From a virus: a DNA stretch of 48,996 nt. The position numbers were made by a program, and so were the translations under genes. The stretch lies in IMG/VR virus record IMGVR_UViG_3300042938_000328, positions 1 to 48,996 of that record; one strand, written 5' to 3'. The notes under the pieces are model-generated. The model was not told where the DNA came from, made no database searches, and was given only the letters and a program-made list of their open reading frames with translations. Each line of letters opens with the position of its first letter. Position 1 is the stretch's first letter. This document shows positions 1-48,996 of the stretch, piece by piece.

Positions 1-1246
1 GCACTACGTCATATCCTTCAGCCACATATGCTACGGGATGCATTACTTGAAGTGGTGGTATGCCAGTTTTAGCCGTTGGGCCTTTTTTCAGTAATAGCAT
101 CCCGCGCAAATATGAGTTATCGACAATGAGATTTCTCGCTTTCTCGATAGCAATGTGCGTGTTATACAAGTCACGTCCTGCTCCACGGCTGGACATCAAT
201 GCACCAGACCCAATCTCGATAGAGAATAGGGCAATGGTATCCGACATTCTGTTGTATCTATCCAATTGAGTACAGATTTCATCACCACTCTTGTCATCGA
301 AAAGATAGCGCGAAATCTTGCCAGTGGGTTCTTTAATGAGTAACTCACCTAGCTCAACATACTTTGCATCGTTTTCGTAGCTTGCACCATAGGATCCTTC
401 TCTCGTCCAGTCCTCATAGCGTCGAGCGTCATCGTCAGAATCCAATGTGCGTCCCGCTGGTGTTGCGTTATTGATTGCCTTTACCAAGTTGTTGATATGC
501 CATCCTGCAAGCGCGGAAAGTCTTGGTTGCTCCAGCACTGGTAGCAATTCAGCAATCTGGTATCGACGCTTCCTAGCCCAAATCGGTGTTGAATCCGCTT
601 CTTGCGGAGTTTCAATGGAGAAAAACGTATAGTCTTGTCTTAGGAACTCAGGTTTCCAATCACGAACGTCATCCCAGCAAACCGCACAAAAACCAAAGGT
701 CGTATTCTCATGCGTTACCTGAGCAACTAGGTCATCGTGACCCTTCCAGCCCCTGATGCATTTTGTGATCTCTTCGCGGAACACTTTAGTCTTATGTTCC
801 TCGCTAACTCCCTCTAGTGGATACTTGGAATAGGTAAGTGTAGGTGACTGCTCGATTACTTGCTTAAATGGTGGTTGTAAACGACTAACCATCGTAGACA
901 GAAACCCAGTTGGACGATTACTCCTCCAATTCTGACCCATGCTTTCCAGTTTTTTCGCACTGTATGGAGGTTCATTATTTAGTTTCTTCTGAATTAATTG
1001 GTTTTTGCGGTTTCTCTCAGTATTCTGTTGTTTGAGTCTGCGATATGCAGAATGCGCTTGCTGGCAGTCTTTAAACGTCCGCTTAACCTGCAATGTGTCA
1101 GGGTTTACAACGTCACCCGTAGCGTTATCATCAACAATCTCCAGTTCGGAAACACGTTGCTTGTCCGATGGTTTCATAATCCGCGCAGCTTTCGATGCGT
1201 AGACGTTTGTGACTTCTGCTGGAATTGGTTTGGTGATATCGGCCAT
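1..1246 (-). CDS. Portal protein (head-tail connector), 3' end beyond window
   Basis: The first 415 codons are open from ATG at 1246 to the window edge, so the C-terminal part is missing. Portal proteins form the dodecameric ring through which DNA is packaged and to which the tail binds. The call rests on position directly after the terminase large subunit and on a portal-like look: a charged N-terminus, a region with SYGASYENDAKY, and ALMSSRGAGRDLYN followed by helical segments. This resembles podovirus head-tail connector proteins from memory; no catalytic motif exists to confirm it. The start leaves a one-base gap after the upstream gene's stop and has no Shine-Dalgarno sequence. A minor head protein is the main alternative. 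Confidence 0.65.
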   Translation of the reverse strand, partial: MADITKPIPAEVTNVYASKAARIMKPSDKQRVSELEIVDDNATGDVVNPDTLQVKRTFKDCQQAHSAYRRLKQQNTERNRKNQLIQKKLNNEPPYSAKKLESMGQNWRSNRPTGFLSTMVSRLQPPFKQVIEQSPTLTYSKYPLEGVSEEHKTKVFREEITKCIRGWKGHDDLVAQVTHENTTFGFCAVCWDDVRDWKPEFLRQDYTFFSIETPQEADSTPIWARKRRYQIAELLPVLEQPRLSALAGWHINNLVKAINNATPAGRTLDSDDDARRYEDWTREGSYGASYENDAKYVELGELLIKEPTGKISRYLFDDKSGDEICTQLDRYNRMSDTIALFSIEIGSGALMSSRGAGRDLYNTHIAIEKARNLIVDNSYLRGMLLLKKGPTAKTGIPPLQVMHPVAYVAEGYDVV

Positions 1247-1247
1247 A

Positions 1248-1829
1248 TTATTTGAGATTGAGCCAGCAATCTACTGGCAAATTGTCTGAGGGGGAAATGC
1301 TGTCTCTGGACATGAAAACTGCGGACTTGTTGTCGTGACGTAGCAACAAGCAACCCCCCAGTGCCTTGGATGTCTTGGTTTCTTTAGCTTGTCTAATGCT
1401 TGCACTTAATCTTTCCGTTGCTTTCACGCAAGCACCACAACCGCTCTTCCATTGCACGTTTTGTTTGCAAGCAAGACAGATTTTTGCGCGTTGCTCTGCC
1501 AGTTCACTGGATATAAGTGCTACTTCTTTTGTAGAATTGATAACATTCTTAGCCCAGATCGTAATGTCGTTTAGCAACTCCGTCTTCTGACTAGGGGTAT
1601 TCACGGATGTTACAACAACCATGTCTACACCATGACAGAAATTAGGGTTCTTGCTACAGATGTACGAATTGACATCACCCTCAACGTCACCAACTGGCAA
1701 ATGGTTTTCGGCACGGAAATTCGTGACAACCTGAAGAAGATTGTCATAGCTATGACCAGTGAGTTTTGCATCACCATCGTAGTAATGCCAACCCCCCGGT
1801 GGAATCATTCCAATTATCGGTTTTGCCAT
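1248..1829 (-). CDS. Conserved phage protein with zinc-ribbon-like cysteines
   Basis: A 193-residue protein between terminase large subunit and portal. The C-terminal half carries CLACKQ and SGCGACVK, two CxxC pairs about 16 residues apart, followed by GGCLLLRHDN, suggesting a small zinc-binding fold. The N-terminal 100 residues begin AKPIIGMIPPGGWHYYDG and show no motif I know. There is no signal peptide or membrane segment. Its place between packaging and portal genes suggests a role in head assembly or packaging, but that is inferred from context only. The start gives a full-length frame without overlap. Confidence 0.6.
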   Translation of the reverse strand: MAKPIIGMIPPGGWHYYDGDAKLTGHSYDNLLQVVTNFRAENHLPVGDVEGDVNSYICSKNPNFCHGVDMVVVTSVNTPSQKTELLNDITIWAKNVINSTKEVALISSELAEQRAKICLACKQNVQWKSGCGACVKATERLSASIRQAKETKTSKALGGCLLLRHDNKSAVFMSRDSISPSDNLPVDCWLNLK

Positions 1830-1892
1830 GAATTTTTGAGTTTTACGTCAGTTTTTTAATGTTTGCAAGCAAATTCTTACTTATTTATCAAA

Positions 1893-4778
1893 TTAATTGC
1901 TGAAATCAACGAATTCGTAGCTTTCAATTCCAGTATGTTTTTTCTGGAAAACAAACTTTTCTGGTTTCGGTTCGGTCATCGTGGCAACAACTCCACCTCG
2001 TTGTCTCATAAGATAGACCAGCAGGGACAGGGAATCGAGTGCGTCAGGACTATTTTGACGAGTCCGTTTAACGAAGTCTCCTTTGCTTTCGACTCTCACA
2101 AGTCCCTGTCCCTGCTGTTTATACCTGCGCGAAGTCGCTTGTCGAACCAACTCCTCGGTACGGAAACTTGGTGAGATTTTTAAGTACTCAAATTCTAGGT
2201 ATTTGGCAAGTCCAAAAATCAATTCAGTAACAACTCCAGAATACAATTCATTTGCGCGTTGTGTGTCATCTCCAAGGATGTGAGTTTCGGAACTGGCCCA
2301 CGAATAATTCACCCCCATAACTTCGCTTCCGTATAGTGACCTCAGTGCATCGTGGATTCCTGCTCCGTTTCCAGTTCTATCCACACACAACCAGTTCGCT
2401 CCGATCCTCATTTCCTTTGCGAAGCGGATGATCTCTGCGGTTTGTTCCAAGGTTGCCAGTTTTGGAAACTGCATTTGTGAATCCAGTTGCAAACACGTTT
2501 TGGGCTTTTTGAATTCGCGGAATTGTCCATCTCTCGGAGTCCATCCATCACAGAGTCCGTATCGTCCGAATGAACAGACAACCTGATCTCGACCCTCCAA
2601 TGCCAAATCGAACGCTGCTAGTGGCACTACAGGGCCAATAAACCGCAAGCTACCCATTGAGTTGTCCATCATGGCAGGAGTGATGATTGCCATTGAGATA
2701 CCTTCCTGTGGGAAGAAACCTCTTGCCATCGTGTAATATTCAGCAGTCCTACCCTTGGACTCATATGCCATGTAACCTTCGTAGGATTGGAAGCCGGGGA
2801 AAACGATCTCCTTCTCCAACACGTTTTCGCACCTCGCTGCATCGAGCCTCAAGATATGCCAGCCCTCCCTGCTGTCCCACTCAAAATCCTCCTCACAATC
2901 CACACTTTGCCAACCCCGCGCAGGTTCGCACCTTTTCCCAAACTCACTATTCCTGTCCTTCGGGTTCGATGCACCGAAAATCTTAATGCGTCCCTTGGAA
3001 TCCTTCGTATCGGCAGCAGACAGGATGTTTTGCAGACCTTCCCATACACCAGCGGGAACTTCTTCAGCTTCGTCTAGGACAACGTGCGTCCTACTCATCT
3101 GACCCCATTTGGGATCTGGCTTTTGTCTTGGGGAAGGGTGGAATCCGCGCAAAGTGCCAGTTCCGCTGTCACCTTTTGGAACGGCAACCAAGTGAATCCC
3201 GTTCTTGTCATCGTCATTGGCTTGAATTGACTTTACCAAGTCCTCGCTACCTTCGTACTCTGGTCTAACCAACGCAGTCCTGTAGAAGTTTTTGATTGCA
3301 GCGAATACGTTTCTCTGCGCGTGTGCCTCAGTAAGCGAAACTACTTTAATACAAGTATATTCTGGATCTCGCATCCAATCCAACAGGAACCACGCAGCGG
3401 CATTGAACGTGTTGTGAGTTATTGTAAAATCTGAAAGTAAAAATCTTTTGTCTCCATCCAATACAAATCCATAATATTCACCATCACCAACTGGAGTAAT
3501 GTTTATTTTTTTCCCAATAGAAACTTTAACTTTTCTTGCATGACATTTTTTTAATCTGCATGGGATAACAGAACAATCTCCACTGATGTGTCCTCTGTAA
3601 TATGTTCCCCAAACACCATTGTTGACGCAACGCTTTCTGCACTCATTGACTGTTACATCTAAACCAAGACTTCTTGCAATAAACGCAATTGATACTGCAA
3701 CTTCTTTGTTTTTCTGAATGTATCCATATCCCGGCCCTGCCGCATACCCATCTGTATCGATAAAACCAGCAAGAACATTTAAACGAACGCTTCTTGAATT
3801 TAATTTATAACATTCAGGAATCATTTTTTCATTATCTCTTATCGCAAACGACATTACTTTTTTTATCGTTCCTGCTCCCTTAACGTAATAAACGCTTGAT
3901 TTGTTATTCTTTTGTTCTGTTTTTACAATTTGACATCCCTTTTCTTCCCAGTATTGAATCCACGCATCTCTTATGACATCATCCATTGTGGTAAGTCCAA
4001 GTCTTCCACCCTTTCCATTCCCGTCACCTAACCACAATCCAAAAACATAAGCATCCATTGGAATCACTTGTTCATTAAAATGAACTCCAGTTGAAAATCC
4101 TTTGTACAAACTTTTGAATTGTTGGGATGATTTAAGATATTCTTGCAACCCAATATCAATCACCTTTCCCATTGTATATGTGCTTGATATCGTTTTCCCA
4201 TCCCCATTCTTTTTGTTTTCAGTGCAAATAAGAGTTAAAATGTGATCGTCTGTAACAGTATATGACTCTCCACGCTCTTGATCTATTCGATACATTGGAG
4301 AAATTCCGCTATGCAAATCAACTACATTTCTTGGATTGCTATCTGGCCCCATTACCTTGTCTCCGATTTTTACATCTTCAACATTTTTCAATGTACCATC
4401 TGACATTATAACTTGCGTTCCTTTTAAAAGGCACTTCCCCATCGCTCCAGCACCCTGCACCAACAGCTTGTCATTTTCAAACAAGCACCTCCAAGTATCC
4501 GCTGCACTCTGTGGCCTCCAGTCGTACACTCCAGATCCCCACAAGATTGTTGCTGCCGCTTCAAATTGGTCGTGCTTCAACAAGTGCTGAACGAAGTTTA
4601 ACACAGTCTGCCTAGCCACCTTTTCATCCAGTGTAACCTGCTTTTTCTGCGAATTCGTGAGATTTGTCAGTATATACTGAGCGGCATAGATGACTCCATT
4701 GATATCATCCTTCTCCGCTTCCGCTCGCACCCTTGTAGCAATGTGAATTGCCTGTAAAACTGACGGAGGTTTATTCAT
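1893..4778 (-). CDS. terL: Terminase large subunit, interrupted by an in-frame intein
   Basis: ATP-driven DNA packaging motor and nuclease. Of 961 codons, 341 are intein, so the spliced protein would be 620 residues, normal for TerL. The ATPase P-loop GAGAMGK ends at residue 115 and its Thr is residue 457, after the intein. Walker B follows as THVVLDEAEE. The C-terminal nuclease half shows AAFDLALEGRD, CVDRTGNGAG and NSPDALDS, the acidic residues expected of an RNase H-like fold. The start overlaps the upstream 84-residue gene by 8 bases. The packaging ATPase would be inactive until the intein is excised, because the insertion separates the catalytic Lys from the following Thr. Confidence 0.93.
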   Translation of the reverse strand: MNKPPSVLQAIHIATRVRAEAEKDDINGVIYAAQYILTNLTNSQKKQVTLDEKVARQTVLNFVQHLLKHDQFEAAATILWGSGVYDWRPQSAADTWRCLFENDKLLVQGAGAMGKCLLKGTQVIMSDGTLKNVEDVKIGDKVMGPDSNPRNVVDLHSGISPMYRIDQERGESYTVTDDHILTLICTENKKNGDGKTISSTYTMGKVIDIGLQEYLKSSQQFKSLYKGFSTGVHFNEQVIPMDAYVFGLWLGDGNGKGGRLGLTTMDDVIRDAWIQYWEEKGCQIVKTEQKNNKSSVYYVKGAGTIKKVMSFAIRDNEKMIPECYKLNSRSVRLNVLAGFIDTDGYAAGPGYGYIQKNKEVAVSIAFIARSLGLDVTVNECRKRCVNNGVWGTYYRGHISGDCSVIPCRLKKCHARKVKVSIGKKINITPVGDGEYYGFVLDGDKRFLLSDFTITHNTFNAAAWFLLDWMRDPEYTCIKVVSLTEAHAQRNVFAAIKNFYRTALVRPEYEGSEDLVKSIQANDDDKNGIHLVAVPKGDSGTGTLRGFHPSPRQKPDPKWGQMSRTHVVLDEAEEVPAGVWEGLQNILSAADTKDSKGRIKIFGASNPKDRNSEFGKRCEPARGWQSVDCEEDFEWDSREGWHILRLDAARCENVLEKEIVFPGFQSYEGYMAYESKGRTAEYYTMARGFFPQEGISMAIITPAMMDNSMGSLRFIGPVVPLAAFDLALEGRDQVVCSFGRYGLCDGWTPRDGQFREFKKPKTCLQLDSQMQFPKLATLEQTAEIIRFAKEMRIGANWLCVDRTGNGAGIHDALRSLYGSEVMGVNYSWASSETHILGDDTQRANELYSGVVTELIFGLAKYLEFEYLKISPSFRTEELVRQATSRRYKQQGQGLVRVESKGDFVKRTRQNSPDALDSLSLLVYLMRQRGGVVATMTEPKPEKFVFQKKHTGIESYEFVDFSN
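3411..4433 (-). mobile_element. Intein with LAGLIDADG homing endonuclease in the TerL P-loop
   Basis: Residues 116-456 of the TerL frame. It begins with Cys (CLLKGTQVIM, block A), has the block B motif VTDDHILT, and ends FTITHN followed by Thr, matching blocks F and G with the terminal His-Asn and a Thr +1 nucleophile. Two LAGLIDADG-type motifs are visible, GLWLGDGNG near residue 250 and LAGFIDTDGY near residue 340, so the endonuclease looks intact and the intein may still be mobile. Its DNA is visibly more AT-rich than the flanking exteins. All splice residues needed for standard splicing are present. Confidence 0.93.
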
Positions 4779-5025
4779 TCACTTTCCACCCGTACATCAG
4801 ATTGAACCAAGCGAATTCCTTCTCTCCAGCCTTTTTACTGCTTCTGAATACTTTAGCAAATCTATTCACAAACCACTTCTTGTAGTCGCTAAACTCGTCC
4901 ATGCTCCAGCTTTTTTGGGTGTACCAATCCTCTTGGTTGGTGAATTCTTTGTCGAATCCTTCGAACCCCACTCGCTTGAACATCTCGTCCAACGCTTCCA
5001 TCATAAATGTATCTACTTTGCTCAT
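4771..5025 (-). CDS. Conserved small phage protein upstream of TerL
   Basis: An 84-residue protein, SKVDTFMMEALDEMFKRVG at the start, rich in aromatic and charged residues (WYTQKSW, YKKWFVNRF, WFNLMYGW). No domain is recognised. It reads as a soluble helical protein with no signal or membrane segment. Its stop overlaps the TerL start by 8 bases, so the two are probably translationally coupled and expressed together; a packaging accessory role is possible but unproven. Confidence 0.7.
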   Translation of the reverse strand: MSKVDTFMMEALDEMFKRVGFEGFDKEFTNQEDWYTQKSWSMDEFSDYKKWFVNRFAKVFRSSKKAGEKEFAWFNLMYGWKVNE

Positions 5026-5028
5026 ATA

Positions 5029-5268
5029 TTAATCCCAGTATAGTTGTGTTCCTGTTAGCTTTCCGCTCATCATTCTCTCCAAGACTGGCTCAACGTCCCA
5101 CGGATACAATCCCTTCTCATAGCAGGTTTGCATCCCAAAGTATTCATTGAACTTGTCTGCATCTATTCCACTATTTTTCAATGCTTTATCTAGCACATCA
5201 AACTCAATATGCTCAATTGGGTTCTCAGTAATCACAATGCCTAGTTGATCTAGCCTATTGTATTTCAT
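5029..5268 (-). CDS. Hypothetical protein, 79 aa
   Basis: Starts MKYNRLDQLGIVITENP and ends GTQLYWD. No recognised domain; predicted soluble alpha/beta. The ATG overlaps the preceding gene's stop (ATGA), and a GAGGAGG sequence lies about 8 bases upstream inside that gene, which supports this start. It is part of a chain of coupled small genes leading into the terminase. Confidence 0.65.
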   Translation of the reverse strand: MKYNRLDQLGIVITENPIEHIEFDVLDKALKNSGIDADKFNEYFGMQTCYEKGLYPWDVEPVLERMMSGKLTGTQLYWD

Positions 5269-5456
5269 TTTTCGTCCTCCTCGTCCTCATCATCTTCTTC
5301 ATCCTCGTCATACATAGAATTCTCAATCAATTCGTGGATCTTGACTTGAAGAATGCCAATCATGCTGGCAAGCGGCAAATCGAACTCCGCTATGTAGGTA
5401 TCAATCAGTTTATCAATTTTATTTTGTAGTTCCGTTATTTGTTCTGAGTCTTTCAT
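5265..5456 (-). CDS. Hypothetical acidic-tailed protein, 63 aa
   Basis: The N-terminal 45 residues look helical, with heptad-like hydrophobics, and the last 15 are almost all Asp and Glu (DEDEEDDEDEEDEK). A strong Shine-Dalgarno, AAGGAGG, sits just before the ATG and fixes the start inside the 3' end of the upstream gene (38-base overlap). Such acidic tails are common in phage scaffold, DNA-mimic or chaperone-type small proteins; no specific function is assigned. Confidence 0.65.
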   Translation of the reverse strand: MKDSEQITELQNKIDKLIDTYIAEFDLPLASMIGILQVKIHELIENSMYDEDEEDDEDEEDEK

Positions 5457-5604
5457 GTTCCTCCTTTAGTTGGTGAATTTTACCATCCTTGTTCCAAACT
5501 CTCACGTTTCCTAACTCTTCAAACTGGAAGTCCCACTCTTCTTTTGTGATGCGTCCGTGCATATAGTCCTCGTTGGATTTCCGCTGGGCTTCTTCTCTTG
5601 TCAT
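5419..5604 (-). CDS. Hypothetical protein, 61 aa
   Basis: Begins MTREEAQRKSNEDYMHG. The start was chosen because its ATG overlaps the zinc-ribbon gene's TGA (ATGA), as in most neighbours; the frame is open further upstream but that would run well into the upstream gene. Highly charged and helical, with no recognised domain. Its 3' end overlaps the next gene by 38 bases. Confidence 0.55.
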   Translation of the reverse strand: MTREEAQRKSNEDYMHGRITKEEWDFQFEELGNVRVWNKDGKIHQLKEEHERLRTNNGTTK

Positions 5605-5846
5605 ATCCAATGATCTAATGGACATCTCTCCGTGTCCATAACCAATTTTATCTCCATGTTGCATCCACAAACACCGCACTTCCCAGCCCCACTGAATGCC
5701 GTGGGATCGTAGTGAACGCACTGGTTGCAGATCAGCAATCGCTCCTCAATCTGCTCCTTGTTCCTTATGGGCATACCTGCACGGACGAATGCCGCTGCAC
5801 TCTTCACAAAGCTAACCGCTTTCTGCGCTAGATTTGGCTCGTTCAT
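5601..5846 (-). CDS. Small zinc-ribbon protein
   Basis: An 81-residue protein with a helical N-terminus and a C-terminal cysteine-rich part: LICNQCVHYD, GKCGVCGCNM and MDTERCPLDHW. The cysteine spacing (CxxC, CxxCxC, then CP) fits a single structural zinc site. Similar little zinc-ribbon proteins are frequent in phage genomes near nucleotide-metabolism genes, but no biochemical role is established to my knowledge. The start overlaps the upstream stop as ATGA and the stop overlaps the next ATG in the same way. Confidence 0.72.
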   Translation of the reverse strand: MNEPNLAQKAVSFVKSAAAFVRAGMPIRNKEQIEERLLICNQCVHYDPTAFSGAGKCGVCGCNMEIKLVMDTERCPLDHWI

Positions 5847-6064
5847 TTCATTCCAAAGATACTCTTCAATGCATCCACACCAGTGCTGGTGCTATGATAT
5901 GATCTTGGCTCGTCTTTACCTTCTTCTTCTCCGTCATACATCGCAACATCCCAAGTCGTATCGAACAACTTACGCAGTCCCTTCGCAGACATGGTTACAT
6001 TCCCACGTCCGTTGAACGATGGGTTCTTATTGCTGTACACCTTCCATAGTTCTTCTTTTGTCAT
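5843..6064 (-). CDS. Conserved small phage protein, 73 aa
   Basis: Starts MTKEELWKVYSNKNPSF, with a middle motif MSAKGLRKLFDTTWD and an acidic stretch followed by a C-terminus GVDALKSIFGMK. The pattern (an N-terminal ELW..Y...NP.F and a C-terminal DALKSIFGM) is one I associate with short phage proteins of unknown function. It is linked by ATGA overlaps to the dCMP deaminase before it and the zinc-ribbon gene after it. Confidence 0.65.
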   Translation of the reverse strand: MTKEELWKVYSNKNPSFNGRGNVTMSAKGLRKLFDTTWDVAMYDGEEEGKDEPRSYHSTSTGVDALKSIFGMK

Positions 6065-6450
6065 ACGTTTATCAATGCAATGTTGAATTCCGCTGCAAGC
6101 AGTGTTGTTGATTCATCCGTTGGATACGTCTCACGATAGACTATGCGTTTAATGCCGTAAGATGCAAGCGATTTCAGGCAGTTGTTACATGGCAATGTTG
6201 TTGATGCCAGTAGATAGCACTCCAGTGGCTTAACATGACGCAAGGCATTCTGCTCTGCATGGACAACGTAATTCCTACGCTTATCCCTGTCAGTCCAGTC
6301 TTCCTCCATGTGCGGTGGGAATCCGTTGTATCCACACGCTGCAACAGTGTTGTCATGCCTCAACAACACAGCACCAACCTGCCTCCAAGGGTCTTTGCTC
6401 TTCTTGGCAACTACCTCCGCTATCGACAATGCGTATTCGTCCCAGTTCAT
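6061..6450 (-). CDS. Deoxycytidylate (dCMP) deaminase
   Basis: Zinc enzyme of the cytidine/dCMP deaminase fold that converts dCMP to dUMP, feeding dTTP synthesis during infection. The zinc site is complete: HAE at residues 64-66 (His ligand and catalytic Glu) and PCNNC at 87-91. The N-terminal part has GAVLLRHDNTVAACGYNGFP, typical of dCMP deaminases, which read G..NG.P. At 129 residues it is near the compact phage form. It is ATGA-coupled on both sides and sits with a MazG-type hydrolase, consistent with nucleotide-pool control. Confidence 0.9.
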   Translation of the reverse strand: MNWDEYALSIAEVVAKKSKDPWRQVGAVLLRHDNTVAACGYNGFPPHMEEDWTDRDKRRNYVVHAEQNALRHVKPLECYLLASTTLPCNNCLKSLASYGIKRIVYRETYPTDESTTLLAAEFNIALINV

Positions 6451-6623
6451 GATTTATGTACTTCTCCCATATGATCTTCCAACCAGTAGACTGCCTGTCC
6501 CGAATCCCTAACGTCATCAGGAAAGATGCACTCGTCTGATATGATTCCATTTAATTGTAGTGCGTTCATCACTTTAGTTGCGTTGAGCCGCTTGTATTGA
6601 ATGTAATGTTCAAGTGTGTTCAC
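6447..6623 (-). CDS. Small conserved phage protein with GTG start, 58 aa
   Basis: Found by overlap logic: GTG at 6623 overlaps the stop of the upstream membrane peptide (GTGA), and the stop overlaps the deaminase ATG (ATGA). The protein contains VMNALQLNGIISDECIF and a C-terminal QAVYWLEDH, a pattern (NALQ..G..SD.C....D.....AV.WL) I recognise from short phage proteins of unknown function. The conserved pattern and the double overlap make it credible despite the alternative start codon. Confidence 0.68.
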   Translation of the reverse strand: MNTLEHYIQYKRLNATKVMNALQLNGIISDECIFPDDVRDSGQAVYWLEDHMGEVHKS

Positions 6624-6703
6624 TCGTCGAACCCTTTCATGCCATCGTATACAACATACAGTATAATAGCTGCTAATACGATATAGCCGATAATATATCC
6701 CAT
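6620..6703 (-). CDS. 27-residue single-pass membrane peptide
   Basis: A tiny frame starting MGYIIGYIVLAAIILYVVYD followed by GMKGFDE. Nearly all of it is one hydrophobic helix with a short charged C-terminus. The stop overlaps the GTG of the next gene (GTGA), the same coupling seen across this cluster, which is the main reason to call it. Function unknown; such miniature membrane peptides in phages can modulate host membrane proteins, but that is speculation. Confidence 0.5.
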   Translation of the reverse strand: MGYIIGYIVLAAIILYVVYDGMKGFDE

Positions 6704-6713
6704 ATATGACACC

Positions 6714-7178
6714 TTATTGGCAGGACTCACACTCTGGATCTTCGATGTGACACACCCGCTCCACCTTAATGTCTGCCAAGTCATCGTCATCTTTCAACAC
6801 AACTGGTTCCTCGACCACGTCTAGCTTATCTGCCCGTGCGATTGCTGCTGCGTTGCTATACTGGTGCTGCGGATATCTTTTCGATAGCTTCGCAACATTA
6901 GCCTCCATGCACTCGTTGATAGTCAAGCCCAACTCGTTTAGCAATCCAGTCAAGTAAAACAGGATGTCTCCTGCCTCTTCTCGGACGTTGTCGAAGTCCA
7001 ACTGCTTCTGGTAGATAGCGTGTTTCTTCACTGCGTCAAGCAACTCACCCGCCTCACCGCTGACTCCAACTGCCATGTGGAGGACGGATGCTTGTAGTGG
7101 AGTAAGCTGGACTAAGATATCATGCCCCGGCTTAACGATTGATTGAACGAATTGTTCGTATGGTGTGCTTAGTTTCAT
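6714..7178 (-). CDS. MazG-like nucleoside triphosphate pyrophosphohydrolase
   Basis: All-alpha NTP pyrophosphatase that hydrolyses (d)NTPs to monophosphates, in phages thought to adjust nucleotide or alarmone pools. The metal-binding signature is complete: E42 and E45 in SGEAGELLDAVKK, then E68 and D71 in EEAGDILFYL. The family core fills residues 1-105; the remaining 50 residues form an acidic tail ending with a CHIEDPECESC cysteine pattern. ATGA overlap with the methyltransferase gene upstream indicates coupling. Neighbouring dCMP deaminase supports a nucleotide-metabolism cassette. Confidence 0.85.
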   Translation of the reverse strand: MKLSTPYEQFVQSIVKPGHDILVQLTPLQASVLHMAVGVSGEAGELLDAVKKHAIYQKQLDFDNVREEAGDILFYLTGLLNELGLTINECMEANVAKLSKRYPQHQYSNAAAIARADKLDVVEEPVVLKDDDDLADIKVERVCHIEDPECESCQ

Positions 7179-7729
7179 TTTGTATGTATGTTAAAGTATG
7201 CCAAGCCGAAGCAACCTGATTCAGCTAGGTGGACTAACTTTCCCTCACTACCTATGCTTTCGTCAAGCATCTTTTTAGTTATCATCTGCGGATGCCCATC
7301 ATGTGGCTCGATGTCAACCCATTCAAAGATGCGAAGAACCTTTGCTGTTCGCAATGCGTTGCTGATGATTAGCGCAGGGTCATCCGTATGCTGCAAGCAA
7401 TTGTAAATCCAGCACTCATCGAACCCCTCTTCTACCACATCCTCACCTCGCATCACCAGACATTCAACACCATGCTCATGGTAGCGAGCGTAAGTCCATT
7501 GTGGGTACTGGAGCGGATCCACTACCAATGCCCTGCCAAGTCCCTTTGCCTTCAACAGCATCGACGTTGGGCCACCACCTATGTCGATCACTGACTTGCC
7601 TGACAGGCTGAACCCGTAGCCCACCTGATGCAGTCCCATGAATCGAGCGTAGACGTAATGCTTCTGGTCTTCATCGAATGTATTGCAACAATCTCCCCAG
7701 TACTGCGATTCAAATGTGTAGTCACTCAT
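7175..7729 (-). CDS. Class I SAM-dependent methyltransferase
   Basis: A 184-residue Rossmann methyltransferase. Motif I is VIDIGGGPTSMLL, the SAM glycine loop; ALVVDP follows as the acidic end of strand 2, and WIYNCLQHTDDP matches the motif IV region of small-molecule (type 11) enzymes. The start at MSDYTFESQYWG was chosen because ATG overlaps the upstream TGA and AAGGAGG lies 7 bases before it. It follows a glycosyltransferase and a 51-residue gene; a sugar, nucleotide or small-metabolite substrate seems likelier than DNA because no DNA-methylase catalytic motif (DPPY or PC) is present. Confidence 0.82.
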   Translation of the reverse strand: MSDYTFESQYWGDCCNTFDEDQKHYVYARFMGLHQVGYGFSLSGKSVIDIGGGPTSMLLKAKGLGRALVVDPLQYPQWTYARYHEHGVECLVMRGEDVVEEGFDECWIYNCLQHTDDPALIISNALRTAKVLRIFEWVDIEPHDGHPQMITKKMLDESIGSEGKLVHLAESGCFGLAYFNIHTK

Positions 7730-7881
7730 TTCAGTTCCTCCTTCAGCTTGCGATAGTGTGCCACTGCTTGGGGCCACAGGTCATGCCAACCTGATGACTC
7801 TACTAGCTTGGTAGCGCAGTCCTTCCATCTGTCACGCTCCTTGGTTATCTTGTCTAGCTTCTCTTCTATTGTATCGTTCAT
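7726..7881 (-). CDS. Small helical protein, 51 aa
   Basis: Reads MNDTIEEKLDKITKERDRW, then KDCATKLVESSGWHDLWPQA and a helical end RKLKEELK. Mostly charged amphipathic helix, probably a coiled coil. Its last codons carry the Shine-Dalgarno AAGGAGG used by the methyltransferase and its TGA overlaps that gene's ATG, so it may serve partly as a translational lead-in. No function recognised. Confidence 0.6.
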   Translation of the reverse strand: MNDTIEEKLDKITKERDRWKDCATKLVESSGWHDLWPQAVAHYRKLKEELK

Positions 7882-7892
7882 ATTGTTTTTGT

Positions 7893-7924
7893 TTGTGATA
7901 AATAATGGGTAGTATTTGTCACAA
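7893..7924. repeat. Inverted repeat (11-base arms) in intergenic spacer
   Basis: TTGTGATAAAT at 7893-7903 pairs with ATTTGTCACAA at 7914-7924, ten of eleven positions plus a G-U, with a 10-base loop. It fills the 49-base spacer between the glycosyltransferase stop and the 51-aa gene start. No T-run follows on the minus strand, so a simple terminator is unlikely; an operator or mRNA stem-loop is possible. Confidence 0.45.
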
Positions 7925-7930
7925 GGTTTG

Positions 7931-9064
7931 TTAGTGATTGAATGGGTAAGTCATTGTCATTGCATCGATTCCGTTGCCATCAGCATACCACCCTGCCCCG
8001 TTGTATACGTCTAGCACGTCTTGGAAGTACTTCTCGTACCTCGGTGCAACCTTCTCAAGTGTGAAGTTCTCCCCAAATGCACGGCAGTCCGCTGGTCTGA
8101 TCCTATCAATGTTTTTGATTGCATCGACGTAGTCACCCATCGTGCGGCATCGATACCCAGTGACCCCGTGGAGGTTGTTCTCAGCGAAGGATCCCCAGTC
8201 AGACGTGATGGTTGGTGTTCCGCTCAATAGGTTCTCGATCTGGACTCCACCGAATGGTTCCACATACTGGCTAGGCAAGAATGATGCCTTGGCTTTAGAC
8301 ATCAGTTCTTTTCGCTTAGGAACGTCAGCATAGCCCACATACTCAACGTGAGGTGGGAATGTATACCCAGCTTCCTTCTGACCCGCTACAACTAGCTTAA
8401 CGCCTGCCCTACGGGTTGCGTCGATTGCGATATCAACTCCCTTGCCAGAGTAAACCCTGCCCAAGTACAGGAAGTAATCCTCCTTCTTGTCGTTGTAAGT
8501 GAAGTCATCGATGTCGAAATAGTTGGGGATCACCACGGAATAGTTATCCTGCTGGCATCTTCCAACTGCACCCATGCCACAGAACGCATGGTAGATGGCA
8601 TAGCTCTCCCAGACCTTCCACTTAGCCCAGTGACCACCAGCGTACCCTATGCCCGGCTCAACTACGATCATATCATGTTGGTGTGCATCACATATCGGTC
8701 GTACTCCAGACCCCCAAAATGAAAGAATAAAGTCGTTCTTTTTCTTTCGAAAACCTACCTCCCGAATGGCATTGGCATAGAACGTCTGGTATGCGTGATC
8801 ATTGGTATCGAATTTAAAGAACGTCTTCCTCCAGTCATGACTTCCGTAACTCTTAGCGAAGTCATCATTGGTCAGGACGCTGACGTGTTCCGTGCAGTCC
8901 AGAACGCTGTCCTCATGCCCGTAGTGGATCACCTCATGCCCCCTATTGGTCATCATCTTGCCAAATTTAACCACCTTCTGCGTGTAGGCACAGGCATTAA
9001 ACTCTTTGGATGTAACTGTGTGTGGAAGTCCAAGTGCGTGGAATCTCATTTTTTCTGTTTTCAT
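7931..9064 (-). CDS. Glycosyltransferase, GT-B fold (GT4-like)
   Basis: A 377-residue retaining-type glycosyltransferase. The C-terminal domain is clear: YFLYLGRVYSGKGVDIAIDA (donor-domain start, about 198-217), KLVVAG, a P-K-E-L helix, and EPFGGVQIE at 269-277, the EX7E nucleotide-sugar signature, followed by SGTPTITSDWGSFAE. The N-terminal acceptor domain is more divergent. Phage enzymes of this type modify DNA bases, virion proteins or host surface sugars; the sequence does not decide which. The next genes are a small helical protein and a methyltransferase, suggesting a small modification cassette. No Shine-Dalgarno is seen; an internal Met at residue 6 is an alternative start. Confidence 0.88.
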   Translation of the reverse strand: MKTEKMRFHALGLPHTVTSKEFNACAYTQKVVKFGKMMTNRGHEVIHYGHEDSVLDCTEHVSVLTNDDFAKSYGSHDWRKTFFKFDTNDHAYQTFYANAIREVGFRKKKNDFILSFWGSGVRPICDAHQHDMIVVEPGIGYAGGHWAKWKVWESYAIYHAFCGMGAVGRCQQDNYSVVIPNYFDIDDFTYNDKKEDYFLYLGRVYSGKGVDIAIDATRRAGVKLVVAGQKEAGYTFPPHVEYVGYADVPKRKELMSKAKASFLPSQYVEPFGGVQIENLLSGTPTITSDWGSFAENNLHGVTGYRCRTMGDYVDAIKNIDRIRPADCRAFGENFTLEKVAPRYEKYFQDVLDVYNGAGWYADGNGIDAMTMTYPFNH

Positions 9065-9089
9065 TATGTACTACTGCTGTTATGTGAAG

Positions 9090-9245
9090 TTATTGATTAT
9101 TTTCCCTATTTTTCAGCTTGTTGATCAAGGACTTCTGCTTGTTTACGTCATGCTGCAATTCGTGGATGATTTGCCGCAATTCTCTGATCTGCTGCTTTTG
9201 TTGCTGGATTATACGCATCTCTGGTGTTATCTCATGCGCTTTCAT
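9090..9245 (-). CDS. Small coiled-coil protein, 51 aa
   Basis: Starts MKAHEITPEMRIIQQQKQQI and continues with regular heptads (IRELRQIIHELQHDV, KSLINKLKN). It is almost entirely a Gln- and Lys-rich helix and probably forms a coiled coil. The start overlaps the NrdR-like gene's stop by 4 bases. No domain recognised; it could oligomerise the zinc-ribbon protein or act alone. Confidence 0.55.
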   Translation of the reverse strand: MKAHEITPEMRIIQQQKQQIRELRQIIHELQHDVNKQKSLINKLKNRENNQ

Positions 9246-9451
9246 AGGTTCTCTAGGATCTCGGTTAGCTTTGCTTTCATGTTGTTGATTTGTTTCAGGC
9301 TTTGGTAGTCTTGTGCGCTCACCTCAAAGGTTGAGTATCGGTGATTGCACTTTCCGTTGTTGCAGTATCTACGTCTTGAAAATCGATTACCGAAGTCACG
9401 GCATTCCATAACGTGAGTTGTAGAACTGCATTTGGGGCATAATTTGACCAT
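9242..9451 (-). CDS. NrdR-like zinc-ribbon protein (ATP-cone absent)
   Basis: Sixty-nine residues resembling only the N-terminal DNA-binding zinc ribbon of NrdR: CPKCSSTTHVMECRDFGN, SRRRYC and KCNHRYSTFEV. NrdR, the repressor of ribonucleotide reductase genes, is about 150 residues with an ATP-cone after the ribbon; the cone is missing and replaced by a 25-residue helix. The ribbon's four cysteines and basic SRRR are all kept, so DNA binding is plausible. Two palindromes resembling NrdR boxes lie just upstream, suggesting self-regulation or control of adjacent genes. Ogr/Delta-type late activators are the alternative family. Confidence 0.75.
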   Translation of the reverse strand: MVKLCPKCSSTTHVMECRDFGNRFSRRRYCNNGKCNHRYSTFEVSAQDYQSLKQINNMKAKLTEILENL

Positions 9452-9460
9452 TATGGATAA

Positions 9461-9504
9461 ACCCTATATATGGGGTATTTAAAAATAGTTAACACAATAT
9501 GGTG
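9461..9504. promoter_or_regulatory. Two NrdR-box-like palindromes upstream of zinc-ribbon gene
   Basis: Box 1 is ACCCTATATATGGGGT at 9461-9476, close to the published NrdR box ACACWATATATWGTGT. Box 2 is the shorter near-palindrome CACAATATGGTG at 9493-9504. Their centres are 30 bp apart, near three helical turns, as in paired NrdR boxes. They start 9 bases before the NrdR-like ATG. Binding is inferred. Confidence 0.4.
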
Positions 9505-9561
9505 ATTATTATCGACAACATCAGTGATTTTGTGGTTAAAATGCATTGGCAAATCGTTCGC

Positions 9562-10050
9562 TTATCCCACATGATCCTCTCCAGTCGCTTCGATCTGCGG
9601 TAGTCTCTCCTCTGGTTCCCTTCCTTGGATTAGCTCAATGGGTTCAGCACTTCTATCACCGATGGTGAATGTGACGTTGAGTGGCTTTGCTTGTGTCGAT
9701 TCGATTTCGATCTTATCTCCGTACTGACGTGCGTTCCATTTACCGAGTAAGCGCAGTCTAGTATCGATGCGTACTCGCTTCTCTGCTGCGTCTAGCATGG
9801 GATCATCTGCTATGCGAATGCAATCATCTGCTAGTGCGTGAGTGCCGATTTTTCTTGCGTGTGCGGATTTGTTGCGAAAGTTTTCGTTAGAAGATTCCCA
9901 ACGCCATACTGTGGAATAGTTTGGCATACCTTCGAGGTTACAGATGGAGGATAGTGTTTGTCCTATTGAAAGTCGTTCACAGATTTCCTCTGCGATTTCC
10001 TCGTTATACTCTGGAGGTCTCCCCATTTTCTTGGATGGTTTAAAGCTCAT
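9562..10050 (-). CDS. terS: Terminase small subunit
   Basis: A 162-residue DNA-recognition subunit of the packaging motor. The N-terminus MGRPPEYNEEIAEEICERL followed by SIGQTLSSICNLEGMPNYST is the helix-turn-helix region typical of this family, then WRWESSNENFRNKSAHARKI and a central RVRIDTRLRLLGKWNARQYGD, the oligomerisation part. The C-terminal 45 residues look flexible. It is separated from TerL by about 4.8 kb of nucleotide-metabolism and other genes, which is unusual, since the two are more often adjacent. The start overlaps the second RusA-locus frame. Confidence 0.85.
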   Translation of the reverse strand: MSFKPSKKMGRPPEYNEEIAEEICERLSIGQTLSSICNLEGMPNYSTVWRWESSNENFRNKSAHARKIGTHALADDCIRIADDPMLDAAEKRVRIDTRLRLLGKWNARQYGDKIEIESTQAKPLNVTFTIGDRSAEPIELIQGREPEERLPQIEATGEDHVG

Positions 10051-10408
10051 ATGGTTGCTTGGGTTTAGTCTTACGCTTTGGTAATCCTGACTTCGGTTCG
10101 TTGCTCTGCTTGGGTGCGGACTTTAACTTGCGTGAACGTGATTTCGACGCTTTCGGGGTTATCGTCTGGGATGAGTTTGGAGTATCTAATTTGGTCAATG
10201 AGAGGTTTGCAGCCTCCAGCAAGATTGTCAACGTCGAGAGTCTTGGTTGAGAATCTTGTAATTCCGAGAGTGTAGATCGGATTGCGTTTAGCAACGCAGT
10301 CCTTGCCAGTAGCTTTTGCTTTTGGTACTTTGACCAATGGCAATTTAGGAGCGTGTTTAACGAGGGTGTCAAGTAGCCTGCGAGATGGAGGTTTATAGTT
10401 GTCTGCAT
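10040..10408 (-). CDS. Overlapping frame at RusA locus with RusA-like N-terminal motif
   Basis: A 122-codon frame in another phase of the same DNA. Its start reads GYLTPSLNTLLNCHWSKYQK, resembling the P-S-x-N N-terminal motif of RusA proteins, but after about residue 45 it becomes low-complexity Ser/Lys/Pro with none of the RusA aspartates. The N-terminal signature in this frame and the catalytic half in the other could be joined by ribosomal frameshifting, or this may be chance translation of a real gene's shadow. I list it because the motif match is specific; function and expression are unproven. Confidence 0.3.
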   Translation of the reverse strand: MQTTINLHLAGYLTPSLNTLLNCHWSKYQKQKLLARTALLNAIRSTLSELQDSQPRLSTLTILLEAANLSLTKLDTPNSSQTITPKASKSRSRKLKSAPKQSNEPKSGLPKRKTKPKQPYEL

Positions 10409-10475
10409 AGTAGTAGTGTCCGTCAGGAGCGAGGGTGTAGCCTTTCTCTTTGAGTTGTTCAGTTGTCCAGTTCAT
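10071..10475 (-). CDS. RusA-like Holliday junction resolvase
   Basis: A 134-residue frame whose C-terminal half carries the RusA catalytic pattern: TLDVDNLAGGCKPLIDQI (D81, D83 and the Lys helix) and LIPDDNPESVEI (D104/D105). RusA resolves four-way junctions during recombination or packaging. The N-terminal 60 residues (MNWTTEQLKEKGY and onward) lack the usual P-S-x-N motif, which instead appears in an overlapping frame (10040-10408). No Shine-Dalgarno is visible. It lies between a NUMOD-type gene and terminase small subunit, compatible with trimming junctions before packaging. Confidence 0.78.
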   Translation of the reverse strand: MNWTTEQLKEKGYTLAPDGHYYYADNYKPPSRRLLDTLVKHAPKLPLVKVPKAKATGKDCVAKRNPIYTLGITRFSTKTLDVDNLAGGCKPLIDQIRYSKLIPDDNPESVEITFTQVKVRTQAEQRTEVRITKA

Positions 10476-10517
10476 TGCGGGTATAGTTTTGAGTGATTGT
10501 GTGGGATTATACCTTAT

Positions 10518-11087
10518 CTAGCTCAATCTTTCGACTTGGGAGTGCCATCTCCACCCCTTCCAAGATCCATGTGATTGCTTTCTTCTTGGTGATAGTATTG
10601 ACAATCCACCATGTGCTTTGCAGGTGTACGATGTTTCTTTTTTACCTTTTTGATGCCATTGAACATCATCGAAATGAAAGAGAGTTTCATTTTCTCGTAT
10701 GAAGTGCATTAAGTTCTTAAAATTGTATACTTTATTTGATGGTGAAACAAGCCTCCATATTTTTGAACATTGATTCATTGGCCCCTTTTGCGCTCGCGGA
10801 TCTGTTTTTTTAAATTCTTCTAATTCTTGTTTGATTCTTTCTTTTTCCCAATCTGCGTGTGGTGTTTTTCTTGTAATTCGACCACTTAGTTTCTTGGAAT
10901 TTATTTCTCCGATTCTTTTTTTTGTTTCATCTGAAAGTGGCTTGTGAACTAATTCTCCGCTTGCGTATCTTTTTTTAAGAGTTGCACCAGCTCTCTGTAT
11001 TGATTCTTTTGGGTTTGGTTTTCTTGTTCCAGAAGACCACTTTCTTTTTAATGAGATTGATAGTTTTTCAATTGATTCTTTTGTCAT
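10518..11087 (-). CDS. NUMOD-type homing-endonuclease-associated protein
   Basis: A 189-residue basic protein. The N-terminal half shows two repeats, SLKRKWSSGTRKPN and TLKKRYASGELVHKPLSDET, followed by KKRIGEINSKKLSGR, typical of NUMOD3-type DNA-binding motifs in homing endonucleases. The middle has KIWRLVSPSNKVYNFKNLMHFIRENETLF, a domain also seen in phage homing enzymes. No HNH or GIY-YIG catalytic motif is obvious, so it may be a nuclease-dead remnant or a DNA-binding partner. The gene is more AT-rich than its neighbours, as expected for a mobile insert between RusA and the next gene. Confidence 0.6.
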   Translation of the reverse strand: MTKESIEKLSISLKRKWSSGTRKPNPKESIQRAGATLKKRYASGELVHKPLSDETKKRIGEINSKKLSGRITRKTPHADWEKERIKQELEEFKKTDPRAQKGPMNQCSKIWRLVSPSNKVYNFKNLMHFIRENETLFHFDDVQWHQKGKKETSYTCKAHGGLSILSPRRKQSHGSWKGWRWHSQVERLS

Positions 11088-11097
11088 AATTAGTTGT

Positions 11098-11562
11098 TCA
11101 TTTGATTGGTAGTGTCTCGATTGGGTTTAAATTGTTATGCGGAACAAAGTAACATGGTGGTGGGTTTGGGTAGTAGTATTCTTGTTTTTTAGCATCGTTT
11201 GAATTTATCCATCCCATAATATAATAAGTTGGACATTTGCCAGTTACCGAAATAATTAAACCTTCGTCATCAGGTCTAATTTTTACATCGTTTCGAGATG
11301 ACCACCTAACCTCAATGCCTGTATTCACGATATCCTCAACGTGGAATGTATTCACTCCAAATCCCCAATAAATACCAAGGTGTTTTGCAACGGCACATTC
11401 AGCATGGGCTGCTTCAATATGGAATCCCCATAATTCACCTACTTTTTTTTCAGGAAAACGAGGTGATCTTTTTCTGAAGGATGCTTCAGCGTTGCGTCTC
11501 ATTCCAATGTATCCAGCAACTAAAACTTCGTTTGCATTTAGGTTTATTTCAACAGAATTCAT
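11098..11562 (-). CDS. Conserved phage protein, PD-(D/E)XK-like fold possible
   Basis: A 154-residue protein with GFHIEAAHAECAVAKHLG, then DIVNTGIEVRWSSR and a beta-rich LIISVTGKCPTYYIMGWI. The E...E helix, followed by an Asp and a strand with I-E-V-R, then a strand, resembles a minimal restriction-endonuclease-like core; the usual Lys is replaced by Arg. I have seen this pattern in phage proteins of unknown function. Its stop lies just before the NUMOD gene, and its start overlaps the stop of the next upstream gene by one base. Nuclease activity is inferred, not shown. Confidence 0.5.
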   Translation of the reverse strand: MNSVEINLNANEVLVAGYIGMRRNAEASFRKRSPRFPEKKVGELWGFHIEAAHAECAVAKHLGIYWGFGVNTFHVEDIVNTGIEVRWSSRNDVKIRPDDEGLIISVTGKCPTYYIMGWINSNDAKKQEYYYPNPPPCYFVPHNNLNPIETLPIK

Positions 11563-11843
11563 TATCGTGATTCCTGAATGAATTTAAGTGCGATTGCCAT
11601 TAGTTCAGGGTAGTCGCGCAGTGACTCTAGGTAGCTTTGGAACATATCATCGATAGCTTGTTCAGCGAACGGGTCAGGCACGATGTCGCATTTGACCTGT
11701 GCGTCCTCCAATTCCTTATTGGATGCTCTTAGTGCAAATATCGCAGCGGAGCAGAATACAGACAATTGTGCGGCAATGGAGCGATAGTCCTTGTCGCACT
11801 CCTTGAGTCGTTCTACCTCAGACGTGTATAGTGGGTCGTTCAT
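11562..11843 (-). CDS. Hypothetical protein, 93 aa
   Basis: Starts MNDPLYTSEVERLKECDKDY. Predicted all-helical and soluble: an N-terminal helix, a more hydrophobic stretch (IAAQLSVFCSAAIFALRAS) too polar for a confident membrane span, and a C-terminal acidic helix ending ALKFIQESR. No recognised domain. The last base of its stop is shared with the following ATG, suggesting coupling. Confidence 0.6.
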   Translation of the reverse strand: MNDPLYTSEVERLKECDKDYRSIAAQLSVFCSAAIFALRASNKELEDAQVKCDIVPDPFAEQAIDDMFQSYLESLRDYPELMAIALKFIQESR

Positions 11844-11848
11844 GTTAA

Positions 11849-12259
11849 TTACATTTTTACTTTCAGATTACTGCATCGATTATTCCATTCGTATACCAAT
11901 CCATTTTTCAACGTGATAAAACTATAACCATACCTCCATGTTTCCTCTCCAGAATACGCATATTTGGTTACTTCTATTGGTGTTCCCTGAATTCTTACAA
12001 CATCATTTTTGGTGGATCCTATGGTTAGAAAGTTTGATGAGGCTGAAATAACAGGTTCAGCCACTCGGACTTCAGGGTAAGTTGCAATAACGGGAGATTG
12101 CTCTGCTGTGGTTGTAGATGTCATCCCGTTTGGTTGACTTGTAACTCCGATAGCCATTTGACGAGCCGTATAGGTTTGATTTGTGCTGCGTGGAGCGTAA
12201 GTGCAGGAGACTAGGAATAAAGCAGCAAATGCGATACTAAGAATATTTGTTGATTTCAT
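11849..12259 (-). CDS. Lipoprotein with BamE/SmpA-like C-terminal domain
   Basis: A 136-residue protein with a classical lipoprotein signal, KSTNILSIAFAALFLVSCTY; cleavage before Cys19 would leave a lipidated Cys followed by Thr, predicting outer-membrane retention in a Gram-negative host. After a Ser/Thr-rich linker, a domain reads FLTIGSTKNDVVRIQGTP, then EETWRYGYSFITLKNGLVYEW, resembling the SmpA/BamE-type fold (a short helix, then W.YG strands). It lies among early genes, far from lysis, so a surface role such as superinfection exclusion is possible but unproven. Its start overlaps the upstream coiled-coil gene by 23 bases. Confidence 0.7.
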   Translation of the reverse strand: MKSTNILSIAFAALFLVSCTYAPRSTNQTYTARQMAIGVTSQPNGMTSTTTAEQSPVIATYPEVRVAEPVISASSNFLTIGSTKNDVVRIQGTPIEVTKYAYSGEETWRYGYSFITLKNGLVYEWNNRCSNLKVKM

Positions 12260-12725
12260 ATTTATAGAATGGATTTAAAGGATTTGGCTTACTGACTTTA
12301 TTGTCGCTAGAAGCATTCCTTATGAATTCAACGTAGTATTCTTTAGCACACTTTAGTGCCTCATCACGTTCCAGTTCTGCTCTTGCTGCCATGTCAATAG
12401 GGCACTTCCATTTGTTCTCCCAACCTAAAATAGCATCCCTAGCCTCGTCCCGCTGCATTTCCATATCTAACAATTTGAATTGAGTCTGAATTAATTCTAT
12501 ATGTGTTCGGTGATGAAATTTGGTCTCCTCCTCCAAATCCTCCCTAGCATCGTCACGTTCTTGGCAGAATCGTTCTGCCCTGCACTCTGCCTGTGCAATT
12601 TGAGATAAAGCCTCGTCACGTTCTTGCTCCAGCCTAGCCAACTCGCTAGTGGAGTTCAACTCCAGTGCAGTTAGCCTGTCTGCCAGTTGTTTTGCGTCCA
12701 AGTAGTCTGTTATAATTTCGGTCAT
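12237..12725 (-). CDS. Coiled-coil protein, 162 aa
   Basis: Starts MTEIITDYLDAKQLADRLTA; this Met was preferred over upstream codons, which run through the inverted repeat in the spacer. From about residue 25 to 130 it is continuous heptads with repeated LEQERDEAL, CQERDDARED and MQRDEARDAI segments, a clear long coiled coil. The short C-terminus (LNPFYKYEINKYS) is aromatic. Similar QERDEA-repeat proteins occur in many phages without known function. Its stop overlaps the lipoprotein start. Confidence 0.65.
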   Translation of the reverse strand: MTEIITDYLDAKQLADRLTALELNSTSELARLEQERDEALSQIAQAECRAERFCQERDDAREDLEEETKFHHRTHIELIQTQFKLLDMEMQRDEARDAILGWENKWKCPIDMAARAELERDEALKCAKEYYVEFIRNASSDNKVSKPNPLNPFYKYEINKYS

Positions 12726-12743
12726 ATATTTATAAAATGGGGT

Positions 12744-12768
12744 GATCCGTTTTATGTAGTTACGGATC
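12744..12768. repeat. Perfect 7-bp inverted repeat upstream of coiled-coil gene
   Basis: GATCCGT at 12744-12750 and ACGGATC at 12762-12768 flank an 11-base AT-rich loop, about 19 bp upstream of the coiled-coil gene's ATG. No T-run follows, so an operator or 5'-leader hairpin is more likely than a terminator. It sits in the 115-bp spacer, which otherwise shows nothing clear. Confidence 0.4.
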
Positions 12769-12840
12769 AGGGTCAAATGATAACCAGCCCACATGGTGGC
12801 CGCTACAATCCCTTAAAATTATTTATTGAAATTTATGCAC

Positions 12841-13131
12841 TTATTTGCAGTAAGTTAATCCAAATCCATAAGTTAACACTTCTTCATTATTAATAATGAA
12901 TTTTTTGAGTCTTTTTTTTGCTTCATCATGCGTTAAATGGTTTTCTTTATCCATTTCTTTTGAATAATTTTCTTCAATATAATTAATAATATTATCTTCA
13001 ATTATCGAAGCCATAAAATAATCATAACCTTCACTCTCAATATAATCCTTTAAAAGATCTGAATTATTCCAAATAAATTCACGCAAAATGGACAACTCAT
13101 TCCATTGTAATTTAATCTTTTTAGTTTTCAT
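12841..13131 (-). CDS. Hypothetical AT-rich protein, 96 aa
   Basis: Starts MKTKKIKLQWNELSILREFI. Rich in Lys, Asn, Ile and Glu (IIEDNIINYIEENYSKE), helical, no recognised domain. The composition is markedly AT-richer than most genes here and similar to the adjacent HNH gene, suggesting that the two came in together. No signal or membrane segment. Confidence 0.55.
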   Translation of the reverse strand: MKTKKIKLQWNELSILREFIWNNSDLLKDYIESEGYDYFMASIIEDNIINYIEENYSKEMDKENHLTHDEAKKRLKKFIINNEEVLTYGFGLTYCK

Positions 13132-13139
13132 AAATTGGT

Positions 13140-13193
13140 CAGCGTTTTTTCGGATGCGCTGCCCCCGTTTGCCCCTGCTGATCGGGAGTTCCC
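13140..13193. other. GC-rich spacer with short inverted repeats
   Basis: An 80-bp spacer between two AT-rich genes. CAGCG at 13140-13144 pairs with CGCTG at 13157-13161 around a 12-base loop, and GGGAGTTCCC at 13184-13193 is a second palindrome. The abrupt GC-rich composition between AT-rich genes looks like a junction of separately acquired DNA or a structured leader. No terminator T-run follows on the minus strand. Confidence 0.3.
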
Positions 13194-13211
13194 AACCTAG
13201 CGAGGAAAGTG

Positions 13212-13682
13212 TTAGTTAAATGTTTGTTTTAATCTTTCCTCATTTATTTCAATGTGTCTATCAGCGTGATGTCTTGAACAGAACCAAATAATTTCTAATG
13301 GTTTTGAATAATCTTCATGGTGCGCTTGAGCTTTATTTCCACATATACAGCATGGATGTCTATTAATAATTCCATTCCTTAATGCGTTACCAACAATCTT
13401 GTGTGCTTTTCTTTTTTCAGGGTTTTCACAAGTCCATTTTTTATTATATGAATTATTTTTAATTAAAACCCTGCCTTCATCTCTATATTTTCTTGATTTT
13501 TCTCTGTGTCTTTTTCTTTCAGATAAAGCCCAATCAATATTTTTTTCTTTTTGTTTTCGTCTATTTTCTGAGTCTTGTTTTGTGCATGATTTGCACTTGT
13601 TTAGGTGTCCGTCAGACATCATTGAGTGCTTGTAAAATTCAAGCAACTCAAGATGTTGTTTACATTTGAAGCATTGTTTCAT
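13212..13682 (-). CDS. HNH endonuclease with N-terminal zinc knuckle
   Basis: Probable homing-type HNH nuclease of 156 residues. The N-terminus has CFKCKQHLELLEFYKHS, DGHLNKCKSC (two CxxC), and the C-terminus has HPCCICGNKAQAHHEDYSKP followed by FCSRHHADRH, giving the zinc-bound HNH core with the central His-His. The start at MKQCFKCK was chosen over an upstream Met because family members begin there. The gene is AT-rich and sits between the SSB-like gene and other AT-rich sequence, as expected for a mobile endonuclease in a replication cluster. Confidence 0.75.
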   Translation of the reverse strand: MKQCFKCKQHLELLEFYKHSMMSDGHLNKCKSCTKQDSENRRKQKEKNIDWALSERKRHREKSRKYRDEGRVLIKNNSYNKKWTCENPEKRKAHKIVGNALRNGIINRHPCCICGNKAQAHHEDYSKPLEIIWFCSRHHADRHIEINEERLKQTFN

Positions 13683-13718
13683 GCCTCTAATTAAAATCAA
13701 AACGGAACTATTGTCAAA

Positions 13719-13988
13719 TTAAAATGGAATTTCTGAATCTTCATCTCTAGTTTTTGCTGGCGCAGATTTGGCCTTTACAGGACTTTTCCCTGCCGCTTGA
13801 TCCTTTGGCTTCACCGATAAGCTGAAGAACTTCTTGCCGTCCTTCTTGGATTCTTTGAGCCACCCATTGAGCCAGTAATCAGTTCCCTCGATGTTGATGG
13901 ATCCGTTGTAGTCTGGGTGAGTGTCTAGTTCTTTGCGGTCGTTTTTGAATAGTGATCCGCGATTTGTGTTATCGTATTGGTCTGCCAT
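13719..13988 (-). CDS. Probable ssDNA-binding-type protein with SSB-like acidic tip
   Basis: Eighty-nine residues beginning MADQYDNTNRGSLFKNDRK. The core, HPDYNGSINIEGTDYWLNGW followed by KFFSLSVKPKD, is a beta-strand pattern consistent with a small OB-fold, then a Lys/Pro/Ala linker and the C-terminus DEDSEIPF. That ending copies the acidic, Pro-Phe tip by which bacterial SSB recruits partner proteins. It lies among helicase, exonuclease and annealing genes. Short phage proteins of this type are usually annotated as hypothetical, so SSB activity is inferred from the tail and context. Confidence 0.55.
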   Translation of the reverse strand: MADQYDNTNRGSLFKNDRKELDTHPDYNGSINIEGTDYWLNGWLKESKKDGKKFFSLSVKPKDQAAGKSPVKAKSAPAKTRDEDSEIPF

Positions 13989-14080
13989 ATTATTATTATA
14001 GTTAGTTTATATTATTGCATCGTTTTTGTGGTGTGATGCCACCAAGTCTGCATTTGTTTGCAGAAAGTGTAATGTTATGA

Positions 14081-14308
14081 CTAGTCGCTCCAGCAATCGT
14101 AACTTCCTTCGTAGACATACCCATTTTCGTTCTTCGTTTCGTTGAACGTGAACGATTGTCCGAACATATCGTGAGAAGCACAGATGGACTCGATGATTTC
14201 TTTCGATAGATAGGACTTCGACGTGATACGGAATGTTCCCCAGTCCCGTGTGCCACTGGCATTGCGAGACTTGTCTGCCTCGACTGTGATTACGTTTAGT
14301 TGTTTCAT
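14081..14308 (-). CDS. Hypothetical protein, 75 aa
   Basis: Starts MKQLNVITVEADKSRNAS; the first in-frame Met lies much further upstream inside the preceding gene, and this one has the A-rich leader seen before several early genes. Contains GTRDWGTFRITSKSYLSKEI and ends YEGSYDCWSD. Looks like a small alpha/beta protein; no domain recognised. The 92-bp spacer after it has only a short CTGC/GCAG hairpin. Confidence 0.55.
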   Translation of the reverse strand: MKQLNVITVEADKSRNASGTRDWGTFRITSKSYLSKEIIESICASHDMFGQSFTFNETKNENGYVYEGSYDCWSD

Positions 14309-14351
14309 TTGATGTTGTGTATTTATTGGACTAACGGCACTACATCTAGGG

Positions 14352-14534
14352 TTAAAATTCAAACTCGTCAACAGAATTTTCGTCGATGTGTGCAAAATAT
14401 TTATTGTAGATTTCTTTTGCCTTTTCGTATTTTTCCTGAGCGTCCGCAAACCTAGATTTCATGCGGCTCTGCCAGATTGCTGTTGCAGTGTCTAGCAGAA
14501 TGCAAGCCTCGTCGAAGTGGTGATCAATGTTCAT
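14352..14534 (-). CDS. Hypothetical helical protein, 60 aa
   Basis: Starts MNIDHHFDEACILLDTATAI and continues as amphipathic helices (KSRFADAQEKYEKAKEIYNK), ending DEFEF. The start was chosen inside the helicase 3' end, giving an 11-base overlap; the upstream alternative would extend the overlap. No domain recognised. Position suggests co-expression with the replicative helicase. Confidence 0.55.
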   Translation of the reverse strand: MNIDHHFDEACILLDTATAIWQSRMKSRFADAQEKYEKAKEIYNKYFAHIDENSVDEFEF

Positions 14535-15819
14535 CGATTTGTTCAAAACGAGAAATTTCTCCACGCATTTTTACAGGAACGAACACGTCACGTTGACCAC
14601 GTCGATTCTTGCCGATGTGGATGCGCGAAGTTGGTTGGGTTTCTGTCTTCTTCTTGAACGATGAAGTCTCCTTCTTCTTCTCGTCAGGATGAGAGATGAG
14701 AACCAAGAAATCAGTATGATGCGCGATTGCTCTGGATTCCCGTACTGCACCTTCATCGTTGAGTTGTGATGCGGTGATTACTGCGGAGTTTGTTTTCAAG
14801 CCCGTCAACTTTAGTCTGCGTGATAGTTCACTCACTGCCTGTTCTCGGTTATCAGCGGATGGCATGGTTACGATTTGTAGGTAGTCAACCACGATCAGAT
14901 CGGCCTTGCCAAGTGAAGCTAGTCTCGATGCCTCTGCTGCAATCTCACCAACCTCGGAGAGATCATCGCGGATCGTTAGCTTCATCTGCATGAGTTGGGT
15001 TATTGCGCTTGAGATATCCTTGGCTGATGCAACACCCCTCCACTCCGTGACTCCCTCCATCTCGCGCAGTGGCAGTATTGTTTTCCCAAGCAGATTGGAA
15101 GCGATACGTTGCAGAATAGCCTTCGCTGGCATCTCTAAGGAAAATATAGTTACTGATTTGTTGTTGAGTAGTGCCTGTAGTGCGGCTTGGTAAAGCAAGA
15201 TTGATTTACCTCCGCTGGTCTGCGCTCCTACAACTAGCATCTCACCACGTCGAACACCTCCACCAAGCAACTTGTCCAGCTTGGGAATTCCAGTAGGGAA
15301 ATTCTCTAGTGGGGTCTTGTCCTCCAGATCGTCCATAAAGTCGCTCAGATGGGCCTTCACGTCCTTGCACTGGTGTTCTGGTGCGATTGCATTAGCGAAT
15401 GACTCAGCGAGGCTAGAAAGGTCTGCCTTCATAGCGCAAACGTCATCATGGTTATCCTCCCATGTCTTTATGGCATCCCTGTAACCTTTTGCTCGGATAA
15501 GTTGCGAGCGATAGTCCGCTGCGGTTTCAAGGCACATAGCACCGGGTGACAGGAAGATTGTCTGGAGGGTATCCATGACTCCATCCTTCCCACCACAAGC
15601 ATTCAGCTTGCCTGTTGTCTCAAGATCACTCAATGCCCCTAGTGCGTTGGTGCTTCCTGTCCGCTGGTACACTCTTTCCAGTGCCGTGAAGATGAGTTTG
15701 TGTTGCGATAACGCAAACAGATCAGATGACCAAGCAAGGTGCGGTAGAACGTCTGGGTCGATTGCGATTAGTGATAGTGCTGCCTTTTCTGCTGTTTGTG
15801 CGATTGGTATGTTTTTCAT
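14524..15819 (-). CDS. dnaB: Replicative DNA helicase, DnaB family
   Basis: Hexameric 5'-3' helicase of phage replication, 431 residues from MKNIPIAQTAEKAALSLI. The N-terminal DnaB domain covers about 1-110. The RecA-like core has Walker A GAQTSGGKS at 198-206, SLEMP at 227-231 (DnaB motif 1a), Walker B LIVVDYLQ at 308-315 and SQLN at 351-354 (H3). The last 60 residues include a basic KKKETSSFKKKTETQPTS segment and RGEISRFE. The start is one base after the DUF1376 stop and matches family N-termini; further upstream codons are rejected. No primase or polymerase gene is seen nearby. Confidence 0.92.
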   Translation of the reverse strand: MKNIPIAQTAEKAALSLIAIDPDVLPHLAWSSDLFALSQHKLIFTALERVYQRTGSTNALGALSDLETTGKLNACGGKDGVMDTLQTIFLSPGAMCLETAADYRSQLIRAKGYRDAIKTWEDNHDDVCAMKADLSSLAESFANAIAPEHQCKDVKAHLSDFMDDLEDKTPLENFPTGIPKLDKLLGGGVRRGEMLVVGAQTSGGKSILLYQAALQALLNNKSVTIFSLEMPAKAILQRIASNLLGKTILPLREMEGVTEWRGVASAKDISSAITQLMQMKLTIRDDLSEVGEIAAEASRLASLGKADLIVVDYLQIVTMPSADNREQAVSELSRRLKLTGLKTNSAVITASQLNDEGAVRESRAIAHHTDFLVLISHPDEKKKETSSFKKKTETQPTSRIHIGKNRRGQRDVFVPVKMRGEISRFEQIDEH

Positions 15820-15820
15820 T

Positions 15821-16516
15821 TTAGTATCCTCGGTTGTTTGTCTGTTGTGCCTTTTGTACCCATTCAGCTTTGAATCCTTGCCATCCTCTGGTAACGCATT
15901 CAGTGATTGCCTCATCGAGAGTCCATCCAGCTTCCTCTGCTTCACGTTCAATTCCGTTAAGTGCAGTTTGGGTTAATGGTGATTTCTTTGCCTTCCTGAT
16001 TTTAATAAAATCATTCCAGACCTGTTCAGGAACTGAATCTGGTCTATTTATATTATTAGTAATAGAAGATGAAGAAGAAGATGAAGAAGAAGACTGTAGT
16101 GTTGCCTTTTGGTTGATACCATTTGGCAAGCAATCTTCAACCACCCTTGCAAGTGTGGTTGAACCACCCTTGAGCATTTTACGCATTTCGGCAGACTTCT
16201 TGCCACCTTCGGCACTCTTACGCACCCATTCATTCTGTTTTAAGATTTCCTGCTCCAACCTCTCATGCACCATGCATGAAGTGTCGTTGGGGTGTGGTTT
16301 GAACATGGTTGCAACGGTGGTTGCAAGGGTGGTTGAAGCACCCTTGCCAATCAATCGTGCTATTTGATCTGGATTCGATGGGATACTTCCGTGCTGCCAA
16401 CAATAGCAAAGCAAGCGGATATAAGCACCCTCTTCTTCAAGACTCATCAACGCTACACGTTGAGATCCCAAATAATCAGCGGGGTAGAACTGAAATGCTG
16501 GTCGTTTAATTTTCAT
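15821..16516 (-). CDS. DUF1376 replication-initiation-type protein
   Basis: A 231-residue protein of the DUF1376/YdaU kind, often beside phage helicases and thought to act in replication initiation. The N-terminal domain is diagnostic: MKIKRPAFQFYPADYLGSQR then MSLEEEGAYIRLLCYCWQHG and DQIARLIG, a winged-helix-like fold. A ten-serine run near the middle links it to a C-terminal helical part (QVWNDFIKIRKAKK). The start follows a terminator-like hairpin within six bases and has no Shine-Dalgarno of its own, suggesting attenuation. The helicase follows one base after its stop. Confidence 0.85.
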   Translation of the reverse strand: MKIKRPAFQFYPADYLGSQRVALMSLEEEGAYIRLLCYCWQHGSIPSNPDQIARLIGKGASTTLATTVATMFKPHPNDTSCMVHERLEQEILKQNEWVRKSAEGGKKSAEMRKMLKGGSTTLARVVEDCLPNGINQKATLQSSSSSSSSSSITNNINRPDSVPEQVWNDFIKIRKAKKSPLTQTALNGIEREAEEAGWTLDEAITECVTRGWQGFKAEWVQKAQQTNNRGY

Positions 16517-16521
16517 AGTAT

Positions 16522-16581
16522 AAAAAAAGACCCACCTCAAGTGATACTCCCACAAGGAATCTTATGGGCATGAGGTAGGTC
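16522..16581 (-). terminator. Intrinsic-terminator-like hairpin just before the DUF1376 start
   Basis: On the minus strand, GACCTACCTCA (16571-16581) pairs with TGAGGTGGGTC (16529-16539), eleven positions with one wobble, followed directly by seven T (16522-16528). The enclosed loop holds a nested CCCA/TGGG stem. This is a textbook Rho-independent terminator shape, yet the DUF1376 ATG comes only six bases after the T-run, so it could work as an attenuator controlling helicase genes or simply end the Erf operon. Confidence 0.65.
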
Positions 16582-16645
16582 AAATTGGTTGGTTTTTAAC
16601 GATGGTATCAAACATCGTGCTTCGTCTGAAGCTAACTCAAACTAT

Positions 16646-16993
16646 CTAGATTCGTGAAGTAGTCAAATTTATTTTTACAGACCAGTCCCAAACCTCCAAA
16701 AGTTCCTGTGCCTTGGAGTCAACGAAGTCTTCACTTAACCCGTATGACTTTAGTTCAAGCCATGTACCATCAGGCAACTCACCAGTGCATTTTACCTCGT
16801 AACCAATACTGGGGTATCCATATTTTCGATGGTCGTAAATGTAAACCTCGACCTGTTTCTTCTTCCCCTCATTGCAGCGGCATTCTTCATGCCCTGCGAA
16901 GGTTTGGTAGAATGCAATGTCGGACTGATTGAGGAAGTCTTTGAATTGCTTCCATCCATTGCCAGTTAGTTTATCAAAGTTCAGTTCGTTCAT
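16646..16993 (-). CDS. Hypothetical protein, 115 aa
   Basis: Starts MNELNFDKLTGNGWKQFKDF. The middle has EECRCNEGKKKQVEVYIYDH and KYGYPSIGYEVKCTGELPDG, a beta-rich region, followed by an acidic helical end. Two cysteines in ECRC and one in VKC are not enough for a zinc site. No domain recognised. It is ATGA-coupled to the exonuclease upstream, and after it comes the terminator-like hairpin, so it is probably the last gene of the recombination operon. Confidence 0.6.
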   Translation of the reverse strand: MNELNFDKLTGNGWKQFKDFLNQSDIAFYQTFAGHEECRCNEGKKKQVEVYIYDHRKYGYPSIGYEVKCTGELPDGTWLELKSYGLSEDFVDSKAQELLEVWDWSVKINLTTSRI

Positions 16994-18033
16994 AGTTTTA
17001 CTTTCTTGGGTTTGTCTTCAACTAGCTTCACAATCTCCTCGGCAACATCTGGCTGGATCTGGGTTAAATCGTATCCTACCGAATCGCAGTACTTCTGCAA
17101 TTTTGTAGCAGAGATGCTACCTCCGAATAGTTTAATGCTGTCGGATAATGACATTTCGGTGCAAGTACCGATATGTTCGATGACCTCTTCAGGATATGTC
17201 TCCCGTCCCTTTTGACGTTGCAGCTTCCACCCATAAACCTTCTCCCCTGATTGCAACTTTTCCTTGAGCAGATCCTTTGCCCAATCGACCAAGTAGTTGT
17301 TGAAAATACTGCTCTGTTTTATAAACATGGATAACCGCTCGATATCACCTGCGAGATGCTCCTGCATTAGCGCGAGGTTGGTCTGTAGATCGTTTTCAAC
17401 AACCGCTAGTGTGTTGGCAAGCGGAACTGAGATTTGAGCGCACGTTGCTGACTTTTTACACCACTTGCAGTAATCGCAAGCTGTCGGTGTTTTGTCTGGG
17501 TCGTTGTATGCTGCTAGGATTCCCTCAACAACCTGCTTGGCTTCCTCGATTGTCCAAGAGTGCGTGACTACACGCTCCTGATCGCAGAATAGCAGGTGCG
17601 TAGTCCATTCGCGAATAGCGTATTCACCAGTCTCAAAATCGTAGCTTGCTGCCATGTTGCCGTAGGCATAGGCACATTGTTGCTCAAGATACGAACGTAG
17701 GATTCCTGACTTCAAGTCTAGGCTAGTGTGGATAGCAGGAATGCGGCAATCCTCGGTTCCTGTGTGATCGATGCCGGGGGTTTTAACTTTCAAGCTATCC
17801 TCGTCGGTTACCACCTCATGGTCACCAGCGATTGTTTTTGTCATCTCGATGGCCCACATGACCGCCTCAGCATCTTTAGGTTTTAGTGCGAGGAAGGGCT
17901 TATTATTCCCCATGAACATTTCCCTGAATGCCTCGTCCATGTGAGTCCCGCGAGATGCGGCATAAGACTGGCCTTCCTTGGACTCGAAACAGGCACACTC
18001 AGCCAGCTTGGGAAGTAGCGAGTGACGGATCAT
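16990..18033 (-). CDS. PD-(D/E)XK exonuclease, RecB/Cas4-like (DUF2800-type)
   Basis: A 347-residue nuclease that probably generates single-stranded ends for the Erf annealing protein. The catalytic core is visible as SRGTHMDEAFREMF (His helix), then IPAIHTSLDLKSG (Asp...D-x-K strand). A C-terminal cysteine group, TACDYCKWCKKSATC, matches the iron-sulfur cysteines of the Cas4/AddB-like branch. The start at MIRHSLLPKLAEC was chosen because it overlaps the Erf stop (ATGA); the upstream alternative adds five residues. Paired exonuclease and annealing genes form a two-component recombination system. Confidence 0.8.
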   Translation of the reverse strand: MIRHSLLPKLAECACFESKEGQSYAASRGTHMDEAFREMFMGNNKPFLALKPKDAEAVMWAIEMTKTIAGDHEVVTDEDSLKVKTPGIDHTGTEDCRIPAIHTSLDLKSGILRSYLEQQCAYAYGNMAASYDFETGEYAIREWTTHLLFCDQERVVTHSWTIEEAKQVVEGILAAYNDPDKTPTACDYCKWCKKSATCAQISVPLANTLAVVENDLQTNLALMQEHLAGDIERLSMFIKQSSIFNNYLVDWAKDLLKEKLQSGEKVYGWKLQRQKGRETYPEEVIEHIGTCTEMSLSDSIKLFGGSISATKLQKYCDSVGYDLTQIQPDVAEEIVKLVEDKPKKVKL

Positions 18034-18659
18034 TTGGATGCCTCCCATTTCGCAACTGCTGCCAAAAACTTCTCTGGAGATACGATGAGGTTGTCGCGAT
18101 ACTTGCCAGCATTCAAATCATTCCACAACTGACCAACCTTGATCTCACCTTTCGAGATTAGATATCCTGTAGCCGATTCAGCTTTGGTTCCAATCACGGA
18201 CTCAACCTTTGCAAACCAGTTTGGATCCTCTTTGGGTGTTACGGGTGCTATGACCTTTGGTGAAATTGTCTTAGCTTGCGGAACAACGCGAGATGCTGCC
18301 TGACCATCGTCATCTTCAGGTGCAATGCCACACGCTGCCATAAGCGAGTAACGTCTTGCATACGTCAATGCAGACCCGTATCCCATTGCGTCATTCTTGC
18401 TGGCTGGAACGTGCAGCTTACCCGCTGAGAATGTCTCACCAGATTCGTGGATGAATAGAGTTTCGACAATAACACCAGATTCACATTCGTGTGTCTGCTG
18501 GATCAATGCGATTCCGTTATCGTTAAGACCCGTGATGACTGCTTCGACGCAAGCAGACAGGTCTGCGTACCGCGAGCGGAAATGAGGGTTGGTTGATGAT
18601 TTGAGTGCTGGCCCGAATGCCTTCTGAGCTTTGACTAGTGCTGATGCTATGTTTTTCAT
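18030..18659 (-). CDS. erf: Erf-family single-strand annealing protein
   Basis: Recombinase that anneals complementary single strands for phage recombination and genome end processing. The family core is clear: MKNIASALVKAQKAFGPALK, NPHFRSRYADLSACVEAV, DNGIALIQQT and GSALTYARRYSLMAACGIAP, all typical of the P22 Erf superfamily. A disordered Pro/Lys linker follows at about 130-150, and the C-terminal 55 residues are helical. The start is preceded by an A-rich leader with no Shine-Dalgarno. Its 3' end overlaps the exonuclease start. Confidence 0.93.
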   Translation of the reverse strand: MKNIASALVKAQKAFGPALKSSTNPHFRSRYADLSACVEAVITGLNDNGIALIQQTHECESGVIVETLFIHESGETFSAGKLHVPASKNDAMGYGSALTYARRYSLMAACGIAPEDDDGQAASRVVPQAKTISPKVIAPVTPKEDPNWFAKVESVIGTKAESATGYLISKGEIKVGQLWNDLNAGKYRDNLIVSPEKFLAAVAKWEASK

Positions 18660-18683
18660 TTGTTTTGCTGGTTTGTTGTTTGT

Positions 18684-18851
18684 TTACTGACGAGTGAAAT
18701 CTTCCCATTGTTCGCAAGTGCGTTCATGCTTCTTGCGCTTGTCGCAATACTTCTTGAAGCGATACAGGATGTTCTCCTGACCCAAGCGATAGCAAGCGAA
18801 GCAGGATGCGAATGAAAGTATGAAATAGGAAACCGCGATTGATGTGGTCAT
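18684..18851 (-). CDS. Small single-pass membrane protein, 55 aa
   Basis: Starts MTTSIAVSYFILSFASCFAC, one hydrophobic helix, then a basic cytoplasmic-type tail (KKYCDKRKKHERTCEQWED). The start overlaps the preceding gene's stop (ATGA), which decides it. Cysteines are scattered, not paired. No function recognised; small early-region membrane proteins of this type may inhibit host functions or exclude superinfecting phage, but nothing in the sequence says so. Confidence 0.5.
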   Translation of the reverse strand: MTTSIAVSYFILSFASCFACYRLGQENILYRFKKYCDKRKKHERTCEQWEDFTRQ

Positions 18852-18979
18852 TTGTTTTGAGTGAGTACTAAGGTTATTCCGATTAGTCCGACAACGGGTG
18901 CTAATACCATGAACGCATCCAGACAATACTGGAGCGTCACGATGACTGGAACTTGTGTGAATGTTTCGATGATGCTCAT
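18848..18979 (-). CDS. Small hydrophobic protein, 43 aa
   Basis: Starts MSIIETFTQVPVIVTLQYCL and ends VLAPVVGLIGITLVLTQNK. It has one convincing membrane helix and possibly a shorter second hydrophobic stretch at the N-terminus. It is coupled to the next membrane protein by ATGA, so the two probably form a pair in the membrane. Function unknown. Confidence 0.5.
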   Translation of the reverse strand: MSIIETFTQVPVIVTLQYCLDAFMVLAPVVGLIGITLVLTQNK

Positions 18980-18980
18980 A

Positions 18981-19175
18981 TTAGAAAAGAGCAAGTGCGT
19001 TTTGTGCTTCCTCGTCAGACAGGATGAGATCACTGCCAAGATCGAGATAGGCATGGTTGCCAGTGGATGGTTGCCAGCAATACAGAAGTCTGCGTCCAGA
19101 CCTGCTGGTGAATGGTTGTTCAGTTCCTCCGCAAGCAGGAAACCAGTTGTCGTTTGATGTGGTTGGTGTGTTCAT
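18981..19175 (-). CDS. Conserved small phage protein with GGTE and LLYCW motifs, 64 aa
   Basis: Starts MNTPTTSNDNWFPACGGTE, followed by FTSRSGRRLLYCWQPSTGNH and AYLDLGSDLILSDEEA. The pattern (W.PACGGTE.PF..R.G..LLY.W.P..G.HAYL...D..L) is one I recognise from short phage proteins of unknown function; it suggests a compact beta-rich fold. This Met begins the conserved part; the longer upstream reading would cover the neighbour gene. Confidence 0.7.
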   Translation of the reverse strand: MNTPTTSNDNWFPACGGTEQPFTSRSGRRLLYCWQPSTGNHAYLDLGSDLILSDEEAQNALALF

Positions 19176-19210
19176 TAGGGTTGTAGAATAATCAAAGCGG
19201 GTTGGGATTG

Positions 19211-19378
19211 TCAACAAGGTTTTTTTGGAAAGATTCCAGCGGACTTTAAAGCATCTTTGCACTGATCGATGAGCATCGAATCTTTGTGTCCATATGCGTC
19301 CACCACCGCTTGCAGTGCTTGCACCAATTTTGTGTGTGATGCGTTTTTGTAATGCTCGGAAGATTTGAATAGTTTCAT
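19211..19378 (-). CDS. Small hypothetical protein, 55 aa
   Basis: Starts MKLFKSSEHYKNASHTKLVQ, with ALQAVVDAYGHKDSMLIDQC and AGIFPKKPC at the end. Mainly helical and soluble. It has the A-rich, Shine-Dalgarno-free leader shared by several genes in this segment. The frame is complete and does not overlap others, which supports it despite its size. No function recognised. Confidence 0.55.
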   Translation of the reverse strand: MKLFKSSEHYKNASHTKLVQALQAVVDAYGHKDSMLIDQCKDALKSAGIFPKKPC

Positions 19379-19395
19379 TTTGTTTGTTGGGTTGT

Positions 19396-19418
19396 GGAGC
19401 GGGGGTAGAACCCGCTCC
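19396..19418. repeat. Perfect 8-bp GC-rich hairpin between two genes
   Basis: GGAGCGGG at 19396-19403 and CCCGCTCC at 19411-19418 with a 7-base loop, located in the 48-bp spacer between the 226-aa gene and the 55-aa gene. No T-run follows on the minus strand, so a terminator is unlikely; it may stabilise mRNA or separate expression levels. Confidence 0.45.
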
Positions 19419-19426
19419 GTTTGGGT

Positions 19427-20107
19427 TTAGAGTTTAGCTTCAGCGTGTGCTGCCTTTGCTGCTTTGAATGCTGCCAGCTTGTTAACTACATCGTCTGCGT
19501 GTTCAGCGAAACCATTAGCGCGAGCGTGATCAGCATACTTGTGAGCGTTAGCAGTGGTTGGGTAGGAAAGATCGTAGCAACTAACTACTTTTTCGATTTG
19601 CTCAACAGAACGGATCAACTCACGCTTGGTGAGATCACGAAGACGAGCGAGATCACGGATCCCACGGGTAGCGGATTTTTTAGATGCAACCTTGGTTTGC
19701 TCCTCTTGAACGTCTTTCAGTGGCTGGACTGACCATGCTTCGCAACGGGGAGTTTGAAAGCGGATGAATTCGGAGAGGTAGCGTTTTGTTTGGTTGAACT
19801 CGTTCCATGCTTTTTTGAGGTTGCGTTGAGCTTCAGTGAGAGATGGTGAGTTAATGTTGCGATCTACAATCCGAATGTCGAGTTGCTCGGAAGGAGCAAC
19901 GAGATTTTCAAGACTTGTCTTGGAAGAAGCCAATGCTGATTCAGCATAATCTTTGGAGATCTCAAAAGGAAGTCTTCCGCTACCATTGCATACTCCGTTG
20001 AATCCCCATCCGTATTCGACAGTGTATCCATGCTTGGCAAGTCTTCCGCTTGGGAGTTTTTGAGTTGATCCGCAGATTTGGCAGGTTCCGATTTGTGTAG
20101 CTTTCAT
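19427..20107 (-). CDS. Conserved phage protein with N-terminal zinc finger, 226 aa
   Basis: Starts MKATQIGTCQICGSTQKLPS; the N-terminal 45 residues carry CQIC, then HGYTVEYGWGFNGVCNGSGR, a cysteine and His/Gly arrangement suggesting one zinc site. The rest is long, charged helix, with coiled-coil character near YLSEFIRFQ and KRELIRSVEQIEK. I know this architecture from phage hypothetical proteins but not its role. A promoter-like site with a palindromic spacer lies 50-80 bp upstream. A GTG start 45 bases further upstream is possible. Confidence 0.65.
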   Translation of the reverse strand: MKATQIGTCQICGSTQKLPSGRLAKHGYTVEYGWGFNGVCNGSGRLPFEISKDYAESALASSKTSLENLVAPSEQLDIRIVDRNINSPSLTEAQRNLKKAWNEFNQTKRYLSEFIRFQTPRCEAWSVQPLKDVQEEQTKVASKKSATRGIRDLARLRDLTKRELIRSVEQIEKVVSCYDLSYPTTANAHKYADHARANGFAEHADDVVNKLAAFKAAKAAHAEAKL

Positions 20108-20159
20108 TTGATTTGGTTTTTGGTTTTTCGCTTCAGGCGTTGTGCCATCCACTGAGATG

Positions 20160-20187
20160 AAGATACCAAGCCGCTTGGGTTATGCAA
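20160..20187 (-). promoter_or_regulatory. Promoter candidate with palindromic spacer
   Basis: On the minus strand, TTGCAT (20182-20187) and TATCTT (20160-20165) are separated by 16 bases, matching sigma-70-like -35 and -10 hexamers loosely. The perfect palindrome CCAAGCCGCTTGG (20166-20178) fills most of the spacer and could be a repressor operator. It would serve the 226-aa zinc-finger gene. Placed in the longest spacer of this segment. Confidence 0.35.
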
Positions 20188-20263
20188 CAAAATATTTTCA
20201 CTTTTTTTCAGTAGGATAAAAATAGTTACTTAATTCTGTTGACACCCGCAGGTGCCGATAGAA

Positions 20264-20416
20264 TCAAGCTGCACAGACTTCCATCTTTCTAGGTCTTCCA
20301 CCTTTTGCACCATTGGCCCGTGCTGCCTCAACTTTTTTATCAGAAGAAACGCACCCGCCTTTGCGTCCAATCTCCGATAAAAACTGCCGTACTGAATCAG
20401 GAATTGTCATCTTCAT
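20264..20416 (-). CDS. Small basic protein, 50 aa
   Basis: Starts MKMTIPDSVRQFLSEIGRKG and continues KKVEAARANGAKGGRPRKME. The repeated R-K-G-G and N-G-x-K-G-G-R-P patterns are typical of small AT-hook-like or DNA-binding phage proteins. The start overlaps the upstream gene by 20 bases; the frame is open further upstream but low in plausibility. The 156-bp spacer after it contains a CACCcgcaGGTG hairpin and the promoter candidate. Confidence 0.55.
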   Translation of the reverse strand: MKMTIPDSVRQFLSEIGRKGGCVSSDKKVEAARANGAKGGRPRKMEVCAA

Positions 20417-20567
20417 CTTTGTCTCTTTCCTTGGAAACTCGCTTGTAGGAATCCCAGTCGATATCATCGTAGTTGTCTTGATACTTTTTCTCCCAAGTCT
20501 TGGTTCTGGGCTTATCTCCCTTGCCGTTTCGATGCCACTCATTGTTATCAATCTTTCCGTGGCTCAT
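20397..20567 (-). CDS. Hypothetical charged protein, 56 aa
   Basis: Starts MSHGKIDNNEWHRNGKGDKP. A Shine-Dalgarno, AAGGAG, lies 9 bases before this ATG and decides it over an upstream Met. Very charged, with WEKKYQDNYDDIDWDSYKR and an acidic end; probably disordered. No function recognised. It overlaps its upstream neighbour by 20 bases. Confidence 0.55.
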   Translation of the reverse strand: MSHGKIDNNEWHRNGKGDKPRTKTWEKKYQDNYDDIDWDSYKRVSKERDKDEDDNS

Positions 20568-20787
20568 CTTCTTGCTCCTTGGTTTTGAATACCCCGTCAC
20601 GAACGAAAATATGCTCCATCAATTTTGCCGCTAGGACGAACTTGAAACTCGTCTCTTGGAGCGTACGCATGATGTCATGGTAAACGTCATGCTGAGTGAT
20701 TTTGGTTAGATCGATTTGAGAAAGGACTGCATCAATTGCTTGTTGCGTCTCTTCTTCTCCTGCTTGTTTTGGTGTGTTTGTATCCAT
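20548..20787 (-). CDS. Hypothetical helical protein, 79 aa
   Basis: Starts MDTNTPKQAGEEETQQAIDA. A helical protein with LSQIDLTKITQHDVYHDIMR and FVLAAKLMEHIFVRDG, ending in a charged tail whose codons hold the next gene's Shine-Dalgarno. No domain recognised. The start has an AT-rich leader without Shine-Dalgarno. Confidence 0.55.
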   Translation of the reverse strand: MDTNTPKQAGEEETQQAIDAVLSQIDLTKITQHDVYHDIMRTLQETSFKFVLAAKLMEHIFVRDGVFKTKEQEDEPRKD

Positions 20788-20792
20788 AATAT

Positions 20793-21038
20793 TTATTGGT
20801 TGAATGTTTGCTTCTCTCTCTCGATGAGCATTGCGTCTGCGTCCACGAAGGACAACTCTGCCACTATCTCAGGCAATTCACCAGAGAATTCTTCTGATGC
20901 CCTGTAGCCCCGCAGTGCTGCTCCTGCAAAGTAATCTCGGATTCCCATGCCAGAGTTTGGCTTGACTGCGGATGTCTTTGCATCACCACCGAAATGAGGC
21001 ACAGGGAATGCAGGGTGGTTGTTGCGTTTAGTAGCCAT
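20793..21038 (-). CDS. Conserved small phage protein, 81 aa
   Basis: Starts MATKRNNHPAFPVPHFGGDA, with GMGIRDYFAGAALRGYRAS and an acidic end DADAMLIEREK. The N-H-P-A-F-P start and the G-M-x-x-R-D-Y-F-A-x-x-A-L-x-G core form a pattern I recognise from many phage hypothetical proteins. This Met begins the family pattern; its ATG overlaps the preceding stop by 11 bases. Function unknown. Confidence 0.7.
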   Translation of the reverse strand: MATKRNNHPAFPVPHFGGDAKTSAVKPNSGMGIRDYFAGAALRGYRASEEFSGELPEIVAELSFVDADAMLIEREKQTFNQ

Positions 21039-21210
21039 GTAATTTAGCGATAAACTCGCGTTGAATTTTCCTGCGTTCTGGAGTGCGCGTCCAAAAGAAC
21101 GCACACGCTTGATCGACTACAATTGACAACCGACGAATCCACGGATCTTCGTGATCTTCGATTCCGCACTGGTTGCGTCCGATCCCTTTTACTGGTTTTG
21201 TATTTTTCAT
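21028..21210 (-). CDS. Hypothetical protein, 60 aa
   Basis: Starts MKNTKPVKGIGRNQCGIEDH, then DPWIRRLSIVVDQACAFFW and a basic helical end RRKIQREFIAKLHGY. The first gene after the palindrome-rich spacer, so it may head the early operon. The composition looks like a real gene, but no domain is recognised and support is only from length and spacing. Confidence 0.45.
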   Translation of the reverse strand: MKNTKPVKGIGRNQCGIEDHEDPWIRRLSIVVDQACAFFWTRTPERRKIQREFIAKLHGY

Positions 21211-21214
21211 ATTT

Positions 21215-21322
21215 ATGTTTTAAAACATAGCAGGAACGAGGATGCATCCTCTTTTCAGACACGGGTTCCAAAGGTTACGAGTCACCAAGGACTCCCCGAC
21301 CTCGATGCGACTCTATTAGAGT
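21215..21322. promoter_or_regulatory. Palindrome-rich spacer at late/early junction
   Basis: Within 108 bp of spacer there are three palindromes: ATGTTTTAAAACAT (21215-21228), GAGGATGCATCCTC (21238-21251), both perfect 14-mers, and ACTCTattAGAGT (21310-21322). The site lies between the two-gene tail of the structural block and the first early gene. An operator, origin or transcript-processing site is possible. A 21-codon GTG frame (21220-21285) is open but unsupported. Confidence 0.4.
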
Positions 21323-21353
21323 TCATCCGTAATCCATCTGCCTACTATTAAAT

Positions 21354-21491
21354 TTATTTCTTTTTAGCCTTAGCTTTCTTTTGTACGGCATAGGCAATAG
21401 CGAGTGCTTGCTTCTGCGGCTTGCCGTGTTTCATTTCAGTTTTGAGATTGCGTTCAAAGCAATTCTGTGATGCACATTTTCGTAGTGGCAT
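21354..21491 (-). CDS. Small conserved basic protein with KHGKPQKQA motif, 45 aa
   Basis: Starts MPLRKCASQNCFERNLKTEM and contains KHGKPQKQALAIAYAVQKK, ending in a Lys-rich tail. The K-x-G-K-P-x-K-Q-A-x-A-I-A motif is a well-known pattern in tiny phage and bacterial proteins of unknown role. It is five bases downstream of the 51-aa gene, which follows the giant virion protein, so it is probably expressed late. Confidence 0.7.
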   Translation of the reverse strand: MPLRKCASQNCFERNLKTEMKHGKPQKQALAIAYAVQKKAKAKKK

Positions 21492-21495
21492 AGGT

Positions 21496-21651
21496 TTATT
21501 CTTCTTCTTGTTCTATTTCTTTTAACAATTCATTTAAGTCAGCACCTTCTTCAAGTGCATCGCTTAAATCTTTGTCATCATCTTCTGTTTGAATTGGAAG
21601 ATCCCTCATTAGTTTAGCATACTCTGCCAAATCTTTTTCATCATTCTTCAT
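21496..21651 (-). CDS. Small acidic protein after the giant virion protein, 51 aa
   Basis: Starts MKNDEKDLAEYAKLMRDLPI and ends DLNELLKEIEQEEE. It is very acidic and helical, and its start overlaps the 3' end of the giant gene by 11 bases, showing coupling. It could be a chaperone or a companion of the giant protein during assembly, given the overlap. No domain recognised. Confidence 0.6.
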   Translation of the reverse strand: MKNDEKDLAEYAKLMRDLPIQTEDDDKDLSDALEEGADLNELLKEIEQEEE

Positions 21652-24600
21652 CAGTGTCTCCATCTGTTTCTTCATCTATCTGTTCATCTATTGATTCGTC
21701 TTTATTTTTTTGAGATTTAAGAACCTCGGATGCTTCTGAAAAGGTCAAAGGCTTTTTACCTTTCGGGAAAAATACACTAAAGATTTCATCAAAGCTAGAT
21801 TTTTCTGCACCCTCTGTTCCTGTCCATCCACGATCATCCCAGTTGTGCTTTTCTGCAAACCACAAAATAGCCTGTAAATCGTCAGGATTCATTCCAAGTT
21901 TCTTTGCTGCGCGTTGCATTACAACCTGCCCCAAAGCGAAGTCTTCGTTGGTTACACCAGTTTCTGATTTAGGCTGAATTCTCCAAGGTGTTCCAGATCC
22001 TTCGTGCAATATCTGACGCATGAATCTTGCTGCCCAAACATCGATTGTTGCTTGAACAGTCCTTCCAGACAGATTCCCTGCAAAGTTTGGTGTCTTTGGT
22101 GCTTTCCTGTTATCCAACCAAGTTCCAGCAATAACCTTCATTACTGCCATTGAATTGGCATTGAACTTCTTTCCATTTGATCTTAATGGCATTAATCCAG
22201 AAGCATTAATAACAATTGAAAATCTATTCTTTTTAGTTCTATCTTCTGGTTTGACAGCTATTAATTCTTTTAGCTTTTTAGCTTCTGATTGAATTACTTT
22301 TTGTTTTTTTCCAGTTGCTTTTTTTGCTGCCTTATTAAGATCTGATATCTTGTTCTTTATAACAGCAATATAATTCCTATCATCAATAAGATCGTTTAAT
22401 TCGTTTTTATTTTCAGCATTAATCATTTCAAGATATGCTTTTCTATTTGAGTCATATCTGCCAGATTTCATACCTTCATAACCATCCATTGCTTGAAGGA
22501 AGTTTTCATTGACTGGAGTTTTCGCGCTAGTTGCACCAAGCAATTGCGAAAGAAGCTCACGTCCTTCAACACCTAATGCATTTAAAAGATTTTCACGCAT
22601 TCTGCTATACCAACCAGAACCTGCTGATATATCAGCGTTCTTCATTGCCTCATTGGTCTTGCTGACCATTATGTTTGCAGCAGCATCAACAGCACCAGAA
22701 TCAATTGCGGAATTGATTTTCTTTTGAGCAACTCCGCTTACGTCATAAGCAAGCTCATCATAATTTGGTTTTGTTGTGTCTTCTGGGTTATTACCAGAGT
22801 AATTATCTATAAATGGAGATGCAAGAAGCTCGTATTTTTGTTGTACAAATTTAGGATCACCCTTTGGATCAGTTAATGGTTTTCCATTCCTTATTTCTTG
22901 TAGAACAGGAACTGTTTCATCATCACCTGAGTCTATTGTGATATATTGTTTTTCTGCTTCTTTTTTCTTTTTAGGTTCTTTTTTAGCGGTTTTAGGCTTT
23001 TTAGCACCCTCCGCTGGCATGAACTGCAAGCCAGTTGATCTTGGCAACTCACCCTGAATTGGCTTATCGTTCTTGTCGAGGATAGTGATTAGATTCTCGT
23101 CGAAAATAACGTAGTTGTATGTGTTTTTTTGTTGCTCTTTTTCAAGTGTAGCAAGTCTATTTTGTTCGTCTTTTAGAATTTTTGAAAGAATTGTGTTTGA
23201 CGGATTAAAATCTAAATCACGTTGAGCTATTTTTACGCGAGCTTTTGCTTCTTCTAATGTTTTAGGATTAAAACGTGATGTTCCGTCGAGATAACGAATG
23301 CCGGGTATGCCAAGTTCAAGAAGTTTTGAAGATGCTTGTTTTTGAATGGATTCTGCATTTCCTTTTGATGGTAATCCAAAGTCAATATAGATAGCAGATC
23401 CAGAACGATTTTCTAAAGCACCAAGGTCTTTAACACCATGATATTGTTTAATAATATTTCTAATTTTTTCACTCTGTTCACTTAAAGGCTTATCCCAGTC
23501 AAGCAAGTCCTCGTCTTTTACATCGAGATCGACCTTGTAGAGATTGCCTTGTTCAAATTTAATCTCTTTCTTTGATTTAACTTGGCTCAACGCATCATTA
23601 AACTTTTTAGCGTATTCCAATCCACCTTGTTCTACAGTGTATGGTTCACCTTTTTCAGAGTCTTTTTGTAAAGTTTTACCAATCTGTTTTGCTTGATTTA
23701 TTCCTTGATGATAAACTAATGAAATCGCATGACGAATTGGGTTTTTGTAATCGTCGCTTCGTAGTGACATGCCTTTCCATTCGTATGTTCCGGGAGAATT
23801 CCAATCGGTTAGCTTATCCTTGTAATCTTGAGCAACTTTTCTAGCTTGAGCAAAATACAAACCCCATCCATATGCTTGCGCTCCTTCACCAGTGCCAATG
23901 TTTGCTAATTTGAACTTGTCTACGTCAAATGGAGTTCCGTGGAATGCAGGAAGGAAGTTGATCAACCCTGCGGAGGATACCAATGCATTTGAGAATGGCT
24001 TGATAACTGCGTCTGGAGCAGGTTTTGCACTGGTGATTATGTCAGAAGATTGTATGCCTTTTTCTGAGATATCAGGTTCAATTGTTTTTGCAGAAACATT
24101 TAATTGTTTTGATTTTCCAACAGGAACACGAAAATCTTTTCTTCCATCAGGAAACTCATCATCAATAATTAGTTTTTTAGGGTCAATATTTACTGCAATA
24201 ACCGTTCCATCACCATATCCAGTTCCTTCTTTTGCAGTAGTAAAATAAACATCAGGTTCACCCCTTGATTTTAGCAAACCTGTATCAATTATTTTTTTCG
24301 CAGAATCTTTTGTAGTTCCATGATATAACGTTACTGTTCCATCAGGATTTAATGGCAACTCAGTATTTTCATCTATCTTTGGAGAGATATCAGGCTTCAA
24401 CTCAATATCAGGCAACATTGCCTTACCCCTCACAGGAGGCTCAATTTCACCCAGTGAGAGTGCCTTCGCTCCAACCTGCTTGGTTGGTGCGGATATGCCT
24501 TGTAGTGGCCGAATACGCGCAGAGATCGGCTCGTATTCGGTGGGTTGCTCTGCTGGCATGAATTGCAACTGACCACCACGGACTTTACCTGCCATTTCGG

Positions 24601-27600
24601 GAGTGATGTCTACTCTCCAGATGGGGGTTGTTTTAGCTGGACTAATTTTAGTTTTAGGGACTGCATTTCGAGTTCTCGTAACCTGAGTCCATGTGCTTTC
24701 TTTTTGAGTAGTTATTTCACTCTTCTCAACCTTGCCACCCATCTTTGCGACATACTTGCCAATCTCTTTAGGCAATATAGTGTCGTAGAATCCCTTCATT
24801 CCTTCACCACCGACTGTGAGATCGTCACCAGTTGCAGTTCCAGAGTTTTCAGCAAGGATCTTAGATGCAACTTCTTTTCCTAGCACCTCGCTCAATTGCT
24901 TTCCATTGGCATCAGCACCAGCATCAGCAAAATTAGAATCATAGGAAAAGTCATAGACGGTTCCATCATCGTTTATTTTACCTGTCAATATTGTGTTTCC
25001 ATCTTTGATGGCAGCAAATGCTTTTTGATAACCCTTTGGAGTATTCCAAGTGATCTCATCGACTGCCTGACGCATTGCTTCCTCGTATCGCTTTACCTGC
25101 TCGATGCCAGTAGTCCACCCAATCCATTTCTTGTCTGCATCAACGGCATCACGCAGTGCGCGTTTAAAGAGTTGGATAGACCAGTCTTTGCGGAATGGTG
25201 CGTCTGGGATTCCTCCAACATTATCAGATGCAATTAAAACATTATCATTAAGACGATTAAATTCAGATGAATGCTCATCACTCCACTTTGATCTATATGC
25301 ATCATGCTTATATTCAGAATCCGTAGCAAGCGGAGGAGTCCCATAGGTTGGTTTAATTACATTATCAACAAAATTTCTTTTTGCTTCTTTTGCAACTTCA
25401 AGTTTTTGTTCTGCCTCTTTATCTTTATACCCTTCTTCTCTGCCTGCCTGATGCCTGTCAGACTGAAACTCCTCGACAAACAACCCCTCGTTACCCTGCG
25501 CGTCAGTACGCTCGTTGAGACGCATATGCGCTACATAGTTGGGTGTTTCAGGGAAGTGGGAGGAGGTGTATTGGTTTTTATAAAGACCAGACTTTTCAAG
25601 TTGCTTATATTCAGCAAATTGTTCATCTGTCATGTATGTTGCTCCAATTTTATTTAATTCATTATATCGTACTAATTTTGGATCAGGCATCGTCATAACC
25701 ACCTCGCGGTAGTTTGTGCCACCGGGGAGTTGTAACCCTGCAAATCTTGGAGGATTAGCTAAACCCTGACCTTGTAAATCTAGCTTCTCTGCCCGTGTAT
25801 TCAAAAACTCGTTTTCTCTGAAATACTTTTCTGCTGTCTTTTTGTCCCCACGTCTTTGAGCTTGTTGAGCCAACGCCATTACTCTCTCTGCTTCACTGTA
25901 TAGAGTGTCAGTAGTGCTTTGATCTCTGATATTCATCAATTTGATCAACTCATCGTACTTGTCCTCTCCGAATGATGGGTCATCAATTGGATGATCTTTG
26001 AGGTTTCTGTATTCAGCCTCAAGTTGATTTAACCTATTCTGATCAAATGCTTCCTTGCCACCAAGCGTCACCTCTTCAAACTTAACAGCACCCTCGTTGC
26101 GAAGGTAATCCATTACCTTGTCTTTCGGAACCTTTCCGTTGTTCTCCGCTGCAAGACGATCAATCTCACCAAGCACTCCAGACCACTTCAGTTCCTCGGC
26201 CTTTGCGTTCTGTGGGTTGGTTACGATTGCCTTCAACTGATCTGGTGACGCAAATTTACCCTGAACCTTTTCGTCGATGGTCTTTTGTAGTCCAGAGTAC
26301 ATTCCACGCTCGGAGGTTGGGTAACGTTCCGTTTCTGCTGGCATGAACTGCGGTTTAACATCAACAAAATCCAATGACTCTTCAGGCATGAATTCATTGT
26401 CAAACATGGAAACAATTCGGATATTTCCATCTTTCTCATCAAGTGATTCCGCTGGTTTTAAGTCATCACCTTCACGCAACCTAGATTCAACTTGGTCAAG
26501 ATTGCCTGTATTGATTGCATTTCTGATCTCTTCAGCGGTTACAGATGGAAGTTCGTTTGCGAAATCCTCTGGAGTTTGGAAGTCTGCCAATGGATTTTCC
26601 GCTGGCATATAGTTCTTTGTATTCAACTCATAGTTGAATGGCATCTTCTTCAAACTCGATTCGTTGTACTGATTGATTCGATCAATTCTACGGCTACGAA
26701 CAATAACATCGATTGGATCTTTTCCTTTTTGAACTGGAAGTTTAGTCCTGCGTGGGTTTGCTGCTTTTGTATCAGCATTCCATACGTTGAATAAATCGTT
26801 TACAGCATTCTTCTTTTCAAGAGCAATAGCAGCATCTGGATCAAGTCCAGTTTCACCACGTTCACCCTTAGAATGGTTATCAAGAACTTTGATCACATCG
26901 TCCCAGAAACTAGCAGTATCACCATTCCACAACTTTAGATTCTCTGGCTTTTTAGCAAGCCAAGCGTTCATCTTGTCATGCATTCTGCTAACAGACATCG
27001 TTGTGATTAGGAAGTTACCTTGCTTAGAAAACTGGAATCCAATTGGAATTTCATCTCGGATTTGCGGAGCTAATGCCCTAGATTTTCCACCTCGCATTGC
27101 GGCTTGATACTCCATGTACATCCTAGTTCCATCTTTCCTTCGCAGGATTTCATTAACAAATAGAATCTGACGTTTAAGATTTGGGGAAACAATGGTGTTT
27201 GGAAGTGCAAGAACAGCGTTAACCTGCGCTTCGCTCATCACTCCACGATAGTTTCCGTTTCCAGTATCCTCCAATTGCAATGCACCTTTGGACAATGCAG
27301 AGTCGATAGCGTTACGAATGACCTTTCCGCGATTCCGTGACCTAGCTTCAATCTCACGATTGGAAAGGATTTTTGGACTTCCATCAACATTGCGAGCGAT
27401 TCGCGTTCCAACCTCAACCTGCGTTCCATCAGGCATAGTGCCAAATGTAATATTAGGCCCAAGATTCATTGGGTTTCCGCTTTCGTCTACCAATTGTCCA
27501 CCTTGGATTCGATATGTTCCAACAAATGGATCCACTCCAGCATTAGGTGGAATAGGGATTTCCTGTTTACTCCCATCTGGAGCGGTCATTGTTGCAACCT

Positions 27601-30469
27601 GTTCCTTCTCGAAAATATCAGAATTCTTAAATTTTTCCTGCAATGTACGATCAGAAAGAATCTTTGTGATTGGGATTTCTACCTCTTCTTTTCTGGAATC
27701 TTCCTCATAGACCATGCTCTGGTTTAGATTCTTTAGTTGCCTTTGGTATTGCCGAATCATTGCAAGCGATTCTGGGGTCAATTCTGCTCCAAGAACAGTG
27801 GATATGTCACCACTATCATCAACGATGATTCCACCCTTGCGTAGTGTTTCTTTGATTTTCTTTAAAGCACCATTCTGAGTGTTGACTTCAATCCAATCAA
27901 CAACCTGTCTTCCAATCGAATCAAGTCCAGCACGGGTTCCACCACTGACATTTCCAGATCTACCTGCGATTTCCGATAGGATTTCCTCTTTGATATATGC
28001 CCGTAACTTATTTTGATCACCACCAAATTGAGATTTGAATGACTCTCCATTGTCGGATGGTGACATTGAAGCGGCATATGTGTCTGCATACGCATCAAGT
28101 TTATCGTCAGAGTAAATTCCCTGTGTGACTTTATTTACAGTTCCATCATCATTTACAATATTCTGGTCAAACAACTCCCTTCGCAATGGAGCAAGCATAT
28201 CACGAACCTCAGTAAATCGTCCAAGTGCGTGTTGCATCTCATGTCCAACCACATTTCGGATATTAAACCCTTCGTTGGATAACTGTTTTACAAGATCACC
28301 ATTAATTACAATAGTTGCTCCTTGCAGGTTCTTCTTACGCATGAATGCAGGGACTTCATTTCCCTCCAGATCACTTCCTTCAGAAATTGCAAGACCACGC
28401 GCAGATTGTGCTGAACCAACTTCATTGTAAAATCCATCTACAATCCTTCTAGAGTTTATTAGGTTTTCACTTTCCTGTGGGCTTAAATCTGGGTTGCCAG
28501 TTAGACTTGCAATTACACTTTCAGCATCAGTCAATGTAGCACCATATGAATTACGGAAGAATCCTTCCATTTCGGATGGATCAAGGATCTTAACTTGAAT
28601 GTTATTTAGACCCGCTGCCTTACCAGTTGTCTTAGCGAGATCCATTTCATCAGCAAAAGCTAGATGTATTTGACGCAAGATTTCCTTTTGTGTTTGCGGA
28701 GTAGATTTATCTAGTTTTTCAATGTTTTGCTTTTGTCTGATAATCTCTTTTTTGATTAACTCAACTTCAGGCCCAAAAGTAACATTCTTTTGTTTTTCAA
28801 GAGCATCAACCTTTGATTGAATCGCTTTCTTGCGTTCATCAATACTGCCCAGTTTTTCCATTTTAGGAACCAAATCTGGATCCACTGAAGACAAGAATCG
28901 TTTAATATCGGCATCCTCATCTGCTCTCCTAGAACTAGGGTCTGGAGTAATGATCGTATCAATCTTCTGTGCAAGACCTGTTCTTGGATCAATAACAGCA
29001 CCTGCTCGCTCCATTATCCGCGAACCAGTAAACGCTCCAATTCCAAATCCAGATCCAGCAGCTTCAAATCCTTGTTCAATTGATTCAATGTCTGGAAGAC
29101 CAAGAATTGTGTTTAATACAGCACCATTCACACCTTGTTGAGTGATGGCATTACCCTGTCTAATCATCCAGTCTGCTGCCCTTGCTCTACCAAGACCACC
29201 TCTTGACTCTGCGCTGAATAATCTTTTTGTTAATGCTCCTGCGTTTGGTTTTGCTCCACCTCGTTCAACCAACCCTCTGCGTCCAGCAGCACCACCAACG
29301 TCAACAGCAGATGCGATATCCTTGAAAGTCCTAGCAATCTCTTTTGTTGCTATTGCCGCTGGTTTTGCTGCTAAAATAGTTCCAGTAATTTGAGGTGCAG
29401 ATATAAGTCCTGCAATGGATCCTCCTCTTATTAAAGTGTCTGGATCACCAGTAACATATTCTCCTAATTTCCTTGCTCCAGTTTGAACACCAGTAATTCC
29501 TTTTTCGGTTAGTTCTGCTACCTTTTCAACTCCAGTAGCAATTGGTTTTACAACTCCCTTTAAAGCTAATTCTCCACCTTTTTGAACCGCTTTACCTGTG
29601 TATTTTCCAATTCCCTTGGTGGCAATGTTAGCACCCGGGATCGATATTGGAGATATAACTTCTCCAAGTGAAGAAATATATGGGTTTAACTCTTCTCTAG
29701 TTAGACCAGATTCTAAAACCAATTCAGAGTACGCTTTCTCTGCTTCCTTGGCATCTTCTTCAGTTCCACCTTGCAGTTTTGCCGCAATTCCTGCGGCTTT
29801 TTGTAATAGCACATTTTCTGCAAGTATTGCTGCCGCACGATCTGGATTTTCGTCTCTCCTAGCTTGTTGATATCCTTGAAAGCGTTCTCTCCAACGATAT
29901 CTTTTAAATCTCTCATCAGCAGACAACCCTTGTAGTTTATCTGTAAATGAAGAACCAGACTCATAACCCTTAATTATTGTTCCTGCTGTATCTTCAAGAT
30001 CAGACATAACTCCAGAAACAGCAGAACGACCCGCAATCTCTGCACCTCTTGCTGCTATATTTGTTTCTTCTGGAGTAGCTAATCCTAGATGGTATTTAGC
30101 ACCAACGTAAACAGGTTTAACAGCACCTTCTCTTGCTAATTCATATGCACCTCTTGCAAGTTCCCCAACTTTAACTGCTGCTACTGGTAAGAATTTACCA
30201 ATTCCTTTTCCAGCTTGTTCAAGCAATGGAACTTTATCTTGTTCATCAAAGATCATTCTTTGTTGAACTTCAGAAAGTGGTTTGCCTTCTGCCTTTAGTT
30301 TTTCAAGTTTAGCAACATCAAACTCCTTTTGAGTACTTTCTTCCTCTTGCTTCTTAAATTCATCATCAGCAATATCAAGAATTGATCCTTGTTCTTGCTT
30401 CTGTTCAGGCTTATTTATTTGTGCAAACTCCTCATCTGCAACATCAAGAATGCTCGGTTCATTTGCCAT
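21641..30469 (-). CDS. Giant polyvalent virion protein (zinc peptidase, two ADP-ribosyltransferase-like domains)
   Basis: A 2,942-residue protein of the large polyvalent class, which is injected with phage DNA to act in the host. Tandem SILDVADEEF and SILDIADDEF occur at 6-15 and 29-38. Residues about 80-480 are Ala/Gly-rich helix, perhaps membrane-active. A zincin-type HEMQH lies at 743-747. A domain with GLFVEEFQSDRHQ follows near 1640. Two ART-like segments begin LYHGTT (His2050) and FHGTPFDVDKF (His2177, with AYGWGLYFA). A conserved C-terminal module with WAARFMRQILHEGSGTPWRI comes last. FMPAE-like peptides recur at five points. It is the largest gene here and sits directly after two smaller virion-type genes. 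Confidence 0.85.
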   Translation of the reverse strand: MANEPSILDVADEEFAQINKPEQKQEQGSILDIADDEFKKQEEESTQKEFDVAKLEKLKAEGKPLSEVQQRMIFDEQDKVPLLEQAGKGIGKFLPVAAVKVGELARGAYELAREGAVKPVYVGAKYHLGLATPEETNIAARGAEIAGRSAVSGVMSDLEDTAGTIIKGYESGSSFTDKLQGLSADERFKRYRWRERFQGYQQARRDENPDRAAAILAENVLLQKAAGIAAKLQGGTEEDAKEAEKAYSELVLESGLTREELNPYISSLGEVISPISIPGANIATKGIGKYTGKAVQKGGELALKGVVKPIATGVEKVAELTEKGITGVQTGARKLGEYVTGDPDTLIRGGSIAGLISAPQITGTILAAKPAAIATKEIARTFKDIASAVDVGGAAGRRGLVERGGAKPNAGALTKRLFSAESRGGLGRARAADWMIRQGNAITQQGVNGAVLNTILGLPDIESIEQGFEAAGSGFGIGAFTGSRIMERAGAVIDPRTGLAQKIDTIITPDPSSRRADEDADIKRFLSSVDPDLVPKMEKLGSIDERKKAIQSKVDALEKQKNVTFGPEVELIKKEIIRQKQNIEKLDKSTPQTQKEILRQIHLAFADEMDLAKTTGKAAGLNNIQVKILDPSEMEGFFRNSYGATLTDAESVIASLTGNPDLSPQESENLINSRRIVDGFYNEVGSAQSARGLAISEGSDLEGNEVPAFMRKKNLQGATIVINGDLVKQLSNEGFNIRNVVGHEMQHALGRFTEVRDMLAPLRRELFDQNIVNDDGTVNKVTQGIYSDDKLDAYADTYAASMSPSDNGESFKSQFGGDQNKLRAYIKEEILSEIAGRSGNVSGGTRAGLDSIGRQVVDWIEVNTQNGALKKIKETLRKGGIIVDDSGDISTVLGAELTPESLAMIRQYQRQLKNLNQSMVYEEDSRKEEVEIPITKILSDRTLQEKFKNSDIFEKEQVATMTAPDGSKQEIPIPPNAGVDPFVGTYRIQGGQLVDESGNPMNLGPNITFGTMPDGTQVEVGTRIARNVDGSPKILSNREIEARSRNRGKVIRNAIDSALSKGALQLEDTGNGNYRGVMSEAQVNAVLALPNTIVSPNLKRQILFVNEILRRKDGTRMYMEYQAAMRGGKSRALAPQIRDEIPIGFQFSKQGNFLITTMSVSRMHDKMNAWLAKKPENLKLWNGDTASFWDDVIKVLDNHSKGERGETGLDPDAAIALEKKNAVNDLFNVWNADTKAANPRRTKLPVQKGKDPIDVIVRSRRIDRINQYNESSLKKMPFNYELNTKNYMPAENPLADFQTPEDFANELPSVTAEEIRNAINTGNLDQVESRLREGDDLKPAESLDEKDGNIRIVSMFDNEFMPEESLDFVDVKPQFMPAETERYPTSERGMYSGLQKTIDEKVQGKFASPDQLKAIVTNPQNAKAEELKWSGVLGEIDRLAAENNGKVPKDKVMDYLRNEGAVKFEEVTLGGKEAFDQNRLNQLEAEYRNLKDHPIDDPSFGEDKYDELIKLMNIRDQSTTDTLYSEAERVMALAQQAQRRGDKKTAEKYFRENEFLNTRAEKLDLQGQGLANPPRFAGLQLPGGTNYREVVMTMPDPKLVRYNELNKIGATYMTDEQFAEYKQLEKSGLYKNQYTSSHFPETPNYVAHMRLNERTDAQGNEGLFVEEFQSDRHQAGREEGYKDKEAEQKLEVAKEAKRNFVDNVIKPTYGTPPLATDSEYKHDAYRSKWSDEHSSEFNRLNDNVLIASDNVGGIPDAPFRKDWSIQLFKRALRDAVDADKKWIGWTTGIEQVKRYEEAMRQAVDEITWNTPKGYQKAFAAIKDGNTILTGKINDDGTVYDFSYDSNFADAGADANGKQLSEVLGKEVASKILAENSGTATGDDLTVGGEGMKGFYDTILPKEIGKYVAKMGGKVEKSEITTQKESTWTQVTRTRNAVPKTKISPAKTTPIWRVDITPEMAGKVRGGQLQFMPAEQPTEYEPISARIRPLQGISAPTKQVGAKALSLGEIEPPVRGKAMLPDIELKPDISPKIDENTELPLNPDGTVTLYHGTTKDSAKKIIDTGLLKSRGEPDVYFTTAKEGTGYGDGTVIAVNIDPKKLIIDDEFPDGRKDFRVPVGKSKQLNVSAKTIEPDISEKGIQSSDIITSAKPAPDAVIKPFSNALVSSAGLINFLPAFHGTPFDVDKFKLANIGTGEGAQAYGWGLYFAQARKVAQDYKDKLTDWNSPGTYEWKGMSLRSDDYKNPIRHAISLVYHQGINQAKQIGKTLQKDSEKGEPYTVEQGGLEYAKKFNDALSQVKSKKEIKFEQGNLYKVDLDVKDEDLLDWDKPLSEQSEKIRNIIKQYHGVKDLGALENRSGSAIYIDFGLPSKGNAESIQKQASSKLLELGIPGIRYLDGTSRFNPKTLEEAKARVKIAQRDLDFNPSNTILSKILKDEQNRLATLEKEQQKNTYNYVIFDENLITILDKNDKPIQGELPRSTGLQFMPAEGAKKPKTAKKEPKKKKEAEKQYITIDSGDDETVPVLQEIRNGKPLTDPKGDPKFVQQKYELLASPFIDNYSGNNPEDTTKPNYDELAYDVSGVAQKKINSAIDSGAVDAAANIMVSKTNEAMKNADISAGSGWYSRMRENLLNALGVEGRELLSQLLGATSAKTPVNENFLQAMDGYEGMKSGRYDSNRKAYLEMINAENKNELNDLIDDRNYIAVIKNKISDLNKAAKKATGKKQKVIQSEAKKLKELIAVKPEDRTKKNRFSIVINASGLMPLRSNGKKFNANSMAVMKVIAGTWLDNRKAPKTPNFAGNLSGRTVQATIDVWAARFMRQILHEGSGTPWRIQPKSETGVTNEDFALGQVVMQRAAKKLGMNPDDLQAILWFAEKHNWDDRGWTGTEGAEKSSFDEIFSVFFPKGKKPLTFSEASEVLKSQKNKDESIDEQIDEETDGDTDEE

Positions 30470-30471
30470 TT

Positions 30472-32187
30472 TTATTTAGCTTGTTGTAATTGCGTTTTTA
30501 AAGATTTGTATTTGTTGATCAATTCTTTTGCAGCGGGATCATTTGCTTGAGATTTCGGAATCGATCTCATTCTTTCTGAAAGAACATCAATCTCTTTTGT
30601 GAGTTGAGTTTTATCTAAAGGAATATCAAATGGCTTAATTACATAGTCTGAATTAAGTCCAGCATCAGATGCCATTTGAGTAAATCTTGGGATTGTCTCT
30701 TCATTTGCTCTTTCAAGGCCCATTCTTGTTAACTCCATAGTTAACTTTCTCATATTTTCTCTATCTGCTTGTGGAAGTTTGGATCCTTTTGAGAAACTTT
30801 CTGCAATAAACTTTGGATCATACTTATTTAAGAATGCAATCGCAGATTGCATAAGAGCAACATCACCTTCACGAACAGCAACACCGGGATCAATTAATCG
30901 TTGGAATGCATTAATTGCAGTGATATCGGAAAAGCCATTTTGTTTTTCTAACGAAGATAAAATTGTATCCTTTGAGTCTCTAAATATTAATGCTCTTGAA
31001 TACGTTGGATCTTGTCTCAAATTATCCTGCATGGACAAAATAATTTGGACTTGTTCTTTATTTAACTTTGGAGTAGATCCCGGAGCCACATACTTGTCAT
31101 TTATTTCTGGTTCCTCTACATAAAAGACTGTCGTGCCTAACTCCTTGTCAGTTTCGCGTGTTATTTTTGGAGGATTATAGTTCGGCATTAACTTTTGGAT
31201 TCTAGTAGCAGCAATCTTTGCGTCCTTTTTACTTTCGTATGGATATTGTGTTAAGTTTCCAATCTCTTCGTCAACACTTACTTCAGGTTGTGGTTCTTCC
31301 TGAAATGGTTGAGATGCCTCTGCCGCAACAGTTGCTTCTTGAATCATTTTAACCCTGTTTTCTTCAAGTTTTGCCAGCATAGCAGGGTTTGATTTAAATG
31401 AAGATGGTTGAGTTGTAACAGCGGTTGCAGGTAGAACTGTTGGAGTTGGGGTAACAGGGATTGCAGTGCGAACCTCTGGTTCAGGCACAGGTACTGGTTG
31501 AACAGAAGCACCTCCAGTTGCGGCTTGCATATATTTAAGAGGTGGATTTGTAACTGCTAAAATTTGCTCTTGTGAAATAACTGGTTCAAATGGGGGTGTT
31601 GCAATTGCTGATGGTTGTTGAAATGAAATATCAGCCAAAACACCACCTCTATTAAACCTGCTCAAATCTGGTGCAGGTAATTCATCTTCAGTTGACGTGC
31701 TTCCAAATAATGGTGTTTCAAAATCAGGTGTAGGGTTCTGAGGTAAGTCCTTATCAACTGGAGTTACTTTTTCAAAAAACCCTGCTGCTCTTGATCTAAC
31801 TGGAACCTTTCCACCACCACGCTCCTCTGTTCTTTTTAATAAATCATTATATCTTGCTTGTTCATAAAGCAGTTCTTCTGGAGTCTTTTCTGCTCTAATT
31901 CTAGCAAGTGTTTTGTCTCTTTCAAATTTAAGTGCTTCCTTATCTGCTTCTTTAGCCTCGTCATCCTTTGCTTTAATCGCAGCAAAAACAGGTTCAGCAA
32001 ACGCTTGGAAACCCTTTGCAGCACCCATGCTGACTAACTCCTGCTGCGCGGAAGGAACCTCGTACTTGGGCATTGGAGTAAACGATACGCTTACTCCAAC
32101 GTCGAGAGGTTTCAACGCAGAAAGAGGACTCGCTCCCAGATTTGCGGTCTGTGGAGTGTACGAATAGCCACCAGTGGGTAGTGCCAT
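30472..32187 (-). CDS. Probable internal virion protein, 571 aa
   Basis: N-terminal 100 residues include a coiled coil (AIKAKDDEAKEADKEALKFE); the middle, about 130-300, is Pro/Thr/Val-rich low complexity; the C-terminus is helical with AINAFQRLIDPGVAVREGDV, a pattern I associate with phage proteins encoded beside polyvalent or ejection proteins. No enzymatic motif. It is three bases upstream of the giant gene, so the two are likely packaged or ejected together. A tail-associated or ejection role is inferred. Confidence 0.6.
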   Translation of the reverse strand: MALPTGGYSYTPQTANLGASPLSALKPLDVGVSVSFTPMPKYEVPSAQQELVSMGAAKGFQAFAEPVFAAIKAKDDEAKEADKEALKFERDKTLARIRAEKTPEELLYEQARYNDLLKRTEERGGGKVPVRSRAAGFFEKVTPVDKDLPQNPTPDFETPLFGSTSTEDELPAPDLSRFNRGGVLADISFQQPSAIATPPFEPVISQEQILAVTNPPLKYMQAATGGASVQPVPVPEPEVRTAIPVTPTPTVLPATAVTTQPSSFKSNPAMLAKLEENRVKMIQEATVAAEASQPFQEEPQPEVSVDEEIGNLTQYPYESKKDAKIAATRIQKLMPNYNPPKITRETDKELGTTVFYVEEPEINDKYVAPGSTPKLNKEQVQIILSMQDNLRQDPTYSRALIFRDSKDTILSSLEKQNGFSDITAINAFQRLIDPGVAVREGDVALMQSAIAFLNKYDPKFIAESFSKGSKLPQADRENMRKLTMELTRMGLERANEETIPRFTQMASDAGLNSDYVIKPFDIPLDKTQLTKEIDVLSERMRSIPKSQANDPAAKELINKYKSLKTQLQQAK

Positions 32188-32190
32188 AGG

Positions 32191-32706
32191 TTATACCCCA
32201 CCAAATGTTAGTCCAGATGCTGAAGGAACTGCGAATTGGTTTACACGCGAAGTGCCACCACCCGCTCCTTGATTTGCCATTGCAGTTGTCATCGCAGGGT
32301 TAACCATAGTTGGGTTTGGTACGTTAGCACCAGTGGATGGTAAAACACCAGATGCCGCTCCGAGATTTGAAAGCGCACCAGCACGGGCAGTGTTGATGTC
32401 GTAGCCAGTTCCTGTTGCGGCTGCCCCTGCACCTTGTGCCGCAAGCAAGCTACGTTGACGTGCAGCGGCATCCTCTGCTGCCTTTAGTGCATTCATACCA
32501 CCAATGGACTGCTGTGCGCGTTGTGACCCCTCACGCGCAAGCATCGATGCTTGCTGGTTTTGGGCCTCAATCATAGCGTTACGTTGAGAAAGATCCGTTT
32601 CGCGTCGAGCGCGGGATGACTCTTCTCTATTTTGACGCATTTGCTCAAGCAACACAGGTGTGTTGTCTGGTGCTGGTGGTGGTGTGGGCATTTTTCCTCC
32701 TCCCAT
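32191..32706 (-). CDS. Low-complexity virion-type protein, 171 aa
   Basis: Starts MGGGKMPTPPPAPDNTPVLL; a real Shine-Dalgarno, AAGGAG, lies 8 bases upstream, rare here. A Gln/Arg/Glu helix (EQMRQNREESSRARRETDL, AMIEAQNQQASMLAREG) is followed by Ala/Gly-rich sequence. Such composition is typical of internal virion or ejection proteins in podoviruses. No domain recognised. It precedes the 571-aa gene by three bases. Confidence 0.55.
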   Translation of the reverse strand: MGGGKMPTPPPAPDNTPVLLEQMRQNREESSRARRETDLSQRNAMIEAQNQQASMLAREGSQRAQQSIGGMNALKAAEDAAARQRSLLAAQGAGAAATGTGYDINTARAGALSNLGAASGVLPSTGANVPNPTMVNPAMTTAMANQGAGGGTSRVNQFAVPSASGLTFGGV

Positions 32707-32769
32707 AATATTACTCCTTAATTTTAATGTTAATTGTTTGGTTGTTGTTAGTGAAATACATTTAATATT

Positions 32770-33054
32770 TCAAATTGTCAATTTCTTTCTCGCTTCTTTG
32801 CACAAATCAGACCCCGGTTGGAATTGTCTGCAAGAATTCGGCCTGTCTGCATAGATCTTGCAACACACTTTCTCACCAACTTTTCCGTCCAAGGCAACGC
32901 ATCGAGAGTCAGTAGTTTTCATTAACGGGTAGTCTTCCCTTTGCATCTCTTTCGGAATACCAGTCGCATCAGATCGATCTCGTCGCAACACAGGCCATGA
33001 CCATTTGAAGCAACAACAAGCACCGCACTTTTCGCAGTCGTATTCATCGTCCAT
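32770..33054 (-). CDS. YkgJ-like cysteine-cluster protein
   Basis: A 94-residue protein starting MDDEYDCEKCGACCCFKWSW. The C-x2-C-x2-CCC group, with VCCKIYADRPNSCRQF and DLCKEA later, is the signature of the YkgJ-type metal or iron-sulfur-binding family. The start was chosen because it overlaps the preceding gene's stop by one base (TAATG). It sits among virion genes, two genes downstream of the PAPS-reductase-like gene, hinting at linked redox or sulfur chemistry. The precise metal and role are unknown for the family. Confidence 0.75.
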   Translation of the reverse strand: MDDEYDCEKCGACCCFKWSWPVLRRDRSDATGIPKEMQREDYPLMKTTDSRCVALDGKVGEKVCCKIYADRPNSCRQFQPGSDLCKEARKKLTI

Positions 33055-33635
33055 TAAGCACGGGTAGCACGGGGAACCCATCCCATTCCAGCATTAAATG
33101 ATCCAGTTGTTCCGGGTGCAGTATGTTTTAGCATTTCTGCTTGTGATCCAAATCCACCAGTACCACCAGCAGCACTGCCATAAGCACCAATTGCAGCAGT
33201 TCCAACGGACTTAAACGCATCTGCCCATCCTTGCGATACTTTTTCATCACCAGCCTCTGGAACATCGTATCTACCCATCGATGAAAAACCAAGACTGCCA
33301 CTTCCGTCACCACTTCCACGCTGCATGGCAGACCACGCTGAAGCTGAATCAGACTGCGATTTTGTTGCGCGATCATACGGGGATGCTGCCGCTTGACCAA
33401 CCTTTCCAAATGCGTCTTTTATAGCATCACCCATTTGGTTCTGTTGTTGCTTTTGTGGATTGTAATCTGGACGAGGTTGCGCTCCAGTTCCTAACTTGCC
33501 AGAAAATAGATTTTGCATTGTATCACCAGATCGACCAATTGCATTCGATGCACTACCAAGAAGTCCACCGAATTGACTGTTTGCCACTGGTGTTGATGCT
33601 GCCCCTGTTGCGTTTGCTGATTGTGATCCACCCAT
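33054..33635 (-). CDS. Low-complexity Gly/Ser/Ala-rich virion-type protein, 193 aa
   Basis: Starts MGGSQSANATGAASTPVANS. Dominated by Gly, Ser, Ala and Gln with few charged residues (YNPQKQQQNQMGDAIKDAFG, GAYGSAAGGTGGFGSQAE). Starts like two nearby genes with M-G-G, suggesting a small paralogous family of internal virion proteins. No domain recognised; inference from composition and neighbours. Confidence 0.5.
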   Translation of the reverse strand: MGGSQSANATGAASTPVANSQFGGLLGSASNAIGRSGDTMQNLFSGKLGTGAQPRPDYNPQKQQQNQMGDAIKDAFGKVGQAAASPYDRATKSQSDSASAWSAMQRGSGDGSGSLGFSSMGRYDVPEAGDEKVSQGWADAFKSVGTAAIGAYGSAAGGTGGFGSQAEMLKHTAPGTTGSFNAGMGWVPRATRA

Positions 33636-33639
33636 AATA

Positions 33640-34482
33640 TTATTCTTCTTTGTTGTTCCAAGTTACTGGTTTAAATCCTAAGTCTGGTATTACGATATCA
33701 TCGTAAGGTGCAAGGTGCGAAATATTCGTGATCTTTGCCTTTAGCTTTGGACAATCGACGTGTGGGCCTTGGTGACGATCAACGCAATTGAGGCAAGTGG
33801 GATAGAAGTCAGCATTGAGTGACTTGTCTGGGTTATTCATCCACCCATGTTTTCCCTTTACATATCGTGTTGGATCTGGTTTTACGTTGTTTGTTTCAAG
33901 ATATTCGTAAACATCCTCGTCAGTCCAATCTTTTAGCAAGTAAAGTGACACTGGACTTCCATCGACGTGACGAATATCTTGTGCCAATGGAACATGACCT
34001 TTAATCAAGTCTGTATCAGTATATTTAGTTCCGATCCACACTGCATTCCACGGAAAATTAAATGTTCCAGTTGGACGCATTAGAAAGTCATCAACACCGC
34101 ACATAAATGGCTCGTTTGCTTTAGGACGTTCAGTTCCCAAAGATAGAACTATGTTATTATTACCCCAAGGGAAATAATGAAGTAAATCAAATCTAACCTC
34201 ACCAGTTTCTACATCAGGCCCATCAGAAAGACCATATTTTAATGCTGGGTATTCATATACAGATAATTGCCAATCTTTAATTAGCTTATCTGAATATGCA
34301 TATCTTTCGCGGAATTTAGGTTGTCTAAACTGAACAACGGGAAGATCAATTCCACATTTGAATTTTAGAAAATGCAAAAGGACAGTTGAATCCTTTCCAC
34401 CAGACCAAAAGATGACCGAATTGGGCCATTGCTTGTTCCAATTAACTGCTTTATCGATTGTTTTATGTATTAGGTTTTTCAT
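33640..34482 (-). CDS. PAPS-reductase/adenine nucleotide alpha-hydrolase-like protein
   Basis: A 280-residue PP-loop ATPase-fold enzyme. SVIFWSGGKDSTVLLHFLK at 22-40 holds the PP-loop SGGKDS that binds the ATP/PAPS phosphates; LLKDWTDEDVYEYLE and a C-terminal CLNCVDRHQG are also typical of phage PAPS-reductase-like proteins. Such enzymes may reduce PAPS, modify nucleic acids with sulfur, or act in base modification. The start at MKNLIHKTID was chosen because its ATG overlaps the upstream stop (ATGA). Finding it between virion genes is unusual. Confidence 0.82.
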   Translation of the reverse strand: MKNLIHKTIDKAVNWNKQWPNSVIFWSGGKDSTVLLHFLKFKCGIDLPVVQFRQPKFRERYAYSDKLIKDWQLSVYEYPALKYGLSDGPDVETGEVRFDLLHYFPWGNNNIVLSLGTERPKANEPFMCGVDDFLMRPTGTFNFPWNAVWIGTKYTDTDLIKGHVPLAQDIRHVDGSPVSLYLLKDWTDEDVYEYLETNNVKPDPTRYVKGKHGWMNNPDKSLNADFYPTCLNCVDRHQGPHVDCPKLKAKITNISHLAPYDDIVIPDLGFKPVTWNNKEE

Positions 34483-35294
34483 CAAATAATAATTGCAGCA
34501 GTAGCCGCACCAGCAACTGCACCACCACCAGTAATCCAAGATCCCATTGCGGCATTTTTGCTTTGCGCGTTTTGGGCCATGACTTGGTTCATCATGTTAT
34601 TATAGTTCTGAGTGTCAGCAACATTGGCGGTGTGAGCAGACTGGATGTTACCCATTGAGCGGTTAATTGCGTCCTGTGCTGTTTGTCCAAGTCCTTGCGC
34701 TCCAGAGAGGACACCACGTTGCCACTCTTGGAGACTCTGTTGGTTCTGGCCTTTCGCTGCTTGTTGAGCCGCAACCAATGAGCCGGGGTCAATTCCACCC
34801 TGCATTTGTGTTGCATCAAGATACTTTTGACGCAGAGCCAAGTCTTCCAAAGCAATCTGCCTGCCTTGTGCCGTGGATTGGTCAAACATTGCAGACTTGC
34901 CGATAGTGGATCCCATGTCGATTCCAGTTCCCATCATCTGCGCTAATCCTTTTGTCTTTGCCCACTGCCCCAGCTTATCTTGCCAACTCTCAGGTGATGT
35001 TAGTTTCTCAACAGTCTCACCCATTCCTGCTCGCATCCTTGCTGTTGCTGGATCCACCGACTCTTCAAATTGACGTGCGCGATTGGCATTTTCGATACCT
35101 AATTCAAAAGATTGTTTAGATACCGCAGATGGATCAAATGTTTGCTCAATTGGCTTTAATTGGGATGTTAATTCAAGAAATCTAGCTTGAGACGCAAGAC
35201 CACCATACATACCCTTGTTTGCATCAGATGCCATCATCATGTTAAGATCAGGACGAGGCTGTTGAATTGCTGGTTTGTATGTTTGGCCACCCAT
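34482..35294 (-). CDS. Probable internal virion (ejection) protein, 270 aa
   Basis: Starts MGGQTYKPAIQQPRPDLNMM, then Gln/Ala-rich helices (NRARQFEESVDPATARMRAG, QQAAKGQNQQSLQEWQRGVL) and ends in a hydrophobic tail GGGAVAGAATAAIII that could insert in a membrane. The layout recalls short-tailed-phage ejection proteins such as the T7 gp14 type, helical with a hydrophobic end, but sequence similarity cannot be claimed. It overlaps the PAPS-reductase-like gene by 1-4 bases. Confidence 0.55.
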   Translation of the reverse strand: MGGQTYKPAIQQPRPDLNMMMASDANKGMYGGLASQARFLELTSQLKPIEQTFDPSAVSKQSFELGIENANRARQFEESVDPATARMRAGMGETVEKLTSPESWQDKLGQWAKTKGLAQMMGTGIDMGSTIGKSAMFDQSTAQGRQIALEDLALRQKYLDATQMQGGIDPGSLVAAQQAAKGQNQQSLQEWQRGVLSGAQGLGQTAQDAINRSMGNIQSAHTANVADTQNYNNMMNQVMAQNAQSKNAAMGSWITGGGAVAGAATAAIII

Positions 35295-35302
35295 AAGTTT
35301 AA

Positions 35303-35683
35303 TTAAGTTAAAGAGTAAACTTCTCTTTTGAGAGGAGTCAACCCTAATTTTTGGATTATTTCGCTTGTAAAGTTAGGTCGTTCATCGATTAAAGGTACAC
35401 CAATGTACCCCGGTGAGTTTGAGAGTTGCGAGTGCGCTTTCCAATCGCTCATCACCTGTATAACATCTTGTGGTCTTGTATACTTAGGGTGAAATGCTGG
35501 ATAAATTGTCGGAACAAAAACATGATCGGAATATCCAAATAGCACACCATCACGATAATGTGCATAAACATTAATATTAGGATGTTCTATGATCTTATGA
35601 TCGAATTCTTCAGCAAAATCAACGAGCTCCAAGAATTCATTAGTTCCTTTTTGAACAAGTTTATATTCAATTTGTGGCCTCAT
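35303..35683 (-). CDS. Hypothetical protein, 126 aa (acetyltransferase-like fold possible)
   Basis: Starts MRPQIEYKLVQKGTNEFLEL. Strands such as INVYAHYRDGVLFGYSDHVF and a final LGLTPLKREVYSLT recall the N- and C-terminal strands of GNAT acetyltransferases, but the acetyl-CoA loop (Q/RxxGxG/A) is not present. Small proteins of this shape are encoded among tail genes in several podoviruses. Function not assigned. Confidence 0.5.
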   Translation of the reverse strand: MRPQIEYKLVQKGTNEFLELVDFAEEFDHKIIEHPNINVYAHYRDGVLFGYSDHVFVPTIYPAFHPKYTRPQDVIQVMSDWKAHSQLSNSPGYIGVPLIDERPNFTSEIIQKLGLTPLKREVYSLT

Positions 35684-35688
35684 ATTTA

Positions 35689-35943
35689 TTAATTAAATCC
35701 AACCAGAATATCATCTGGATTGGCTATGGTTTGTGTATAGTTAGCAAATCTGTCAGCTTGTGCCTTCAGAATATTGTTGCGAGTAGAGTTACTACCGCAC
35801 ACCGCGCATGGCAAGCAATTATTTTGCCCAGTTGTGAATGGAATTGACGAGTAAATTGGAACCACGGGATCATCACCGAATGGGGAGATGAACTTGTTTG
35901 GGAAGCTAGTGACCTCTTTGGTTGCTGTGGTGATGCTTGGCAT
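35689..35943 (-). CDS. Hypothetical protein with CxxC pair, 84 aa
   Basis: Starts MPSITTATKEVTSFPNKFIS; the start was chosen because it follows the nozzle gene's stop with only one base between (TAATATG), whereas the longer reading would overlap that gene. A CLPCAVCGSN segment offers three cysteines; a fourth is absent, so a zinc site would need a dimer. No domain recognised; probably a minor virion protein from position. Confidence 0.5.
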   Translation of the reverse strand: MPSITTATKEVTSFPNKFISPFGDDPVVPIYSSIPFTTGQNNCLPCAVCGSNSTRNNILKAQADRFANYTQTIANPDDILVGFN

Positions 35944-35944
35944 A

Positions 35945-38083
35945 TTAACAAGGGTTCTGCGCTTTAAATTGTTGAGCAGCGGAGGTTGCCGATTGCATCG
36001 CAAGCACTCCTGCTTCCTCTTGAGCGTGTTCAAAGCTGATGTAGGACAAAAATGTTGCCGATGCCGTAGCCGAAATCGATTTCGTTGGATCAGCGTTACA
36101 GATCAGCGTTACAGTCTTCCAAACCTTCGCACTATATGAGTTGTCGTTTGCGGATTGTTGCTCGTATGGATTTGGAAGTAAATCAATCGACAATGTTTCA
36201 CCAGTCTGTGCAACAACGCACGATTGCGTCTCATCACCCTGCGGTACACCAGTTGATTTCTCCTGCCAAGGATCCATGAAGAGTCGAACAATTTCCACTC
36301 CAAATTCACCGCACCACTCGATTAGTAACGAAAATGCCTTATCGACATCATCTGTCAGATATGACTCGCAAGTTGAAACAAGGGAATTGCGTTGAGCCGA
36401 TTCAGTCGTAAGTCTTCGGTATTGGGAGTTCAAAAACCCTAGATTCTTAATCTCAGATTCGTATGGTGTATTTTCCCACTGGTAGTCAGAAGTGACTGCC
36501 AGAATGCGTTTCTCTAGGATTGAGTTGTACGATCCCTTGCTGCCTCTGTATGACACTTTTAGATCAACTGTGCCACCAATCTGCGTCGATTCAATCTCAG
36601 CATAGACAAACTTCTTTAAATCCATTTCATCACCAAGCAATGGAGTTTCAAACTGCGAGTAAATCCGATTGTAGAGTGTGGTTGTGGTTTTGTCTGGGTT
36701 GATCTGAAGGTAAGAATCCACTCGTTCTGGTTGGAACGATTCCCAGAGATGGTTGAATGATCCATCGTTTGTTGCTGCGTAATCCACAGAAAAATGGAAG
36801 CATCGAGACTGCCCGTCAACAACACCTGTAGTCCATTCAACTGGACGAGTTCCTGTCCAAACTCCAGCCCATGCTGGGAACCTGCTTTCCCCACTGCCCC
36901 ATTCGGAAGCGGCAGCATAATCCATTACCATCGTGTCTGAATTTAATGTCTGCAAGTAAGGGATAGAATAGAGCAAGTAGTTCTCAAAACCCGTGGCACA
37001 AATCTTGGTTGGGTCTGATGCCATCAATCTTTTAGCCCTTGCCATTTCAACGTCTTTGAATAGCACCTGCGAAGACAGATATGCAGTAGCAGCAGGATCC
37101 GCTGTCATCAGACCACCTTGAGAGTACCACCACATTTGACCTGCTTGGAAAGCGATTGATTTTCCAGCAATGCAACCAACAGTTGGGTAAAGTGTAGATT
37201 GGAAGTTTTCAGTTGTGACCCATTGATCTCGATCAAGGATGCCTGATTTAAGCTGGAAGGTAGAACGATCAGTAAATACGATCAGACGAGTTGACGTATC
37301 CTGACCGACATAACTAGTCATGCCAGTGATAGGACGTGAAAAGCTAAAGTCACCACGGGAAGTGCCTGTTGTACGTTCTTGAAATGAGGTTGGATCACCT
37401 AAATCTGATGCTAGTACAATATTTTTATCTGCAATCCACATTCTGTTTCCAGAGTATGCCATCCAGTATCCCACGGGAATCGTGGAAAGTTGAACACCTG
37501 CTTTATCAGCACCATCCCAGTACGAAGGGTATGAAATGCCATCTTGGATCATTACGATTCGATGCGCTGGTGTAGCGAACTCTTGGGAGCCAGTCGATAG
37601 GTTTGCTGAACGTGTGGCAAGTGCAAATACAAATTGATCGACATCTGGTGACATCGAGATGTTTTTCAGACGAAAATCTTCCCAGTTGCTTGGCTGGACT
37701 AGAGGAAATGGAGAGAAGTAGACGTTTCCATTCACGGCAAATACCATGTAGGACAACTCGCTTGCAACAACACCATTTCCATCCACGTCGAAGATTTTAG
37801 CTGGAGTTGTTGTAATTACCCCATCCCGATCTTGTGTGAGTGCAGCTTCCTTTTGTTTGTTAGAGGAAAACAAAACGCCACCTTGGAAGTTGCCAGCGGG
37901 AAGGGAGAGTTGCATTTTATGCCCCGGCCTCGTTTGAACAATGCCACCACGGACAGTTACATTTACACCCCACTTGAATTGGTTCTCAGGCAATGACCAA
38001 GGATTGCGAACGGAATTTACTCCTTGAATCCATCCTGTTGAGACTTTTTTAAGTCTTCCTGATGTAATGTTTTCACTTTTCAT
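35945..38083 (-). CDS. Tail nozzle-like protein (tail tubular protein B type)
   Basis: A 712-residue virion protein. The N-terminus, WIQGVNSVRNPWSLPENQFK then VNVTVRGGIVQTRPGHK, is typical of tail-nozzle proteins of podoviruses, as is a body of repeated beta strands with periodic aromatic and Gly residues (YWMAYSGNRMWIAD, RLIVFTDRSTFQLKSG). C-terminal 150 residues add a helical and beta part with several cysteines. It forms the distal tail tube together with the adaptor-type protein encoded just before it. The call rests on the N-terminal pattern and position, not on a search. Confidence 0.68.
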   Translation of the reverse strand: MKSENITSGRLKKVSTGWIQGVNSVRNPWSLPENQFKWGVNVTVRGGIVQTRPGHKMQLSLPAGNFQGGVLFSSNKQKEAALTQDRDGVITTTPAKIFDVDGNGVVASELSYMVFAVNGNVYFSPFPLVQPSNWEDFRLKNISMSPDVDQFVFALATRSANLSTGSQEFATPAHRIVMIQDGISYPSYWDGADKAGVQLSTIPVGYWMAYSGNRMWIADKNIVLASDLGDPTSFQERTTGTSRGDFSFSRPITGMTSYVGQDTSTRLIVFTDRSTFQLKSGILDRDQWVTTENFQSTLYPTVGCIAGKSIAFQAGQMWWYSQGGLMTADPAATAYLSSQVLFKDVEMARAKRLMASDPTKICATGFENYLLYSIPYLQTLNSDTMVMDYAAASEWGSGESRFPAWAGVWTGTRPVEWTTGVVDGQSRCFHFSVDYAATNDGSFNHLWESFQPERVDSYLQINPDKTTTTLYNRIYSQFETPLLGDEMDLKKFVYAEIESTQIGGTVDLKVSYRGSKGSYNSILEKRILAVTSDYQWENTPYESEIKNLGFLNSQYRRLTTESAQRNSLVSTCESYLTDDVDKAFSLLIEWCGEFGVEIVRLFMDPWQEKSTGVPQGDETQSCVVAQTGETLSIDLLPNPYEQQSANDNSYSAKVWKTVTLICNADPTKSISATASATFLSYISFEHAQEEAGVLAMQSATSAAQQFKAQNPC

Positions 38084-38085
38084 TA

Positions 38086-41000
38086 CTAGAACATAACTGG
38101 ATCAGTTCCATCACCATAGGTCAAATCATTAATTTGTGGCGGAACAAAAGCGTGACCATCTTGATGTTCTTGCTGATTCTTCAGGTATGCCAAAGAAAAG
38201 CCCCAGTAACGCAATGCCTGTTCAGCAAAGTCCTTATCCTCAAGGTCACAAGCGTGTACAGCAGTGATGATTGCGCGTGTATGCTCAATCGGGATAAAGT
38301 CGTACTTTGAAGTGATAACTGGAGGCTTAATACGATAGGCAATTCTTGCCCACGCGCATGGTTTGCCAATGCGAATCCTGCGGTATTGTGGATTGACTTC
38401 TGTAGGATGGTATTGACCAATCAAAGTCAAATCGTTGCTGCGTCCGTAGTCCATTGCATACAAACTAACAAACCCATCCGTGATTGGCTTTTGAATATTA
38501 GCAACACTCTTGACCAAGATTGGATCTTGAATGGCATCAACGAAGAACTTGCTGTCCGTGGATAGTCCGCTTGTCAAAAATGAAATCCTGCCAGTTGTGC
38601 TAGTTAAATTCTGAGATTGTGACTTTGTAGTGTACAATTCAAACTCATCGTTGTCGATGCGACGAACAAAGTATGTCGTTCCTGCCACAAGACCAGATGG
38701 AAGTACATCACCAGAATCGGCTCGTACAGTCACCGATTGACCCGTAGTGTAAAGCGAAGCGTCAGCAACGATACTAGTGGATGGGGATGCCGTAAATGTG
38801 CGTTGGATATCGAGCGACAACTGACCAGTGCCGGGGGTTGTGATTGGAACCAGAACTGATGAAGAATACACGTTAACACTATCTCCAATCACCCTAACTT
38901 GGTAATCCGTTCCAGCAACCAAAGGAGAAGGAAGAACTCCGCTTGTAGAGAATTTAACAGTCTCATTTTCCTGCAAGAACTGCACGGACGAGGGTTGGAT
39001 TAGATTGTTGTATGGAAGCGGAGAGACAGAGAATCGTTTTGCGTAGTACGATTGACCAGTTCCGAATGATACCACACTAATTTGACCAGTTGTTCCACCA
39101 GCAATGGCATCTACCGATGAGGTATATGCCCTAGCAACCGATGTAGATGATACATTGAGATATGCGGGAGTTGAACCATTATCAATTGCAGGACTGGTTG
39201 TTGGCAACAAATAGTCAGTTCCCCAATAAATGGTTGATGGGGTGGTTAAATTAGTGAAATCACCTAGCCACTTGTTAGTAAATGCAACTCCAAACACGCG
39301 AGATAACACAACATAGAATGTTCCAGTTGCAGAAGATGTAATGTTAATCTTGCTGAAATCAGCGTTCTTAACAGTGAATACTCCAGTGGACGAGTTTAAT
39401 GGAGTTTCTGCCCTATAAGATGTTCCAGAAAGCAATGGGGATGGAAGTGTGCCAGTCGAAGAGAATTGAACGAATACACCAGTGGATGGTGTGATTGATA
39501 CTGTCGGTGGAGTTGTGTAGCCAGTGCCACTTGTTACCACATTAAGTGCAGTTACAACACCACCCGCAATGTTTGCTGTTGCAGTTGCTCCAGATCCACC
39601 ACCACCAGTTATTTCAACCTGCGGAGCATTTACATATCCAGAACCACCAGAAATTTGAGTGAATCCAATAACAAACGATGTTTGAATGGTAGCATTTGCA
39701 ACCGCTTGAGTGCCTGTTTTAAGTTTAACCTTTAATGTTCCAGTTGCGGGAGAAGAAAACGCTTCAATCGTTCCAGTTGCAGGTGTTGTTAAACTAGAGG
39801 AAACAGTGTATGTAAATGTTGTTCCAGATGCGGTTAATAGCGTTTTATTTCCATTGTATCCATCAGGATTAGCACCACTAATTGCAATAACCTGACCCGG
39901 ACTAAACCCATGTGCAGCAGTTGTTGTTGCAGTTGCGGTTGTTCCTGCTCTTACTAATCCAGTTGGGCCTGAAACAATAGAAACTGTTTGTCCGATTTCA
40001 GTAACAAGCTGATATGTAAATGATGTGGAACTTAATACTGTTACAACGAAATCTCCATTGTAAGCGGCTTGATCTGCTCCAGATATTGTGACTGTATCAC
40101 CAGTTCTATAGCTATGATTTCCAGATGTATTAACAGTAACTGTAATACCATTTGTAACCATTGATGTGATATTAATTAATGGAGATACAGGAGGAGCGGA
40201 AATTGTTACAGAAGGTGCGGTTGTGTATCCGAATCCGGGGTTATCGATCACAATCGATGACAACTGGTATGTAATCGAATTACGAATAGCATACCCAGTC
40301 GCAGTACTCACGGAAATCGTGCTTCCCAAGGGAGGTGCTGGAGGAGCGGAAAATGTTACTATAGGATCGGCAGTGTACCCAGAACCTTGATCAGACAAGT
40401 TAACAGAGGTAACACTTCCAACCACGATGGGAGTGAAGTTTGCTCCCGCTCCAGATGGAGACGCAATGGAAAGACCCGGTGCGGTGATCTGGCTGGCTTC
40501 TCCTGCCACAGCAGATGCTGGAATTAGCTTAATAAGCGAAATCGTACCAACTCCAGCCGATGTGATCTTAATTGGATTTACAAAATTCGCAGGAGAAGAT
40601 GCAAGTGCGTCCGCTTGTGTCGTATGGATCGAAACCGCTTTTGTATCTACAATGTTAACAAAGTAGTTTTGGTTTGCCAACAAAGGTTGTGGAAGCGTTC
40701 CACCAGAGGTGAAGACTTGGACTTGATCACCTTGGGTAAGCAAGTGATCAATACTGAATGTCAATTTTGTCTCTGGAACGATTTCCTTTCGGATATCGAC
40801 GTTGATTGGATTCGTTGACCCAGTCGTGTGAACTTCGTTAACATTTGCTTGTGCGTCAGAGATCGAACTAAAAACTTGCAGGTGCGTTGCGTCCAGCAGA
40901 TTTCCAAAGTAGGTAACTCCAGATTTAATGCCAATAGGCAAAGTTTGCCCAGATGGGAAGGTGATTGGATTTGCAGTCGTTATTTCGATAGTAGGAGCAG

Positions 41001-41838
41001 ATGCGAATTGAAGAGCAGTCACGACAAATGAAGTCCTTGAATCAAGGAATTTCAATGGCCCTGCTCCTACTATACTTTGGAGGGAAATTGGATAATTACC
41101 TGCCTGTGCGTTGAGGGAATCGTTGTAGATTTGAATGGTCAGCGCATCGAGAACACCAATGTAGTACGTCTGACCATTGGAAAGCGGGACTGGGATAGTT
41201 CCAGAAATCGCAGTAATAGCCATTCCCTGACCAGAATCTAGCGTGTGAGGGGTTGCGGACGCAAACTTGCTAATCGGGGTTATAGTGACCTCACGGGTGC
41301 GAATAGTGGCATCGTCAGGAGCAATCGTTCCATAAGCGAAATCAGATTGCGAGTGGATTGGAATGAGTAGACCATCAACTCCCGTTCCATCTTTGAGTTG
41401 GCTGCGAAGATCTCGGTTGTTGGAGTCAGTTCCAGTGACGCGAATGATCTTGCCAACGTCATTTTCGCTTTCGGCAATGGCAACCAACTGCGAGGGTTGG
41501 ATGATCTGCATCAAGGTCGCTACATAACCTCGGTCATCCCATGCCCATTCTACAGTGTTGAATTTACCACCTTTATTAACATGGTATTGGAACAGACGAT
41601 TGCGGAAGTAGACTGGGGAACCATCTACATTAACCGCAAGGGGAACGTCTATTCCACGGGGAAGAGCGATTGTGCAACCATCCCATCCTGTGCAAACATC
41701 AACGTCAGCAGTGGATTGCATCCAGTGACCAGACTCCATAAGGGTCTGAACTGCTTGCGTGATTTTGCGGTAAACTCTTTTCTCGTCAGTAGTTCCTAAA
41801 ATCTCCGCACATTCCTCAAAGATTTGATCGACAAACAT
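38086..41838 (-). CDS. Adaptor-like tail protein with long inserted beta-repeat region
   Basis: A 1,250-residue virion protein. Residues 1-130 ([36 protein letters not shown]) and the last 160 ([34 protein letters not shown]) look like halves of a podoviral adaptor or tail-tube A protein. Between them lie about 950 residues of repeated modules: six copies of a G-x-LP-x-P-L-x-x-G-x-x-Y unit, two of an S-G-A-x-x-x-x-Y-N-G unit, and several G-S-G-Y-x-x-x-P-x-V units. Such modules resemble surface-exposed Ig-like or fibre domains. It precedes the nozzle gene by two bases. Confidence 0.6.
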
Positions 41839-41847
41839 GACGATAAA

Positions 41848-42165
41848 TTAACGCATGGAACCCTCGGATGCAATAGAATTCAGAAAATCTTCTTCGCTTG
41901 CCATTGCTGCATTTTCAGCGGCAGGTGCTTTGCCTTCTAGCGATTCAGTTGCGGCTTTTTGACCTTCAACGTCAGCGGCAAGAGCATCGATAACACCAGC
42001 GAGTTGCATGGCAATGCTGTGCAATTCGTCAAACTTAGACTTGGCAACAGAAATGGTGACCGCACCCTCTTCTGCCATTGGAGAAGGGATTCCGCTCATG
42101 TCTTCGGGAAGATCCATTCCCATTGCAGGTTCGGGCATTACTGCCTCTGTTGTTGGTTTTGCCAT
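41848..42165 (-). CDS. Hypothetical virion-associated protein, 105 aa
   Basis: Starts MAKPTTEAVMPEPAMGMDLP. Acidic, Ala/Met/Glu-rich, with one helix (SKFDELHSIAMQLAGVIDAL). Composition resembles small scaffold or decoration proteins but no domain is recognised. Three bases separate it from the next acidic gene upstream, and the pair lies between fibres and the adaptor-type gene. Confidence 0.5.
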   Translation of the reverse strand: MAKPTTEAVMPEPAMGMDLPEDMSGIPSPMAEEGAVTISVAKSKFDELHSIAMQLAGVIDALAADVEGQKAATESLEGKAPAAENAAMASEEDFLNSIASEGSMR

Positions 42166-42168
42166 AAA

Positions 42169-42588
42169 TTAATCTTCTTCTTCCTCGCCACCGATTTCAA
42201 TCTCGATTTTAGTTGTTGGTTTTGCAGATTCTGCTTCTTCTAGTCCAGAGTCGATTGCCTCTTCATCATCCATCTCGTCTTCCATTTCCATTTCTGGTGA
42301 AGACTTGTCTGCCTTGATTCCACAGATGCAAAGTTCAACACAATGACGTTTGGTTTCTTTCCCATCACGCATTGTTGTCTCATCCTTCTCCATAGTCTTT
42401 TTGAATACAATGGTAGCAGTACCCTCTTTAGGAAGGTTTTTAAGACCCTCTGCGTTCTCAAAATAGAGTGATGGGTAATGGTAATCGCTTTTAGGCATTG
42501 CCATTTCTGGCATTGACATTGGCTTTACTTCTTCACCCAGATCCGTAAACCCAGATGGGAGTTCATATTTTTCTTTAGCGTATGGCAT
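42169..42588 (-). CDS. Hypothetical virion-associated protein, beta-barrel-like, 139 aa
   Basis: Starts MPYAKEKYELPSGFTDLGEE. A segment YHYPSLYFENAEGLKNLP then TATIVFKKTMEK and CVELCICGIKA matches the strand order of small capsid-decoration or structural proteins from memory, followed by a 45-residue Asp/Glu-rich tail. It overlaps the membrane protein gene by 14 bases. The role is not established. Confidence 0.5.
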   Translation of the reverse strand: MPYAKEKYELPSGFTDLGEEVKPMSMPEMAMPKSDYHYPSLYFENAEGLKNLPKEGTATIVFKKTMEKDETTMRDGKETKRHCVELCICGIKADKSSPEMEMEDEMDDEEAIDSGLEEAESAKPTTKIEIEIGGEEEED

Positions 42589-42880
42589 AGTGTAAGATTA
42601 TTGCTATTGTTATTACTAGTATCGAAGGAATTGTCAAGTCTGCAATCAATGCTTTAAGAGTCCAGTATTTCGGATTCAACCCACCCAACACACTCATATC
42701 TTTCCTCAACTTACTTGGAGATGCCTCAATGTTCCGATGCTCGGATTGAGCAATCTCCCTGCCAGCAAATAAGAATATCCCTGCAATAGCTCCGATAAAC
42801 GGGTCTTTTGTCAGAGCATATCCGATTCCTTGGAACGCAAGACAGATTAAGATATGAGATATGTTAAGGTAGTTTTTCAA
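42575..42880 (-). CDS. Membrane protein, two hydrophobic segments, 101 aa
   Basis: Starts MKNYLNISHILICLAFQGIG. One segment spans roughly residues 9-42 (with GAIAGIFLFAGREIAQ) and another is near the C-terminus (IPSILVITIAIILHYAI). It could be a second holin or a fibre-linked membrane protein, but it is adjacent to fibre genes rather than to the lysis cassette. It begins directly after the S74 fibre stop. Confidence 0.55.
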   Translation of the reverse strand: MKNYLNISHILICLAFQGIGYALTKDPFIGAIAGIFLFAGREIAQSEHRNIEASPSKLRKDMSVLGGLNPKYWTLKALIADLTIPSILVITIAIILHYAIR

Positions 42881-44179
42881 CTATTTAGCTTTCAATGCTG
42901 CAACTTCAGCAGAGAGTTCTTGGATAGCTTTGAGCATTGGAGCAATCAGTTCTTCGTAACCGATAGAAAGAACATCATCTCCACCTTTTACAGAGTGATC
43001 TTGGAATCCACCGAAATCAATGCCTTTAGAGTCAAGAACTGCTTTTACCTCTTGAGCAATCAAACCATGATGGAATCGGCTACGCTTCTTTGATCCATCG
43101 TGAGTGATGTTAGCAAGTTTTACGTCTTCCAGCCACTTGTCTTTAAGAACAACGTATGCTTCGTATGCAGCAAGTTCTTCTGCGTATTTAGCTTTGTCTT
43201 CGTCAGAAGCATCTTCTTTGAGTTCTGTTGGTTTAACAACAGATTTAGGTGCTTCTGGACGATAATCTTCACGCAAGTCCCACTTAAAATCAACTGGACG
43301 AAGTGCGTTTACGAACTCAAGACCAAGAGTTGTGTCACGAATATCAGCTTTATCACGGATGTCAGAACGATTTTGGACTGCTCCGTATGCGTAAGTTGTA
43401 GTAGCTGCATCTCCAAGCTGGATTTGGTTATCTCCAGTTACTTGAGCGTTATATCCAAATCCACCAATATTTGAAAATGTTGTATTGTTGGAAAGCGCAA
43501 ATGTACCGCTTGCCGTATTGTAGTTTCCAGTTGTGTTGGAGTCGAGTGCGTTTACACCGCTTGCAGTATTTTCAATACCAGTTGTGTTTGCGAAAAGTGC
43601 GGTTGAACCGCTTGCAGTGTTGGCGTTTCCAGTTGTGTTTGATGCTAATGCTGATGCACCGCTTGCAGTATTTTGATATCCAGTTGTGTTATCTCGAAGT
43701 GCGACTGAACCGCTTGCAGTGTTGCTGTATCCAGTTGTATTATCTAGAAGAGAAGTTACTCCTAACGCTACATTTTGATAGCCAGTTGTGTTGGACTGGA
43801 GTGCAGCTACTCCATTGGCTGTGTTGTTGTATCCAGTTGTGTTGAGCTGGAGTGCGGATACACCAACTGCCGTGTTGTCTGCTCCAGTTGTGTTGTATTG
43901 GAGTGCGGTTGCTCCATTGGCTGTGTTGTTGGTTCCAATTGTATTGAACTGGAGTGCATTTACACCAGTAGCTGTGTTTTGTAATCCAGTTGTATTGGTT
44001 AAAAGCGCATTTCTTCCAACTGCCGTGTTTTGAAGTCCAGTTGTGTTTGCAAGCAGTGCGTCTCTGCCAATTGTTGTATTGCTTACAATATTTCCTGACC
44101 CCATTCCAACAGTAAGCCCGTTGATAAGCGTGTCTTTGTCGAGGTTGATTACGTTAGTTGTTGCTTTTGTGAGTGCCAT
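42881..44179 (-). CDS. Tail fibre/spike with 17-residue repeats and S74 chaperone domain
   Basis: A 432-residue trimeric-type fibre. Residues 45-231 are eleven 17-residue NTTGxxNTAxGxxALxx repeats, the beta-helix-like head repeat also seen in bacterial trimeric adhesins. The C-terminal domain carries RSDIRDKADIRDTTLG, the autocleaving Ser272 and Lys277 dyad of the S74 intramolecular chaperone, then SRFHHGLIAQEVKAVLDSKG and a coiled coil ending SAEVAALKAK. The chaperone folds the trimer and is normally cut away. Host-receptor binding is the likely role. Confidence 0.88.
   Translation of the reverse strand: MALTKATTNVINLDKDTLINGLTVGMGSGNIVSNTTIGRDALLANTTGLQNTAVGRNALLTNTTGLQNTATGVNALQFNTIGTNNTANGATALQYNTTGADNTAVGVSALQLNTTGYNNTANGVAALQSNTTGYQNVALGVTSLLDNTTGYSNTASGSVALRDNTTGYQNTASGASALASNTTGNANTASGSTALFANTTGIENTASGVNALDSNTTGNYNTASGTFALSNNTTFSNIGGFGYNAQVTGDNQIQLGDAATTTYAYGAVQNRSDIRDKADIRDTTLGLEFVNALRPVDFKWDLREDYRPEAPKSVVKPTELKEDASDEDKAKYAEELAAYEAYVVLKDKWLEDVKLANITHDGSKKRSRFHHGLIAQEVKAVLDSKGIDFGGFQDHSVKGGDDVLSIGYEELIAPMLKAIQELSAEVAALKAK
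43487..44047 (-). repeat. Eleven tandem 51-bp repeats inside the S74 fibre gene
   Basis: The 17-residue protein repeat is mirrored in DNA as eleven units of exactly 51 bp, with the plus-strand core CCAGTTGTGTT recurring in nearly all. Units differ at several bases, so they are old rather than newly amplified. The block could gain or lose units by recombination, changing fibre length. Confidence 0.9.
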
Positions 44180-44219
44180 AATTTTAGTTTTCTATTTTAG
44201 TTGATTAGTTGTTTGTTTG

Positions 44220-46511
44220 TTAAGCTACAGATAGTGATACTATGGTTATTTCTGATCCAGATGGAATAGGTGTCGAGAAAGTTAATGTCCTTGGGATTAT
44301 ATTGTCAATTGTGTAATTTGTTGATTTTTGGTAAATGCCATCTACATGAACCAAGTATGCTGGAGCAAGTATAGACAATGCACCAGTAATTGCAAATACT
44401 GTTTGAATACCATCTCCTGTATATGCCCATGCGTTACCAAAGTTTGTTGGTGGCAATACACCAGTTGCACCTGTGCTTCCTTGCGTTCCAACTCCAGTTG
44501 CACCTGTGGCCCCAGCCAAACCAGTTGCACCGACTAAACCAGAACTAACAATTGCAAAAATTAAGTTTTGTGCATCAATAAATTGTGAAATTCCTCCAGA
44601 AGTTACGAGCGTTACTGGAATAGAAATGTTGCTATTTAAAGTAACAACTGGAGTTGCTGTAATTTCCCAAGTTTGAAAATTAGTTGAGTTGCCTTGATCC
44701 TGAATGACAAATTTATCTCCTGTCTTGAACAACGGGAAGAAAACGTCAATATCATTCCCAAGTGAGTCAAGATGTGAAAGAGTTACATTCGTTGCAGAGT
44801 TTTGGGTAAGATTATTCCAAATAATCCGTCCGTTTGCTGGAACTCCTGAAATATTTACCGCATCTGCTTGGTAGTTATAGAACGATGACGATTGACCGGG
44901 CAATCCTGTGGCACCGACCAAACCCGTGGCCCCTGTCGGGCCACCAGATGGGCCTGTGGCCCCTTGAATGCCATTCAACGACACAATAACGATTGTTGAT
45001 CCAACAGGAACAGCACTTGACATTACAAGAACATAAGGAATTCCAGCAGTAATTGAATAGTTATTTGGATCTTGAGTTACCCCATCTATACAAACCAAAT
45101 ACCCAATAGGATTAGTTGTTGTCGCACCAGAAATGTTAAATGTTGTTCCACCAGCACTAGAAGACCAACGCATTCCCCCAACTGGGCCTGCATTTCCTTG
45201 CGGGCCTTGGATGCCAGTGCTTCCAGTCGCACCCAATCCACCATCACCAGTAATTCCGATCATCCAATCCGCAAAGTTTCCGCTTCCTTGGACTTTATCT
45301 ACTTGTAGCTTTACCCACGAATCGTTTACTTCAATAACAATTCCCTCAACCCAATCCCACGGATATGCTGAGTCAGCAACTGCACGGAGTCGAGATCCGT
45401 ATGTCCACCCAATAGGGGCAGTTGGGCTAAAGTAAAATTGCTTGTATCCAAGAGTGATATTATGTGCAGTAAAACTTTGACGAACAATTACTGGAGAAAT
45501 GCCAGTTGCGCCATCAACTCCGTTTATCCCAGACGCGCCAGTGCTACCCTGCAAACCGATTCCAGTTGAACCGATTGGCCCAACAATGCTAACAATAACA
45601 ATCTGTGTTCCACTTGGAACGGCAGATGACATTGTAAGAGTGTATGGAGAACCAGAATTAATTGTATAATTATTGGGATCTTGAGTGATACCATCTAAAG
45701 CCACTAAATAAGCTGTCTCTAAAAGACTTGTTGCTCCAGAAATTTGAAAAATAGTTTGTGAGCCATTTCCTGTGTATGCCCAACGCTGACCGCCTCCAGC
45801 AGCGGTTCCAGAGATGCCTTGAGGCCCAGTGGCCCCAGTGGCCCCACCCGGTGTTCCTTGCAACCCCGTGGCCCCTTGAACACCAGTGCTTCCAGTACTT
45901 CCAGTTACGCTCAAACCAGTCGCTCCAACAACACCAGTTGAACCGCGTTGTCCTGTAGCACCAGTGCTTCCAATTACGCTTAAACCACTTGCGCCAGTTG
46001 GGCCTGTGGCCCCAGTGGCCCCTGCTCTGCTAGAAAGCTCAACAATAGTAAGAAATGATCCAGATGGAATGGGGGTTGAAAATGTTAATACTCTCGGAAG
46101 ACTTGTGGAAATAGTATATCCAATTGGGTCTTGAACAACGCCATCAATATATGCCAAATAACCAACATTGTTTGGTTGGTGCGCTCCCGGTAAAGGAAAT
46201 GTAGTTTGACCACTTCCAGAAAAACCCCAACGCAAAAACTCACCACCAGATAAATAGTCGTTAAACAATCGAATAAGATAGCAAAGTAATCCTTCTCCTT
46301 CTTCACGGGGAATGTCATCTACTTCAGCGGTATTGTTGGGATCGCAAGGGATATCCCAAACAACACGTCCATTAACTACGCTTTTGCTAATTGTTCCATA
46401 AAGAGCATAAACAAGGTTGCTAATTAATGAAGGAACGCTTTCGCTTGAAATTTGCGGATATGGGATGTCTTGCCTACAGACATTACTATTTGAATCGTTG
46501 CAACATGACAT
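44220..46511 (-). CDS. Collagen-like tail fibre with four repeated beta modules
   Basis: A 763-residue fibre. After an N-terminal anchor (about 1-92; note CCNDS and CRQDIP cysteines), four homologous modules occur at about 95-160, 243-309, 448-513 and 694-761, each reading W-(S/Y)-x-G-x-G...TxF-x-I-x-GA... then Y-L-x-x-(I/L/V)-D-G-(V/I)-x-Q and a final I-V-x-(S/E)-L. Gly-Xaa-Yaa stretches (GATGATGPTG, GSTGSTGVQG) join them, along with one unique domain near 345-425 and one at 540-660. Trimeric collagen-like shafts with such modules bind host surfaces. Confidence 0.85.
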   Translation of the reverse strand: MSCCNDSNSNVCRQDIPYPQISSESVPSLISNLVYALYGTISKSVVNGRVVWDIPCDPNNTAEVDDIPREEGEGLLCYLIRLFNDYLSGGEFLRWGFSGSGQTTFPLPGAHQPNNVGYLAYIDGVVQDPIGYTISTSLPRVLTFSTPIPSGSFLTIVELSSRAGATGATGPTGASGLSVIGSTGATGQRGSTGVVGATGLSVTGSTGSTGVQGATGLQGTPGGATGATGPQGISGTAAGGGQRWAYTGNGSQTIFQISGATSLLETAYLVALDGITQDPNNYTINSGSPYTLTMSSAVPSGTQIVIVSIVGPIGSTGIGLQGSTGASGINGVDGATGISPVIVRQSFTAHNITLGYKQFYFSPTAPIGWTYGSRLRAVADSAYPWDWVEGIVIEVNDSWVKLQVDKVQGSGNFADWMIGITGDGGLGATGSTGIQGPQGNAGPVGGMRWSSSAGGTTFNISGATTTNPIGYLVCIDGVTQDPNNYSITAGIPYVLVMSSAVPVGSTIVIVSLNGIQGATGPSGGPTGATGLVGATGLPGQSSSFYNYQADAVNISGVPANGRIIWNNLTQNSATNVTLSHLDSLGNDIDVFFPLFKTGDKFVIQDQGNSTNFQTWEITATPVVTLNSNISIPVTLVTSGGISQFIDAQNLIFAIVSSGLVGATGLAGATGATGVGTQGSTGATGVLPPTNFGNAWAYTGDGIQTVFAITGALSILAPAYLVHVDGIYQKSTNYTIDNIIPRTLTFSTPIPSGSEITIVSLSVA

Positions 46512-46535
46512 AATTTCAGAATTCTAATTGTTGTT

Positions 46536-46805
46536 TTACTTAATGCAAGTTTTTTTATTTGTTTTTTTATCTAAAAAGAAATAATGAGGGACAGGGAATA
46601 GCGTTCCATTGACGTTTGGAACATAGAAGTCTTTTCTCTCAATCAAGCCTAACTTTATTCCTGATGTAATTCTTTCTTTACACGCAGTTTTTTTAATGTT
46701 CCAAACTTTGCAAAGTTCGTTTTTAGAATACCATCCCTTTGGTGCTGGATCTGTGCATTTATTGCTTGCCTCTAGTAGAATTTTAAGAAAATCGTTTGGG
46801 GTCAT
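46536..46805 (-). CDS. Helix-turn-helix protein, 89 aa
   Basis: Starts MTPNDFLKILLEASNKCTDP. The centre, KGWYSKNELCKVWNIKKTAC then RITSGIKLGLIERKDFYV, has the helix spacing of a winged-helix DNA-binding domain, with the wing before FYV. It is followed by a short hydrophilic tail. In this location it may act as a regulator for late genes or be a minor structural protein; the DNA-binding call is inferred from pattern. Confidence 0.5.
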   Translation of the reverse strand: MTPNDFLKILLEASNKCTDPAPKGWYSKNELCKVWNIKKTACKERITSGIKLGLIERKDFYVPNVNGTLFPVPHYFFLDKKTNKKTCIK

Positions 46806-46806
46806 G

Positions 46807-47571
46807 TTAAATTGGCATTCTCCATGCTTCTCCTCTTCCTCTTTGCGTTATTTGAAGTGAAGATTGATTAAGCGATTCACAATACTCACCCCAACACCAC
46901 GCTTGACACCAACTGAAAGTGCTTCTTCGGTTTTTAGCGTATTCTAACGCTCCCCTAGACGTTAATGTTCCAATATTGTAGCAAGTTCCACCATGATATG
47001 TTCTGGCATTCTGTATAGCAACACGATGAGTATGTCCCATTACTATTTTACGTCTAGTGCCATTGCAGTATTGTTCTGCCATGTCCCTAGCCGCAGATTC
47101 ACCATAGCAAGTTCCATGAGTAAACCCAATATCTGCTATGTCAACGATCTGTTCAATTCCAGAATAAGGAATTAACCTAGCTTTTAGCTTTTTAGTTGTG
47201 TCTTCAATCGCAGATACAATTTTATGAGCGCAATATGAAGTGACAGAATTTTTACTGTGAGTTAGTTTCCATGCACGATCTTCATGGTTTCCACAAAGAA
47301 CATAAGGATTCTTGCATCCAGCCATTAATTCACGAAGATGCATTAACCCAGTGTCAATGTCTGGAGTTACTTCATCTCCATCACTTCCAGAACCTATTCC
47401 ATTACCCATTAAGGCTGATAAATCAATAAAGTCTCCAAGATGCAGGATTGTATCAGGTGAAAAACGCGATTTAAACGTCATTACAGCTTTCCAAGCATCT
47501 GGGCAACAATATTTCGCATGTGAACAACTAACTGCTAGGACTTTTTTCCACTTGTGGGTGATATTTGCCAT
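46807..47571 (-). CDS. Calcineurin-like metallophosphoesterase
   Basis: A 254-residue phosphoesterase of the calcineurin fold. Motifs run HLGDFID (44-50), GNHED (94-98), THG (151-153) and GHTH (179-182). The usual first motif D-x-H appears as SCSH (15-18), with Cys16 in place of the metal-binding Asp, an odd change. Substrates of phage members include phosphoproteins, nucleotides and nucleic acids; the sequence does not say which. The lysin's TAA is directly followed by this ATG, so it may be expressed with the lysis genes. Confidence 0.85.
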   Translation of the reverse strand: MANITHKWKKVLAVSCSHAKYCCPDAWKAVMTFKSRFSPDTILHLGDFIDLSALMGNGIGSGSDGDEVTPDIDTGLMHLRELMAGCKNPYVLCGNHEDRAWKLTHSKNSVTSYCAHKIVSAIEDTTKKLKARLIPYSGIEQIVDIADIGFTHGTCYGESAARDMAEQYCNGTRRKIVMGHTHRVAIQNARTYHGGTCYNIGTLTSRGALEYAKNRRSTFSWCQAWCWGEYCESLNQSSLQITQRGRGEAWRMPI

Positions 47572-48111
47572 TTATGTATTATCTACTAGTAAGTATGGTA
47601 TTGTTTTTTGGTTGTATCTAGTCATTTCTGAGTAGACGAGATTGATGAATCCGTCCCATTGTGGCGGGTAGATCGTTTGGCAACCCAGCGAGGAGGTCGT
47701 ATTGTATCCTCCCTTGTGGATGTTAATAGCGATTCCCATATCGTCTCCAACCCCATCCCGTGTGACTGGCAACTCTTCTTTTGGGTTAGCAGGTCGAAGC
47801 GCAGGGTAACCACCTCCGGGTTTACTGATGCCATGATTCCCCTTACGGAACCTATGAATGCCCGTTTTAAGCACCGCAATACCCTTCCTGTGAACTGACG
47901 GATCAGTATTAGCATTGAAAGTAGCATGGACGCTTGGAGATAAAAGTATAATCGCATCATCATAGATACCCCTTTGGTTGCCTGATGGAGCGAATGTTTC
48001 GGAGTAGTATCCACGGATTCCGACGAGCGCAACACGATCAACGATTCCCGATTTAATGACCATAGCGAGGGTCTTCTCCTTCGCTTGCTGCGGTCTGGAG
48101 TTTGGAACCAT
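47572..48111 (-). CDS. Putative lysin, L,D-transpeptidase-like
   Basis: A 179-residue protein with IAINIHKGGYNTTSSLGCQTI (His132, Ser141, Gly143, Cys144): the H...S-x-G-C arrangement matches the catalytic pattern of L,D-transpeptidase-like peptidoglycan enzymes. Around it, FRKGNHGISKPGGGYPA is also family-like. It closes a four-gene group with a holin-like gene, a lipoprotein and a hydrophobic protein, all overlapping by 1-4 bases, so a host-lysis role fits. No signal peptide is visible, so export would depend on the holin. A muramidase or other amidase is not excluded. Confidence 0.6.
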   Translation of the reverse strand: MVPNSRPQQAKEKTLAMVIKSGIVDRVALVGIRGYYSETFAPSGNQRGIYDDAIILLSPSVHATFNANTDPSVHRKGIAVLKTGIHRFRKGNHGISKPGGGYPALRPANPKEELPVTRDGVGDDMGIAINIHKGGYNTTSSLGCQTIYPPQWDGFINLVYSEMTRYNQKTIPYLLVDNT

Positions 48112-48281
48112 TATTTACTAAAGTCTTTGGCAAGAATAAGCCCAACTCCAGCAGTGATTGCAGCAAAGAGCAAGCCAATATCACCAAGGTTTCCGTTGCT
48201 CAAAAACTCTTTTCCTGCTTCAGAAACTGCCGCAAGAATAGTAAATACTCCAAGTAGTGTGGTTTTCCAATTTGTTTTCAT
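48111..48281 (-). CDS. Small hydrophobic lysis-cassette protein, 56 aa
   Basis: Starts MKTNWKTTLLGVFTILAAVS and includes NLGDIGLLFAAITAGVGLIL. Two weak hydrophobic helices are separated by a short polar loop. This pattern (KTNWKTT..G..TI..A, then GI.AG.GL..AKD) is widespread among small phage proteins. Start overlaps the lipoprotein stop (ATGA) and stop overlaps the lysin ATG by one base (TAATG), which fixes both ends. It may be a holin, antiholin or membrane anchor. Confidence 0.65.
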   Translation of the reverse strand: MKTNWKTTLLGVFTILAAVSEAGKEFLSNGNLGDIGLLFAAITAGVGLILAKDFSK

Positions 48282-48445
48282 TTTTTTAGTCCTTTAATTT
48301 CTGGCAGTTCATAACAGAACTTGCCGTATTGCGTTTCGATACACACGTTTGGTTGCCCAAGTACAGAACATCCCGTTAAAAATGCCATTCCTAGCATTAT
48401 GAACGATGTTACTATCATTGCTACTACTATTTTTTTTGGTTTCAT
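48278..48445 (-). CDS. Small lipoprotein in lysis cassette, 55 aa
   Basis: Starts MKPKKIVVAMIVTSFIMLGM, a lipoprotein signal with FLTGCSVLG; cleavage before Cys would leave about 30 residues including a pair of cysteines in VCIETQYGKFCYELP, possibly a disulfide. Its place in the cassette suggests an outer-membrane spanin subunit or lysis modulator, but the Pro-rich sequence common in outer spanins is missing. The ATG is chosen over an upstream TTG because it overlaps the holin-like gene's stop. Confidence 0.6.
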   Translation of the reverse strand: MKPKKIVVAMIVTSFIMLGMAFLTGCSVLGQPNVCIETQYGKFCYELPEIKGLKK

Positions 48446-48615
48446 TTTAATATCTGTTTTACCATGTAAATGCAAGTCAAAATACCCGCTATAATACTGA
48501 TTATTCCACCACCAACCCTAATTGAAGTTTCTATTTCTGGCAACATACTTACTATAAATCCTGTTGTCGATACAATCGTACCTAAAATTCCGTGACTGGT
48601 TGCGTTGTCGTTCAT
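48442..48615 (-). CDS. Holin-like small membrane protein, 57 aa
   Basis: Starts MNDNATSHGILGTIVSTTGF, then SMLPEIETSIRVGGGIISII and a charged C-terminus YMVKQILK. Two predicted membrane helices with a short loop match class II holins, which make membrane holes to release the lysin. It is first in the overlapping lysis group. The call rests on size, topology and position, because holins vary greatly in sequence. Confidence 0.65.
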   Translation of the reverse strand: MNDNATSHGILGTIVSTTGFIVSMLPEIETSIRVGGGIISIIAGILTCIYMVKQILK

Positions 48616-48620
48616 TTTAA

Positions 48621-48996
48621 TTATGGGCCAACAATTACATACAACGTGTTTGGGTCTGGGGTCACTATTAAATCGTAACCAGTTTGAGTGATTTCCACTA
48701 GATTTGTCAGTTGCGTTGCCCCTGTAAGACCAGTAATATCCGAGAGAACAATGTTTGCTGGTGTAACCCCTGTGGCTCCTGTGGCTCCGATCCCTGTAGC
48801 ACCTGTCGCTCCCGTGGCTCCTTGGGTTGCTGGTGAAAGAGAACTAACAACTTGAGCAATATTACTATCTTCAAAATGCATTGTTATTGTTCTTCCGCCA
48901 AGATCAATGGCGTAAAATTTAATAACAATTCTATCTGTAACTAAAATATTTGTTGCAGGAACTGGAATAGACCAAAGGTAAAGTTCATTAATTGTT
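48621..48996 (-). CDS. Collagen-like fibre protein, 5' end beyond window
   Basis: The frame is open to the window edge, so the true start is outside. The visible 124 residues show a beta-rich part (INELYLWSIPVPATNILVTD, RIVIKFYAIDLGGRTITMHF), a Gly-Xaa-Yaa segment GATGATGATGIGATGATG and a C-terminal IVLSDITGLTGATQLTNLVE module ending DPNTLYVIVGP. It resembles the end of a tail fibre and shares the collagen-like style of the 763-aa fibre downstream. Five bases separate it from the holin-like gene. Confidence 0.72.
   Translation of the reverse strand, partial: TINELYLWSIPVPATNILVTDRIVIKFYAIDLGGRTITMHFEDSNIAQVVSSLSPATQGATGATGATGIGATGATGVTPANIVLSDITGLTGATQLTNLVEITQTGYDLIVTPDPNTLYVIVGP

Follow-up and report, generated by a model that had tools for sequence, protein, structure and literature searches.

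Does a phage protein of 1250 aa, most of it built of repeats, belong to the neck adaptors, which are normally ~200-residue rings and purely structural? The protein is encoded at 38086-41838 (minus strand, ATG start) in a 48,996-base IMG/VR virus record, a phage fragment that was analysed at its full length (the window). Two conserved modules, an N-terminal one (residues 1-170; 41329-41838, minus strand; 86% mean column identity across 12 relatives) and a C-terminal one (residues 1088-1250; 38089-38577, minus strand; 81%), enclose a middle of about 915 residues that is composed of six A units, two B units and four C units. The middle (residues 171-1085) contains no cysteine, is 27% Ser+Thr and has few charged residues, features in which the ends differ from it. 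Every intact relative shares this framework of conserved ends, into which a modular region built of repeats is inserted.

The units were defined by self-comparison, and each was tested by a leave-one-out profile against the best of 1000 shuffles. The initial annotation had counted at least six copies of a G-x-LP-x-P-L-x-x-G-x-x-Y unit and two other repeat types, and both counts hold in this test: 11 of the 12 units outscore all 1000 shuffles, the exception being the C unit at residues 716-748. The signatures are G-x-LP-x-P-L...Y for A, a FCCH-like barrel for B and GSGYxxxPxVxI for C. When held out, the six A units score 23-38 bits (7-14 bits for the best shuffle) and both B units 29-31 bits (9-13 bits), while three of the four C units lie above every shuffle (14-23 bits). 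As a pattern, G.LP.PL..G..Y is found at two places in its strict form and at five when relaxed, compared with about 0.001 occurrences per shuffled protein.

Read along the protein, with all coordinates on the minus strand and bits given for the unit and its best shuffle, the array begins with three A units, at residues 185-262 (41053-41286; 28.3 and 11.4 bits), 270-345 (40804-41031; 32.8 and 9.8) and 350-433 (40540-40791; 35.4 and 7.2). These are followed by two C units of the GSGYxxxPxV type at residues 468-500 (40339-40437; 17.9 and 11.7) and 518-550 (40189-40287; 23.3 and 11.4), and then by the B units at residues 558-620 (39979-40167; 31.1 and 12.5) and 626-690 (39769-39963; 28.9 and 8.8), the second of which has a phrog_9998 match. 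The third C unit, at residues 716-748 (39595-39693; 10.9 and 12.1), is the weakest of all, and its region matches PHROG connector and baseplate families; the fourth occupies residues 757-787 (39478-39570; 14.4 and 12.2). The array closes with A units at residues 783-845 (39304-39492; 23.4 and 14.2), 952-1009 (38812-38985; 31.4 and 7.2) and 1020-1087 (38578-38781; 37.5 and 12.3), the first two being separated by a further β-rich segment that was assigned to no unit (residues 851-945; 39004-39288).

An AF2 model was made for a relative, L148 (61 sequences, mean pLDDT 72.8). It comprises two helices, strands, an array of β-domains (mostly pLDDT 80-93), further strands and two final helices, and the β-rich segment (residues 776-870 in L148 numbering) is predicted as strands with blocks at pLDDT 81-92. 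In a Foldseek search the B barrels resembled E1 FCCH domains with a probability of up to 1.00 over ~110-130 columns, with E-values of only 0.02-0.1; a Pfam match of the first B unit to PF16190 (E1_FCCH) at residues 565-613 is weak and lies under the curated cut-off (E 0.0011). From the model, the B units are thus predicted to adopt an E1_FCCH-type barrel fold. The B and C units also have matches among PHROG families for connector, baseplate and fibre proteins (phrog_9998, 701, 2885, 19630 and 5342), which identifies them as common phage structural modules. Endosialidases at the top of the Foldseek list were discarded, because their alignments, with rmsd values of 28-64 A across hundreds of columns, amount to repeat-on-repeat superposition. 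A sequence match to an Asgard tubulin was likewise attributed to chance in a T/S/G-rich stretch.

Relatives were found in the viral contig collection, where 110 stretches match the whole protein and 214-279 match one end. No relatives of the C-terminal end or of the neighbouring nozzle-like gene were found in GTDB genomes, and among cultured phages (tblastn, 50,697 phage records) the matches are limited to parts of the repeat array, with none for the C-terminal end. From these relatives, 77 distinct sequences of 1063-1496 aa contain both ends; they come from many metagenomes, and contig ends or broken frames truncate a few of them. All 77 carry the whole array in one frame, so that the central part is not an independent fibre gene in homologues, the arrangement that the initial annotation had named as speaking against an insertion. 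A separate C-terminal ORF in L124 was rejected as evidence for a split gene, since a 28-base duplication shifts the frame there, and the split in L054 resembles a frameshift. No short homologue lacking the array was found, so that a derivation of the gene from an ancestral short adaptor by insertion is hypothetical.

The order of the units is constant in the 77 sequences, AAA-CC-B(1-6)-C(C)-AAA, while the number of whole units varies, some relatives having seven A units or one more B near the end. The A triplets that flank the array are its most constant part. Insertions and deletions between units measure about 65-95 aa or 164 aa, that is, approximately one or two units. For instance, L148 has a single, divergent B unit as against two in the window protein, with a nozzle gene that is 98% identical (locus L028), and L091 has three more B units than the window protein. 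L091 carries a 75-aa insert that shares 90.5% identity with the corresponding unit of L145, a member of another lineage, and only 39-45% with the B units of L091 itself, which argues for gain by recombination and not by recent duplication; the additional A unit seen in L140 also occurs in other members, at 72-100% identity. Judged from sequence comparison, exchange of whole units by recombination is the likely mechanism of this variation, and the array may first have arisen by tandem duplication.

The ends are mostly 70-100% identical among the relatives, whereas the C2-B-C3 blocks are 26-60% identical in many of them, and the drop to 26-60% is seen in several relatives even where the ends are 90-100% identical to those of the window protein. 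The fibre genes behave differently. The collagen and S74 fibre genes are absent or replaced in three relatives (L006, L017 and L053), in which the adaptor-like protein is 97% and the nozzle-like protein 99% identical; the genome that holds L053 (G004) has β-helix spike-type genes at the fibre position. In close relatives the fibre pair at 42881-46511 (minus strand) is replaced, and the small gene at 41848-42165 and the array gene are nearly unchanged. That array variation is not in step with fibre replacement speaks against a leading role of the array in determining the receptor and in favour of a structural frame formed by the ends.

We think, with a probability of about 0.55, that the protein is a subunit of the neck (adaptor) ring of a short-tailed phage. 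One argument is the predicted αα-β...β-αα order of the ends, which agrees with the T7, P-SCSP1u and SU10 adaptors, where a helix bundle is combined with a β fibre dock (PMC6702177, PMC10575957, PMC9509320). In the L148 model the N-terminal helices correspond to residues 7-14 and 19-35, with strands following, and the C-terminal module consists of strands and then two helices at about 1187-1200 and 1205-1227 (1112-1125 and 1130-1152 in the numbering of L148). By eye, the ends also display an adaptor-like pattern (LG, a helix ending in W and a P near a strand in the one; a strand, a P and an Ala-rich helix pair in the other). The initial annotation described an adaptor-like tail protein in which repeats are inserted and the two ends look like one small tail-adaptor fold. 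The modular middle and the conserved ends bear out the insertion of repeats, and the predicted order of elements is consistent with the shared fold, but the fold itself did not emerge from the comparisons. The sheets at the ends are poorly predicted (residues 73-127 and 1027-1077 of the L148 model have pLDDT <50), and Foldseek returned no adaptor among the matches listed, only the inserted barrels. Against PDB and PHROG the N-terminal module gave matches at chance level only and the C-terminal module none, and neither end has a meaningful sequence match to any PDB chain or to the T7, P22, N4, epsilon15 or BPP-1 adaptors (best P 0.04). HHalign of the ends with eight T7 gp11 relatives gave probabilities of at most 0.3%, with column-shuffled controls scoring higher, and comparisons with P22 gp4 and others were not significant. 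Adaptors are known to share a fold without sequence similarity (PMC6702177).

The other argument is the position of the gene directly before a nozzle-like gene, an adaptor-nozzle order that is also that of T7 relatives and P22. The next gene (35945-38083, minus strand, 712 aa) adjoins the array gene in every relative checked, and it is a probable tail nozzle, as suggested by weak PHROG matches together with gene order. Its phrog_511 match, in relatives, is weak and covers approximately residues 200-344, and the family was sought without a match in T7, P22, N4, phiEco32, BPP-1, epsilon15 and LUZ24, so the family name is uninformative; the AF2 model of the nozzle-like protein has a pLDDT of 37.6. 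The large genes examined in the window all lie on the same strand. In transcription order the array gene is preceded by genes for a metallophosphoesterase, a collagen-type fibre and an S74 (endosialidase-chaperone) fibre and by three small ORFs. Farther downstream lie a DnaB-type helicase gene and the gene of a 2942-aa protein (21641-30469, minus strand) with DUF7178 and weak ART-PolyVal matches, which is likely an ejected polyvalent protein. No tRNA was found in the 48,996 bases.

In a related genome, G001, a gene resembling terminases (weak phrog_2 match) is found upstream and points the same way; together with the large polyvalent-type protein downstream in the window, this context also speaks for the adaptor reading. 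Beside the terminase-like gene are ORFs of 803 aa and 394 aa that we guess to be portal and capsid. These three genes (within L240:3750-15059) have practically no tblastn match in the 50,697 phage records, which points to an uncultured lineage. The same genome encodes an FGE-sulfatase-fold protein (L240:12835-13818) that contains one B unit at residues 121-185; this fold is often employed by variable receptor proteins. Three further genes of the window (all minus strand) were also noted. A glycosyltransferase gene (7931-9064) has a very strong phrog_3408 match (E 1e-191), unlike most genes here, and a phosphoadenosine phosphosulfate reductase-like gene (33640-34539) lies within the tail module. 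A 961-aa protein (1893-4778) resembles, over residues 99-526, DNA helicases of Salmonella and Vibrio phages, some of them annotated as intein-containing.

An adaptor fold was thus not detected at the ends, and this favours a reading in which the protein is a separate appendage of the neck or tail (a whisker, sheath or fibre-like structure) anchored by both ends, while the true adaptor is a small ORF of the head-tail module. G001 does have other ORFs of ~190-200 aa, near the terminase-like gene and before the fibres, and the closest structural matches of the array protein are long β-repeat structural and baseplate proteins of cyanophages. We nevertheless regard such an appendage as rather unlikely, since both ends are strongly conserved, whereas fibre tips vary, the array protein stays nearly constant when fibre genes are swapped, and its gene directly precedes the nozzle-like gene. 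Alternatively, the ends could be the adaptor and the array a building element, its β-domains packing round the nozzle as a sheath or tail extension. This would resemble SU10, whose nozzle contains four inserted Ig-like domains that are wrapped around the tail and straighten out at genome release (PMC9509320), and the constancy of the flanking A triplets would suit it; an array with 1-6 B units and whole-unit exchange is hard to fit into a tightly packed symmetric sheath, and we consider this arrangement improbable. Broken frames in a few records (L054, L124 and L029) could be taken to mean that the ends and the middle are not one virion protein, either because the array is excised or because assembly or annotation has produced a spurious gene. 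That explanation is largely refuted, and its remaining probability is very small, by the 77 distinct sequences from many metagenomes with both ends in one frame and by the L124 duplication, which is typical of assembly or sequencing errors.

Returning to the reading as an adaptor, we propose that the ring body would consist of the N-terminal ~170 and C-terminal ~160 residues, both conserved, with about 12 copies sitting on the portal and the two parts of each copy folded together. A chain of about a dozen small β-domains would stand in for the loop or sheet that occupies the 'fibre dock' position in T7/SU10. This chain of the middle is probably an arm outside the tail, which would protrude or wrap the nozzle; it could add reach, low-specificity adhesion or stabilisation and leave receptor choice to the separate fibre and spike genes. 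A bolder version, in which the neck ring doubles as a domain-shuffling adhesion organ with ~12 arms of about a dozen β-domains each, which unit exchange would diversify without regard to the fibres, is a tentative proposal that we hold to be doubtful. If exchangeable β-domains of ~900 residues in all are indeed carried by an adaptor, short-tailed phages would have at their neck a site for surface-exposed modules that evolve apart from the receptor-binding fibres.

Compared with the dodecameric adaptors of T7 (gp11), SU10 and P-SCSP1u, the window protein is similar in the predicted helix and strand order of its ends, in the β-rich part predicted to lie between bundle helices two and three and in the position of its gene directly before a probable nozzle-type gene. 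However, those adaptors have ~200 aa, as against 1250 aa with a ~915-residue β-domain middle here, and sequence similarity is undetectable. The E1_FCCH-like/GSGY β-repeats of phage tail and baseplate proteins are the families matched by the B and C units, but they are located in fibres, baseplates or proteins of no assigned role and have no adaptor-like frame. The tandem BACON repeats of crAssphage form a tail-linked β-domain array in which whole units are exchanged and duplicated (PMC6949934), and the array described here likewise evolves by whole units; they belong to another domain family and to a tail-associated ORF, not to a neck-type protein. A precedent for the arrangement is the T4-type cyanophage neck protein (PF11649; PHROG 460, head closure Hc2), which also has C-type units between conserved ends. 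In the 463-aa neck protein of Synechococcus phage S-SRM01 (QPX48167.1), a T4_neck domain at residues 4-178 (match 5.8e-28) is followed by four C units at 202-361, and its C-terminal end occurs in 435 phage records, mostly of cyanophages, with most of the matches listed annotated as neck proteins. Unlike the window protein, in which PF11649 has no match, it contains C units only and belongs to a T4-type (Kyanoviridae) phage. On sequence grounds, therefore, a neck protein with these units between conserved ends has a precedent and is not unique to this lineage; the present case differs in its size, in having three unit types and in its probable short-tail context. That units of one kind enter neck proteins unrelated to each other, as the S-SRM01 protein shows, points to a general route.
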